Shown one piece after another: positions 1 to 64,000 of a stretch of DNA of 64,000 nt. The position numbers and the translations under genes are program-made. Location of the stretch: positions 310,001 to 374,000 of the forward strand of contig JAJEKV010000249.1 in the NCBI GenBank assembly GCA_021234155.1. Reading direction: 5' to 3'. The notes under the pieces are model-generated. The model did no database searches. It saw nothing but the letters and a program-made list of their open reading frames with translations, and was not told the DNA's origin. The stretch comes from Isoetes taiwanensis. Lineage: Eukaryota > Streptophyta > Lycopodiopsida > Isoetales > Isoetaceae. How positions within the stretch are numbered: the stretch's first letter is position 1; every line of letters begins with the position of its first letter.

Positions 1-1
1 G

Positions 2-550
2 GATGAGGAGGTCTCAGATTTTTTTAATAAATTCGATAACCTTGTGGCTGATTTAGATGGAGCAGGAGTTACCTTATCAGAAAGGTTTATAGTACTAGCC
101 ATTGCTAGAGCAGTAAGTTCGAACCCTCAGTTATCTCTTCTCGTTAGAAATGTGGCCAAAAACAGAGAGGAGGCTGAAAATATGTTAAGAACAGAGATTG
201 AACAAAATAAATTAATGAGAGAAGAGGAAAATACTGCTGAGATATTGTTTGCTGGAAAGAAAAAGAAAGGGGATAGGACAGTATGTTATAACTGTTATGA
301 AGCAGGACACATTAAGCCAAACTGTCCTAAACTTAAACAAGAAATAACAAGTTATAATTGCAAAGGAAAAGGGCACATAGCTGCTAGATGTCCCAGCCCA
401 AAAGATAAAGAATATGGCAGGGGAAGAGGAAGAGGACGAGATGCAAAAAGAGGATATTCCTCTGGAAGAAAAGGAGGGCCTGTAGGTGTTCATATTGCGA
501 AGAAAAATCAGAAACTAAAGAAAGGGAAGAACCAAGTGATGATGATGTAA
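2..550 (+). pseudogene. copia gag C-terminal part with zinc knuckles
   Basis: Open from the window edge. It contains a CX2CX4HX4C knuckle (CYNCYEAGHIKPNC, near 283-324) and a second, damaged knuckle in which the first Cys is Ser (SYNCKGKGHIAARC). An Arg/Gly-rich tail (RGRGRGRD) typical of nucleocapsid RNA-binding regions follows. The frame ends at 548-550, but the neighbouring frame (DDDVKCNYSLNHIGCKT) runs smoothly into protease. A frameshift near 490-540 has therefore separated gag from pol, which copia elements normally keep in one frame. The protein would package element RNA in cytoplasmic particles. Confidence 0.85.
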
Positions 551-3500
551 AATGTAATTACTCATTGAATCATATTGGATGTAAGACTAATAATGAAAAT
601 TCTGTTATTGTAGTTGATAGTGGAGCTGAGAGATCAGTAGTAAGATCTCAGGACATGCTCAAGAATAAAAGGATAACCAACTCAAAGCATGTGCAAGTAG
701 GAAATGGGAGTTTGCAAGCCATTGAAGGATGTGGAATGTTGGAGCTGCTGGATCTTGATGAAAATGTAGTTAATATTGAAAATGTATTGTGTGTGCCTAG
801 TTTGATTAAAAATTTAGTATCAGTTTGTCAACTGGTAGATTTGAGATATAAGATCTTCTTTGAGAAGAAAGTTTGTAAGATCTTTATGAAGAATGAATTA
901 AAGTTTTTGGCAAATCGTGTTGGGAACTTGTTTCAAATTGAAAATGGTATTATTGATGGAGTAAATGCAGTGTTGATGACTGATATGGAAACTTGGCATA
1001 ACAGGCTTGCACACACACATTATAATAATGTGAAATTTATGGCTAAAAAGGGCCTCATAAACTGCAATATTCCAGAAAATCATGCATGTATATGTGAAGG
1101 ATGCATGTTGGGTAAAATTAATCGATTGCCTTTTCCAAAATCATACAAAAGAGCTGAAGGAGTGTTGGACTTAGTACACACAGATTTGCGTGGTCCTCTT
1201 AATGTCAGAAGTAGAACTGGAAAAAGATATTTCATAACTTTTATTGATGATCATAGTAGAAAATGCAAAGCATATTGTTTGACACGAAAATCACAATCTC
1301 TTGAAGTATTTAACATGTATGTTACAGAAATGGAAAGGCAAACAAACAGAAAATTGAAATGTATAAAATCTGATAGAGGAGGAGAATATTTATCCTCTAA
1401 ATTTGAGTCTTTTTGCAAGGCTAAAGGAATTAGGAGGCAACTAACATGTAGACATACTCCACAGCAGAATGGATTTGCTGAAAGGAAGAACAGGACATTG
1501 CTTGATGCAGTGAGATCAATGCTAAAGTTCTCAGGTCTGCCAAACAAGCTATGGGAAGAGGCACTAAGAACAGCAATTTATGTTCAAAATAGGCTTCCAA
1601 CCTCAAGTCTGAAAGGTAATGTACCAAAAATATTATGGTTGGATAACAAAGAAAATCTAGACTATGATATGCTTAAATCCTATGGATGTTTAGGGTACAT
1701 TCATGTGCCAAAGGAGCTGAGACAAAAGTTGGATAATAAAGCAAAAATAGGCTACTTAATAGGATATGATGAGTAAAGTAAAGGCTACAGAATGTTTATG
1801 CCTCAGCTAAACAAAATTGTGATAAGCAGGGACGTCATTTTTTATGAGCACATATATTATAAAGATAGGCAGCAAACAAAGATAAAAGACCATAAACAAG
1901 CTGGCCAAGCAGAGACTGGATTTAAGTATGTAGATACTGAGGATGGTCTGGAGAAAGCAAATCAAACTGAAGTTGAAAGCATGGAGCAAAACCAAGCAAA
2001 CATAAATGGATAACAGAATAATGAGAGTGCTGATTTTGCACATGAACAAAGAAAGCAGAAAAAAAGAACACAGGCTGAAAGATTAAGAGAAAACATGTCA
2101 TTGGATGAAGAAGAATATGGTAGACTTGAAAGTGGAAGGAGTAGAAGAATTGAGAAGCTTGGTGAATTGCCAAATCAAAAACAAATACTAGCCATTCTTG
2201 AAGATTGCATAGTTCCAACTTCTTATGAAGAGGCAATAAATAGTTCTGAAAAAGAGTCTTGGATTCAAGCCATGGAGGAGGAAATAAAATCATTCAAGGA
2301 CACTGAAACATATAATGTTGTGCAAAAACCAGAAAATACTAATATTGTAGGGTGTAAATGGATATATAGGATCAAAACCAACAGTGATGGATCTAAAAGG
2401 TTCAAGGCAAGACTAGTAGCTCAAGGTTTTTCTCAAAAGAAAGGTAAAGATTACAATGAGGTATTTTCACCAGTGGTTAAACTTACAAGTTTGAGGCTGC
2501 TCTTAGCAATAGCAAATGCATTGAATCTAGAATTGCACCATAGGGATGTCAAAACTGATTTTCTAAATGCAGAGTTAAAAGAAAACATTTACATGAAACA
2601 GCCAGCAGGATATGAAGAAAAGGACACAAGTGTTTGGAAACTGAAAAGGGCAGTCTATGGGGTAAAACAGTCACCACGTGAATGGTATTTTTGCATAGAC
2701 AGAGGACAGGGATTTGAAAGATTGCAAAATGATGGAAACCTATATAAAGTTAGGGATGGAGAAAATTATTGCTTAATAGCATTATACGTGGATGATTGTA
2801 TAATGCTATCAAATAGTCAAACATGCTTGACAAAATGCAAAGACATATTGAAAAACAGATTTGAAATGTCAGACCTTGGGGAACTAAAGCAATTCTTGGG
2901 AATCGAGGTATGGAGAAATAGGGAGAAAGGAATACTAGCCTTGAAACAAAGCAGACATGTGCATAATATGCTGAAAAGATTTCATATGCAAGATGCCAGA
3001 ACAACAAAAACCCCAATTGTTGCAGGTCATAGGCTGACAGACATAGTTCAAGAAAACATTGACACAAAGGAAATGGAAAATGTTCCATACAGGAAAATTA
3101 TAGGTTGTTTATTATATTTGTCAAATAATACACGACCAGATATAAGCTATTCAGTCAATGTTTTGAGTAGATATTGTAATAATCCAACTAAGTTGCATTG
3201 GGAAGCAGCAAAACATATTTTGAAGTATTTGAAAGGCACTGCAAACTATGGTATTACATTTACTTCTGATGACTTGGACTTAAAAAGCTTTAGTGATGCA
3301 GATTGGGGAGGAGATAGAACTACAAGAAGATCAATATCAGGCTATGTTGTGTTTCTTAGAGGAGCAATACGTTGGAGAAGTAAAAAGCAAAATGCAGTTG
3401 CTATGTCCTTAGCTGAGGCTGAGTATGCAGCTAGTTCTTTGCTGTCAAAAGAAGTTGTATGGTTAAGAAGGTTATTAGAAGAACTTGGATTTAAGCAAAG

Positions 3501-3636
3501 ACAACCTACAATAGTTATGACTGATAGCATAAGCTATATAGCTATTGTGAATAACCCTGTTCATCATGAAAGAACTAAACACATCGAGCTTGATGTGCAT
3601 TTTATCAGAAATATGGCAGAAAAGGGCTACATATAA
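551..3636 (+). pseudogene. copia pol: protease, integrase, RT, RNase H
   Basis: Protease active site VDSGAERSVV (around 613). Then the GAG-pre-integrase HNRLAH region and integrase with catalytic acidic residues around HTDLRG, KSDRGGEY and QQNGFAERKNRT. RT motifs: CKWIYRIKTNSDG, ARLVAQGFSQ, RDVKTDFLNAEL and YVDD (about 2787). RNase H ends with ADWGGDRTTRRS and AEAEYAA. In-frame stops at 1774-1776 (after GYDE) and 2011-2013 split integrase from RT. A third stop at 3634-3636 separates RNase H from the conserved tail ADIFTKAL, which ends at 3762. A typical intact copia pol is continuous, so this is an inactive copy. Confidence 0.93.
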
Positions 3637-3757
3637 ATGTGCTACATTAATACAAACATGCAGATAGCTGACATATTTACTAAAGCTTTAGTAGAGAAGA
3701 AATTTACAGGGTTCAGGGATAAATTGAATGTAACTAATTTGTGTGATGAAGGAGGAG

Positions 3758-4200
3758 TGTAGAATATATGATATGATCATCACACAAATTATACAATCTC
3801 ACAGGTTATGGCATCTCCCAGGTTGTAGCACAGGTTCTATGCTCAGATATTATACAGTGCAGGTTGAGCAATGTATTTACTTAATGGTTTAACCATTGGC
3901 TCTTATGGGATATTTTTATTGATGTTAAAGCAATGGTCAATGGTCGATACCATTGAATATTATACAGAAATATCGAAACATGAAATCGAAGGAGGCAAAA
4001 TATGATTCAAATTTTAGCATCTCCTATATGCCAGGAGAGGTGTCCATGATCGCCTAAGAGGCCGGAACCATGCCTGAGCAGTAGGATCCGGCTGCTATTA
4101 AAACAAGATGTACAGATATTCTTCATATACATTGAAATAGGGTTGAAGTTCGTTATGGTTCGAGATCAATACAGGTTCCTTAGGTTTGCATAAGTTTACA
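3758..4200 (+). repeat. presumed copia 3' LTR, right edge approximate
   Basis: The LTR should begin at TGTAGAATATATG (3758), just after the purine tract GAAGGAGGAG. A TATA-like stretch (CTATTAAAACAAG, about 4095) and a downstream leader fit U3-R-U5 order. The partner LTR is outside the window, so the right edge is an estimate at a CA-type end near 4200. No target duplication can be checked. Confidence 0.5.
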
Positions 4201-5086
4201 TTGTGAATTTAGTGAATATATGATGTCAAGGCTTATAATTCATGCTCAAATTTAATGGTCACTAGTTGAATTGTAAGGTTTGAATAATTGAGCATGAAAT
4301 TGCTTCTAAGCATCATTTGTGATATCATAATATGATATTGAGTTGTCATATTGATCTTTGATGTTAGAATATCTCTGATAAGAGATCTTTATGGTGAAAT
4401 ATCTCTGCCAATAGTTGTCTTTGGAATTTCTCAGTGGATGTATCGAAGGACAACAATTTAGAGCAACCAGCTAGAATCTTCCACTAGAAGTAACACATAA
4501 AGTACATTTCTTTGGATTGAGATTGATGCTAGAACCATCACATTTTTCAAAAACAAGTTCAATTTAAATCTTTGGCTTTACGAAGAAAGGGATGTTTGAC
4601 GAGCATGTCATAGTCACCCGGTCCGCTCTTATTTTTTGCACTCCAAATCTCAAAGGAAATTTAAGATCACCAATGTTGATCATGAGTTACGGAGTAAAAC
4701 CTCGTGGTCATATGATATGACCGTTGGCCAATTTGATATCATAAGGAGCCTTATATAACTGTTTAATGCCAAGTTGGTGTCATATAACTTTTGATTGGGG
4801 AGTCAGTTTTTAATGATCTTGATATCTTTGGAAAGCTCACCTCAAGAGCTTTCCAAACATACCAAATTTGAGCTATTTTGGTTCCGTTTTCAAGGAGATA
4901 ATAGGGATTTTCCAAATTCGGCCCTCTTGAATGGGGGAGAAAAAAAACAGTTGGGACCCCTATTAAAGGGGATCCCATTGAATACGAAGGGGATTCAACA
5001 TGTTTAGTGGCTTTGATGCAGGATTTGAAGGCCGAAATGTAGAATTAACGGAAGCTCTATTCTAATGAGAGGAGATCATTCATGAT
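4201..5086. other. no gene seen; possible LINE 5' region with hairpin
   Basis: No coding frame is convincing. A perfect 12-bp stem (TTTGGAAAGCTC, 4827-4838, pairing with 4846-4857, 7-nt loop) sits upstream of the LINE ORF1. The interval may be LINE 5' UTR plus older DNA. Confidence 0.35.
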
Positions 5087-5620
5087 GTGAATTTACAGCA
5101 TATTATTGCAAATCTGGAGATTAAATTGGCAGAGCGTGTTGCAAATACTACCAAGCTCGCAATGGAGATGCACCAGGAGAAAATTTCAGCGGAGTCCATG
5201 GTCAAAAATCACGGGCTTGTAATCTCTAAATCTCTGGCATTGAAGAACATGAATTGGAGAACGTGGAGCAGGTTAATTGAAAATTTCTTCAAAGATGTAA
5301 TGCACTTTCATGCTCCAAAATTTGTGTTTGCAAAAAGGTTTGGAAGACTAGGCAATCATAATAGGCCGATTCTTGTCAAATTTGAGGATGAAGAAGCAAG
5401 AAATAAGGTATTACAAAATAGGGCTTCCCTTAAAGGCCATAAAATTTGGATTGATCCGGACTTAGCTCCTGCACAATTGGAAGCTATGAAGAAAGAATGG
5501 ACTAAGGTCAAGAAAGTTAGAAATAATGGTTTTGTGGCATATTTAGATCAAAATGGCAAGGCAATGGTTACAAAGAGATTGAGAAAACAGGGAGTTCCGA
5601 CCTTGAGGGTATTAGCTTAG
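5087..5620 (+). CDS. LINE ORF1-like protein
   Basis: 177 codons, starting in a helical segment (NLQHIIANLEIKLAERV). A region resembles the RNA-binding domain of plant LINE ORF1 proteins: RPILVKFEDEEARNKVLQ, then KGHKIWIDPDLAPAQLEAM. It lies directly upstream of endonuclease sequence in the same direction, which fits an ORF1 RNA chaperone. No zinc knuckle is visible. The start is uncertain because upstream ATG codons in other frames are close. Confidence 0.6.
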   Translation: MNLQHIIANLEIKLAERVANTTKLAMEMHQEKISAESMVKNHGLVISKSLALKNMNWRTWSRLIENFFKDVMHFHAPKFVFAKRFGRLGNHNRPILVKFEDEEARNKVLQNRASLKGHKIWIDPDLAPAQLEAMKKEWTKVKKVRNNGFVAYLDQNGKAMVTKRLRKQGVPTLRVLA

Positions 5621-6397
5621 AATGTTCATGGCATTAACCAAGAGAAAGGTCAGGCTGCAAAAGAGATGTGGAATACATCAGGCTTGATATTGATGGGAGG
5701 AAATTTAGGTATTGCCTTATAGATTCAGTTTAAAATGTCAAACAAGCAAATGCGGGAAGGGGATTTGGGGGTTTAGCCGCATATATTAGGCACTAATGCA
5801 AGTTTTCAAAAAGCATGAAGGTCCAAATTTATGTGATTGCAATATTTCTTTAATAATTCAATGATTTACATTGCAGTATGTTACTTTGCACCTTTGAATA
5901 GGAAAGTATATGAGCAGGTTAGTTTTGACAAAAAGAATCCGCTTCATGATTTGAGCTTGGATGTGATGTATTTACAAGATAAGGGAGAGATGATTGTGGT
6001 TGGAGATTTTAATGCGCGTAGTAAAGGATTGCAATTCATCTCTTTTGAGAATTTGGATGATATGAGACTTGTAGAGCAAGCAGATGAGACATTCCAGAGG
6101 CAATCAGTAGATAAGATCAGTAATATCATGGGTGACTTTTTGATAAATTTTGGCACAACATATGGACTAAAGATCTTGAATGGTATAAGCAGGTTCAAAA
6201 TCGGATATGTTTACATGCTTTTCTCATCTTAGTGAGAGTATGATGGATTACCTTTTGATCCCAACAACATCTAATATTATCAAATCATTTAAAGTGCTTG
6301 ATAGAGTTCCAGAGTCAGACCATGCAAGCTTACATTTTGAATTGAACTTGGTTTTGCAAAAAACAAATCGGATATTTTTGTGCCTAAACTCAAACTA
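5621..6397 (+). pseudogene. LINE ORF2 endonuclease (APE type), broken
   Basis: The frame follows ORF1 directly (NVHGINQEKGQAAKEMW). It has the endonuclease signatures IAVCYFAPLN, VVGDFNARSKG (about 6000) and PESDHASLHFEL (about 6310-6350), the SDH catalytic site. Stops near 5720 and 6230 and frame changes break it. The domain nicks target DNA for target-primed reverse transcription in active LINEs. Confidence 0.75.
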
Positions 6398-6399
6398 GA

Positions 6400-7737
6400 C
6401 TTTAATTTGAGTGCAAATTACAAGAAGAAAGTTTCTTGAGGCCGCGAAATGGACTGGTATGCTATAAAGAATTCAGCTTTGCTTTCTGACATATTGCTTT
6501 GTGCAGCTCGCTCCACTTTTGGATGCACCAAAAGAAGAATTTTTGGACGACCATGCAATGGTTGATTGGATGAAGAATGTCGTGATGCCCGTGCTCGCCT
6601 TCCAAAGAAATGCCGTTTTAAACCCAAGTGGTTTAAGAATCCAATTAGAGGTAAGAAGCATTTGTTCTATGAAAGAAGACAAGCTATGATGGGTTCTCTA
6701 TTCCAAACAAAACCTAAGCTTTTTTGGAAAATCCTATTGCATAAGCCTGATCATGCCAAAATTGATTTGGATGCTTTACTTGGTTTGGTGAGATCTTTGT
6801 ACTATGTTGAGAATTCAGATTGTATGCCTTTATTAGATGTCACAAAAGATTTATTTTCTTGTGAAAATGTGCATTGTCAATTGAAGAAGATGAATAATGG
6901 TAAAGCATTTGATCTTAAAGGCATTTCTATTGAATTGATAAAACGGAGTGGTAAGGAACTCATCCAGGTAGTTACCAGCTAGTTAAACACTGCAGTTCAG
7001 TTGGGATTGCCTAAATCTGGGAAGGAATGAAGGGTTACTCTGATTTATAAGTCAGGGGACAAACATGATATAAACAATTACCGCGTTATGGTTGGACACA
7101 CTTTTTCTAAATTATTAGGTGGATTGTTGGAAAGTAAAATTAGTGATTGGGCTGATACTAATAGTAAGAGAGCTACTGCCCAAGCTGGGTTTTGAAAGAA
7201 ATATAGTATCCTCGAGCATTTGCTTATCTTGAGATTACTTAAAGAGCAGGCAAGGAAGCCAAGAAGGGCTCTTTACTTGGCATTTATAAACTTCTCGAAG
7301 GCCTTTGATATAGTGCCTCGAGAAGGTCTTCATGCACGCATAAAACACCTTTGGGATTCCTTCTTCTCTTAGAGGAGCAGTTGCTAGATTGTATGAGGAG
7401 GTTATGACAAAACTGTCAGCTCAAGTATCAGCAGAGATTCAGAACACAATTGGAGTCCGACAAGGTTGTCCGCTCTCTCCAACCCTCTTTGGACTCTACA
7501 TTGATGAGTTAAAAGAGTGGTCGAGAGTAAGAAGGCACGCAGGTTCTTGTTTCGAATACTATGTTTTCCAGTTGTTGCTTTATGCTGACGTTGTTGTGCT
7601 TATCTTTGAAAATTCAGATGGTCTCCAGAAACATCTTAATATTTTGGAAGTCTTTTGTGAGACTTGCAATATGAAGATAAACTTGAGCAAATCCAAAATA
7701 ATGACATTTGGGTCTTCTAAGGCATCGACATTCTATT
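6400..7737 (+). pseudogene. LINE ORF2 reverse transcriptase, broken and split
   Basis: Recognisable RT blocks include VTLIYKSGDKHDINNYR, LAFINFSKAFDIVPR (motif A), GVRQGCPLSPTLFGLYIDEL (motif B), LLLYADVVVL (motif C; second catalytic Asp replaced by Val) and INLSKSKIMTFG. Several stops occur (e.g. near 6980, 7029, 7192). The reading breaks at 7737 and resumes at 45658. Confidence 0.85.
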
Positions 7738-7835
7738 GGGTGAAAGCATGTTATAGTGGAACACCCTGGGTGTCCCCCCTGTCCTCCTAAAAATGTGGTG
7801 GGAGATATCAAATTTGTGGTGCGATTTTAAATGTT
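7738..7835 (+). repeat. left terminal inverted repeat of transposon X
   Basis: The first 26 bp match the right terminus (one mismatch). Beyond that, AAAATGTGGTGGGAG and AAATTTGTGGTG resemble the right-end subterminal sequence. Confidence 0.8.
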
Positions 7836-8153
7836 TGTTTGGCGCCTAGTGCATGTACTGCCCGGATTCAATCATTTCCTGAACTGCAACAACCCGATTC
7901 CTACGCCACGGCCCCATTCCAATTTCCTACGCCACCCGCCCCATTCCATATATCCACCCGAACCGATTTCTAAACCCACGACCCACCCCCGCCTTTCCCG
8001 AAGCACACGGCTATGGCGCTTTAATCCGTTGTGGATCAATCCCGTTCATACCTTCAATCATTTAATTTGGAAGCAAACCGCCACAGGTAAGAGAAAGAGA
8101 ACTCCGCAACAAGAACGGATCATAAAAAGACGCCAAAGGAAAAGACAAAGGGA
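7831..8153 (+). pseudogene. Transposon X plus-strand gene, first part
   Basis: Open from an ATG at 7831 through a proline-rich leader into a very basic segment (GKRKRTPQQERIIKRRQRKR). At 8153 the CACTA element interrupts it. With one GGA duplication removed, the reading continues at 35600 as QREAKEELAKIATAEGG, giving a Lys/Arg/Glu-rich coiled-coil-like stretch. The proline-rich part may be untranslated leader. The family is not recognised. As the plus-strand gene of a DNA transposon it is a transposase candidate, by position only. Confidence 0.5.
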
Positions 8154-8164
8154 CACTACAAGGG

Positions 8165-8700
8165 ATCAACGTAGATAATCGACATTTGTCCGTCGATTGT
8201 CGACCTAAACAGGTCGATAATCGACGGACAACGCCGATCGCCTACGCTGATACCAAACGCCGATCGGCGGACCATTGAACGCCGATCATCGACGCCGCTC
8301 GGAGTGACGGTCGCTTTGGCCTTGTGGCATGCCTACCTGGCCCGCCGCTGGTCGGGCAAGGTCGCGGCGTGGCGGAACGCCGATCATTGACGTTGTGTCG
8401 ATGATGACATGGCATGCGTGGCCTGGCCGATGCCTACGTGGTCCCCCAGCGCCAGCGTGGCTGTGCACGTGGCGTGAAACGTCGATCATCGACGTTGTGT
8501 CGATGATGACATGGCATGCGTGGCCTGGCCGATGCCTACGTGGTCCCCCAACGCCAGCGTGGCTGTGCGCGTGGCGTGGAACGTCGATGATCGACGTTGT
8601 GTCGAGATGACGTGGAATGCGTGGTCTGGCCGAGGCCGACGTGGTCGCCCGCATGGCATGCCTACGTGGTGTTGAACGTCGATGATCGACGATGTTTTTG
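8165..8700. repeat. CACTA left subterminal repeats
   Basis: Many copies of the near-palindrome CGTCGATGATCGACG and variants (CGTCGATCATCGACG, GTCGATAATCGAC). A ~124-bp GC-rich direct repeat carries GATGACATGGCATGCGTGGC (about 8402 and 8506). CACTA transposases typically bind such subterminal arrays. The open frames through this block on both strands are by-products of repeats. Confidence 0.8.
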
Positions 8701-8795
8701 GCGTGTCTGCTTGTGTAAATGCAACTTTATATATAGTTATCATTTTCGTTTGTTATTTTGAACGCTTTGTTTTCTTTCTTTATAGTATAATTCAT

Positions 8796-9318
8796 ATGCA
8801 TCAATGTGGTCTTCTGGTGCTCACTTCCGACGGAAAAGCACGGATGAAGGAAAATGCACTTATGATTGTGGCATATCAGCAAAGTTTAGTACAGTTTGCC
8901 AGACTGGTAGTGCAGACCTAAATACAGTGGAAGCAATGTTGGAATGGATTGGAACTATTAAGACTATCATTGAGGTCGATGTCGGTAGCGTATTCAAAGC
9001 AATGTTGTTTGATGTAGAATTGTTTGATCTTGTATGTACTGGTGCTCATGCCACGATACGCAAAGATCATAGTGGTTTGTATTCACTAGATTCGACTCAT
9101 CGATATCGTGGTCAAGACACGCTCGCGAGGGTTGAGCAATGTGAACAAGTATGTTTACTTAGATTTAATAAATTTTATATATGCGAATACTAAATGAGCT
9201 AATGTAATAGAGGTTTTGTAGGTCACCTTCATTCCAGATCCTTTGCAAGATACTTGGTGGTTTGTAATTCCGTAAAGGCTCGCCCCTCACCGAGATATTT
9301 GAAGGCCAAGAAGAGATG
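8796..9318 (+). pseudogene. CACTA transposase C-terminal fragment (DUF4216-like)
   Basis: Exon 1 of the fragment (about 8796-9148) reads TVEAMLEWIGTIKTIIEVDV ... GLYSLDSTHRYRGQDTLARVEQCEQ. A GT-AG intron (9149-9221, GTATGT...TTTTGTAG) joins it to VTFIPDPLQDTWWFVIP. This is the usual DUF4216 order (backbone, FYSID-like, EQVFYI-like, WW-V). One stop or frameshift precedes KARPSPRYLKAKKR, which ends at 9318. The catalytic N-terminal transposase domain is not in the window. The piece lies close to the left CACTA terminus, so the 5' part was deleted. Confidence 0.75.
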
Positions 9319-9595
9319 ACAAATTTAATATGGAGGGTAGACTATTTTTATGATATGAGACCAACATTGTTTGAACTTGCAATTTGTATTAATATTATAT
9401 TTTTTCACATATGAATAAGAAAATACTTTGACACGATTATTTGTGTATACTATAGGCAACAATAATATTGCAACTTCCATAAGCAATTTCTTCCACGCGG
9501 GCTCCAACATATGCCACCTAGACATTCCGGACATAAGGGCGAAGTCCAATCGTCTGACTGCCCGAATGGCCTCTACCCTCTTTGGAGAAATTGAC
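9319..9595. other. no gene; 3' flank of CACTA transposase fragment
   Basis: AT-rich sequence after the transposase stop, probably its 3' untranslated region and an edge with the satellite. No structure beyond that was seen. Confidence 0.4.
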
Positions 9596-12500
9596 CCTTG
9601 GTCCATCTCTTGGGGTATGGCCTCTACCCTCCCTTGAGGCCTCCACGCAAAGTCCTGGACTCGTTCGAATTGGGGAAGGGTGCCGCCCAACAACAGGCAG
9701 CCGGGACGGGGGGCCGGGTGTGTTGGCACCCTTGCCCTTGCCGGATCCATCCAGGACCTTGCACCGTGTCCTTGCGTAGAGGGAGGATCTTGATGCCAGA
9801 AGACGGAACCTTAAAACCACAGGGAGGCAGCTTGCCCCGAACGTCCTCTCCCAAAGGCCCCGACGACGGACGGGCAACTTCCCCACCCCAGAATTGTGAA
9901 CCGACTGTTCCAATGGACTTAGAACGCCGGCATTATGCAGGGGACCAAGGCTTGGACTCGCTCGGAATTGGGAAAGGATGCCGCCCAAAGAACAAGCCGG
10001 GGACGGGGCGGGTGTGTCGGCACCTTGCCCTTTCGATCCGATCCGTCCAGACCTTGCAGTGTCCTCGCCAGAGGGAGGATGTTGACGCCGTATCACGGAA
10101 CCTTAAAACTACCCGGAGGCAGCTTGTCCCGAAAGCATCCTCCCCAAAGGCCGCGGACGACGGACGGGCAGCTTCCCCTTCTCGTAATCGCGAACCGACC
10201 GTTCCAATGGACTTTAACGCCCGGCATTATGCGAAGTTACCAAGTTTGTACAGAAGACCACCCCATCTCCAAGAAGCTCCAAAGCTCATATCCAAAGACT
10301 CAGAGTGTCAATTGGCTTGGGAGGTGGTCGTGGAATACCGCCATGTGTGGCGTTCGCGGTTCCCTTCTTTGGAGAAATTGACCGTAACCTGGTCACTAGG
10401 GTAATGCCGCCATTCTCGACATAATGGCGAAGTCGAATCGCCATTCAGGAGACCCCCGACGCCCGAATGGCAAGACCCTTTGATTTTTCGCAGAATGGCC
10501 CAAAGCACGCCATGGGTTTGGCAAGCTCACGGACGGATCTTGAATTTTTGGAACCGCCGGGCAGGGCCATTGAAAGGAGGATTCAACGACCAGATAGATG
10601 AACCGAAGCCGTGGAGGGCGGGCATTCGCTGCATCGGCTCCACCGGGAGGAGCTGGGTGGCGACGGGCTCCCGGGGAACTTTTTTGGGGTCCGCTCTTTG
10701 GGGTATGGCCTCTACCCTCCCTTTGAGGCCTCCACGCAAAGTCCCGGACTCGCTCGGGATTGGGGAAGGGTGCCGCAACAACAAAGTACCGGGGGGGCGG
10801 GTGTGTTGGCACCCTTGCCCTTGCCGGATCCGCGGCCTAGGACCTTGCACCGTCCTTGCGTGAGGGAGGATCTTGACGCCGTAAGACGTAACCTTAAAAC
10901 CATTGGGAGGCAAGCTTTGCCCCAACGCCCTCTCCCAAAGGCCCCCGACGATGGATCCGCAGCTTCCCCCCCCTGGGCGAACCGACCGTTCCAATGGACT
11001 CACAACGCCGGGGCATTATGCACGGGGACCAAGGCTTGACTCGCTCGAATGGGAAAGGGTGCCGCCGCCAAAGAAAAGTAAAATGGGGCCGGGGCGGGTG
11101 TGTCGGCACCCTTGCCCTTTCTCGATCCGGCCCGGGACCTTGCAATGTCCTCGCCTAGAGGGAGGATGTTGACGCCTTGAATCACGGAACCTTAAAACCA
11201 CCCGAGGCAGTTTTTGTCCCGAGCGCCCTCCCCAAAGGCCGTGGACGACGGACGGGCGCCTTCCCCTTCTTAGAATTACTTAACCGATCGTTCCAATGGA
11301 CTCGTAACGCCAAAGATTATGCAGGTTACCAAGTTTCGCTGGCAGAAGACCACCCCATCTCCAAGAAGCTCCAAAGCCTCATATCCAGCCCCCGTAGTCA
11401 ATTGGCTTGGGAGGTGGTCGGGAATACCGCCATGTGTGGCGCTCGTGTTCCCTTCTTTGGAGAAATTGACCGTAACCTGGTCACTAGGGTAATGCCGCCA
11501 TTCCGACATAATGGCGAAGTCAATCGCCATTCCGAGACCCCGACGACTGCCCGGAATGGCAAGACCCTTGATTTTCAAGACAACCGCGCCCAAAGCACGC
11601 CATGGGTTTGGCAAGCTCACGGACGGATCTTGAATTTTTGGAACCTCGCTGAAGGTGGCCATTGAAAGGAGGATTCAATGGCCGATAGATGAACCGAAGC
11701 CGGAGGGCGGGCATTCGCACGGCTCCCCGGAGGAGCTGGGTGGCGGGTGGGCTCCCCTGAACTTTTTGGGGGTCCGCCTCTTGGGGTATGGCCTCTACCC
11801 TCCCCTTGAGGCCTCCACGCAAAGTCCTGGACTCGCTCAATTGGGGAAGGGTGCCGCCCAACAACAAAGCAGCCGGACGGGGCGGGTGTGTTGGCAACCT
11901 TGCCCTTGCCGGATCCGTCTAGGACCTTGCACCGTCCTGCGAGAGGGAGGATCTTGACGCTTTAAGACGGAACCTTAAAACCGCTGTGGAGGCGGCTTGC
12001 CCCGAACGTCCTCTCCCAAAGGCCCGGCGACGACGGACCGGCAGCTCCCCCCCCTTTAATTGCGAACCGACCGTTCCAATGGACTCAAAACGCTGGCATT
12101 ATGCAGGGGACCAAGGCTTGACTCTGCTCGAATTGGGAAAGGGTGCCGCCCAAAGAACAAAGCCGGGGCGGGGCGGTGTGTCGGCACCCTTGCCCTTTTC
12201 CGGATCCGGCCGGTGACCTTGCACGCGGTGTCCTCGGCTAGAGGGAGGATGTTGACGCCAAAATACGGAACCTTAAAACCACCCGGAGGTAGCTTGTCCC
12301 GAGCGTCCTCCCCCAAAGGCCGTGACGACGGACGGGCAGCTTCCCCTTCTCAGAATCACGAACTGACTGTTCCAATGGACTCAGAACGCCGGCATTATGC
12401 AGGTTACCAAGTTTCGCGGGCAGAAGACCACCCCATCTCCAAGAAGCTCCAAAGCGCCTCATATCCAGCACTCCTGTAGTCAATTGGCTTCTGTGGAATA

Positions 12501-15290
12501 CTGCCATGTGTGGCGTTCGTGTTCCCTTCTTTGGAGAAATTGACCGTGTAACCTGGTCACTAGGGTAATGCCGCCATTCCGGACATAATGGCGAAGTCGA
12601 ATCGCCATTCCGGAGACCCCCGACGCCCGAATGGCAAGACCCTTGGATTTTCGCACAACCGTCCAAAGCACGCTTCGCTTAAGGGTTTGGCAAGCTCTGC
12701 CGGACGGATCTTGAATTTTTTGGAACCTGCTCGAAGCAGGGCCATTGAAAGGAGGATTCAACGGCCAGATAGATGAACCGAAGCCGGGAGGGCGGGCATT
12801 CAGCATCGGCTCCACCGGAGGAGCGGTGGCAAGACGGGCTCCCCCTGAACTTTTTGGGGTCCGCCTCTTGGGGTATGGCCTCTACCCTCCCTTGAGGCCT
12901 CCACGCAAAGTCCTGGACTCGTCGAATTGGGAAGGGTGCCGCCTAACAACAAGGTACCGGGACGGGGCGGGTGTGTTGGCACCATTGCCCTTGCCGGATC
13001 CGTCTAGGGGACCTTGCACCCGTCCTTGCGTAGAGGGGGAGGATCTTGACGCCTTAAGACGGAACCTTAAAACCCGGGGAGGCAGCTTTTGCCCCAACGC
13101 CCTCTTCCAAAGGCCCCGACGACGGACGGGCAGCTTCCCGCCCCAGAATTGTGAACCGATTGTTCCAATGGACTCAGAACGCTGGCATTATGCAGGGGAC
13201 CAAGGCTTGGACTCGTTCGAATTGGGAAAGGGTGCCGCCCAAAGAGGCGTGCAAATGGATCTGGGGCGGGTGTGTCGGCACCTTGTTCCTTCTCGGATCC
13301 GGCCCAGACCTTTTGCACGTGTCCTCGCCTAGAGGGAGGATGTTGACGCCAGAATACGGAACCTTAAAACCACCCGGAGGCAGCTTGTCCCGAGCGTCCT
13401 CCCCCCGGGGGGTGCACCTATCCTATGGGGGATATGCCACCTGCGTACGTAGGGTTGTAAAAAACCCCCTATATACGACACTTTTTTAATAAAAAACCCC
13501 TACCATACGATTTTCAAATTTTGCATGCATATATCCCCTCCCAATTTTATACATCATTTATCAATTAAAAAACCCTTCGTATACGACCTTCTGTGAACAT
13601 TACATATACCCCCAATATGTATACGTAACTTTCTTTAAGTATATATAGTTACTAGAAGATTGATGTTGAAACTGAATTGAAGTATCATGTTTGATAATGT
13701 TTGCTCATATGAGTCTCGCATTCTCCTTCACATCTCAAAACATTACGCTTCAGTAATCATACAACCCAAGAAAATCATGACATCTGTAGCATGAAGCAAT
13801 AAATAACATGCACACAACATGGCATAATCCAAGGCTGTTTATACATGGCCAAAGACTAAGCAACCTTGTTCTTCCCTTTGTCACCTGCAAAAATAAAAAC
13901 ACACACCAAGTTAATCAATATATTAAAAATTAAAGAAACTATTAAAATAAATATAAAAACAAACCTTTTATTTGATTGGCCACAAAGATATCAAAAAGCA
14001 CTTTATCTTCTCTTTCTAAACTATATCTATTTGTTTCAGCATTCGTGACCCATCCTCCAAACAAGATGAAAAAAATCTCAAGAGGAAGCCAAATCGTTTT
14101 CAAATTTGTAATCCCATCCAAGGAAAAAAACATTACCAATAATCTTAGTGTTGCAATCTGACCCCCTACGAATAGGCTGCCGAATCACTTAGCCCTCTCT
14201 GTATCATACCATGTTCGGTTCCCCGCCACGAAGCACCCCTCTCCGTTAGTGTACGAAGAATTCAAAAAAAAAAGGTACATTGTACCGTAGGTATACATAC
14301 TAAGAACCCACAAAAGTAACCCCTTCATGTTTACGCACGTGGTTTGCGGGGTTCTTCTAAGTGACTCCCCCTTGGTCCTCCCCCAAAGGCCGTGACGACG
14401 GACGGGCAGCTTCCCCTTCTCAGAATCACGAACTGACTGTTCCAATGGACTCAAAACGCCGGCATTATGCAGGTTACCAAGTTTCGCGCGCAGAAGACCA
14501 CCCCATCTCCAAGAAGCTCCAAAGCGCCTCATATCCAGCACTCCTGTAGTCAATTGGCTTGGGAGGTGGCTGTGGAATACTGCCATGTGTGGCGTTCGTG
14601 TTCCCTTCTTTGGAGAAATTGACCGTGTAACCTGGTCACTAGGGTAATGCCGCCATTCCGGACATAATGGCGAAGTCGAATCGCCATTCCGGAGAACCCT
14701 GACTGCCCGAATGGCAAGACCCTTGGATTTTCGCACAACCGTCCAAAGCACGCTTCGCGGTTTGGCAAGATCTGCCGGACGGATCTTGAATTTTTTGGAA
14801 CCTGCTCGAAGCAGGGTCATTGAAAGGAGGATTCAACGGCCAGATAGATGAACCGAGCTTCGGGAGGGCGGGCATTCGCGTACGGCTCCACGGAGGAGCG
14901 GTGGCAGTACGGGCTCCCTCGGGAACTTTTTTGGGGTCCGTCTCTTGGGGTATGGCCTCTACCCTCCCTTGAGGCCTCCACGCAAAGTCCTGGACTCGTT
15001 CGAATTGGGGAAGGGTGCCGCCAACAACAAAGTACCGGGACGGGGGCGGGTGTGTTGGCACCCCTTGCCCTTGCCGGATTCGTCCCAGGACCTTGCAACG
15101 TGTCCTTATGCGAGAGGGAGGATCTTGACGCTTTAAGATGGAACCTTAAAACCATTGTGGAGGCAGCTTTGCCCCTCAACGCCCTCTCCCAAAGGCCCCG
15201 ACGACGGACGGGCAGCTTCCCCGCCCCAGAATTGCGAACCGACTGTTCCAATGGACTCAGAACGCCGGCATTATGCAGAGGACCAAGGCT
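9596..15290 (+). repeat. GC-rich satellite with ~1.09-kb higher-order unit
   Basis: GGGGTATGGCCTCTACCCTC recurs at 9612, 10700, 11783, 12870 and 14947, giving periods of 1088, 1083 and 1087 bp; the last interval holds a ~970-bp insertion. Each unit has two ~330-bp half-similar modules. One starts AAAGTCCTGGACTCG and carries GAGGGAGGATCTTGACGCC; the other starts AAGGCTTGGACTCG and carries GAGGGAGGATGTTGACGCC. A ~420-bp different module (CACCCCATCTCCAAGAAGCT ... GCCATTCCGGACATAATGGC) completes the unit. Copies differ by substitutions and small indels. No frame is conserved, so the open frames are not genes. Confidence 0.9.
13406..14375. mobile_element. ~970-bp non-autonomous DNA transposon in the satellite
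   Basis: Interrupts a satellite unit exactly: TCCTCCCCC stands on both sides (13397-13405, 14376-14384), a 9-bp duplication. Ends are related inverted repeats (GGGGGGTGCACCTATCCT versus GGGGGAGTCACTTAGAAG). A 9-bp duplication suggests a Mutator-like family, though the C-run allows 8 bp (hAT-like). The AT-rich interior has no transposase. Confidence 0.65.
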
Positions 15291-15597
15291 GCTGGCACAC
15301 GATCATCCATATTCTGAAACGTCTTTCCAATGGCGTTATTCGTATAGTAGGGCAAGGCATCCCCTGATCCCTCACATTAGTAAGAGCTACAAATAAGGGG
15401 CGAAGAACGATAATGAACAAGGAGTGATTGCGGAGAAAGGAAATACAAAATGTAACCTTAGATCGCTCCAAAGACGCCTGGGATGCTTGCTAGAATCAGA
15501 TTGAAGCGGCCAAGCTCTTATTGCCTCAACCAAGAATATTTGAAGGCTAGGGTTTTGGATGCCATATATGAAGCGGCTAGGGTTTTGGAAGGTACAA
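15291..15597. other. spacer between satellite and Penelope-like element
   Basis: No gene. AAGCGGCTAGGGTTTTGG-type sequence appears twice (about 15540 and 15572). Ends at the T21 tract. Confidence 0.4.
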
Positions 15598-15618
15598 TTT
15601 TTTTTTTTTTTTTTTTTT

Positions 15619-17909
15619 GTAAAGCATAAATTTGCTTGTATGTAATTAGGAAAGAAATGTTTCTCAAAATAATAAACATAATTGTCACATACCATTCTTG
15701 TATGAAAATTACATGGTCTTTACCATTCCGGGTTTTTTTTAAAAGGGTCTTGGTAGTTACACCAGCTTCCAATGTAATATGGGGGCTTGAACTATTTCCT
15801 TATACCTTGGCTATATGAAGTTAAGCCTATAAATATAAAATATTCTTTTAACTAAAGGTAAACCTAAAAGCCAAATATCTCTGAAGAGTTATGAACGATG
15901 GCGGAGCGGGATTCCCTACCCGGAACGGATTTTTTGGACTACGCCCAAAATAATCTGACAGGTTCGTCTTAAAACACCAGCTGGTGCATGAACTTTCTTT
16001 TCCCGGGCTTTTTCTAGCAATGGATCAGTGGGACCTCATTCTAGAAGACGACCTCCCCTTTTCTGAAGCGGCAAATCATCGCCTAAATGAGCAGGCCCTT
16101 AACAGGGAAATTGATTTTTGCTTGCAAGATCTAGATCTGAGTCAAAATATGGATAACTATGGTAAACGTGGAAGGCATAACTATGGTGGCCAGCCTCCAA
16201 ACAGAAGATTCCAGAACTCCCATAGACAGAGCTATGGGAATGCTTCTCCTTATGTTCCCAAACGCAAAGATATGGTCGAAAGGGGACTCGATTAAGAAGA
16301 TAACCGTATTTATCACTATAAAATTTATGGTACAGGGAGTGATATACTTACCTTTAACGAAGAATGTATGAATGGCTATGCAAATGGGGAGCTTAATAGA
16401 CTCTGAATTCTCCCAACTATAGTGTTTTAAAGAATATCCATAAATAATGATGTTACAGCCTTGCATGGCTTTGAAAATCTTAATTAGTATTGCTTTTTTT
16501 CATTGCATCTTTTTCTGTGCTCTTTTTGTATTATTGGGCAAAAGGATTACATTAGGCGATCGGTGATAAACCGAGAAGCCCAATGTACCTTTTGGCCCTT
16601 GCACTGTTACCATTATCATGCTAACAGTGTATTGATTGGCTGCAGGTACGGGCTTCTCTTCCTAATGTTCTACTTTTGTCCAGTTTATATTAGGAGCTTT
16701 CAGGATGTGGATTGCAACAGGGACGGGTTCTAAATGACAAAGATTATGTTCTCTTAAGAAAAGCAAAGTAAGAAAGGACATAGATGTGTTAAAAATGGGA
16801 ACGAAAAACACTTGCACTTGATACGTGCCTCTTTTACTACTGTTCCTTAAGCAAAGGTACTATGTTTTGATTGAAATTTTGCTGGTGATCTTTATTATCT
16901 TTTGCTGGCTGGTATCTATAGCCTATCACCATTTTTGAAACTTCTGAATGTTTGGTATCCCAAACTGAAAATATGATGCTCTTATTAATGCTAAAACTTG
17001 GGCATTCTAGCCACCTTACCTTATTATTAGCTTTTATGATTAAGCATGATTTCTTAAATCTTGATTTATCCTATGAATATTTTGTATCCTAAACTGGAAA
17101 TATGCTGCTGATAGAGATGCTAAAACTTGGGCATTCTAGCCACCTTATTTTTAAATTGCTTTCTATGTCGCATTAGTGTATTAATCTAAAACAGTTGTTG
17201 ACAATCGATTGACTATCAATGGTTAAATTGTACCAAGCTTTGAAGCAAAGTTATTTTGTTATACAAGTTCTCCTATGGTTCGCTGTTACACTTGTAATCC
17301 ATAGTCAAATCAATGGTCTCTATTTCTGTCTAATTGCTTTCACAGGATGTAACAAATGGTAAGGTCCGCATGAATAGCTAAGTCCGCTTGTTACATAACG
17401 TAAATATTTGGTTCATGTAGCATGTTACTTTAGAATCAAATATGAACCGAAATTTGTATATGACATTTAGTGCATCCAGACACTTAGTAATCCATAGTAT
17501 AACAGATGTTACAATAAACTGAAAGTTGGTCACTTCGGTAATATGATGGTTTATGACTAAATTTAATAAAGCTTGTTGCTAGGTCTACCTTTCTACTTGC
17601 TTTTATGATTAAGCATGACTACTCAAATCTAGACATAACCTATGAAAAAGTATTATCATGGGTCTTAAATTATTGATAAGGAGTAAAGTATTGACTTATT
17701 ATGCCTCAGTTTGCTAGGCATAACATGTTATATTGGAACATAGGTTAGTATGTTCTGACTTGATGATGGTAATTACAGTAGCAGATCTTATACTTTGGAA
17801 AAATGGTACCATCTGGAACTATGTTCTTGTATGGCCAGATAAGACAGCAGAGGGATTGACCAATGCTGATGTTTGTGCTAGTGTTTACTAGTTCAAGCCG
17901 GCTTTTTTT
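15619..17909 (+). repeat. Penelope-like direct repeat, first copy
   Basis: About 2.29 kb, nearly identical to 31109-33401. It holds the 5' leader, ORF1 exon 1 and most of intron 1. Nearly all differences from the second copy sit where the second copy reads CAG or CTG, and exon 1 here is disrupted. Confidence 0.95.
16020..16292 (+). pseudogene. Penelope-like ORF1 exon 1, damaged copy
   Basis: Starts MDQWDLILEDDLPFSEAANH and shares 80 residues with 31512-31799. It then diverges (KRKDMVERGLD, stop). The donor CAG/GTATTT of the other copy reads CCGTATTT here. Acidic N-terminus, then an Arg/Asn/Tyr/Gly-rich part (GKRGRHNYGGQPPNRRFQNS), possibly RNA-binding. Confidence 0.6.
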
Positions 17910-18064
17910 CATGATATTTCTGTGCATTGGTCCTACCAGTGCTGCCACGGTTCCTTAGTATTGGTTTGCTAATGTCATTGCTTTTCTCTTCTGAGCTGTG
18001 TGTGTTTTTCATGGCTTTTACTTTGATATTTCATAAACTCAAAACTCTGGTTGTAAAATGGCAG
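16293..18064 (+). other. Penelope-like intron 1 region, no other gene
   Basis: AT-rich, with duplicated phrases (e.g. GCTAAAACTTGGGCATTCTAGCCACCTTA at about 16990 and 17118). The acceptor AAAATGGCAG ends at 18064. A CTGCAG/GTACGG site near 16645 could allow an extra small exon. Confidence 0.5.
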
Positions 18065-19627
18065 GGTGATTATGACAATCAGGAGGAAACTGAATTCAAA
18101 CTGGTTATTCCTACCTGGAACTCAGAACTGGTTGGATGGGGTTATGACAAAAATAACATCGAATGTCCCAACAACGCTGTTCAAACTCTACTATGTTGTA
18201 TCAAACATGACAAGGTACATCAAAAAATTCTTGAAAAAGAAGCCCTCAAGGGGCCAAATGGGTACTCCCTTGTGAGTCACTTTGGTTTTAGCAACTGGCT
18301 GAAATTGATACCTGTAATCAATGGGACCCTAAATGAGTGGGATGAAGTTAACACTTTGGTGGATGCCCTTTATGACAAACTGCCTGCACAAATAGGTGAT
18401 TGGACAATTGAAGATGACATGGCTAAATCTGACTTCATGAAGGGTATTGCTGCACTTAACAGTGCAAATAATATTAAAGTCCAAACTAAAGAAGGTGATT
18501 GTATAGTGCAAAATGAAAGTATGGACAGCTGCAAAATGCTCAGTGCCGACAATGACCCTTTTGGAGAAATGCTTTTGTCTGACCAGGATAAGGCCGCCAT
18601 CAAGGCTAAAAGTAGTATTAGCAGCAATGATGGTAATGATTTCAGTTTCACTCTGGTTAACTGCATTAAGTTTCCTATTATTCCTGCCAGACATGTTGAA
18701 AGCTATGGTGCCTTATACAACCAAGGTATTTGGAGGTCTAAAAATTTTGGTGCATTGGCACCAATATCAGAAGATGCTTGGATGATACTGGGATGCATTA
18801 CACCCGAGCAAGTTGAGGAAGCCAAGCTGGCTGCACACAGAATGGACAAGTATGTGAATAAGCTCAAGGTGAAGTTGTGCATAGACAATAAGTTTTTTGA
18901 CAAACAATGCTCTGTTAGTGACTGCATTTTTATCAGCCAAAAAGGCCATATGGCATACCCTTCTATTCATAGAGATGACTTTTACATTAAAAGATTTTGG
19001 CGTACTCTTTGCCCCTACTTCAAATGCCCTTGTGAACCTAAAGGTAGAACTCCAGATAATTCTAAATGCAAGGACAACATGACTTGGGTAGACCATGCTG
19101 TGTGGTATATGTTAAACAATCTGCCCACTCTTTATCCGGACATGTCAATTGCTGGACAAATGGTGTCCATCAGAAATTGTCTAAAAACAACTCTCAAAAC
19201 TAGTATTCTGGCTTATTTTTCATACTTGGAAGTAAGGAGCATTTTGATTGGAATGGCTTTGAACTTGGCATCAGACCCACTTGCTGACCTTAAGTTGGGA
19301 TTGCCTAAATGTAAGTTGGTAGACATATGTGAAAAGACTATCAAGCCTGCGTCCTTTCTCAAAAGAATGGACGGACAGAAAGGGAGGGGAACATTCCATA
19401 AAAAACAGCAGACGGCCTCCCCTTCAACCAGTGCTCATAGCAGAATTAGTGCTCCACCAAGAATGATGTTTACACCTTCCAAAGTAGTAAACACTACGTT
19501 TGATAGCTGCTCAGTTGAAGTACTGGGTACACCTGGTGGTCTCAATGATTCAGTCACAAAGAACCAAGTTGCTCGGGATCTGAACAAGGATGACACAGTG
19601 GTGCAAAATTTGAAGTACAATGTTTAA
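18065..19627 (+). CDS. Penelope-like ORF1 main exon, unknown gag-like protein
   Basis: 520 codons after the acceptor at 18064. An upstream ATG at 17927 lies in the intron, and its extension is hydrophobic and not expected. Notable: FKLVIPTWNSELVGWGYDKN, GYSLVSHFGFSNWLKLIPVI, a Cys/His-containing CPYFKCPCEPKGR ... CKDNMTWVDHAVWYMLNN, and a Ser/Thr-rich basic tail. It lies directly before the RT ORF in the same direction. By position it resembles the poorly conserved ORF1 of some Penelope-like elements. No family recognised. Complete, with stop 19625-19627. Confidence 0.65.
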   Translation, partial: GDYDNQEETEFKLVIPTWNSELVGWGYDKNNIECPNNAVQTLLCCIKHDKVHQKILEKEALKGPNGYSLVSHFGFSNWLKLIPVINGTLNEWDEVNTLVDALYDKLPAQIGDWTIEDDMAKSDFMKGIAALNSANNIKVQTKEGDCIVQNESMDSCKMLSADNDPFGEMLLSDQDKAAIKAKSSISSNDGNDFSFTLVNCIKFPIIPARHVESYGALYNQGIWRSKNFGALAPISEDAWMILGCITPEQVEEAKLAAHRMDKYVNKLKVKLCIDNKFFDKQCSVSDCIFISQKGHMAYPSIHRDDFYIKRFWRTLCPYFKCPCEPKGRTPDNSKCKDNMTWVDHAVWYMLNNLPTLYPDMSIAGQMVSIRNCLKTTLKTSILAYFSYLEVRSILIGMALNLASDPLADLKLGLPKCKLVDICEKTIKPASFLKRMDGQKGRGTFHKKQQTASPSTSAHSRISAPPRMMFTPSKVVNTTFDSCSVEVLGTPGGLNDSVTKNQVARDLNKDDTVVQNLKYNV

Positions 19628-19630
19628 GGA

Positions 19631-19941
19631 GGTATGTTTACATGCATTCTTCTGATTTCAAGTAATATAAATGTATTTTTCATTTATATTGGACTAGAGG
19701 TAGTTTATATGTACTCTCTCTTTTCTGATGATATTTATAGTCTGTGATTGATTTGTTCATGGGTGATCTCTGAAACAAATCCAAAATCTGGCTGTTATGC
19801 CTATATTGCCACTCGGCCTAAATAAAGTACTTGGCATTGGAATATGCCCTATCCTTTATATTCCCCTGTTTCCTATTAATCTCATTATTATTTATGAAAT
19901 ATTTGCTGTCTATGTTTGTAATCCTGCTGTAATTTGAACAG
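19631..19941 (+). other. probable intron between Penelope-like ORF1 and RT ORF
   Basis: GGAG/GTATGTTT begins it and TAATTTGAACAG ends it, with the RT ATG immediately after. A stop lies just before the donor, so splicing would not fuse the ORFs. Confidence 0.55.
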
Positions 19942-21309
19942 ATGTCCAGAAAGCTTCATAAAGATTGCCTGGGCAGAATACGCTTGATGGATAATGGCAA
20001 TAAGAACAAAAGGAAGATTTTACACAACAGATTCTTTTCTAAGATCCTAGACAAAATATATTTACCTATTATTTTCCAGCAGGCTTTAACGGAAATCTTG
20101 GGAGAAGTAGGAGAGCTTATTACGGAGGAAACTATGTTTTCCTGGGAATACACTGAAAACCTGAGTGACATGTGTTATAAGCCTTCCTCTATCTTTGCTG
20201 AGGATAAGGAGGTCAAATGCCCGTGTGGAAATCCCAATATCAAGAATTTTATTGACAAAAGCATTGGACATGTCAGAACTACTGATCTTAATATTATTAG
20301 GAATAAGGAACTTCGGAACCTTTTCAAGAAAGGCCTAAACCACATCCCTGATAAAGTGCTGGAAGTCAATGAATTGAAAAAAGATATGTTTATATCTTGT
20401 GACAAGCTATTCGAATTACACTTCTACATATGTGGACAGGTTACGGCTGAGACTATAGGTTCAGTCAAAGAAAGGATTTGGGAACTCACTCTCTCTAAAG
20501 TGCAGCATGCCATCAAACTGGACTGTACAAAAAAATTTCCTCTATGTGACAAAGATGTCACAAATAACCTTAAATGGTTGATTGACAATTTCTATATATC
20601 TGGAATAGACAAGGCATCTAACAATCCTTGTTTCATTTGTCCAAGGCATATCAAGGAATGTGCTATGAAAAGAATCAATGGACCTGATTTTATTCCTTTG
20701 ATGACATCGCCTATACAGATCTCTAGTATGATTAAAGCAGACATTAATAATCTGGTTGGGGATATTGGAACCAATGCTGATAAGCTCCCATATATTTTAG
20801 GAATCTTCAAAGCACACAAACTTGACTACAGGTGGATAACCAATGCCCATAATACTGTTTATACGGAACTGTCCCTTATTATCACTGCTATCCTGAATGA
20901 CATACTAATTCTGTGGCCAGAAATTGCTAAATACATGTGTGGCAATATTCTTATTCATATGCATGGAGCTGTTAACCTGTGCTGGGTAGTAGAGTCAATA
21001 TATGATGTTACTCTAAACCTCCCTGATTACATACATGAAGTCTTTGTTGCTGACATCACTAGATGTTATGAGACCATACCTTTGAATGGGGAGACAGGCA
21101 TCTGCCTTACCATGAAGAAAGTAATAGAAGCTACTTGGAAGTATAAAAGAATGATACACAGGAAACATGAATTGTGGATCAAGAGGAATGGGAAAAATGG
21201 ATACAAGATTAAGTGGTTTAAATTTACACCCCACAGTAAATGCTGGCAGCATATCAGCGAGCAGAATTTTATCAAAATGAACTATTGGCTGCTTACCAAT
21301 TGTTATATT
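19942..21309 (+). pseudogene. Penelope-like reverse transcriptase, N-terminal two thirds
   Basis: 456 codons from ATG 19942. GHVRTTDLNIIRNKELRNLF and KKGLNHIPDKVL match the upstream block common to Penelope-type RTs. Then ILGIFKAHKLDYRWITNA (RT2-like) and VFVADITRCYETIPL (motif A with catalytic Asp). At codon ATT (21307-21309) the gene is cut by the Helitron-like insertion. It resumes with GCC at 30231, giving CYI/AIGNKIWKQ in frame. The undisturbed protein would be ~690 residues. Internal sequence is free of stops, so the interruption looks fairly young. Confidence 0.8.
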
Positions 21310-22374
21310 CCTAGGATGGGTCCTATGAGACAACTAGTTGGCCAATGAAGTGGTGTTCTCATTGAGCTTTGTAAAACATTGAGTACAAATGGATCCCTCA
21401 CTAGGGATAGATAAATTTGGAAATATGAACTTTTAATGCTCCGAAACTAGACAATCATCGAGAGCATGATGAAACTGAAGAACATAAAAGATGGTTTTAT
21501 TCGCCACTTGGTCGATGCAAAGGTGAGAAGACTCGGTGACTGCTCCTCATCGGGAAGACGAACCATGCCTTCTTAGGTTTTGGAGGACACCCAAGCAAAT
21601 AGTTGAAGCACGACCCCACGCACTATGGCAACCACAAGACCTTAGACAATCCTGCAGAATCAAGGCCGAAAGAAAAAATAACCCGTCAATGAGTTAGATG
21701 CCATAGGCAAGAAACCCTGAGGCTCCTGTGGCCACGAAAGAAAGAAACAACGACCCACCAATCGGAAACCGGCGTTTGGAATGACCATCATGGGGAAAAA
21801 CAACCGATTAGTGCCGCCTCCGGAGGCTACTGGCCCGCCCATACTTGTGAGAAAACATGAAATAATAAATATCGACTCAGAGGCTACAATGCCGCACCGA
21901 GAGAAAACATGAATGAAATGATAAGTCTCGGAGGCTACAGTGCCACGCCGAGAAAAATTGAAAAATAAAACGTATGCAAATTGCCACGCTGAGAGAAAAT
22001 GAACAAGAAAACATGTCTCGAAGGCCACAACCACAACGAGAACGAATGAAAAGATAAGAAAGTCTCGGAGGCTACAGTGACACGCCGAGAAAAATGAAAA
22101 ATTAAGAATATATGCACTACCAAAGAAGATAGAAAGAAAGCATGGAAGATATCAGGGGCTATAAGGTGACGAAATGAATCACAAGCTCAAATATAACAGA
22201 GGGAGAGGAGGGGCGGGAAACTGGTGGAGCAAAAAATGAGCAGAATAGAAAGGAGCTCAAGAGAACGCCGATGGCTGGAAATGAGGAAGGAGGCGGTATA
22301 AATAGGGAGAGAGTAGGAGCGTCCCCATCCAGGAATGGCGATTCTATTGCTATTGCAATAGAATCGTGGCATTC
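21310..22374 (+). mobile_element. Helitron-like unit A, non-autonomous
   Basis: Starts CCTAGGATGGGTCCTATGAG (21310) and ends with an 11-bp hairpin (22341-22366, TATT loop) eight bases before the end GTGGCATT. Unit B shares ~36 bp of the start and ~160 bp of the end but has a different interior. This shared-ends pattern and the hairpin near the 3' end resemble Helitrons, yet the canonical CTRR end is absent, so the class is uncertain. The interior holds 60-70-bp repeats of CTCGGAGGCTACAGTGCCAC (21870-22095). A TATA-like GGTATAAATAGGG lies near the right end. Confidence 0.5.
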
Positions 22375-22409
22375 CTAGGATGGGTCCTATGAGACAACTA
22401 GTTGGCCGA

Positions 22410-25400
22410 TAGAAGAGGAATCAACCTCAAAAAGAATGGATCAAACCAAGATGACAAGGAAAAATCTGTCCACAAATGAAACGAAGGAAGAAATTGGCAG
22501 AAAAGACGATTGAAAAAGATCAGGCAAAGGAGGTAAACAAATAAACTGCGAAGCAAGGCTGATAGAGTAACTGGAATAATCAACGTAGAAGGCACAAAGA
22601 TGATATATGGATGCCAACAGAGAAAGAAAAGTAAAAACAAACCAAGAGGAGACATGGTAAAGGTTGAAATATATAGTCCAGAGGACTAGCATAATACAAT
22701 GGTGCAAGTAAGCCCAAAGATAAACGAAGCAACGGGGGTAAATACGCACAAACATAATGGACTGGGAACAAAGGAGTCGATGGGATGAGCGAAGTAAGGA
22801 AAACAAGTGGAAAAAAGAGGCCAATCAAAATAAGGCAAAAAAGGCACTACACAAAGGAGATAAGGGGGTCAAAGAGAATATCGGACAAGGGAAGAGACCG
22901 AACAATGATATATTCAGTCAAAGAAAAGGACTGACGGGGAGAAAATGGACAACAGAGAAAAGAAAGAGAAGGAAACATTGTTAAAAAGGACAAAATAGAT
23001 CGAAAGAAATGGGACGAAAAAATGTGGCACACTAGAATATGTGGGACAACTCTCGAGGAATGAAGAAAACACCAAGCAGACCAAATCAACAAACATGACA
23101 ATAACAAGGGATACCTGAGACAACAACATTATGCGTAAGAGAAATTCCAGGACAAAAAGAGACGGCATAATAAAACTGATGGCAAAGGCAAAACAAGAGA
23201 AATAATGAGAGGAAATGAAATAAGGCAAAGGTAAATGGTCCAAAGACGCAAATTAGACAGAAGGAGTGAGTAAACCATGATTAAAGGAGTCCAAATAGAA
23301 GAAAGCGATCTAAAGAACAAATATAACTACAGACTGCAGATGAGAAAAAAGATGAAGGAAATAATAGACTCAAATAAAGAAAGCAAGAGAAATAAATAAA
23401 CTGTGGATCGAAAAATGAAGGAGAAAATGAGTCAAGAAAGGGGCCAATAGAATAAAAAAGGAGCCAATCCGAGAACATGGACTAAAGCCGGAATAATTGA
23501 ATGGGAGACAATTAACACTAAACTAATAGGAGGTATGCATGTGGAACGGGACCAACGGAATAAACAACTCACAGAGAACAAAGACCTACGATGCAACATG
23601 GCCAAGTAGAGCAAATTGAAAAAAGGGAACAAGCAACAAATGGGATAATATGATCTAAGGTTTCCGCAACACCAAGAATCGACAAAGTCAATGGGGCAAC
23701 CAAAAAGGAGACTAATGAAACAACGTGAACAAAGGCATAATAGAACTATCAAAGGAGCCAATGGGACCTAACCAAATAGCTACAGCAAATGGAGCATGTA
23801 GGAAACAATAGAAAAACTGATACTCATGGAAACATATAACCCAAAAAGAGGTACAATGACACAGCGGAGCTATGAAAACAATCGCAACCAAAACATAAAA
23901 AGTGGAATAACCTAGAGTAATGTGTACATAGAACTATACCCATAGGAAAAAAATAAAAAAAAAATAAATAAATAAAGCATTAGGACCACGTGAAAATACA
24001 AGGGCATGGAATATGAGTCGACATGTAAGATATATGCAATGCTCCAACGTAAAGCCAAGTACAAAAAACAACTCTAAATGCTCAAAACCAACCATATAAA
24101 GCATACAACTACAATAGAGCTATGAAAATGCAAAATCCAAGAGATGAGTCAACATTGTAAGGTATGCAGAGTGTAAGCCCAAGATAACGCCAAGTACACA
24201 AAACAACTCCAGGTCCCACAAACAACCATAAAAGCAGCCACAACTACAAAACGGGGCCATGAAATGTGAAACCCAAAAAGAACGGTTAACTAAGCAGGAG
24301 AATGATTCTGAATATGAAGAATGATCAATCCCCTAGAGAAAGATGAGCAAAGAAGGAGACAAGACCACCGATCGCTAGACGAAATAAATCAAGTAAATGC
24401 ATACATCTATAACCAAACGCACCACCCAATAAATGAATTAATCTAAAAAGCTGAACACAAAGAAAAAACAGAAAGAATATGAAACATGATTCCGACATGC
24501 CAAAACAACGAGAGCATACTATCAGTAAGAAACAACGTAGACCAAAGTTAACAAGTCTGCAATGAATGAAAAGGATAAAAAACTGGTCGGAGAGAATGGA
24601 TGGAACGAGAGAAATTCGATGAAAGAGCAAAGTTATGATAGACATCCAACTCTGGACATATTATTACATCGAGAAACAGAACTCATCCCTGCCAAACGCA
24701 CATAAGTAAAGAGCGAATAGCAAACCGAACCATGAGTAAAAGAAATGAAACAAATGTGTGTTTTGAAGACTGAAGATCTAAGATGCAAAGGATGCGAGCA
24801 TAGAGAATGCAAAGATCAAATTGCATAGAATTGATAAGCAATAATCGAGGCATCAAACTGAAGTTACGAAATGCTCAAAAGGATGCTCTTACTAAAAAAT
24901 GGAACTTTTAGAGCAAAAAAGCTCATATGCAAAGAGAAACTTACCAAGAGAGAATGCAAAGATCAACGAGCAACTGGGTACATAGAGAAAACCAAGGGGA
25001 TTCAAGCGGTTAAAGAACTAAAAAGGAGCTTGATGAAACTAGGAGCAAAAGGGAGGTAAAAAGGATGAACAAAAAATGAACCCTCCTTTCAGGCAAACAA
25101 GTCGAACTAGAAAGAATGGCAATGTGAATATAGAAACGGAGACCATGGACAATGAAGATAAGACCGCATGCAAAAGTCTTATAGGCCCTTAAGGTAGCCA
25201 TGAAAAAAACTAAGAAAAGAGTGTACAAAGGCCCTCAAAGACATCCATGAGAAAGAATTGAGGATTATGGGAATGGATCATGCACCTATCTAGAGAATAC
25301 ATAATAACAGCACCATAAACGGAAAACGATTTGCACAATCATAGAACAAATGAGCCAAAGAACCTAGAAAACAATAAAAGAAAACTACAGATCATGATGT

Positions 25401-26950
25401 ACGTCTAATCTAAGCAATCAGATGAACCCCAAATGACTAGAATGTCAAAGCACATAAAGCCTATGAAGACAAGCGTAAGCCCTAAGGAGATTACAAGGAC
25501 CCTGAACGTCCGCGACTAGCACTAAAAGCAAAAACATGGGCATGAGCCTGAAATCTGTAACCACAAAATAATATTGAAACTCATAGACATGACAAAAAGC
25601 AGAAAAAACGAGAACCACCAAAAACTAGACAATGTAAGCACAAGGACAACATCGAGGAACAAAACAAGTATGGAAAGGGACATACCAACCCTATACGCTT
25701 ATACAAGCACATATGGTACTTTCGAATATGATCCGCCAAGTCAAGGGAGCATGGAGATAGCCAAAGGCTAAAAATGAAAGTATTAAAATGAAAAAAAAAT
25801 AAGCGCATGGGACCAAAAAACCAAGCCATGGTGAAGATACACCTCCAAAGGAAGAAGAGATTGGGCGCAACCAACTCATATAGCTGTGCAACATATAACC
25901 AAGAGATACAAAAAAAACGACCCCAATGAGCAAACGAATAGGTCCAAACATTGCAGACAAACTCAACGAACAAACAAGGGCAAAGTGAACCTGAACATAC
26001 CTGCACAATGATCCCTATTCCGAGCGGAGGGTGCAACCATGATAAATGTACATGGCAAAAAAAATATGTTCAAGTCCCCATGATAGGGAGTACAAAGCCA
26101 GAGAGACATCAATCTAGTGTTTGAGGGGGGCAGGGACCTTGATTATGTGCGACTCACATCGTCACAAAGAAAACCATGCAACTTGAGTTAGAAGGAACCA
26201 AAAGCGATAAAGTTCCATTCAAACCGTACGATATCAAATGTGAAATTCAATACCCCATGATTACAACAAGATGAAATGCCTATGCAATGTCAATTGTACA
26301 CATGCTACAAACCATACAACGCTATTGCGAAGAGGACAACAAAGGCATGTAAGAGGCATATACGCTTAAAATATCGATTCAAGAGAATAAGAAAAGTATA
26401 GCTGTCAACATCAAGAGAAATGAACAAGGAGGACCACTAAAACAAAGCTTCCGGATGCATTATGAATAGCAAGCCCTATATGCAAACTTACTCTCATGCC
26501 ACTTTCATTACAGAAAGCAGGTCACAAGCCATCTTACCGGAATAGATCATGTACATCTTATTACTTAAATATGTTAACTGTTTGCTATGTAACCCTTGCA
26601 CATGTATGTGATCAACGCCACCATTGATTTCCTCACATAATCCGCCATGATGAGCAACCTTGAGAAGTTGGTTAATATGGGGCATCGATAGAAGTGTATA
26701 TGCAAGAGTATCACATGCAACAACTTATATGTTCACATAGCGTTAGGCTGTAACATAGAAAATGAAAAGCTCAAAGAAATTAACGAGCAAGCATAACATA
26801 TAATGAATAACACGAGATCCAGACAAATGCAAGAGTAAAATACAATGAGCAGGGGACATAAGATCCGACAAACGCAAAAGAGTAAAATACAATGAACAAG
26901 AACACGATAAACAGAAAACACCCCTACTTACCAAACTCATAGAGCAAGCA
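22410..26950. other. purine-biased tract with no recognisable gene
   Basis: The plus strand is A/G-rich and T-poor for ~4.5 kb. This removes stops from minus-strand frames and creates long spurious minus ORFs with hydrophobic, Phe/Leu/Ser-rich translations. No domain, tandem period or splice pattern was found. Confidence 0.5.
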
Positions 26951-27109
26951 CATTACAATTTTAAGAAGGAAAAAGAATGCGCTCGGTAACCTTAGAGAAA
27001 AGGGGCAAGGGAAACCGATGCACGGTATCCCCGCCCAAGAAAGCAACCGTCCACGAGGCGGTGGCGATCGGCCATGGGTGTCGGGATGCAGGCGGATTTG
27101 AGATCTGAT

Positions 27110-27365
27110 GCAGTGTGTGGATGCCGCAATCTCCAAAACCAACACATTCCGAGTTTGTGTTTATATATCTCGTAAGTTGTCTCCTGCTGAACAAAATTAC
27201 CCAGTGCATGATCTAGAAATGTTGGCCATTATCCATGCCTTGAGGGTATGGAGACATTATTTGCTGGGTCGTCGTTTCTTTTTGAAGACTGACCACCAAA
27301 ATCTGAAGTATTTTGCAAAACAACCATATTTGAATAATAGGCAAAGGAGGTGGATGCTCAACTAA
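27110..27365 (+). pseudogene. Ty3/gypsy RNase H fragment
   Basis: SRKLSPAEQNYPVHDLEMLA, ALRVWRHYLLGRRFFLKTDHQNL and NNRQRRWML are the C-terminal part of a gypsy RNase H. The sequence before about 27150 is unrelated, so the 5' side is a rearrangement joint. It is followed directly by an integrase C-terminus, with the integrase core deleted. Confidence 0.85.
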
Positions 27366-27870
27366 GGAGACTTCGCCAGAATTTGGCTGTGGCACAAAAT
27401 AGACAGAAGCAGTATGCAAATAAGAGACGTAGACCACTTGAATTTCAAAAAGGGGATTATGTGTTTTTGAGGATTAATCCCAAGCAGAGTTCACTGGCAT
27501 TTAAAAGTGCAGGTAAATGGGCCCCTAGGTATGCGGGTCCGTATGAGATTTTGGAACGTATTGGCAAGGTGGCCTACAAGTTGGAGTTACCCTCGCACTT
27601 GAAAGTACATAACGTTTTCCATGTGAGTAACTTGAGGAAGTATGTTTTTGATCCTTTCCATATGCTGGGGGACGATGATTTAGTAAGCAGGGAGAACTTT
27701 TACGTACCCCCACCGGAGGCGTATTTTTATGAGAGGAAACCCGTCGCTTAAGGAGGCGAACAATACGGAGATTTTTGGTTCAATGGGCGGGTTGTCCTGA
27801 GGAAGATGCCACATGGGAAGATGCCAATTGGATTCTTCGTGAGTTTCCGGAGATGCACCCATGAGGACAT
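27366..27870 (+). pseudogene. Chromovirus integrase C-terminus and chromodomain
   Basis: RQKQYANKRRRPLEFQKGDY, KLELPSHLKVHNVFHVSNLR and PPPEAYFYERKPVA. After a frame change comes FLVQWAGCPEEDATWEDANW, a chromodomain typical of plant chromoviruses, which target heterochromatin. The frame shift at about 27750 and the missing integrase core mark it as defunct. Confidence 0.85.
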
Positions 27871-27894
27871 GGGTTGAATTTTTGGAGGAGAGAC

Positions 27895-29184
27895 TGTAAC
27901 GGACCTAGGATTTTGAGGTATATTGTGGAATTATTTTATTAAAGGATGCAAAGGAATAATAATTGAAATATTATGCATGCAGAGTATATATATATCGTAT
28001 ATGTAGAGATTATACGGCTAAATATACTGGTGATTAATAATAAATACAAGTACAGCGTGAAGCATTGGGAAGGCGATAGATTGCAGTCGAATTGCTGAAG
28101 GAGCAGGGTGTGAGCAATACCTGGGAGTGTGTTGGAGTGCAGAGGGAGCAAGCGGGATTCCAGGTGGGGATCAAGACTTACACCTGGGGTTTTTCTAGTG
28201 TAGTATCTCTGCGCTTGTTGTTTTTTATTTGTTTGTTGTTATGCATCGCATTCAACATGGGATTAGACTTGGATTATGTGAGCATGGTAAACATAAATGC
28301 CAGGTATGAATAGGGAATCTTTGGTATTGGAATACTGTGGCTTGCATGGCTAGTAATGTAACTAATATTTTCCTCATATTTCCATCAAGAAATAGTTGTA
28401 ACTGTAATCTATGATAGCGAAATTTGGAATGGTTTGGATTGGTTAGAACTTGGAAGAATGGATTAAAAATCTAAATTGATGAAGCAAGAACAAGCAAGGA
28501 CAAAGAAGATATTTCCTTGCAAAGCAGGCGGCGTGGGCATAATCTTTGCCGATTTGGCATGCTCCAAAAGCATGTGAATCGCCTGGAATGGGCCGATTTG
28601 GGCCTTGAGAAGGCCGAAATGTGGGAAAACACGTAATCGGGAAGATTGAAGTAGAATTTGGTGTAAATATCATGATCATGGGCCTCGAGAATCGACCGAC
28701 CTAATCGCCGGATTAGGGCCATAACTGGCCGAAATGGCTTGGAAGCCTCTTTGCCGAGAAAATCGAAAAGCTTCATGCTTTTTCCAAGCCGAATTGATGG
28801 CCCGGATGCCGGTCCGGAAACCGCTGGTCGGATTTCGGCGGGGAAGTAAATCAATTAGAATCATCTTGTTCGCCACAAACAATACAATTTGGCATGGAAA
28901 TCCTCAGTAGGAGCGAGAATCGGCCGCATCCAAGCGGTTTTGGGCTGGGTCCGATGGCCCTGGAGGCCGGATTCACGAGCCGCAGCCGTGTTAGTAAACT
29001 GCACGTTAGGTTAGAAAAAAAAGGTTAAATTAATAGTTAGTTAAAAATGTTAACGAAATGTTACAAGAAGATAGAGGTTAACTTAAGTAATAGTGGATAT
29101 AAGCTATTTATGGTTATTAATCAACAATTTGCAGGTTAGCTAGCTAGATATTGGGGTATGTTGGAATTAGTCAGATGAATGATG
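27895..29184 (+). repeat. probable chromovirus LTR and flank, right edge unknown
   Basis: TGTAACGGACCTAGG at 27895 starts soon after the chromodomain stop, where a 3' LTR is expected. I could not find the matching end. The interval also holds AT-rich and GGCCGA-rich segments with no gene. Confidence 0.35.
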
Positions 29185-29336
29185 GCCGCCAAAACCATAC
29201 AGATTTCATGCATTAGAGATGGCTGAATTGAAGAAACAGTTAGCGGAATTATTGGAACAAGGGTTTATACGGCCGAGTGTTTCTCCATTTGGGGCGCCAG
29301 TTTTGTTTGTTAAGAAGAAAGACGGGACATTAAGGT
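29185..29336 (+). pseudogene. Ty3/gypsy RT N-terminal fragment
   Basis: [20 protein letters not shown] ... [20 protein letters not shown], the start of a gypsy RT. It breaks abruptly at about 29336 into purine-biased sequence. Confidence 0.85.
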
Positions 29337-30068
29337 TGTCTCCGACTAAGGAAAGGAAAAAATGAGCATAGAGGCACCAGACGAACTCAGACATGGGCTG
29401 TTGCAAACCTCGGATTAGTTTGAAAGAAGATTCTGAAACGAACAGAAAGGGGCATCGATCCATGGTAAGATGCACAGATGAGGAAGATGCATCCCCAGCA
29501 CCAACCCATCATGTAAACACGGCCCAGAATCAAGCAAAAAGGTAATCAAAGTGGGCTGGGTAGGATCGAGAGTAAACCAGGAAGCAGAGAAAACAAGGTA
29601 GGAAACCAGAACCTCAAGATTTCTGAGAAAAAATATGAGAAACTGGAATGCAAGCTGGAACTTCCTGAACCAAACAAACTGAAAATCGAAGACATGGGAA
29701 AGAGGGAAGCAAACAATCCACCAAGGGCGGGCAGAGCGCAGAGATCAGATGGCAAAGGAGAGACCCAAACAAAAGAGGCTATCATCGGAAGAACTTGAAG
29801 TAAAGGATCCAGCAAAATCACTCGAAACCCACATGCTTAGCCGCAGATCAAACCAAAACCACTCGAATCAAACTAGCTTGTAACCACAGACCAAACACAG
29901 TGAAAAAGAACAAACCAATCCATCGAATCAAACTCACCTTTGAAAAGCCAAAGAACCAGAGTGAAGACAACAGCACCTCGAAAGCAATCACACAAAGCTA
30001 TCCCGTTGAGAAGAAAGAAGCAGAAATAATTTGACGCTTATCTCTTATCTGGTAGGAGAATAGATAGG
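29337..30068. other. purine/A-rich sequence, no gene
   Basis: Similar in composition to 22.4-26.9 kb and runs to the conserved tail of unit B. Confidence 0.4.
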
Positions 30069-30230
30069 ATGAAAACTGGTGGAGCAAAAAATGAGCAGAA
30101 TAGAAAGGAGCTCAAGAGAACGCCGATGGCTGGAAATGAGGAAGGAGGCGGTATAAATAGGAGAGCAAGGTAGGGCGTCCCCATCCAAGGAATGGCAATT
30201 CTATTGCTATTGCAATAGAATCGTGGCATT

Positions 30231-30935
30231 GCCATAGGAAACAAAATTTGGAAACAAGCTAGTGGTATTCCAATGGGATTTCCTTGTAGTCCGAGTTGGT
30301 GTAATCTATACCTAGCGTGGTTTGAGTTAATCTTCATCAAAGGGTTAGCTGCACAAGGAAAATTTCACATTATTGACACGTTTAAATCTGTGTTTCGATA
30401 CATGGATGATTTGCTGGCTATAAACTGTCCCTTTATTAAAGATTTTTTGAGTAAGGATACTACTTTGAACACTAGTGGGCTGCAAATATATGATATGGAC
30501 AGACTTGGAATTAAGGAGAAAACCATCTTCTCAAATGATGGTCCCAATAATCTGATCTATGGACAATCTGCCAACTTTCTGAACTTGAAAATCGAGATTG
30601 TCAACAGAACACATGGAATATACAGAACTGTCAAATACGATAAAAGGGATAGTTTACCTTTTAAAGCTATTAGATACATCCATGCTGATGGTTGCAGACC
30701 GTATCACCAATCCAGAAATGTTATCTTGTCCCAAATACTTCCATGTTTGTACATCAACTCCTGTCATACTGGAGCAACTCGAGACATTATTAACCTCATA
30801 CACACCTTTATGGGAAAAGGCTTTGACTGTTACAATCTCAAGAAGAGAGTTCTGAAGTATATCAAAGGCAATATTTTTCCTGGGATGAAGTTTGAAGCCA
30901 ATGAGATATGTGAAGCCATTGACTCCTACTTCTAG
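30231..30935 (+). pseudogene. Penelope-like reverse transcriptase, C-terminal third
   Basis: Continues 21309 without frame loss: AIGNKIWKQASGIPMGFPCS (motif B) and FRYMDDLLAIN (motif C with DD at about 30402). Then NFLNLKIEI (motif D/E-like) and a C-terminal thumb region (KAIRYIHADGCRPYHQSRNV ... HTFMGKGFDCYNLKKRVLKY). Stop at 30933-30935. No GIY-YIG endonuclease motif follows within the element. Confidence 0.8.
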
Positions 30936-31108
30936 TAATTAAGGTAAAATTGTTCTACCTTTTCTATAAACTTTTACTTTGGCAGCTTAGCCCATATAGG
31001 GTGTGGCAAGGCTCCTGCTCTGAGTAGGGGCCTGCCACCCCTATCTTAGAGTATGTAATCAGGAACTCTAGTATGCCTCACTCTACGGTTGGAGGAAGGC
31101 TTTTTTTT
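30936..31108 (+). other. Penelope-like 3' UTR with hairpin
   Basis: GTGGCAAGGCTCCTG (about 31001) pairs with GGGGCCTGCCAC (about 31026-31037). The T8 run then marks the junction with the second repeat copy. Confidence 0.5.
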
Positions 31109-33401
31109 GTAAAGCATAAATTTGCTTGTATGTAATTAGGAAAGAAATGTTTCTCAAAATAATAAACATAATTGTCACATACCATTCTTGTATGAAAATT
31201 ACATGGTCTTTACCATTCCGGGTTTTTTTTAAAAGGGTCTTGGTAGTTACACCAGCTTCCAATGTAATATGGGGGCTTGAACTATTTCCTTATACCTTGG
31301 CTATATGAAGTTAAGCCTATAAATATAAAATATTCTTTTAACTAAAGGTAAACCTAAAAGCCAAATATCTCTGAAGAGTTATGAACGATGGCGGAGCGGG
31401 ATTCCCTACCCGGAACGGATTTGGCTGGACTCTGCCCCAAAATAATCTGACAGGTTCGTCTTAAAACACCAGCTGGTGCATGAACTTTCTTTTCCCGGGC
31501 TTTTTCTAGCAATGGATCAGTGGGACCTCATTCTAGAAGACGACCTCCCCTTTTCTGAAGCGGCAAATCAGCGCCTAAATGAGCAGGCCCTTAACAGGGA
31601 AATTGATTTTTGCTTGCAAGATCTAGATCTGAGTCAAAATATGGATAACTATGGTAAACGTGGAAGGCATAACTATGGTGGCCAGCCTCCAAACAGAAGA
31701 TTCCAGAACTCCCATAGACAGAGCTATGGGAATGCTTCTCCTTATGTTCCTGAAACGCAGTATATGGCTGAGCAGGACTCAGACACTGAAGATAACCAGG
31801 TATTTATCACTATAAAATTATGGTACAGGAGTGATATACTTACCTTTAACAGTAACAGATGAATGGCTATGCAAATGGGGAGCTTAATAGACTCTGAATT
31901 CTCCCAACTATAGTGTTTTAAAGAATATCCATAAATAATGATGTTACAGCCTTGCATGGCTTTGAAAATCTTAATTAGTATTGCTTTTTTTCATTGCATC
32001 TTTTTCTGTGCTCTTTTTGTATTATTGGGCAAAAGGATTACATTAGGCGATCGGTGATAAACCGAGAAGCCCAATGTACCTTTTGGCCCTTGCACTGTTA
32101 CCATTATCATGCTAACAGTGTATTGATTGGCTGCAGGTACGGGCTTCTCTTCCTAATGTTCTACTTTTGTCCAGTTTATATTAGGAGCTTTCAGGATGTG
32201 GATTGCAGCAGGGACGGGTTCTAAATGACAAAGATTATGTTCTCTTAAGAAAAGCTAAAGTAAGAAAGGACATAGATGTGTTAAAAATGGGAACGAAAAA
32301 CACTTGCACTTGATACGTGCCTCTTTTACTACTGTTCCTTAAGCAAAGGTACTATGTTTTGATTGAAATTTTGCTGGTGATCTTTATTATCTTTTGCTGG
32401 CTGGTATCTATAGCCTATCACCATTTTTGAAACTTCTGAATGTTTGGTATCCCAAACTGAAAATATGATGCTCTTATTAATGCTAAAACTTGGGCATTCT
32501 AGCCACCTTACCTTATTATTAGCTTTTATGATTAAGCATGATTTCTTAAATCTTGATTTATCCTATGAATATTTTGTATCCTAAACTGGAAATATGCTGC
32601 TGATAGAGATGCTAAAACTTGGGCATTCTAGCCACCTTATTTTTAAATTGCTTCTACTGTCCAGATTAGTGTATTAATCTAAAACAGTTGTTGACAATCG
32701 ATTGACTATCAATGGTTAAATTGTACCAAGCTTTGAAGCAAAGTTATTTTGTTATACAAGTTCTCCTATGGTTCGCTGTTACACTTGTAATCCATAGTCA
32801 AATCAATGGTCTCTATTTCTGTCTAATTGCTTTCACAGGATGTAACAAATGGTAAGGCTGCATGAATAGCTAAGTCTGCTTGTTACATAACAGAAATATT
32901 TGGTTCATGTAGCATGTTACTTTAGAATCAAATATGAAACTGGAAATTTGTATATGACATTTAGTGCATCCAGACACTTAGTAATCCATAGTATAACAGA
33001 TGTTACAATAAACTGAAAGTTGGTCACTTCGGTAATATGATGGTTTATGACTAAATTTAATAAAGCTTGTTGCTAGGTCTACCTTTCTACTTGCTTTTAT
33101 GATTAAGCATGACTACTCAAATCTAGACATAACCTATGAAAAAGTATTATCATGGGTCTTAAATTATTGATAAGGAGTAAAGTATTGACTTATTATGCCT
33201 CAGTTTGCTAGGCATAACATGTTATATTGGAACATAGGTTAGTATGTTCTGACTTGATGATGGTAATTACAGTAGCAGATCTTATACTTTGGAAAAATGG
33301 TACCATCTGGAACTATGTTCTTGTATGGCCAGATAAGACAGCAGAGGGATTGACCAATGCTGATGTTTGTGCTAGTGTTTACTAATTCAAGCCGGCTTTT
33401 T
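31109..33401 (+). repeat. Penelope-like direct repeat, second copy
   Basis: Starts GTAAAGCATAAATTTGCTTG after T8 and stops inside intron 1 at a T tract. It keeps an intact exon 1 and splice donor, unlike the first copy. Confidence 0.95.
31512..31799 (+). CDS. Penelope-like ORF1 exon 1, intact copy
   Basis: 96 codons from ATG 31512 to the donor CAG/GTATTT (GT at 31800), in phase 0. The end DTEDNQ joins in frame to GDYDNQEETE at 18065 in the main body. This supports the intron model, although this exon lies in the downstream partial copy. The N-terminus is acidic and the second half is Arg/Asn/Gln/Gly-rich. No known domain. Confidence 0.65.
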
Positions 33402-33423
33402 TTTTATTTTTTTTTTTTTTTTT

Positions 33424-33546
33424 GCAAACGTCGATACTAACCGTTCTGTCGGTAACGTCGATACTAACCGTTCTGTCGGTATATCCGTCGATCATCGACG
33501 TCGCGACGTCGATGATCGACAAACCGTATAACGGTCGATGATTGAC
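33424..33546. repeat. internal cluster of CACTA GTCGATGATCGAC motifs
   Basis: A duplicated AACGTCGATACTAACCGTTC lies at about 33427/33456, followed by CGTCGATCATCGACGTCGCG and GTCGATGATCGAC. It sits immediately right of the poly-T edge of the Penelope-like element, so the CACTA interior resumes here. Confidence 0.7.
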
Positions 33547-35215
33547 GATCTGTAAGTATTTTTGAAACGGCGGAAAACCCGTGACCTATTTCGAGCAAGC
33601 AAGAACCTTGGAGGAGCTATCATTCTGGCGATTTTCGGCGCCCATCGGTCTTGAAGCCCATTTCCTTTGCCAAGCAAGCTCCAAAAGGTATGTGCTTGGA
33701 TCAACCATCTCTTTTTTTGAATCCATGCTTGTTTTTTTCAAGTTTTAGGGCTTTATGTTTTTGTTGTTTGTTCTTCCCATTCTCATCAATCTTGGCCTCT
33801 TTTAGTTAATTCTTCCATCCCCTTTCCATTTTTGATCCCTTCCAATGTTTCTATCCTCATATTTGCCATGCCCTTTTTCATTCTTGCTTCTTCTTCCTTC
33901 TTCCAAATCCCTCCCTCTTCTATATTCTTTTCCAAATTCTTACATCCCTTTCTCTCATCATCTCTTCTTCTATTTCTTCTTCATCATCCTCCATTCTTCT
34001 TCTTCGAATTCTTTTTCATCATTCGTTTTTCCTCTATTCTTTTCTTCGTCGATGATCCGTAATTTATTGTGCCTTTCTCTTAGCATCTATATGACAGTCG
34101 GGATTGTCTATCATGCGCTTAAGCTTAGGTAAGAAAGAATCAATCTGCTTTGTTCTAATGCAGTTTTTTTTTCTATCGTATTATTTTTTATTCATTGAGT
34201 GTTCTTGGATTGCAGGAAAAGGGGTTTTAGCTCAGATTGAGTCCATTTTTTGTAGACTGAGTAAAGAATAGGTTTGCTTTTGATTTCATTAGTCATTTAG
34301 TAATTTCTCTAATTTCCTTTCTTTCATGGATTGCTACAGAAAATGCCAGATTTAAACCTTTTTAAGTTTCATTGCAATTGGCTCGAACTTCGACCCTAAG
34401 CACCTTTGGAGGTCTAAATTCTATATCTAATTGAACAAAAATGAAGCTTGATCTCTTCTTTGAGATTTTCAATTTTGTTTTGGATATACATGGCTAAACC
34501 GGCGATCCTTATGCAAGGTTACCTCTCTCCATTGTGAGAACAAAGGTCGCTTTTAACTTTTTATGCATAGTAGCTAACTAACACATTTTTCTCCTTTCCT
34601 TTCTTATGGGCCACCTGCAAAGATGGATACGAATCCTTTCATGGAAGCGCTAAAAGCTGAAAAATGCATATTTTTGAGACAAAAGAGAACGACTTATCGG
34701 AACCTCCGAATACTAAGTTAAGCATGAAGGTTTTTGCTACATGTTTCTTTGTTATGCTGCGACCTACTCTTACTCTATGCTTTTCTTCTATCTGCCCAGT
34801 CTAACTTTTCTTCTCCTTATTTGGTTTCTCTTCATTGCAGGTGCATAGACAAGAATAGAGCTTATGGCTTCATCTGAGGAAGCACGAAAATAAAGAGAAG
34901 GAATAATTTTATTAGAGGAAGGTACGCCTTTGTTCAATTTATTTTTTGTAGACTATATGTTTTTCATTTCCTGCTTCTCAATTTAAGAACGATCTTTAAT
35001 TGATTAATTTAGATTTTAGTTGATTTTAATTAGATTTTAATTGATTAATTTAGATTTCTCCAAATATTTTATTTGATAAATAAAATTCGAAGTCTTTACA
35101 ACTTAATATGTCTTAAATTGCACCCAATTTGATGCATGGTTTATGTTTTTTATTTTTTTTATTTTTTTTGAAAAAAAAATTAATTTTTTTTTTTTTTTTT
35201 TTTTATAAATATTTA
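33547..35215. other. CACTA interior, pyrimidine-rich, no gene seen
   Basis: It contains donor-like sites (e.g. CAAAAG/GTATGTGC near 33687) and a long C/T-rich stretch (about 33740-34060). A T-rich run lies at about 35150-35205. This resembles an untranslated leader with introns rather than coding sequence. Open frames are low-complexity. Confidence 0.45.
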
Positions 35216-35596
35216 GAGACGTCGATGATCGACGTCCGATGGGTTTATAACGGTGTCCGCCACGTGGCGGCGGCGGCGCGGGGTGTGCCCGCGTCGCTTC
35301 AATCGAACGTCGATGATCGACGTTCAGCGTGGCGGACACCGTGGCATCGCCACGTCACAGAGGCCAGCGTGGCATCGCCGTGGCATCGCCACGTCACGGA
35401 TCGTCGATCATCGACGATCCATCGTCGAGCATCGACGTCGCGATTTCGACACGTATTTTGACCGTGTTTCGACGATGATCGACGGTCTTCAGTCAGTATG
35501 ACGGTTTAGGGTCGACCTTTGAACGTCGATGATCGACGATGCATCGACGTTTCATCGTCGATATAGACGTCGAAAGGGCTCAACGATTTTGTAGTG
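35216..35596. repeat. CACTA right subterminal repeats and terminus
   Basis: Repeated CGTCGATGATCGACG-type palindromes (at 35221, 35311, 35402-35440, 35471 and 35524) plus GTGGCATCGCC(G/A)(C/T)G repeats. It ends in ACGATTTTGTAGTG at 35596. Confidence 0.8.
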
Positions 35597-35599
35597 GGA

Positions 35600-36212
35600 A
35601 GCTAAAGAAGAATTAGCAAAAATTGCAACAGCAGAGGGAGGATCCACCAGAACGGCCTCTACCAGGCGTCGGATGGTATTAAAATTGTTATCTTCATTTC
35701 ATAGCACCACTAAAGGCTTGTCTAACAGCGATAAGAAAGAGGTTTTACTAGATTATCTGCAGGATGACACAATGGACAGCGTACTTGGCGAAGAGCTGAA
35801 AGATTTGCAAGCCAAGAGCATTTTGGTCAGCAACCTCAGGGCTTCCATTCAACTTGTGAAGAAGTCTAACGGCAATGAGCGGTTTAGCGACCAAGAGTAG
35901 TTGCCTTGCTATGGCCGTAAGAGGAAGCATTAATACCGAAAGTGCTAATCCTGTCAGTGCTCGGGGTTTTGGTAAACTGTTGGGTGTTCATCCTAGGAAT
36001 CTTACCAAAGCAAAATTGAAGAGGGAAGAGATAGATTGCAAAGGGGGGAAATGGGTTTTGTACAAAAGAGTTAGAAGAGCGAGGTCATAGAACTTGTGCG
36101 GCAATTTTGGACCGAAAAAAGAGGGTCTCTCAAATGCAAAGGATGTTAAGTTGAGAAGATTGGAGCGAAATGTAAGAGAGGATCATGCCACTCACTATCC
36201 GGAAGAATCACA
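35600..36212 (+). pseudogene. Transposon X plus-strand gene, middle part
   Basis: Continues 7831-8153 in frame: EAKEELAKIATAEGGSTRTA, then SFHSTTKGLSNSDKKEVLL. A frameshift near 35870 moves reading to a second frame (SARGFGKLLGVHPRNLTKAK ... KWVLYKRVRRARS). Further breaks lead to KDVKLRRLERNVREDHATHY and PEESQ at about 36212, where CAG/GTTATT resembles a splice donor. The GVHPRNL segment could be part of a DNA-binding helix, but that is a guess. No DDE motif was identified. Confidence 0.5.
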
Positions 36213-36800
36213 GGTTATTTCATTTCTTCATCTTCACCACATTTTTATTGTTAATGTGGTATGTGGTTAGTGATTGCTTGTGATATGTGGTTCTTTGTGG
36301 TTAGTGATTGCTTGTGGTGTGTGGTGCCTATTAATCTTTGTGATATATGATATGTCTTTGCCCTAGTGTGGTGAGGCGCGTGGTGTGAAATAAATCTTTG
36401 TCAATATATGCTTTGTGGTGCCTAGTGTGGTGAATAACATGGTGTAAAATACATCTTTGTAATATATGCTATGTGGTGCCTAGTGTGGTGAAAAAATATG
36501 GTGTAAAATAAATGCTCTAAAATAACGCTTTGTGGTGCCTAGTGTGGTGAATAACATGGTGTAAAATAAATCTTGTAATATATGCTATGTGGTCCCTAGT
36601 GTGGTGAATAACATGGTGTGGTGTCTAGTGTGGTGCCTAGTGTGGTGCCCGGTGTGGTGCCTAGTGTGGTGCCTAGTGTGGTTAAAAATATGGTGTAAAA
36701 TGTCTTTGTAATATATTCTATGTGGTGCCTAGTGTGGTGAATAACGAGGTGTAAGATGAATGTACGTAATATATGCTATGTTTAATAGAAATCTCACTTT
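36213..36800 (+). repeat. TGTGGTG minisatellite, probably intronic
   Basis: From about 36240 to 36790, diverged copies of a ~55-60-bp unit (GTGGTGCCTAGTGTGGTGAA, then TAACATGGTGTAAAATAAAT) are repeated. Shorter GTGGTGCCTA repeats lie in the middle (about 36620-36680). It falls between two coding blocks of the plus-strand gene and is framed by a donor-like and an acceptor-like site, so it is read as an expanded intron. Confidence 0.7.
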
Positions 36801-37631
36801 GTTGATGGGGTGAAAGTGACACACAGAAAAATTACATTAAGGATGGATGAGAATGGGACGAGAGAATCATTGGAAATCTGTCACATCAAATGCAAGGTCA
36901 ATCATTCAAAAAGGTGCGAGGAAGCATTGGGGAAAACCATAAATCTAGTTTTGCATGCGGACATTGGCTTATCACAATCCGGCTATGGCGGAAGAAAGCG
37001 AGAAGGAGAACACGAGCACAAACAATTTCACCGGTTCAAATGCGATCGCGATCCGGTAGGACCTATCTTTGGAGCAAATAAACCGAGAAGCAGGCGGATA
37101 TTAGAGGAGCGGAGGACCCATGAATTCGAGGTATTCTAGGCTTAAAACATAGGTTAATTCTGATGGGCTTAAAGAATTAGAAGCCAAAGCGTTGATAGGC
37201 GGTTGCCTTTCTTTGTAGTAGATGTTGTTTTACGGATGATGTTGTTTACACGAGATGCGGTCGGGGAGACTTAACAGAGCTGGTGAGTGCCAAAATGGTT
37301 CGGGGTTACGAGGGGTGGTGTATGATTCGAGGATGAGTTCTCGGCTCTCCCCGGCTTGAGGAAGAGGATATGTTCATCCAACTAAAGCAGGAAATTATCC
37401 ATGCTTCAGCCATTAAAAAGTGCTCGGCGGGCGGATGCATGGAGACACAACAACCTGAGACAATACTTTATGAATCTGTATCATAAGTGGGAGCAGAAAC
37501 GAGAAGCTCATGTTTTAGTGTTGTTGGATTACACCAACTATTCAGCAGAAACACTTGATGAAGTCTTGAACGTACTTGGAAGAAGAAGAGTTACAAATCT
37601 CACAATGCAGGATCTGATTGAGGCCCAGTAA
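36801..37631 (+). pseudogene. Transposon X plus-strand gene, last part
   Basis: Two open blocks. About 36810-37139: VTHRKITLRMDENGTRESLE ... KCKVNHSKRCEEALGK ... LVLHADIGLSQSGYGG. About 37340-37631: DMFIQLKQEIIHASAIKK in one frame, then AWRHNNLRQYFMNLYHKWEQ, ending LTMQDLIEAQ with a stop at 37629-37631. Frame changes separate the blocks. LVLHADIG and VLLDYTNY could hold acidic catalytic residues of an RNase-H-fold transposase, but this is unproven. Confidence 0.5.
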
Positions 37632-38723
37632 CTGTATGTCATCTCTAATGCATTTTGATAATACTAGAAGCTCAGGGTTATAGTTTTCCCTGATTTTTCT
37701 GCATACTTCATTTCATAAGAAGTATGAACTATTCTACCGGGTATGGTAGATTTCCATATGTATTTTTCTCCCTTTGAAATATAAAAACAACGTTTGCATC
37801 ACCACAGCTTCACCACAGTTTTCACCACGGCTTTCACCACAGATTTTACCATAATCAGCTAGGGGCATTGACCATTTTTTGACCCGGTCAGAAAATGGAA
37901 TGGCTCTCAGATTCCTGATAGTATCTTGACTGATTTTGGTGACAGCAATATATGGATCCCAAATTAGGTCCCTGAATTGATATGAAAGTATTAGGAAAAT
38001 CCACTTCTTTGTGGAAATTGTGTAAAAGTGCTTGTATAGAAACTTTTATGAATATAAAGAAGTTTCTGTTTTGCATTCTCATTTTTTATGCTTCAGTTAC
38101 AGAAATTTGTACTTGAATGTTGAATGAATTCCAAGGTATAACTGGATTAAACTGAATTAAACTTGCACAAGGCCTGTTAGACATATGGGTGAGATCAAAG
38201 AAAGGCACTAAGGCTGTGGTATCATTTTTAGAAACAGGGCACGTGGTAAAAAGCAATTAGAAATTTACACAAGGCACAAATTTACACAAGATACAAAGCC
38301 ATTACAAACTATTTTCTGGATTAAACAAAAGGCACAAGGCCTGGATTACAGTCGGCACAAGGCCATCATATGTTAAAACAGAAGATACCAGAATACTTCA
38401 GAATTAGAAATTTACACAAGGTTCAAAAAGGCACAAGGCCATCATATATTCAAAAAGGCACTAAGGCCATCATATATTACAAAGAGGCACTAAGGCCTGT
38501 ATCACAAGGGGTGAGTTCACAAGGGGGTGAGATCAAATGAAGGCCCTATATACCATCTGTTTTCAAAAAAAAATACAAAGGCACAAAAGGCACGTAGACT
38601 AACTTGATCAAAAAAAAAAGGTGGCACAGCCGGGACTTCAAGCTTCATCTGTAAGAAAAAGTGAAGAAAATTAGTTTAGAATACATAAAAGAAAGCAAAA
38701 ATTTAATGCATGCATGCTACTTA
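37632..38723. other. X interior, non-coding; CACCACAG and AAGGCAC repeats
   Basis: No gene is seen. A short CACCACAG cluster lies at about 37797-37850 (CACCACAGCTTCACCACAG). From about 38160 to 38600 the motif AAGGCACAAGGCC / GGCACTAAGGCC recurs irregularly, like a degraded tandem repeat. Confidence 0.5.
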
Positions 38724-39202
38724 CTCTGTAGAAAAATTTGGAGTTCCAAAAAAACTTCATGTTCTTCTTCGTCTTCTACCTCTTCTTCTTCTTCTTCGGT
38801 CTGGTCTTCGCTCGATTCGTTATCAGAATCTTGGGAATCAAATTGATCATCAGAAGAAGCTTCATCAGAGGAATCGAAATTAGAGGAGGATTCCACCTCT
38901 TCTGAAAGCTCCGAAAGATCTTCAGAGCTTTCAGAAGAGGTGGAATGAGACTCAGAGCTCTCAGGCTCAGGGCTCTCGGGTACTGGGCTCTCAGGTTCGG
39001 GCTCCAGCAAATGGTAATTTGGCCAAGATCCTATTTCATAACTGGCCATCACCTGTGCCAAAGGAATTGAAAGCAGTTTCCGGCGCTTAGGGGAGGGAGA
39101 GCGAGAGGGAGAGGGAGAGGCAGAGCTGGAGGGAGAGCGGCAGCGGCAGCGCTTCGACATTCTGTTGGAAGGAATTGGACGATGCTTCTCCTTCACGACC
39201 AT
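38724..39202 (-). CDS. Ser/Arg-rich plus acidic low-complexity protein exon
   Basis: About 160 codons reading leftward. The N-terminus is basic (MSKRCRCRSPSSSASPSPSR, then SPSPKRRKL, a nuclear-signal-like segment). It is followed by a long Ser/Glu/Asp-rich acidic half ending in a glutamate run. CTACAGAGTAAGT on the minus strand near 38724 looks like a splice donor, so this may be exon 1 of a longer gene within transposon X. There is no recognised domain. Low-complexity proteins can arise by chance in TC-rich repeats, so confidence is moderate. Confidence 0.45.
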
Positions 39203-39403
39203 AGCCTATAAAGGCTGGCGTGAAATTAATTTCGTAGGCTACGATTTTAGGATTTCGTACCATTAGCATCTTTATTCCTAAAGATTTAGTAGGCAACTAA
39301 TAATAACCTCGAAAGGACCATTATTTTATTTTCTAAAAAACATAAAAACAAATATATATATATATATATATCTATCCTGAATTGGCCATTCATGAATAGC
39401 TCC

Positions 39404-40290
39404 AACATGCCACCTACGATGCACCACATGATTCACCACATGATTCACCAAATGCACCACATGATTCACCACATGCACCATTTGCATCACCAAACATGTT
39501 GGTCAATGAAAGTCAAACATGTAACAAAGGTCATGTAAAGGCTCAAGCATGCCAAGGTGGCTCAAATATGCCATCTAGGCTCCAACATGCCAAGGTGGCT
39601 CAAACATGCCACGTAAGCTCCAACATGCCACCCACGATGCACCACATGATTCACCACATGATTCACCAAATGCACCTCATGATTCACCACATGCACCATT
39701 TGCATCACCAAACATGTTGGTCAATGAAAGTCAAACATGTAACAAAGGTCATGTAAAGGCTCAAGCATGCCAAGGTGGCTCAAATATGCCACCTAGGCTC
39801 CAACATGCCAAGGTGGCTCAAACATGCCACATAAGCTCCAACATGCCACCTACGATGCACCACATGATTCACCACATGATTCACCAAATGCACCTCATGA
39901 TTCACCACATGCACCATTTGCATCACCAAACATGTTGGTCAATGAAAGTCAAACATGTAACAAAGGTCATGTAAAGGCTCAAGCATGCCAAGGTGGCTCA
40001 AATATGCCACCTAGGCTCCAACATGCCAAGGTGGCTCAAACATGCCACGAAGCTCCAACATGCCACCCACGATGCACCACATGATTCACCACATGATTCA
40101 CCAAATGCATCTCATGATTCACCACATGCACCATTTGCATCACCAAACATGTTGGTCAATGAAAGTCAAACATGCCACTTAAGCTCCAACATGCCACCTA
40201 CGATTCACCACATGATTCACCACATGGTTCACCAAATGCACCACATGATTCACCACATGCACCATTTGCATCACCACATCTATCACGACA
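39404..40290 (+). repeat. 218-bp tandem repeat built on CACCACATGATT
   Basis: The block CATGTTGGTCAATGAAAGTC recurs at 39495, 39713, 39931 and 40148, giving a 217-218-bp period over about four units. Each unit contains runs of CACCACATGATT-type 12-13-mers and CAACATGCCA(C/A) motifs, so shorter repeats are nested in the longer one. The last unit is shortened. Several frames stay open only because the period and motifs lack stops. Confidence 0.9.
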
Positions 40291-42184
40291 TGTAACACCA
40301 CATTGTCATGAATCTTTGAATACATCAATTTCTTCTGGAGATTTGAACTCCACCCAGTGTTGCTCGGTCAGCCGAAAAAGTCTATTGTATACAATAGTAT
40401 ACAACAATGTACATTAGAGTGTCAATGAAAGAATAGGTTACAAGAATAACCTCTTTGGTTACAATAATACAAACATGTGATTACAAGTAAAGATCTATTG
40501 ATCACGTCAACCTCGACTTCATTACTACAAAGAATCGTGCTTCACAACATCAATCATCATTTAGCGCGTGTCCAACATTTCGCAACTAGAAATTGGTACA
40601 CCCTGCAACAAACATATCGGGCCTCACATTGGATGAGTAATACCTTCAAATTTCTGAACTCACCTTGCATTGGGATAGTATGTCCAAGTCTCGCATTCTT
40701 GCAGCCACAACTTTCTTTACAAAGACACATATAGCGGGACCACCACGACCCAGCAATCGGTGAGTGGGGGAATTTGTAATTTTCTTGTGGGCAGCTTTAT
40801 GGTGCTTGGGAATTTTGTGTTTGCATCCTCAACAAAACTCATAGCGGGCTCGGAGCCCTTGTACATTTCTAAATTTTGTCAAAATGGTACACACGGTCGA
40901 CATTTAAGCGGTTGACCTCCAAGACCTACAATGACATACTGCTTGTCCAATCTTTGGCGATAACATCTTTGGCGAGAATGGTACATTCGAAATTGCAAGT
41001 TGAGGGTGCAGCGGTTTGTCCTTTGAAGCAAGCTCGTTCGACAATAATGTGTAAATGGCGGATCCATGAAATGGAACCTCTGTTCCATGTCATGCTTGAT
41101 GCGAGAATTGGTGCATACACCGCCAAAGTCCAAGATGCGGTAAAACAAGATGATTTAGAAACAACGAAGACTTCAAATCTGAGTTGTTTATATTAAATTA
41201 CTAACCTCATGAAGAAATGGACTATCTGTCCTTTGAACCAATCCCTACTTTTCTCCAATATTCTGATTGCCTCTTGATCAAGCACAAGAGGCTCCTATCC
41301 TTTAAACACTTCAAGTGGCAAGTGTTCAGTGGGATGTCGCTCTTAACTGCTGCAGTCCTCGTCTTTGGTGGTGTAAGTTTACATTCAAGCAAATGGAAGA
41401 TCATTGAAAACCTTGAGGAACATTGAAATAGCCAAGAAATGAACAATTGAAGTAAAACTTTGTTTATATTAAAAAGTCAAGAGAGGTTACATCATATACA
41501 CAATAATACTATTTCTAGGCTTTAGTTCTATGTTTTTCATCATATTAATACAAATTTGACTCTCGATTGTCAAACATATTGACATTTTGTTGCTTTTCGA
41601 CATAACTTTGCACATTCCACGCCTTGGCAACCCACGAAGCCAAACCTTTAGATCATTCATGAGGAAATTGCCATCTACTCTGTCGGGGATCATTTGTTTT
41701 GGACAGATCATGGTGTTTGGCGCATTGAGGTACCGTTTGTATCTGCTGTCATCAATGAGAAGCACGTTCTCTTTTTTGTGAAACACGGAAATTCGTCGTA
41801 GACCTTTTTTTGGTGCTTCAAAAAATTGGCTTTTCTTGTTAAATAAATTTGTGTTGGTATACGATTGATGATCGACTCCATATGAACTTGAATTTGTCCT
41901 TGTGTTTCATCAATGCTCCCTTAACTATGACTCTCAAGTTTTGAGCTGCGGGCTGGACCAAAGTGCTATATGAAAATTAAATTTGCACCAATCTATGAAC
42001 TTCGGCATTTGACTGGTCTAGTTACTACCCACTTGGTTACGTTAAGTGTGATCAACTTAACATCATCTTCTTTGGCGGTGGGTATGGACTCACTCTTGTC
42101 ATAGCTTCTACCCGAACTCCATTGTAGTAAAAAAAAGCGGGGATTGGGCTTAACCTTGTAGTCTTCGCATGGACGAGTTGGTGC

Positions 42185-42290
42185 GGGGCTGGAAACTTCG
42201 CCCGGCATTTCTTGGTGCGGGGCTGGAAACTTACGCCCGGCATCTATTCGTGCGGGGATGGAAACTACGCTTGAGAATGTCTTGGAGGTG
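42185..42290. repeat. three ~40-bp direct repeats in X minus-strand gene
   Basis: GTGCGGGGCTGGAAACTTCG and close variants occur three times in a row (GTGCGGGG(C/A)TGGAAAC...). On the minus strand they encode repeated Pro/Ala-containing peptides within the exon-like block ending near 42000. Confidence 0.6.
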
Positions 42291-42979
42291 TCTTTTGCTT
42301 GGAATTCTGCTCTTGCTTTTCTCACGAGACACTTCCATCCGCAAAAAATTTAACGTGATTCGGTAACTATATGGGTCAAATTAAAAGAAGACGAGGCACA
42401 AAAGGTTGGAAGTTACCTTGTGACTTACATTCACAAAAGCGATTTGTTCGGATCATAACGATGCATCTGCTGATTTGGCGGATTGGTGTGGAGCATGACT
42501 TAATGCATCTGTTGATCCGGCGATTCTTGTCGGTTAGAGCACCTCTTTGGAGCTTGACTTGATGCACCCTCTTGATTTGTTGACATCTCCACGATTTGTC
42601 CGGCTTCACGTAACACGATGCATCTTCGGATTTGCAGAGTTTCTATATCGTGTCTAATGCTTTGAAGGTGCGAGTGTCTTGTCCCCTAATCGACCACATT
42701 GTACATCTATATCTACAAAGTAGGGATGAAGAAGTAAGCTACATATCCCAATTGCATCAAACAAGACTTGGTTACCTTTGAGGGTAGAAAATAATTCCCT
42801 TTTGGTGTGCTAGATGGACTCACATAGTCATTGCCACCGGTATGAGCAGTTAGACTGAATTAGTAAAAGCGGCACCATGCTCGCAAACACGGAATCGAAT
42901 CACAATTGATTGTAACTATGCTTTGGTTTTTTAACTAAGTTCGGACTTTTTACTCTCTTTACGATGTTCTTTTTTATAT

Positions 42980-43260
42980 ATCTAAAGTGTCCCCTAAAAT
43001 GAGCGGCGATCTCATCGAGGGGGCACTTTAGATACCTAAAAAAGGAGAAGCAAAAAAAGACTAAGCCAGCCGGGATCTTGTTTTATGTCGGGCTTACTCC
43101 CTTTTTCGAGTTTCTGCTTGAGGTATCTAATTCGCCACCGAGGTGGCGATGTCATCCTAGGGGCAAATTAGATACGATAAGCGAAAAGCGAAGGAGACTA
43201 AGCCAGGCTTACTCTCTTTTGAGCTACCTATAAGTGCTCACACTGTAAAGTGCCTCGGTA
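42980..43260. repeat. tandem hairpin units inside transposon X
   Basis: Stem 1: ATCTAAAGTG...CCCC (42980) pairs with GGGGGCACTTTAGAT (ending 43033). Stem 2: GTATCTAATTCGCC (43123) pairs with GGGGCAAATTAGATAC (ending 43175). Both share a GGCGAT(C/G)TCATC centre. A third weaker pair (GAGCTACC / GGTAGCTT, about 43210-43267) follows. Units are ~143 bp apart and linked by ACTAAGCCAG and TTACTC(C/T)CTTTT motifs. Confidence 0.6.
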
Positions 43261-43999
43261 GCTTGAAGTTGCTTTTGATCCTCCTACTCACACCTAAGGC
43301 TTGTACCCATCTTTGTAGAAAATTCATGACAGCAATTCTCAATGCAACAGTGATTACAAATCACGGAAAGTGAGCATAAATTTGTCAATGAGAATACAAT
43401 TATACTAAGCACTTCAGGAATTTTGTTATGAAGTACCTCAAGAGGCCGGCGGACATGGAAGATGGTATTGGTATTTGCATTCAACAATCAAAGTTGGTAG
43501 TGGTTTCCCCATCCTTTGGAGGATCTTGCCACAGAATGGACAGCCACTACCATAATCTTCAGCCTTATCAAAGTGCGGAAGTAGTGGATCAAGACAAATA
43601 AAGGAAGCGGTCCTTGCAAGGCGAAACCTCTCTAACCTTGGTTCCGGCACTTTCAATCTTTGTTGTGTACTGCTTCCACAGGCGGCCAGATTAAGCTCCT
43701 TGATTTTTTAATGCTCAAGTTATGGTAATAGTTCCTTCAGCTCAGCCCGTATCTTGGCATATAGCGAATACCGTCTGCACGCGACTTGGTTATCCTTAAT
43801 CATTCCTTCCCATTTTTTTAAATCTTTATTCATCTTTCGATGCGGAACTCAAGTTCTTTGAACCTTCATTTGTAGCACCTGCGGGGCTTTGATCACAAGT
43901 TTGCAACCTTGCCTTACACTTGAATCACTTCGATCTTGTAGAGTTGATCCATTCTCCCGGTGTCTGTTGAATTCATCACGGAAAGTAATCCAAGGTTAG

Positions 44000-44480
44000 T
44001 ACCACATGACACAACGAGGCACCACTTTACACACCACAAATTCCATCATGACAAACTTTGCACCACAAATGGCGTCATATTCACCACATGTGGTGTGGCA
44101 TGTGGCACCAAACTGGTGCCACATGCCACCCACATATGGCACCTAATGCACCCAAGGCACCACATATGGCAATCCATTGCCGCACCACAAATGGCGTCAA
44201 AGATACCACATGTGGTGCAAAATGTGGATCCATAGTGGTGCCACATTAGACACCACATGTGGCACCACAATGCCGGAAGGCACCACATCCGTGGGGCATC
44301 CACCACCCCATATGTGGCGGCGTGGTGCAATATTTAGCTTGTGGCGATTGGCACCACATATGGCGGACAATCCACCATTCACAAGTATCACCATATCTAA
44401 CATCACATATGTAAGTATAGAAACATATGGAAGCCAATTCACTATTCAGATAAGGTACCACGTTTGGTACTATATGTGAC
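44000..44480. repeat. CACCACATATGG / CCATATGTGGTG-rich cluster
   Basis: Dense, mostly inverted copies of CACCACA(A/T)ATGGCG and ACCACATGTGGT occur, including local palindromes (e.g. around 44088-44120 and 44210-44265). With the clusters at 36.2-36.8, 37.8, 39.4-40.3 and 45.6 kb, this looks like a family-specific subterminal motif of transposon X. Confidence 0.6.
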
Positions 44481-45345
44481 ACTACATATGCTACAAACTA
44501 CATTATTAACATATAATTGGCACCATATGACTGTCATGTAACACATTTGGAGCTACATACTCGTGAACTGAAATTATCCACCACAACTTCGAAACTAGCG
44601 GCACAAATTTCCTACACATAACTTACAACACACCCAAATGAAGAAGTAAGTGGTGTACACGATTGTTCAAGCTTGCTAGACCTTCTTTGGAAAATAACAG
44701 GTTCAATATTAAATTGCATCATATGGTGGTTCCGGAAGAAGAGGGTTGAAAAGTACCTATTTTTTTCAGTGATTTTCCATGAGATTCTTCTTACGACTTG
44801 AGGAGGCTTGAATTGTGGCCTAGTCATTTCAAGAGAGGAAGCATCATCGTGGCGGGTTGCTCTGCTTCCTCACTATTTGAAATGATTGCATGCTTCCTCT
44901 TACGTTGGGACGGAGAGCTTTCAGACCCTTTTTCTCTTAGCTGTTGCGAAACTCAACCAATTTATTTCTTTTCCTTTTGTGTGAAGGTAATCATACTTGA
45001 CCATAGTGCAATGAGGCCATGCCTCCCCAGGCACACTTCTTGCCTGTGATTTTTTTTGTAAAGGCACATATATTCATTATACCTCTCCTTGCTCATATTC
45101 TTCAACCTGCATGATGAAACAAAACAATATTCTAAACAACAGAGAATCATGGGCATCCCCGAATCTAGAATGCAACCCCACGTAAGTGGATTTTCCTAAT
45201 ACTTTCGGTCCCCAAACAGACTCGATTTCTTCTTGTGTGGCGTAATGCTTTTCTTGCCTGTACATTTTCTTGTAGGTGTATCCCGTGGCATTCAAGTCCG
45301 GTATGATCAGAGCCATTTCGTGATCGATCTTCTTGCCAGAAATCA

Positions 45346-45463
45346 GAAATGGTCTTGCGGATTAAGGGAGCGTGATCGAGTTTTTGAGGGAAAATGAAAA
45401 TTGAGAATCGAGAAATGGTCTTGCGGATTAAGGGAGCGTGATCGAGTTTTTGAGGGAAAATGA
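45346..45463. repeat. direct duplication, 66-bp offset
   Basis: About 52 bp starting GAAATGGTCTTGCGGATTAA (45346) recurs at 45412. It lies just upstream of the minus-strand gene start and could be in its leader. Confidence 0.85.
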
Positions 45464-45557
45464 TGGGTAATGCGTTCTTTGAATAAGCCCTGAATAAGAC
45501 TGAAAGGACAAAATTTTGAATAAGTAATCATGTGTATTTTTGAAAAAATAACTCCCT

Positions 45558-45653
45558 CTCCCACTACAAATTCGGTAGTTCCCACCACACTTAGCACCCA
45601 AAAATGTGGTGCTAAAATGCACGTTTTTGTTCCACTACAACATGCTTTCACCC
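45558..45653 (-). repeat. right terminal inverted repeat of transposon X
   Basis: The last 26 bp are the inverse complement of 7738-7763 with one mismatch. An internal CACTACAAATTCGG (45563) looks like a CACTA end, but it lies inside this repeat and has a counterpart at the left end, so it is not a CACTA terminus. Confidence 0.8.
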
Positions 45654-45657
45654 TATT

Positions 45658-45979
45658 ACAAAGATGAGCTCCTTGAAACAGTTAATTGCTATAAGTATTG
45701 GATTGGAGGTAACATCAAATTTGAAGTGGAAGTAAGGTGAATTTGGCGACTGTTGCTGCAAGCGAGACTGGCGCAGCAGTAAAAAAGAAGAAGACGAAGA
45801 AGAAGAAGAAAGTCCATGTATTTTTGTGGAGATTGCTCAAGTACAGAAATCGAACTTGTTGTAAATGAGTTTGGATTATCTAAAGAAGTTTTTCCATGAT
45901 CCTTTGGGACTATGGAATAATAAGGACAACCGCTAGGTTTTCGTGGAGACAAGAAACTTGTCGTGGGATAAGTAGCACC
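45658..45979 (+). pseudogene. 3' remnant of the split LINE
   Basis: Starts in the frame left at 7737: joining STFY to YKDELLETVNCYKY restores a normal LINE RT C-terminal segment. It decays after about 60 residues into an acidic/lysine stretch with stops. At 45980 the 5' LTR of another element takes over, so the LINE 3' end and poly(A) are missing here. Confidence 0.75.
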
Positions 45980-46351
45980 TGTTATATTCCTGATCAAATT
46001 TCATTGAGCTTTGCTTTAACATAATAGTCGAACTACCCATCACATCCAAACTCTGGAAGCCTATTTTGATCATCTAAGGCTATCAAACTTTCTAATCTGA
46101 TCATGAAGCCGCAAAAAATTTCTTTATTTGGAATAAAGAGTAGAATTCAATTTTCGGAGATGTGTATGCCCATGGTATATTGGTAATTACGATTGTAACA
46201 TAATAGGCCTAAACATAGTATACTAGATGTGATATAGTTTGTGGGGTATGGGATAAAGCATGGAGAGGTTGGGGCCCATTAGATCACAATTTCCTTAAAG
46301 GATCCGCCCTTTAGATGTGTTGGTTATCACTAGAGGTGCTAGTGCGTAACA
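45980..46351 (+). repeat. 5' LTR of an LTR retrotransposon, 372 bp
   Basis: Starts TGTTATATTCC and ends GCGTAACA, so TGTTA/TAACA are inverted ends. A primer-binding site follows two bases later. It interrupts the LINE remnant. I found no partner LTR to the right within the window. Confidence 0.65.
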
Positions 46352-46353
46352 TT

Positions 46354-46365
46354 TGGTATCAGAGC
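46354..46365 (+). promoter_or_regulatory. primer-binding site, initiator-Met tRNA
   Basis: TGGTATCAGAGC, complementary to the 3' end of plant initiator Met-tRNA, two bases after the LTR end. Confidence 0.8.
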
Positions 46366-49300
46366 AAGGGTTCGACTTCTCTTTGGAGCATGTGCGTAAT
46401 GGTTAAGATTACTGTTTAAGCCCAAGCACCTAACCAAGGAACTAATCTTAGACTTATAAGAGAAACGCTACGCCTTTCTAAAAAGGCAAAGATCAAAAGA
46501 GGAATTTCCTTTAATGACCTTTCAAGAGACTATGAAAGAGCACATATAGATGGATGAGGGACGAAGACTCACCGCCTTAGCCCTACTTCTCTTCCTCTCT
46601 TGATTTCCCCTTCTACTTCCAATTCTCCATAGCCAAGCTTGTTAGTTTGAGCGGTTCTCTATGCTTGTTTGGAAGCTTAAGAAAGCTTGCAACATAGAGG
46701 ATTCTAAAGTTTTCCTCATTGTGTCAAAATTACTCTCCTTCCGATTGGCATTATTAGCAAGATGTTCCCTGGGAGGTAGTTCCATCTAGAGAATACATAA
46801 AAGTTTCGTACTCAATGAACTCTCTAGGTCTACGAAATAACATCAAACTATCCGAACTTTCAAAACAGATTCCTATCATATTTTGCTTCCATGATTCTTG
46901 TAGAGGCTGTGACATATTCACCACATTCCTTACCTATTACCCATGCCCTCATTCATTCAATTTATTGTTTTACATCCATTAAGCGACCATGTCATGAACT
47001 AGGTCAATTAGCTAATATCACGCAAAATTTAAACATTAACGGTTAGCAAACCACAAGTTGCCCACTCCAGTCCTACACTTGTAAGACCTGCCTCTACTCC
47101 TTGAGTTTCCTCAAGTTGGAAGGGGACGCAGCATGTTTCTTTACATAGCCATACGCTACCCACTGGTGGGTTGACTCCCCACAACCATAACATCGCTACT
47201 TCGGGTTCCACGGGTCCCATGGGTGCCACATATGTGTCCAGCGTGTCTTGCGTGTCCAGTGTTTTGCTTTGCTATAATTGTGTCAGGTCCACATAGGCAT
47301 ATCCTAATATGTGTTTTCAATGCTTACTGTTAATGGCAGACATCCTATGGTATTTTAATGTCGACTATAGTTTGTCCTCTACATCCCAATATTACAAGTC
47401 CATGTATATTCAAACATTAACCCCCAAGTTAATTACAAAGGAAAATTAGAGATTATGTCATGGTCCTCCATCATGGTTGGAAAGCAATTGTTATGAGCGT
47501 GACAATTATATAGAAATGGTTTTAGTAGTGAATATTGTGGCATGTACATACCCTAACATAAGGTAGTTTATTGCCTTGTTTACCCATTATTCATTGAACA
47601 AACTGACACTGTGCCACTGGTGGGTCAAAAGCTCGTACTAGAATTAGTTGCACTGACATGTGCACCCAATTGGCGCTGGAGTTGGGTATTTTCTCAATAG
47701 CAAAAAACAATGGGACAGCAACAGTCTTATTATGGTTGATTGGTCCTCCCAGGAGCAAGTAGCATTCCAAATTCTTCTTCTTTATCCCTGTGATTTGTTG
47801 TTTAATCCTTTGTATTAGCAATTAAGAGGTCTGGTGTTCAAGTCTCTCTTGAAAAATTTAGGAGACCATCATATGTTCTATGGGATGCTGCTACGTGGTA
47901 TGACGTAGAAACTACTATTATTTATATTTGGAAGTGATCTTATATATATTGTTTGACCATAATCTCATTTTAGTCCAACATTACAGTTTAAGGTCAGAAA
48001 TGTAAAAAGAGCAGCTAGAATCTTTATATTTGACCTACCATGGATTAAATCCACTTGCAATATTAGTTTCTTTGCTCACACGGCAACATTTGCATTTGGA
48101 TTGTGGTCACAAATATAATTGATTCCCATGATCAAATGACACCGAAATCTGAAGCCACATAATATGAAAAACTTTGTTGATCTTGTATAGAGAGGATCAA
48201 TAGGCAGCCTACAAGAGCCCGCAAACCATTAGAAATATCATAGTTCAATTCCTTAACAATGGCTATAAGTCTGAATTAATGATAAAGGCAATTCTTCCTT
48301 TTCAAATACTCCATAGATTAAAATTGTCTTGAGCTCATTAGAAAACCCAGTCTGCCGATGTACATTTCTGCAATAGATCTCTTCGGCAGGCATCTGTGAA
48401 AAATGTTAGACTTAGTAATTTAAAGACAAATCCTTTTACTATTGGGGAAGGGCCTTGTGTCAAAGTTGCCAAATCAATTCCTTTATATTGGGTGAAATGG
48501 ACAATACTACGAGATTTAGAGAGTTCTAAACATCTTTCATGAGAGTAATGACTGTTGAAGGTATTCCTGGCAAACCTTCAACCTTAAGGGTGTAGAACTT
48601 CTAGGTTGCAATAGGCAACCACTCTGTGAGAGATAACTGCAAAAAAACTGCTCAAACAGCCACAACAAATTAATTTCCCTGAACAGCAAAAAAGACTGTC
48701 ACAGCAAAACACCTCCCATGTGTGGTTCCTTGATCTTTTTGCTATTAGATCAATCTTGTTGGAGACTATTGAGCTGCCTACAAAAGTCTGTTTGAAAATT
48801 TCTAGGGCAACTATGTGCAATTGATTAAACTGACTGGGTCAATTTTTGGTCAATGGCCCAACCCGAGAGCTCTTTTTTGCAAATATGTGAATAGAATATC
48901 TTTTCGAGTTTTGTCAATTGGAATGGTTTCTGATGACTCTGCAGAATAGGTGCATGAAGTCCCTTTTTGAAATCTGATCCCCTCTTTTTCTTTATGAAGA
49001 TTTTGTAAAAAAAGGTGGCAACTTTAGCTCTATGATGAATAAATGGAAAACTTTCGTGGGAAACACAGTACTTGATTGATTTTTTTTGCTAACATTTGGT
49101 TTGTGAAGCATACGTCTACACCTAGACTTGCTAATTGAATTAAGAATGTTAATTTGCTTTAACAATATGCTTTCAGGTAATTAAATGAGAGTAATGCTTA
49201 CCAAGTTCGGATTTTCTTTCATTGAATCATCATACAGAACAGGAACATTAATTCCCAAGCTCGAAGTCTTGGGTACAGGATAGGAAATAATCAAATGAAG

Positions 49301-50519
49301 GTACACATTCAAGTAATTTGCATCAAGTAAACAGGTAATTCATGCAAGGCAGATCATTCTTAGCTCATGCTTCGCAAATCCACTCCAGATGTAGTCACAG
49401 AAATTGAATCTTTCGCACAGAAGCCGACCCTTGTTTCAAAAACGTTTCCCCTTTTTATTTTCTCATTTCTGGCACATTCTTGGCATCTGGGTTTGTTTGG
49501 TTTTGGCTTTATGCATGTTATGATGTTTCTTAAGGCACAAGGATACAAAAGGGATGTTTAGGCTCATGATTGTCAGGCCAGATCCACCGGAGAGGTCAGA
49601 TCTTGGCCTGACCTTTTTAGGTCAGAGAATTTTCACCGAGGAACAATATCCCACAGGCCTCTTTCGCAAAATAATACCAGGGTAACGTGGCTCACGGGGA
49701 TTGGGTGAAATGATATTTAGGCAAAGGGGTGCATAGGAAAATAATATGCTAGCATCTTCCAATCATAGGGCACTCTTCCCTAGGAACCAAACTATAGGGT
49801 CAAGTCATGGTCTATTTAGGAATCTTTTTGTGCTACATGGAATCTTTTGATGCCCCACCCTATGGAGGAATTTCTTTGGAAAAAAGGATTTGTTCATACA
49901 TATTTTTTCTTTTGGAATGGTATGATCTTGGAGTTTGGACATGTGGTAAGCATAGGGTATGTGTAGGCAATCCAAGGGTGACGTGGCATGGGGTGACTTG
50001 GCATGTGGTGACTTGGCAAAAACTTTTCCCCTAGTCAAAAACTTTGTGAGATGAAAAAAGGAATATGGTGACATGGCATATTTTGTAAAGCAAGTCCATC
50101 AAATGCAAATTTGGTGAGGTGAGGTGAGGTGAGGCAAATGGAGGCAAAGGGTGCTCAAAGTATCAATCATGCCCAAGAATTTGAACTCGAGTGAACATCT
50201 TACTTCTCAAAGGGGTCTTCCCATCTTGGTATTGCCATGAAGCTTCCTTAAGTTGACCTTGCTCTCCTTCTTGTGTGACCTTGACTTTTTCACCTTGAAT
50301 CCTTTATTGTGATGCTTCAAATGAAAGTCCTTGCTTGGTTCTTCAGCTCGAGCTCTTGAGTTGACTTGGTCCATGCACATGTCTCAACAAGTTATTAGCC
50401 ATTAATGTGAAATGCCATTTGCTCTTCTATGCTGCCAAATCATGGCAGCATCATGCAAAAAAAAAAGGACAAACTGGTTTTTCAGCCCCTTTACTCTTGA
50501 AAGCACTTTTTTTAAATAG
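46366..50519. other. non-coding; probable decayed retroelement interior
   Basis: No conserved protein domain in either strand. Small structures: an inverted repeat GTCAGGCCAGATC / GATCTTGGCCTGAC (about 49573-49606), a GGTGA minisatellite (about 50113-50137), and repeated GGTGACTTGGCA-type words (about 49978-50075). It follows an LTR and primer site, so part is probably that element's interior. Confidence 0.4.
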
Positions 50520-50940
50520 ATTGCCTTGGATGGGAAGGTGACAGGCAACCTATGGGATTCTGGAAATGGAGAATGAATGCAAGTTTTGTGGAAGTGGCCA
50601 ACTAGTGAAGGATGGTCATGGAATTTGCTGATGCACCTGCATGACAATTGAAGAAAGAATTAGGAATACTTGTATCTTCAACCAGTTGCCTTTGGTGTGA
50701 AGGTGATTGGCAACTTTAGGGTCCTGAGTGATGCAAATGAGTGCAAATCTGGGTGGAGATGGCCAACTTATGAAGGATGGAAATGGAACTGCTGATGCAC
50801 CTGGATGCACCTGCAAGTTGCTTTTTATGAGAAGGTGATCATCAACTTTTTTAGAGATCTGAGTGATGTAAAAGAGTGCAGATTTCAATGGTGAAGGCCG
50901 AAGAGTGAAAACGGATTTGCTGATGCACCTGCATGGAACT
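50520..50940. repeat. three diverged ~130-160-bp direct repeats
   Basis: Units carry AAGGTGA...GGCAAC near the start, GAGTGCAAAT(C)T, TGGCCAACT...GAAGGATGG, and end GCTGATGCACCTG (about 50628, 50791 and 50918). They lie downstream of the minus-strand gypsy integrase, so they may be in its 3' UTR/LTR. Confidence 0.7.
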
Positions 50941-51134
50941 CAAGTGTTTGTTATAGTTGAGCCTGTACTCCTGACTCCTATCTGAGAACTGAGCTTGATT
51001 ATTTCTTCAAACCTGTTTGCTATTTAATACTACCAAGTAACAGAGCAATTTAACTACATTTGCAATGCTAATCCTGCTTAACACCTAAGAGTAGATTAAT
51101 CTAGTCTAACCTACATTGTGTGCCTGATGTAAAT
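50941..51134. other. short gap, no gene seen
   Basis: AT-rich flank between the repeats and the end of the minus-strand gypsy integrase. Confidence 0.4.
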
Positions 51135-52620
51135 TCATTCAAAAAGAATCAGGGCAACGTGTTGTTGCCAGTATCTCTTCAATACATTGATAGGGTTGAG
51201 CAACTCATGTCCATCTGCAAGTGATTTTAACCAATATGAGTCTTTTCCTGCAATTCCAATTACCTCGTAAGGACCTTCCCATAGATTCTCAAATTTGGCT
51301 GCTACTTTCTCTCTTGCTTTGTTCCATTTTAGTACAAGTTCCCCAGTTCTCAAGATCCCTTGCAATTTGTGAGCTGCTTTAAATGCTGCTACATCTCTTG
51401 CTTTCTTCAGTTGTATTGCATTCTCAGCTTCATACCTATGTTCTTCCAACTGCATCAATTTTGCCAATCTGTCCCTGTGAGCTTCTTCCATTTCCAAGTT
51501 AATTTTATATGCCAGCCTGAGTGAAGGCAGCTCAAGTTCAATAGGTAAGATGGCTTCAATCCCATAGACTAGGCTAAAGGGGGTATGTTTAGTGGCAGAC
51601 TTTGTGGTAGTTCTGTATGCCCAAAGTGCATCATGACGTTTCACATGCCAGTCTTTTTTTGCCACTGTTATAGTTTTTTGTAGGATGGACTTTAGGACCT
51701 TGTTGGTGGATTCAGCTTGGCCATTGCCTTAAGGGTAGTAGGCAGAGCTTTTTGTATGTTTTACCTTGAAGGTGTTTAGCAATATGGCAATAAGATCATT
51801 TATAAACTGAGTGCCCCTGTCAGAGATGATTTTTAATGGAATTCCAAATCTTGCACATATGTTCTCATGAAGGAATCTGGCAGTAGTCAGGGCATTTGCT
51901 TGTCTTAATGGTACAGCTTCAGCCCATTTGGTGAAATAGTCAGTAGCTACTAGGATATACTCATGCTGAGCAGAAGAAGGTGGGTCTATGGGCCCTATAA
52001 AGTCTAATCCCCAAACTTGGAAAAATCCAGGAGATACTCTGGCCATGAGAGGTCAGAATTCTTTTGCCAAAAACCTGGCATTTGTGACAACACCTGATGA
52101 TGTTATAGCAATCTCTGAATAAAGATGGCCAATAGTATCCAGACCTCAAAATCTTCTTTGCTGTTGTGTCTGCTGCATAGTGCCCTCCACATACTCCTTC
52201 ATGACAAGCTTCAAGAACCAACTTGGCTTCTTCTTTATCCACACATCTCATTAGCACTCCCTCTTTGTTGACCCTGCACAACACATCATCTATTAGCCTA
52301 AATTTACCACACTTTTCTTTGAACCTTCTTAGCTGGTTGGAGTTCATGTCTGTTGGCACTTCTTCAGTTTCCAAATATTTGCTGATGTCCTTTTGCCAAT
52401 CTTGTTCTTCAATACTGCTCATGACTAGGCTGCAACTATTTTCAGCCTCTGAGTCTTCTATCCCTTCCTGGTCTTCATGTTCAAAAAACATGTTAGGTAG
52501 ATAAGCACTCGGATCATTTACCAGACTTACCACTTTGATGGTGATATCATATGCTTGTACTTTGCATGCCCATCTGCATATTTTGGCTTTGGTTTGTTTT
52601 TTTGCAAAAAGAAGAGCCAT
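51135..52620 (-). pseudogene. Ty3/gypsy integrase, one nonsense codon
   Basis: Zinc-binding HEGVCGGHYAADTT ... CHKCQVFGK (about 52200-52080). Then core DFIGPIDPPS, IISDRGTQFINDL and GNGQAESTNK, holding the DDE residues. Then C-terminal RTTTKSATKHTPFSLVYGIE and LWEGPYEVIGIAGKDSYWLK. At 51729-51731 codon CAA (expected YYPQGNGQAE) reads TAA, a single C-to-T change. A frame change near 52050 separates the zinc domain from the core. No chromodomain follows. Confidence 0.85.
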
Positions 52621-52624
52621 GGGA

Positions 52625-52656
52625 TTTTTAAGTTATTGAGACCAATAACTTAAAAA
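52625..52656. repeat. perfect palindrome 1 in gypsy RNase H
   Basis: TTTTTAAGTTATTG pairs with CAATAACTTAAAAA across an AGAC loop: 14-bp stem, no mismatch. Confidence 0.9.
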
Positions 52657-53045
52657 TATTAGGGCTGCTGCACTAATCTTGGTCTCAGTTATTGAGACCA
52701 ATAACTGAGACCAAGATGTGGCCTTGCCTATCAATTAAAAATATTAGGGCTGCTGCACTCTTTTCAAGTCTAGAATACCTTAGCTCTGTGTCAGACCAGA
52801 CTTTGCTAGCAAAAGTTATTATCATTTCATCCTCAAGCAATGCTGCCCCTATAGCTCTATTGGTAATACTTATGTAAGCTTGAAATGGTTTCTTGGGATC
52901 CGGTGGCTTTAGTAGAGTGGATTCAGATATAGCTTGAATGATTTTCTCAAAGGCTAGCTGATGTTCTTCAGTCCATTGAACCTTGACATATTTGCTCTCA
53001 TGTTTGGTGAACTTACCTATTTTGGTGAGTTTTGAGATGGGACTT
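52640..53045 (-). pseudogene. Ty3/gypsy RNase H region with palindromic insertion
   Basis: Minus-strand reading SKLTKIGKFTKHESKYVKVQ, EEHQLAFEKIIQAISESTLL and KPFQAYISITNRAIGAALLE ... ELRYSRLEKSAAALIF matches the RT-RNase H junction. The segment AAAATATTAGGGCTGCTGCA (about 52737) is duplicated 84 bp further left, with palindromes beside both copies. This destroys the frame. Confidence 0.75.
52676..52717. repeat. perfect palindrome 2 in gypsy RNase H
   Basis: ATCTTGGTCTCAGTTATTG pairs with its inverse across the same AGAC loop: 19-bp stem, no mismatch. It shares the core AGTTATTGAGACCAATAACT with palindrome 1. Confidence 0.9.
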
Positions 53046-53052
53046 GTGGTGT

Positions 53053-54721
53053 TGTGACGTTCCAGGACAGTATACGGTCCCAGGACGTATACTGTACTGC
53101 CTCGTCACGCGTACACGCCACTCCGACCGACGTGTACGCCAACGTGTAGCTAGGCTAGTAGCCCTAGGGGGCAACGCGCAAGGAGTGTGCATTTATTAAT
53201 GTGCACATTAAACAATGTGCACATTCACTTAGGTGCACATTTTCCCATATGGCCATTTCATGCCAAGTGGGCCACACCCATAGGTGCAATTAATGTGCAC
53301 ATTTTCCAATGTACACATTAATGTGGGCACACATTTCCATGTGGGCACATTTTGCCACCTAGCCATTAAAGGCAAGTGGGCCCATTCCCAATTATCCCAC
53401 ATGCCTAAAGGGGATAATTGGAAACCCTAGCCAACCCCTTGTCTATTAAAGGAGAGAAACCCTAACTTGCCCAATTTTCGTTTCTAGGGTTTTAGAACTC
53501 TGTTTTGGCTGCCTCAACAGCCAAAACCGCATCCCAGACTCTGCCTGAGAGAATTGCATCATTAGTTTCCCTTGATTCGAGCGTTTCAGCAGGATGGTCG
53601 AGCTCAGGTCAGGAGGAGCCACTCAAGGATCAGGTATTTGGCCAGTTAGATAGTCTAAACCCTATTTCAGTCATAGAATCAGTAGGTTTAGCCTATTAAA
53701 TTGCCCATAACAGCCTTCTAGATCTCTAGATACCAGCCTCTAACTAAAGAACCTAACTCTATGATGTAGATTAGATATAGTTCTTTAGTTCTTCTGTGAA
53801 GTATGTGGATGATGTTTCTCTATGAACTCCTTGTATTGGGAAGGGGGGTAGAGACCTAGAGCTTGGTAGTAGATGCTCCTAGAGTAGCCTCTCTAGCACA
53901 CTATAGATTCGGCCTGTGTACAAGAGCCACACCGGGTTGTGGGTGAAGGGGGCCAGACTGGCTGAGAAGGAGGTTCATGTCCTGACTCCTGAACGATCCC
54001 TCTGGTGTGTAAAGCCTACCAGGGATCATTGTGACTAGGTCTGATGGCTTGCCACTGCGTGTGGGCAAGGCATGGGCTCGACACCCCGCGGAAGTGGTGT
54101 ACACTTTCCAGTGGGGTTCACTGAATAGGCGGTGGCCCTCTAGTTACCTTGAGTCAGCATGTAGATCTCTCGGAGGGAGTGATCCCTTTCCGCCCCATCG
54201 AACCGGGAGGATGAAACCGTGAATAGCCCTTTTGGCTATGCATCCGGCGGCTTCTGATCCGGTCCCAACACTTTTCGACCTACTGCGCAAAGTGTGCACG
54301 GGGAGGGGCGGATGGAGTGGACAACCCTATGCCATGTTCTTATGCCAGCCAAATCCATTGCCATGAATTGCATGCGTAATGATCTCTAGAGACCCAAGCC
54401 GTCAGTCATTCCCTTGAGTCTGAGCCTTGGGTAGAACTCCCCATATGTATTGTGCTCACCTTGTTTATGCAGATGTGATGGGCCACCCCGAGGTGGCTAT
54501 GTGCTTATGTTATATACTGACATGTATGTTTACGCTTCCGCAGCTAGGTAGACCCTGAGGGAGACGGGGTAAATGACCCCTTCACTCTTCCCACTGGAAC
54601 CCGCCACGGTTCGCGGCGTTATGTGGAGGGCCCCAGATCGGCATGGAGTCGGGTATGGGGGATGAACTCTGTTTGTATACACGGTGAGAGTGCAGGTATC
54701 ATAGTAGTAGGGGACGTCACA
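53053..54721 (+). repeat. 5' LTR, 1669 bp
   Basis: Ends are TGTGACGT and ACGTCACA. The left third is rich in (A)TGTGCACATT words (53190-53350). TCTATTAAAGG (about 53441) is a plausible TATA region, followed by a leader that includes TAGGGTTTTAG. No coding region. Confidence 0.85.
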
Positions 54722-54722
54722 G

Positions 54723-54734
54723 TGGTATCAGAGC
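54723..54734 (+). promoter_or_regulatory. primer-binding site, initiator-Met tRNA
   Basis: TGGTATCAGAGC starts one base after the LTR end, the usual plant gypsy arrangement. Confidence 0.9.
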
Positions 54735-54925
54735 AATGTTCTTGGTGACCAAGAGCAAAGCACTGACCATGTTCCCAGTAGTACTAACTTGATAGGATCC
54801 TTAAACCTCGAAAAATGAGAAAATTTTCTTCTCATTTTTGTAGTTTTGCTAAGCTAGTAACAGTTAAAATGAATAAAAACGTAACAAGACTAAAATTGGT
54901 GAGCCAACATCCAAAAAGTAGGGTG

Positions 54926-54992
54926 GTCTCACACGTCGCGCCAGGACAGAATTTGAGATTCTCAAAATCGGGCTGGGCGCAACGTGTGAGAC
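54926..54992 (+). repeat. 67-nt hairpin, copy 1
   Basis: GTCTCACACGT pairs with ACGTGTGAGAC; inner GCGCCAG with CTGGGCGC; core ATTTGAGA with TCTCAAAAT. Lies in the leader after the primer site. Confidence 0.9.
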
Positions 54993-55126
54993 ATTCAGCT
55001 TAATCGCTTAAAAAGTCATAAATCACAGTAAAATAACTTGATAAATCTAAATTTAAGCTAAGAATCATTAGAATTGGCATGTTACATGTTTTAAAAGTAC
55101 AAAATTTAGTTAGTGGGTCCCACCAT

Positions 55127-55193
55127 GTCTCACACGTCGCGCCAGGACAGATTTTGAGATTCTCGAAATCGGGCTGGGCGCAACGTGTGAGAC
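55127..55193 (+). repeat. 67-nt hairpin, copy 2
   Basis: Same structure, one core mismatch (TCTCGAAATC). Lies 77 bp before the TATA box of the H3-like ORF. Confidence 0.9.
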
Positions 55194-55269
55194 CTTGCTT
55201 AATTAGGGGTTTTAGATGTTTTAAGCAACCCAAAAAGGTAGTTTAAAAGTTGACCTAAAAATTGACCCC

Positions 55270-55277
55270 TATAAATA
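55270..55277 (+). promoter_or_regulatory. TATA box before the H3-like ORF
   Basis: TATAAATA, 108 bp upstream of ATG 55378. The leader between them contains AAGGCGATCTTCCGGC, also present (AGGCGATCTTCCAGC) in front of the second cassette ORF. Confidence 0.55.
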
Positions 55278-55377
55278 GACCTAGACCCCTCCCATTTCCA
55301 CGTTCCCTCCTTAGAAAAATTGCTCGTATCCGCCAAGGCGATCTTCCGGCGCTTAACTCCGATCGACGAAGCAGCAA

Positions 55378-55995
55378 ATGATGGCCCACACAAAACAGAC
55401 TGCAAGGAAGCCTCGCCGAAGCGAATCATCCAGCGCCAGCGGCTCTGGCCTCTTTCAGAGAGTCCTTCAAGAACGCCTTTTCCGGGGAGGCGAATCTTCT
55501 TCGAGCGAAGATGCAGGATCGGATCGGAGCGACCACACAGAGATCATAGACGACGACCGGCCAGACATCATGCATCAAATCCTAGAGGACATCGCAGCGG
55601 AGGAGGAGAGGACCAGGGAGCAAAGGGAGCAGAAAGGGCAGCCAATAGCCGAGGAGCAACACCAGAATGAGACCCACACACAGGAAGAACAGGGGAGAGA
55701 AGAGCAGCAGCCGCCGAAGCTCACCCCGGATGAAGAAGCCGATCTTGCACGCTTCATAAGCAAGTATGAAGCCAAAGAACGCCACGGAGCAGAGGGACTA
55801 AGAGTCCGAAGACAGTCTCACCAATGCCGCCGGGCCAAAGAAGAGAAAGGCCAAAGCCATCAAGGCAGCCGGCAGGAAAGTTGTGAAGGTCGGCAAGCGA
55901 GCGACGGGTCCCGTAATCAACGAACCATCAGGCGAAGAGACCCCGCCTTCCACCGACGACTCGGACCAAGACTACGTACCCGGCACAGATCATTA
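55378..55995 (+). pseudogene. Histone H3-tail-like N-terminal part of retrotransposon ORF
   Basis: Two adjacent ATGs; from the second (55381) the product begins M-AHTKQTARKPRRS. After Met removal, residues 1-9 match the H3 tail at 8 of 9 positions (H for R2), keeping K4 and K9, with Pro for Ser10. A Ser-rich, then very acidic Glu/Gln-rich linker follows (EEADLARFISKYEAK). Near 55800 reading shifts by +1 into ESEDSLTNAAGPKKRKAKAI ... DDSDQDYVPGTDH, which includes a GPKKRK nuclear-signal-like motif. A MITE-like insertion then breaks the ORF. It appears to continue at about 56549 and end in an H3 fold. Inferred role: a chromatin-entering H3 mimic. Pseudogenised copy. Confidence 0.75.
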
Positions 55996-56547
55996 GAGGT
56001 AATTTGAGATCTCATTTTGTCCCATTAAGGGATGCTTAAAAAGCCACATCGCCTTTTTTAAAGCGTGTCCAATAAGAGAAGAGCTCCAAAGTGTATTTTA
56101 TTCCAAAGATATGTGGCAAAGATAATTAATGCAGTTCTAACTAACTTTTGCAGTGTCATTTTTCTACTATAACTTTTGATCAAAAACTCCGATGCGAACA
56201 CTATTTGTAGCAATGGATTCGTCTCCTCAAGATCTTTCTAATGACAACCCATTGTTATATCTTTTGGGATGTAAATATATAAGAAAAGAGCAAAAAACCA
56301 TATTTTTTAAGGTTAACACATATGGCTTGTATTGAAATACATCATAACCATATATCACTTGAAAGATCTTTTCATTCTGCATCTAATGCAACAAACGCCG
56401 CAGCATTTTCATGAGTAGATCAAAAGTTATAGGGAAAAAACGACAGCAATGAAGTTGTTAATGTTGCATTAATTGCAGTTTGATGTAGAGTACTCATTCT
56501 ATTGGAGGATTCTTATGGGGACAAAAGGAGATCTCAAATTACCTCTA
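55996..56547. mobile_element. 552-bp MITE-like insertion in the H3-like ORF
   Basis: Ends GAGGTAATTTGAGATCTC and its inverse complement are ~30-bp inverted repeats, flanked by TA (55994-55995 and 56546-56547). Inner inverted pieces (AACTTTTGATCAAAAACTCC versus AGATCAAAAGTTATAGG) make it partly palindromic. No coding. TA duplication and inverted ends fit a Tc1/mariner-type MITE. Its length is a multiple of 3, but a TAG/TAA stop remains at the junction. GAG/GTAATT also looks like a splice donor, so an exapted intron cannot be excluded. Confidence 0.65.
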
Positions 56548-56548
56548 A

Positions 56549-57190
56549 TGTGGAGCGAGTTCGTCAAAACCCCCGCCTGTAGAGAAGGAAGTGCCCCAGC
56601 AGGTAGCACAGGAGCAGGAGGAGGCCGGACAGGTGGCGAAGCCCCCACCGTTCCCGACATGGGATAGGGTCAAAGCCCCACGGCCACAACGGGAGGCATA
56701 TGTGATAGACCCTGTCAAGGTCTATCAGAAGAGGATCAAGGAGCACAACGCTTACATGGCGAAGTGGGAGGCCTACAATGCCTACTACCAGGAGCACAGG
56801 GTGAGAACAGTCGAAGGTGGAGTACCCCCGAAGCGGACTCTGAAGCCACCCCCACCAAAGCCCAAGCCTCCCAGAGCACCAGGAAAGAAGCGGGCCGGCA
56901 AGAAGAAGCTGGAGAACAGAGCCCTCAAGGAAATCCGGCACTTCCAGAGGAGCTACGGACTCTTGATTCCCCGGGCACCGTTTCAACGTTTGGTCCGCGA
57001 GGTCATACAGGAGTATAACACGGACATGCGAGTAACCGACGAGATGTTGCTGTGCCTACAAGAGGCAGCAGAGGCAAAGATAGTGCAGCATTTTGAAGAT
57101 TCAACGGCCTGCACAGTGCACGCGAAGAGGGTCACCCTCATGAGGCAGGATATGTATCTTGCTAGGCACATCAAGGGAGAGCGGCCTTGA
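56549..57190 (+). pseudogene. Histone H3-fold C-terminal part of retrotransposon ORF
   Basis: Open from about 56549 in the frame of the GPKKRK segment; no ATG is needed if it continues that ORF (the only near start at 56591 is GTG). Linker: Pro/Gln-rich (SSSKPPPVEKEVPQQVAQ), then helical YQKRIKEHNAYMAKWEAYNA and a basic Pro-rich hinge. From about 56915 the H3 fold: RALKEIRHFQRS (alpha-N), PRAPFQRLVREVIQEYNTD (alpha-1), CLQEAAEAKIVQHFED (alpha-2), VHAKRVTLMRQDMYLARHIK (alpha-3), ending GERP. Loop 1 has canonical H3 length, not the longer CENH3 form. H3 is normally ~135 residues; here tail and fold are over 300 residues apart. Stop 57188-57190. Confidence 0.88.
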
Positions 57191-57484
57191 AACCTTTTTG
57201 TAAATAAGGAACATTTTGTTAATATAAAGAATTTTTATGTAATTAATGTGTCTAATCTAGCTTAATTAAGTTAAGTTAGAGAATTCTACTCTTTGGGTTT
57301 AGTTAATTTGGAGCTTTGAGCAAAATTGAGACGATGTCTCACACGTCGCGCCAGGACAGATTTTGAGATTCTCAAAATCGGGCTGGGCGCAACGTGTGAG
57401 ACCATGCCCAAAAGTGCCCAAAACAGCTCCAAATCGACCAAATAAGGGGGTCAATTCTGCCTAACTCGACGAGTTTAGTGGAAT
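57191..57484. other. 3' flank of H3-like ORF
   Basis: AATATAAAG and AATTAATGTG-type AT-rich sequence could serve polyadenylation. Contains hairpin copy 3. No further ORF. Confidence 0.4.
57336..57402 (+). repeat. 67-nt hairpin, copy 3
   Basis: Core GATTTTGAGA/TCTCAAAATC is perfect. Lies 146 bp after the H3-like stop codon. Confidence 0.9.
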
Positions 57485-58545
57485 TAGGGTCAATTCCCAC
57501 TGGCAGTTAGGTTAGGTTAAATAGGGTAAATAACGGAAACTTGCTTTCACACTAGCACTTAAGTTACTACCAGTTAGGTTAGGACTTGGTTAAATTTTAA
57601 CTATGGTTAACTTAACCAGGTCACTTTCATACTGATAATAGTTAAGTTAAGTTAAGTTAAAACTTTAACTGGACCCCTTATTTTAAACTAGAAGTTAAGT
57701 GACCCAGGAAAGGTACACTTAACTCGGTTAAGAACTAACTTAACCGAACTGTTAAGTGAGAAAGGGGTAACAATCTAGTTAGGTTATTATTATTATTTTT
57801 TATATGAAAATGGCTTATTTCATCTCGTTGAACAGCTAGAGTAGCTTGAGGATCAAAAGCTTTTTGGATTTCCTCCGCTCAAGGGACAATTCATTACAAT
57901 CGAATTGAATCTAGGGTAGTTTTCGCACCTTAGAGCATATTTTGGGCATATTTGAACATCTAATGACTAGAATTTGAAGTTCTTTTTTCGATAGTAGAAA
58001 CATTTCTTAGATTATTTTCAGGGAGCGTGTACTTACGGTTTTTCCAATGCCAAGAAAAATGTGACACCCACTAAAAATAATGAGACATCCAAATTAAGGT
58101 TAAAAAAGAGAGAAATACAGAGAGAGAAAAAATAGAGACAGATAAAGAATATCAAAAATATAGAAAGAGAAGAGATCGAAAATAAACCTTGTATCTCTTC
58201 ATGGATTGTTGGTTTCAACAACTAAGAAATACTTTAGATATCTTTAACTTAATGGCATCTCTTAACTAAAGTGGGAAATGGACTTAGTTATCTCTAACCT
58301 AACAAAGCCTCTTAACTACTAGTGTGAAACATCAACTCATCGTAAATGTTAGGTTAAGTTGATTTTTTGAATTTAACCTAAGTGATCCCTAACAAGTCTA
58401 GTGGGAATGTATATCTTCATAATCCGTTAAGTTAGTCTTAACTTAACGACCTTAATGGGAAAGCATAATCTCTTTTCGGTTAAGTTAAAAGATAACCAAC
58501 CGGTTAAATTAACTTAACTTAATGGCGAGTGGGAAATGGCCCTTA
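57485..58545. mobile_element. ~1.06-kb TIR element rich in GTTAAGTTAA
   Basis: Left end TAGGGTCAATTCCCACTGGC and inverse right end TAAGGGCCATTTCCCACTCG are similar inverted repeats, continuing (A/G)GTTA(A/G)GTTAA. The interior is filled with GTTAAGTTAA/TTAACTTAAC words in both orientations. The ends resemble hAT-type MITEs, but I found no clear 8-bp duplication. No coding. Confidence 0.5.
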
Positions 58546-58594
58546 CAGCCTTAAATCACCCAACTTGATTAAGTCTAGCCCAATTAGGGCCCAT

Positions 58595-58661
58595 GTCTCA
58601 CGCGTCGCGCCAGGACAGAAAATGAGATTCTCAAAATCGGTCTGGGCGCAACGTGTGAGAC
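58595..58661 (+). repeat. 67-nt hairpin, copy 4
   Basis: Outer left arm reads GTCTCACGCGT, core AAAATGAGA. Lies 181 bp before the TATA box of the second cassette. Confidence 0.9.
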
Positions 58662-58841
58662 CTCGTGTCATTTTCTTCACCAAATGATCTCCAAGTTGTT
58701 GCAATAGGTTCATTAGTTGTTCTTAGCATGCTCAAACCTTAGAAGTAGTCTTCAAACTCGCAATTGCATCCTTTAATAGGTCAGAATCACCTAATCTCAG
58801 TAAATTCTAGGTCATCCAAAAATTAGGGTTTCCCCATTTTC

Positions 58842-58849
58842 TATAAATA
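58842..58849 (+). promoter_or_regulatory. TATA box before the second cassette ORF
   Basis: TATAAATA, 122 bp upstream of ATG 58964, with the shared leader motif AGGCGATCTTCCAGC between. Confidence 0.55.
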
Positions 58850-58963
58850 AGTCCCCCATTTCTCATTTAGCACCCTGCAAGTTTGCTCTCCACTGCTTAG
58901 GCGATCTTCCAGCTCCCTGAGGCGCTTCTGCATCCGTCTGTTACTCTCCTCTTCGCTAGATCA

Positions 58964-60482
58964 ATGGCCACTGCTGACTTCGGGCGATGGTACAGCGCCA
59001 GTGCCCATGCTGCCGAGGCGGATGTCAACGACATCTTCCAAGTCTTTGGGAAAGAAATTGATATCCAAGCTACGCTAAATGCAACCCCAGCATATAGACA
59101 AGTCCTAGCAGAATTCCAAGCTATGGTAGGACCCTCCCTTGTCCAGTCCCCTTGCATAGGCTATTTTGTCCCCGCCCATCCCTTCAAGCAGACCTTGGGG
59201 ATGTCCCCAACATCGCCAAGTACCGACCAACAAAGCGCCAAAGGCTGCCGGACTACATGGTCCTGACAGCCAACAGGATCAAGTACTTCTCCTACACCGC
59301 GGCCTTAGCCATCTTCTTATCCCACCGTGCGAAAACCCAATGGGGCAACCTCTATCCCTCAGATGGAGGTGGACCCCATAGCATCTGACAGAAGAAGAAG
59401 CGGATGTGCTTGCGATGACCGGCAAGAGCAGGAAGGAAAAGACGAAGAAGAAGAGGAGTCCGGCGACAATAAGTACCGCGGAGCTCGTTCGAGGAGGAGG
59501 AACGGCAACAAGCGAGGGGAGATGGTGAACTTCGAGCGGCCCGGTAACATCGGGGATTGCTCCCCACTCCGGGCTAGGCATCACAAGCCTAGCCCCTATC
59601 ATCATCAGGAGAGGAGTTCCTACTCCTCCGGCGATATCCGTAACCTCCCCGAATGCGGGGAGAGGGAGCCGATTGGGACGAATGCTCCACCAAGCTGGCC
59701 AGCCAGAGCATGGGCGACTTCATCATCTGGGGAGCCTGGGACTTTCCGCTCAAGTAAGAGAAGCCGAGCACTTACATAGGAGAGTCGACTTGAGACACTC
59801 TGAGAACCCTACAAAGAGTATCGGGCAAATGATGGAGGAGCAAGAGCTGCCGGAGGAGGAGTTCCTCGCCCGAGAGCAGATGGGGATGGGTGGGAAGACC
59901 ACGAGCATTCTAATGCCGAGACCTTCGACACCACCTCCATTAAGAGGAGAAGGAATCGACCTCGAGGAGAATCGACACCATAATCGAAGACTGTGGAGCT
60001 CACCGAGATAGAGGTCGTAACACGCGGGACTGACATAGAACAGAGGTCAATCGAGCGAAGAAGCTTCAGCCGACGACAATGACAGTCCCCGAGGTACTAC
60101 CTCCGCCGGCCGCTAGATGGTAGAATAGCGGTAATCCACCGCAAGTTCAGCCCCGTGAGGTGAAGAAGGAGTGTTCATGCTGATTGCACTCTCGGGCTTC
60201 GGCGGAGGCATGCTCGCATAGCGCCAAATGTCGACTATGCCGTCCCGGGTCAAGAGAGCAATGGCACTTGACCTCTTCGACTTCGCCATACCCCATCGAC
60301 GTCAGGCGAGATTAGCGGTCACCGCAGCTCTTACATCCGACCGCAGGGTAGAAGATCTGGTGAGAGCCTTGCAGGGCGGCTCGTCGGCAAGCATCATCAG
60401 GAACTTGGGTCATTCGGTAGGAACGGCCCAAGTTAAAAAGTTCCTTGAGGACAACCCGTCTTACCGGCGATTTCAAGACTAG
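58964..60482 (+). pseudogene. Second cassette ORF, unknown protein, several frameshifts
   Basis: Begins MATADFGRWYSASAHAAEAD. After a frame change near 59190 it reads LGDVPNIAKYRPTKRQRLPD and NRIKYFSYTAALAIFLSHRA. A low-complexity acidic/basic middle (EEEEESGDNKYRGARSRRRN in one frame) follows. The best-preserved end is RRVEDLVRALQGGSSASIIR ... TAQVKKFLEDNPSYRRFQD, stop 60480-60482. It shares promoter layout and leader motif with the H3-like cassette but has no visible histone fold. Function unknown; possibly a partner protein. Codon-level reconstruction is unsafe in this copy. Confidence 0.5.
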
Positions 60483-60663
60483 TTAGACTCTTGATCCCGG
60501 AGACTTTTTGTACTAAAATATTATATAATATATGAATATAATCTCTGTTGCACTTTAAATGTTTTGTTGATATATTTTGTTCCACAATTATGCCAACAAA
60601 CCATAAACAATGCGAGAGAACAAGTAAAACTAACCATATAGCCATGAATTACTTGTGTATGCA
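60483..60663. other. AT-rich spacer before gag with acceptor-like site
   Basis: AATATTATATAATATATGAATATAA could be a 3' end signal for the second cassette. TTACTTGTGTATGCAG ends at 60663 like a splice acceptor just before gag, so gag might be expressed from a spliced RNA. Confidence 0.4.
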
Positions 60664-61672
60664 GTTAGAGGCCTAGGCTCAGGCGAGCGACAACGCCAAG
60701 ACCTTAGGGAAGAACAGAGACCACCCCCGGCAAGGAACTTATTCGAAGAAATGGAACCCATGACCCCAGAGGAGGAGATATCCCAGATGAGGACGGACCT
60801 TGAACAGATAAAGGCTCTATTAGCCGCACAAGCAGGAGCAGGTTCGGTGGGCAATGCTCAATTGCCACAAGCATCAGCTCGGAAAACGGGAAGGGACAAG
60901 AAGAGGAGCAAGAGAAGGAGATCCCCCAGCTCGGATTCCTCCGACTCAAGCTCGCACTCGCACCACTCGAGGAAGAGGAAGAGCAGGCCCAGGGACCGAG
61001 AGCAGATGGAAGGCAAAAGGAACAATCAAGAGGGAAGGCAGAGAAACACCCCGTGAGGGACGACAAAGGGACACTGTGGCCTCGACTACCGTAAGAAGGT
61101 AGACTCCGCGACTAGGCAATGTATGGAAGGCCGGAATCGAACAGATTCTCAGGGGAGAACAGGTCAGGATTAGAAGCAGAAGCATGGCTGGATGAGATGA
61201 GTGAGTACGGCAATGCTTATGGCATGAAGGATGAAGACAAAGGAAGAGTGGCAACAGCCAACTTGAAAGGAGCCGCACGGATTTGGTGGAAGGGTTATGC
61301 AAAGGCACATGGCTTAAGCAGGGATGCTTGTAAGTTCAGGAAGTTTGCTAAAGCCTTCAAGCGCCATTATTGTTCAAAGGGAACATAAGTCCAAAGATGA
61401 TGCAGCAGTTCTATAGGCTCCAACAGGGAAACAAATCAGTCCAGAAATATACAGAGGAATTCATGAGGCTGAGGCTGTATGTGCCAAAATTGGGTGAGAA
61501 GCATGCAGTAGAAAGCTATAAGGGGCTGAATGAGGAGATCCGCAAGCTTGTGAGGGCAATAAACCCTAAGACAGTATCAGAAGCAGAGTCCAAGGCTATA
61601 AGCTTACAAGGGACGGGACATCAGAATAGCGGACAGAGGCAGCGGCATTTCAGGACAAAGGCAAGGCGATGA
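60664..61672 (+). pseudogene. Ty3/gypsy gag (capsid region), frameshifted
   Basis: The N-terminus holds a coiled-coil-like part (EEEISQMRTDLEQIKALLAA) and a nuclear-signal-like Lys/Arg/Ser block (DKKRSKRRRSPSSDSSDSSS). The capsid homology region runs from AEAWLDEMSEYGNAYGMKDE and ARIWWKGYAKAHG to KAFKRHYCSKG. Reading changes frame near 61375 to NISPKMMQQFYRLQQGNKSV ... EEFMRLRLYVP, the usual retrotransposon gag core. Breaks at about 61050-61120 and 61375. Confidence 0.85.
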
Positions 61673-61700
61673 GGAACTATAGCCCTAGAGCAGCAAAGTC

Positions 61701-62057
61701 GTGTCCAAATTAGAGCCCCATATGGTGGCAAACCGGGAAAACAGAGAAGAAGCGTGTGTCCTTCAAGGACAAGCGAGGAGGGTCAAACTACTCCAAAGCA
61801 AAGGCGATCCTTTTGCGGCGATGCCCAAGGAAAAGAGACAGGAGTGCATAGAAAAGCAGCTTTGCTTCAGGTGCTTCCAGCCAGGCCATAGGACAGCGAA
61901 CTGCCCTTACGTCATGAGTGCAGCGCTAGCGGAATTGGGGGATTGGGACACTCTGTCTGACGACGACGGCGACGAAGGCCGCGACTACATTCAGGGTGAG
62001 TGTCATATCTTTGCCGCAATAGATCTGAGAGCAAAGCGGAGAGCCGTGATAAAGTAA
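61701..62057 (+). pseudogene. gag nucleocapsid with zinc knuckle
   Basis: KEKRQECIEKQLCFRCFQPG continues HRTANCPY: one CX2CX4HX4C knuckle (CFRCFQPGHRTANC, about 61864-61905) that binds element RNA. Then an acidic stretch (LSDDDGDEGRD). It overlaps the next frame, with pol shifted. Confidence 0.85.
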
Positions 62058-63553
62058 TTTCCACAGTAGGGAAGGCTAAGACCAAGTCATTCATAGTCTT
62101 GATAGACTCAGGAAGTAGCCATAACTTTGCATCCCCCAGAATGGTTCAAATGTTGAAGTTGAAACCACTAAAGTCAAAGCCAAGGCCCGTTGTCTTAGCA
62201 AGTGGTGCAGTAAGGCAGACGGCAGGCAAGAGAATTAACTTCGACATCGACTTGCCAGGGATTAATATCCAGATGGGGGCAGAAGTAATGGGCATTGGCA
62301 AGTACGACTTGATTATAGGAATGGAGTACCTTGGACCAGCAGGGGCCATTATCGATTGTGGAAAGCGGAAGATGACCTTCCCAACACCCGGCGGCAAGAT
62401 TATTGAGATAACAGGTAAGGAAGTTATTCCCATCATGCAGTGTATGTCTTCTAAACGGCTGTTCAAGTGCATCAAGAGTGAGCAAGTGGCATACATTTTC
62501 AAGCTTGAGATTAGTGAGCCGGAATCGGAAGGAAGCAAAGAAGACAAGGTGCTCAGCAAGTTGCCGAAGCAAATAGCTAAGCTGATCACGGAGTTCCATG
62601 ATCTCTTTCCAGATGAGATCAAGCAGCTCCCTCCTTATAGGGGAGTCGAGTGCGAGATAGCACTCGAACCGGGAACAAAGCCAACAAGCAAGGCTCCATA
62701 TAGAATGACAACGCAGGAGTTGTCGGAGCTAAAGAAGCAGTTGCAGGAGCTGCTTGACCTAGGGTTCATTAGACCTAGTGTTTCGCCATTTGGAGCGCCC
62801 ATTCTCTTCGTTAAGAAGAAGGATGGCAGTTTAAGAATGTGCATAGACTATAGGCAGTTGAATAAGCACACCATCAAGAACAAGTATGCGCTTCCCAGAT
62901 CGGATGATTTGATGGATCAGCTTCAAGGAGCAAAGGTCTTCTCCAAAATCGACTTAAGGTCAGGCTATCATCAGATCCGGATAAAGGAAGAAGATATTCA
63001 TAAGACCGCTTTTAGAACGCGGTATGGGCACTATGAATTCACGGTAATGCCTTTCGGCTTATCGAATGCCCCCGCGACGTTCATGAGGCTCATGAACGAC
63101 ATCTTCAGGGAGTTTTTAGACACCTTTGTGATCGTATTCTTTGATGACATTTTGGTGTATAGCAGATCCCTCGAGGAGCACGTACAACACTTGAGGAGGG
63201 TGCTAGAGAAGTTGAAGAGGCACCAGTTGTACGCCAAGTTGTCGAAGTGTCACTTCGCAACGGAAAAGGTGGAGTATCTCGGTCATGTGATCTCAGCAGA
63301 AGGCATCTCGACGGATCCTGCAAAGATTGAAGCCGCTATTCAAAGGGTCGGGCACAAGAATGTGCATGAAGTCAGAAGTTTTCTCGGCCTAGCAGGGTAC
63401 TACAGGAAGTTCGTGAAGAACTTTGCTAAGATAGCAGCCCCGTTAACAGACTTGACGAGGGTGGAGAAAGTGAAAGATTGGGCAGAGCATTGGCACAAGA
63501 AAGCCCAAGCAGGGTTTGAACTGTTGAAGGAAGCTTTAACAACCGCCCCAACC
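62042..63553 (+). CDS. Ty3/gypsy protease and reverse transcriptase
   Basis: Protease active site [14 protein letters not shown] (about 62096). [77 protein letters not shown] (catalytic Asp), [29 protein letters not shown] (DD at about 63142; F-F-D-D instead of Y-V-D-D) and [12 protein letters not shown]. No internal stops across ~500 codons, so RT is the best-kept part. The open frame starts slightly earlier (62000) but overlaps nucleocapsid. Confidence 0.92.
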
Positions 63554-63644
63554 ATTAGGAAAAATTCGAAATTATAGTTTAATACAGCATTAATTTTATA
63601 CTAATAAATGGGTATACTGGAGTAATTAATAAGGGAGGCTAGTC
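63554..63644. other. ~91-bp AT-rich insertion between RT and RNase H
   Basis: The reading KEALTTAPT stops at 63553 and LTLPDPEKDKLVATDASK resumes at 63645. The AT-rich insert (ATTAGGAAAAATTCGAAATT ...) adds stops. No clear inverted ends or duplication beyond AACC on both sides. Confidence 0.6.
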
Positions 63645-64000
63645 TTAACCCTGCCGGACCCGGAGAAAGATAAGCTTGTAGCGACGGACGCAAGTAAGAT
63701 AGCTACAGGGGCAGTGCTCATGCAAGAAGAGCGTGTAGTAGCGCATTTACTCCGTGAAGATGAACGACGCCGAAACGCGCTACCCAACGCACGATCAGGA
63801 ATTGCTTGCAGTTGTCAGGGCATTAAGAATTTGGAGGCATTATCTTTTGGGAAGGAAGTTCCAATTGGATACAGACCATCAGAGCCTCCAGTATGTATTC
63901 ACGCAACCACACCTCAACCTGAGGCAGAGAAGGTGGATGGAGTTCCTTGAAGAGTATGACTTTGATATAGTCTACAAGCCAGGGAAGCTCAATGTGGTAG
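63645..64000 (+). pseudogene. Ty3/gypsy RNase H, cut by window end
   Basis: LTLPDPEKDKLVATDASKIA (catalytic D-A-S), TGAVLMQEE. After a small frameshift near 63750: THDQELLAVVRALRIWRHYL, LDTDHQSLQYVFTQPHLNLR and EEYDFDIVYKPGKLN. The order after RT confirms Ty3/gypsy. Continues beyond 64000. Confidence 0.88.

Follow-up and report, generated by a model that had tools for sequence, protein, structure and literature searches.

A histone H3-variant gene carried 5' of gag by a clade of Ty3/gypsy chromoviruses in Isoetes taiwanensis

The carrier element

The window analysed here is a stretch of 64,000 nucleotides from Isoetes taiwanensis (GenBank assembly GCA_021234155.1, contig JAJEKV010000249.1, positions 310,001 to 374,000, forward strand), and coordinates are those of the window unless otherwise given. 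It contains the greater part of a Ty3/gypsy chromovirus of 15,049 bp with two long terminal repeats (LTRs), a target duplication, a primer binding site (PBS) and a chromodomain. The 5' LTR (53053..54721, + strand; 1669 bp, TGTGACGT...ACGTCACA) is delimited by its partner LTR, the GGTGT flanks and genomic matches. The 3' LTR lies ~12 kb downstream (C390:376451-378101), is 93.8% identical to the 5' LTR and is preceded by a purine-rich, PPT-like stretch; the target duplication GGTGT flanks the element on both sides. Substitution rates of 7e-9 to 1.3e-8 per site and year, which do not come from this plant, would translate the K2P distance of 0.046 between the LTRs into an age of about 1.8 to 3.3 My.

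The element is laid out in the order LTR, PBS, two hairpins, TATA-like site, H3 gene, hairpin, hairpin, TATA-like site, ORF2, gag, pol with chromodomain, and LTR. The PBS, recognised from its sequence TGGTATCAGAGC (54723..54734, +), is one that we take to be of the initiator tRNA-Met type. The same TATA-like sequence, CTATAAATA, stands 5' of the H3 ORF (55269..55277, +) and 5' of ORF2 (58841..58849, +). A promoter motif common to the two genes is weak, with 6 of 1000 shuffles equally good. ORF2 (58964..60482, +) is broken in the window copy, and a sibling, L054, has an open stretch of 452 aa. The gag gene (60751..62057, +) has several frame changes, and its capsid and CCHC matches fall under the Pfam cut-offs (E.009 and.005); gag of a relative, L019, is above them. 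Protease and reverse transcriptase (RT; 62000..63577, +) both score above the cut-offs. Downstream of RT, beyond the window (L037), there follow an integrase SH3 region above cut-off and a chromodomain (PF00385, E=4e-10), which aligns best with that of Chd1.

The hairpin is a near-perfect structure of 66-77 nt (GTCTCACACGTCGCGCC...GGGCGCAACGTGTGAGAC), present in four copies that precede each internal TATA and follow the H3 gene. Repeat analysis found the first (54921..54997); the second (55122..55198) lies 5' of the H3 promoter and has a DNA fold z of -6.6, the third (57331..57407) 3' of the H3 ORF and the fourth (58590..58666) 5' of ORF2, none with a strand assigned. At least one hairpin occurs in six of eight sibling copies, and it also occurs in L054 and L055; it was not found in five loci checked from the more distant families A-C described below. 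It is possibly a regulatory or protein-binding site. The window has no Rfam match at the gathering threshold.

Elsewhere in the window, direct repeats of ~2.1 kb (15611-33242) lie 15.5 kb apart and are 100% identical in the listed segments of 193-300 nt; between them are ORFs of 570 and 471 aa with no Pfam match. They also enclose an RT at 30219-30935 (RVT_1, E=7.5e-4, under the cut-off), which has what we take to be a Penelope-like look. Diverged repeats occupy 9600-15300, and their spacing points to tandem units of about 1.08 kb.

The H3-like gene of the window copy

The H3-like ORF lies in three parts. The 5' part (55378..55806, +) starts with MMAHTKQTARKPRRSE and encodes H3 tail residues 1-9 followed by an acidic region. 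The protein opens with M(M)AHTKQTARKPRRS at 55378, 1.2 kb upstream of the fold ORF, and this N-terminus reads M(M)AHTKQTARK (R2H), against ARTKQTARK in H3. The next part (55802..55993, +; ...TDDSDQDYVPGTDH) is in a shifted frame; in the siblings L031 and L032 it forms one open frame with the rest. A MITE-like insert (55991..56550, no strand assigned) with 39-nt terminal inverted repeats (TIRs, 92%) has no counterpart in those two copies. The 3' part (56549..57190, +) encodes a linker helix, a basic hinge and the H3 fold (about 56909-57187). The gene is accordingly broken in the window copy, by the frame change about 55800 and by the 560-bp TIR insert.

A first-pass annotation, made from the letters alone, had read a complete H3 fold here, with a loop 1 of H3 length, on the coding strand of the element between its LTR/PBS and gag, and all of this is borne out. 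The 199-aa ORF at 56591-57187 matches Pfam Histone, the core-histone family (PF00125), with E=4.2e-26 and 92 bits (cut-off 26.4), so that the proposed profile match is significant, and it matches H3 chains of the PDB with E=2e-29, the top match being histone H3.3 (7ux9_E). The alignment with H3.3, with 50/92 residues identical, is free of gaps, and loop 1 is therefore of H3 length. An AlphaFold2 model places helices at the alpha-N and alpha-1 to alpha-3 places of H3, that is, a three-helix histone fold plus alpha-N, with mean pLDDT 70.7, pTM 0.35 and low confidence for much of the sequence that precedes the fold. All 50 Foldseek rows listed are chains from nucleosome or histone structures, at a whole-query TM-score of ~0.35.

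An origin from CENH3, the centromeric variant with a longer loop 1, is rejected by the gap-free alignment; the motifs LLIP and VTLM, which we take to look CENH3-like, also occur in H3 variants whose loop 1 has the H3 length. By alignment to H3.3 the protein retains H113, C110, D123, R116, T118, R83, R69 and R72, presumably H3-H3 and DNA contact positions, while R63, F84, Q85, L109, K122 and R129, among other contact positions, are altered in the window element and its siblings (together termed family D).

The fold that the first-pass annotation described stands, but it is not a bare one: in family D the unit is a protein of ~415 aa that opens with H3 residues 1-9 and closes with the fold. Tail and fold are thereby about 310 residues apart, versus 34 in canonical H3. 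No ARTKQTARKS tail directly joined to the fold was found; the copies that have ARTKQTARK continue with P or T at residue 10.

Sibling copies in the genome

The I. taiwanensis assembly (1,658,258,908 bases in 1110 contigs) was searched with the Pfam family, the H3 piece and the LTR. The first-look counts of 8705, 2338 and 10271 are loose candidates rather than confirmed copies; the best candidates alone were scored (150 Pfam-family candidates and 40 in each DNA search), and copy numbers are therefore lower bounds. The best 40 of the 2338 H3-piece candidates, window included, are 87-100% identical over ~640 nt, and most of the best 40 of the 10271 LTR candidates match at full length. At least six of the best 40 H3 matches (the window and five other loci) pair with a scored LTR match at fitting spacing.

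Eight sibling copies were read together with their upstream DNA. L031 and L032 have open frames of 424 and 421 codons, counted from stop to stop. The exact ARTKQTARK is found in four (L030, L031, L032 and L036), L034 has ARTKQTARI, L035 and L029 are further altered, and L033 comes without the tail side. The TATA-like site is present in seven of the eight. In six, the gene is preceded immediately by the same LTR end and PBS. Copies with the ORF, as counted from H3 matches, are many, which goes against the first-pass annotation's own alternative of a single insertion that other copies of the family would lack. A host gene that happens to lie beside a transposon, or a lone chance insertion, is ruled out by the many copies.

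A pattern for the H3 tail has 583 exact places in the genome, and its reversed control none. Among the first 100 places listed, 93 have K9-P or K9-A rather than K9-S10, with 51 spellings. Position 2 is R in 89 of those 93, where the pattern allowed six residues; it prescribed all remaining tail residues, which are therefore no test of conservation. Seven of the first 100 places lie 0.55-1.2 kb 5' of D fold matches, and host H3 genes are among the rest of the 583.

Three further families

The 150 best PF00125 matches fall into 15 at 164-165 bits and 135 at 144-155 bits. The eight that were fetched from the upper group are canonical host H3, and each of the 20 fetched from the lower group belongs to an open frame of 185-494 aa that ends in an H3 fold. 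By start peptide these 20 loci form families A (14 loci), B (2) and C (4), and the upstream protein regions are homologous among the five A-C representatives compared. An H3-bearing element, as first annotated, is therefore confirmed, not as a single element but as at least four families.

Gene order in families A-C is the same as in the window element where it was read. A PBS (at most one mismatch) follows a window-like LTR end (..CGTCACA) in 15/20 loci, 596-797 nt 5' of the ORF. ORF2 is present in 5/5 loci read, gag or protease in three (L016, L019 and L027) and RT matches in 12/20. A TATA-like site near the ATG occurs in 3/20 loci, so that a promoter of its own is at best a feature of D. 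ORF2 of families D and C is homologous (L027 ORF2 versus L054, E=1e-10). Open stretches of ORF2 reach ~490 aa and lie 3' of the H3 gene in the five A-C loci and in two D copies read. Besides Histone there was no Pfam match above cut-off for ORF2 of L011 and L027 or for the upstream region of the A-C proteins, and pieces of the window ORF2 have weak Pfam matches, all under cut-off. Against the PDB, the A upstream region (L011) gave no match with E<=1, and ORF2 of L027 a single chance-level match (E=0.44).

A quick tree that used 25 of 110 full-length database RTs, not all from named plants, and that omits L020, L021, L024, L027 and L028 for short or weak matches, groups the RTs of the window element and of seven A-C elements in a single clade (SH-aLRT 99). 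We show that a chromovirus clade bears an H3-variant gene, followed by ORF2, between PBS and gag.

In the H3-fold tree, whose bootstrap is unsettled, A, B and C form a clade (98/96) beside host and plant H3s, and D stands alone on a long branch (100/100). One clade of all A-D folds is rejected in a quick tree (p-AU 0.02), and the D upstream protein region has no detectable homology with that of A-C; a single shared H3 capture is accordingly not supported. Judged from these sequences, family D may either have diverged far or have taken up H3 separately. Families A-C keep a short vestige of the tail, with K as the fifth residue at the start and a GGK-like trace before the fold. A tail split in two by the upstream region is suggestive only, because the search patterns contained that K.

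Selection on the histone fold

In the D fold, across the 22 of 25 copies that are in frame, pN is.022 and pS.380, a ratio of.057 (resampling.028-.098), which means that selection acted on the protein during the element's spread. These copies were picked by DNA similarity from the upper and lower parts of the best 40 (24 of the 39 others fetched), and L035, L049 and L053 were left out for frame breaks. The ratio is.130 in the linker helix and.231 in the basic hinge. Differences among D copies fall 14/6/80% on the three codon positions, with a like trend when columns touching CpG are removed. The A-C ratios of.071,.016 and.042 are biased downward, since those loci were chosen by protein score.

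In simulated neutral decay from H3.3 to equal identity, the profile score was reached in 0/500 runs, with a profile trained on matches found with the window sequence and hence favouring that sequence. A BLOSUM score, a weaker control that is free of this bias, was reached in 5/2000.

Synonymous sites of the D fold have diverged more (.355, six copies) than has the non-coding DNA on its 5' side, from PBS to TATA (.094, the same six and L035). The low non-coding value may reflect constraint or recombination.

A host H3 gene transduced once and carried along as a mere hitch-hiker, as fungal hAT elements with captured H3 and inactivated copies (PMC6710886, as far as its accessible text goes) and the broken window copy might suggest, would lack constraint on its protein, and we consider it highly improbable given the pN/pS of.057, the gene order common to the families and the RT clade.

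Relation to known systems

No LTR element with a histone gene is named in the parts we could consult of the full-text literature searched, surveys included; preprint servers and most subscription journals were outside its scope. In the accessible main text of the genome papers for I. taiwanensis (PMC8566536) and I. sinensis (PMC10541799) the word histone is absent. The nearest precedent, in the portions of PMC6710886 available, is a group of Dothideomycete hAT DNA transposons that captured and amplified H3 to hundreds of copies in P. fijiensis, where truncation affects 90% of copies and every copy except the original has been inactivated by RIP. The window element differs in being of LTR type, in its enlarged protein and in selection across copies.

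Orchid Ty3/gypsy elements carry an m6A demethylase (2-ODD) domain as an extra ORF, and resemble the present case in having fixed a host regulatory domain (PMC9289625, available text). That study screened 121 angiosperm genomes and reported 15 unusual domains; in its main text, so far as available, 'histone' occurs twice and never as a captured domain. The extra ORFs of plant LTR elements termed aORF and eORF are likewise sense ORFs of the internal region; here the gene lies 5' of gag. No captured histone is named in the accessible parts of PMC7264820 and PMC6317226. In the present elements, all copies read share a conserved fold and location of the gene. Viral histones (PMC9145170) likewise give a parasite a divergent histone, but in DNA viruses, and the text of that article available to us has no word beginning 'retro'.

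The elements and their copies may also be set beside chromatin countermeasures of another kind. VANDAL anti-silencing proteins are such a countermeasure, encoded by an element that, as here, has repeated motifs in its non-coding DNA; they offer an analogy only, being no histones and belonging to a DNA transposon.

Among the 120 listed of 483 matches in a protein search with the window H3, none exceeds 62% identity, and the one at that level covers 44% of the query. A further search, aimed at longer proteins, yielded five distant matches, and an IMG/VR scan gave 27 pattern stretches and no relative. Eight ENA proteins (P0023, P0024, P0032, P0049, P0050, P0053, P0098 and P0099) have H3 folds after long N-terminal extensions that are mostly related to one another (..YPPI.R.L..LYIS..KER..LG..); these may represent a further H3 family, mobile or amplified, of some other organism.

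Possible functions

The proposal that a plant LTR element captured H3 and expanded it is supported by the long H3-bearing ORFs, the many matches, the common gene order and purifying selection. Our overall explanation, to which we give a probability of about one half, is that the chromovirus clade carries a selected, captured H3 variant that enters nucleosomes and there counters silencing or aids the integrase. An H3 gene of the host lineage would have been captured and then enlarged inside the tail near K9/S10. Its product would pair with host H4 and enter nucleosomes, as the retained H3-H3 and DNA contacts lead us to infer. There it would offer K4 and K9, with the K14-K36 context lost (D) or most of the tail lost (A-C). 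On new or silenced copies this could yield chromatin that host silencing marks incompletely, or that the element's own chromodomain integrase recognises, or both. ORF2 might encode a partner of the element H3. Open frames, together with the TATA in D, suggest that the H3 gene may be expressed.

Of the two benefits, interference with silencing seems to us the likelier, since the H3 tail bears the silencing marks and is the very part that has been remodelled in these proteins: D retains residues 1-9 and replaces S10 and the K14-K36 context. A bolder form of the explanation, which we advance only tentatively, would have the lineage specify its own chromatin, a modular H3 with its K4/K9 tail ~310 residues off the fold being placed on the element's own copies as silencing antagonist and integrase docking site at once.

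The main rival is integration targeting, in which element H3 at certain loci would be a landing mark for the integrase chromodomain and new copies would go there. The presence of a chromodomain in the same element speaks for it, as does its closeness to Chd1, with what we read as Leu at the first and third places of the HP1 aromatic cage; but this reading depends on how HP1 is aligned, and families A-C are without an intact tail. According to the accessible text of PMC6317226, chromodomains of this kind (type II) have no known partner and chromoviruses of non-seed plants keep the cage, so that the window element would be an exception. As the main benefit, targeting seems to us rather unlikely.

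We rate somewhat lower a soluble decoy acting outside nucleosomes, whose ARTKQTARK tail would tie up H4, H3-H4 chaperones, or writers and readers of H3K9. The exact tail in half of the D siblings read, the hundreds of tail places and the long insert between tail and fold would suit it, but purifying selection covers the whole fold, and the H3-H3 and DNA-contact residues are kept. Improbable, too, is packaging, by which the H3 variant or ORF2 protein might compact element cDNA or particles before integration, a role that has been suggested for histones of certain DNA viruses: the gene does lie 5' of gag and viral histones do exist (PMC9145170, in the text available), but no second histone gene was noticed among the ORFs read, and the particle would therefore have to contain H4 from the host.

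Returning to the captured, selected variant that enters nucleosomes, histones are the substrate of host transposon silencing, and a retrotransposon lineage that retains its own H3 over many cycles of copying would be intervening directly in that conflict. It would make testable questions of how chromatin parasites could evolve, what the partner of cage-less plant chromodomains is and how far H3 can be remodelled and still function. Transposons may moreover inflate the number of H3 genes that profile searches report from such genomes.
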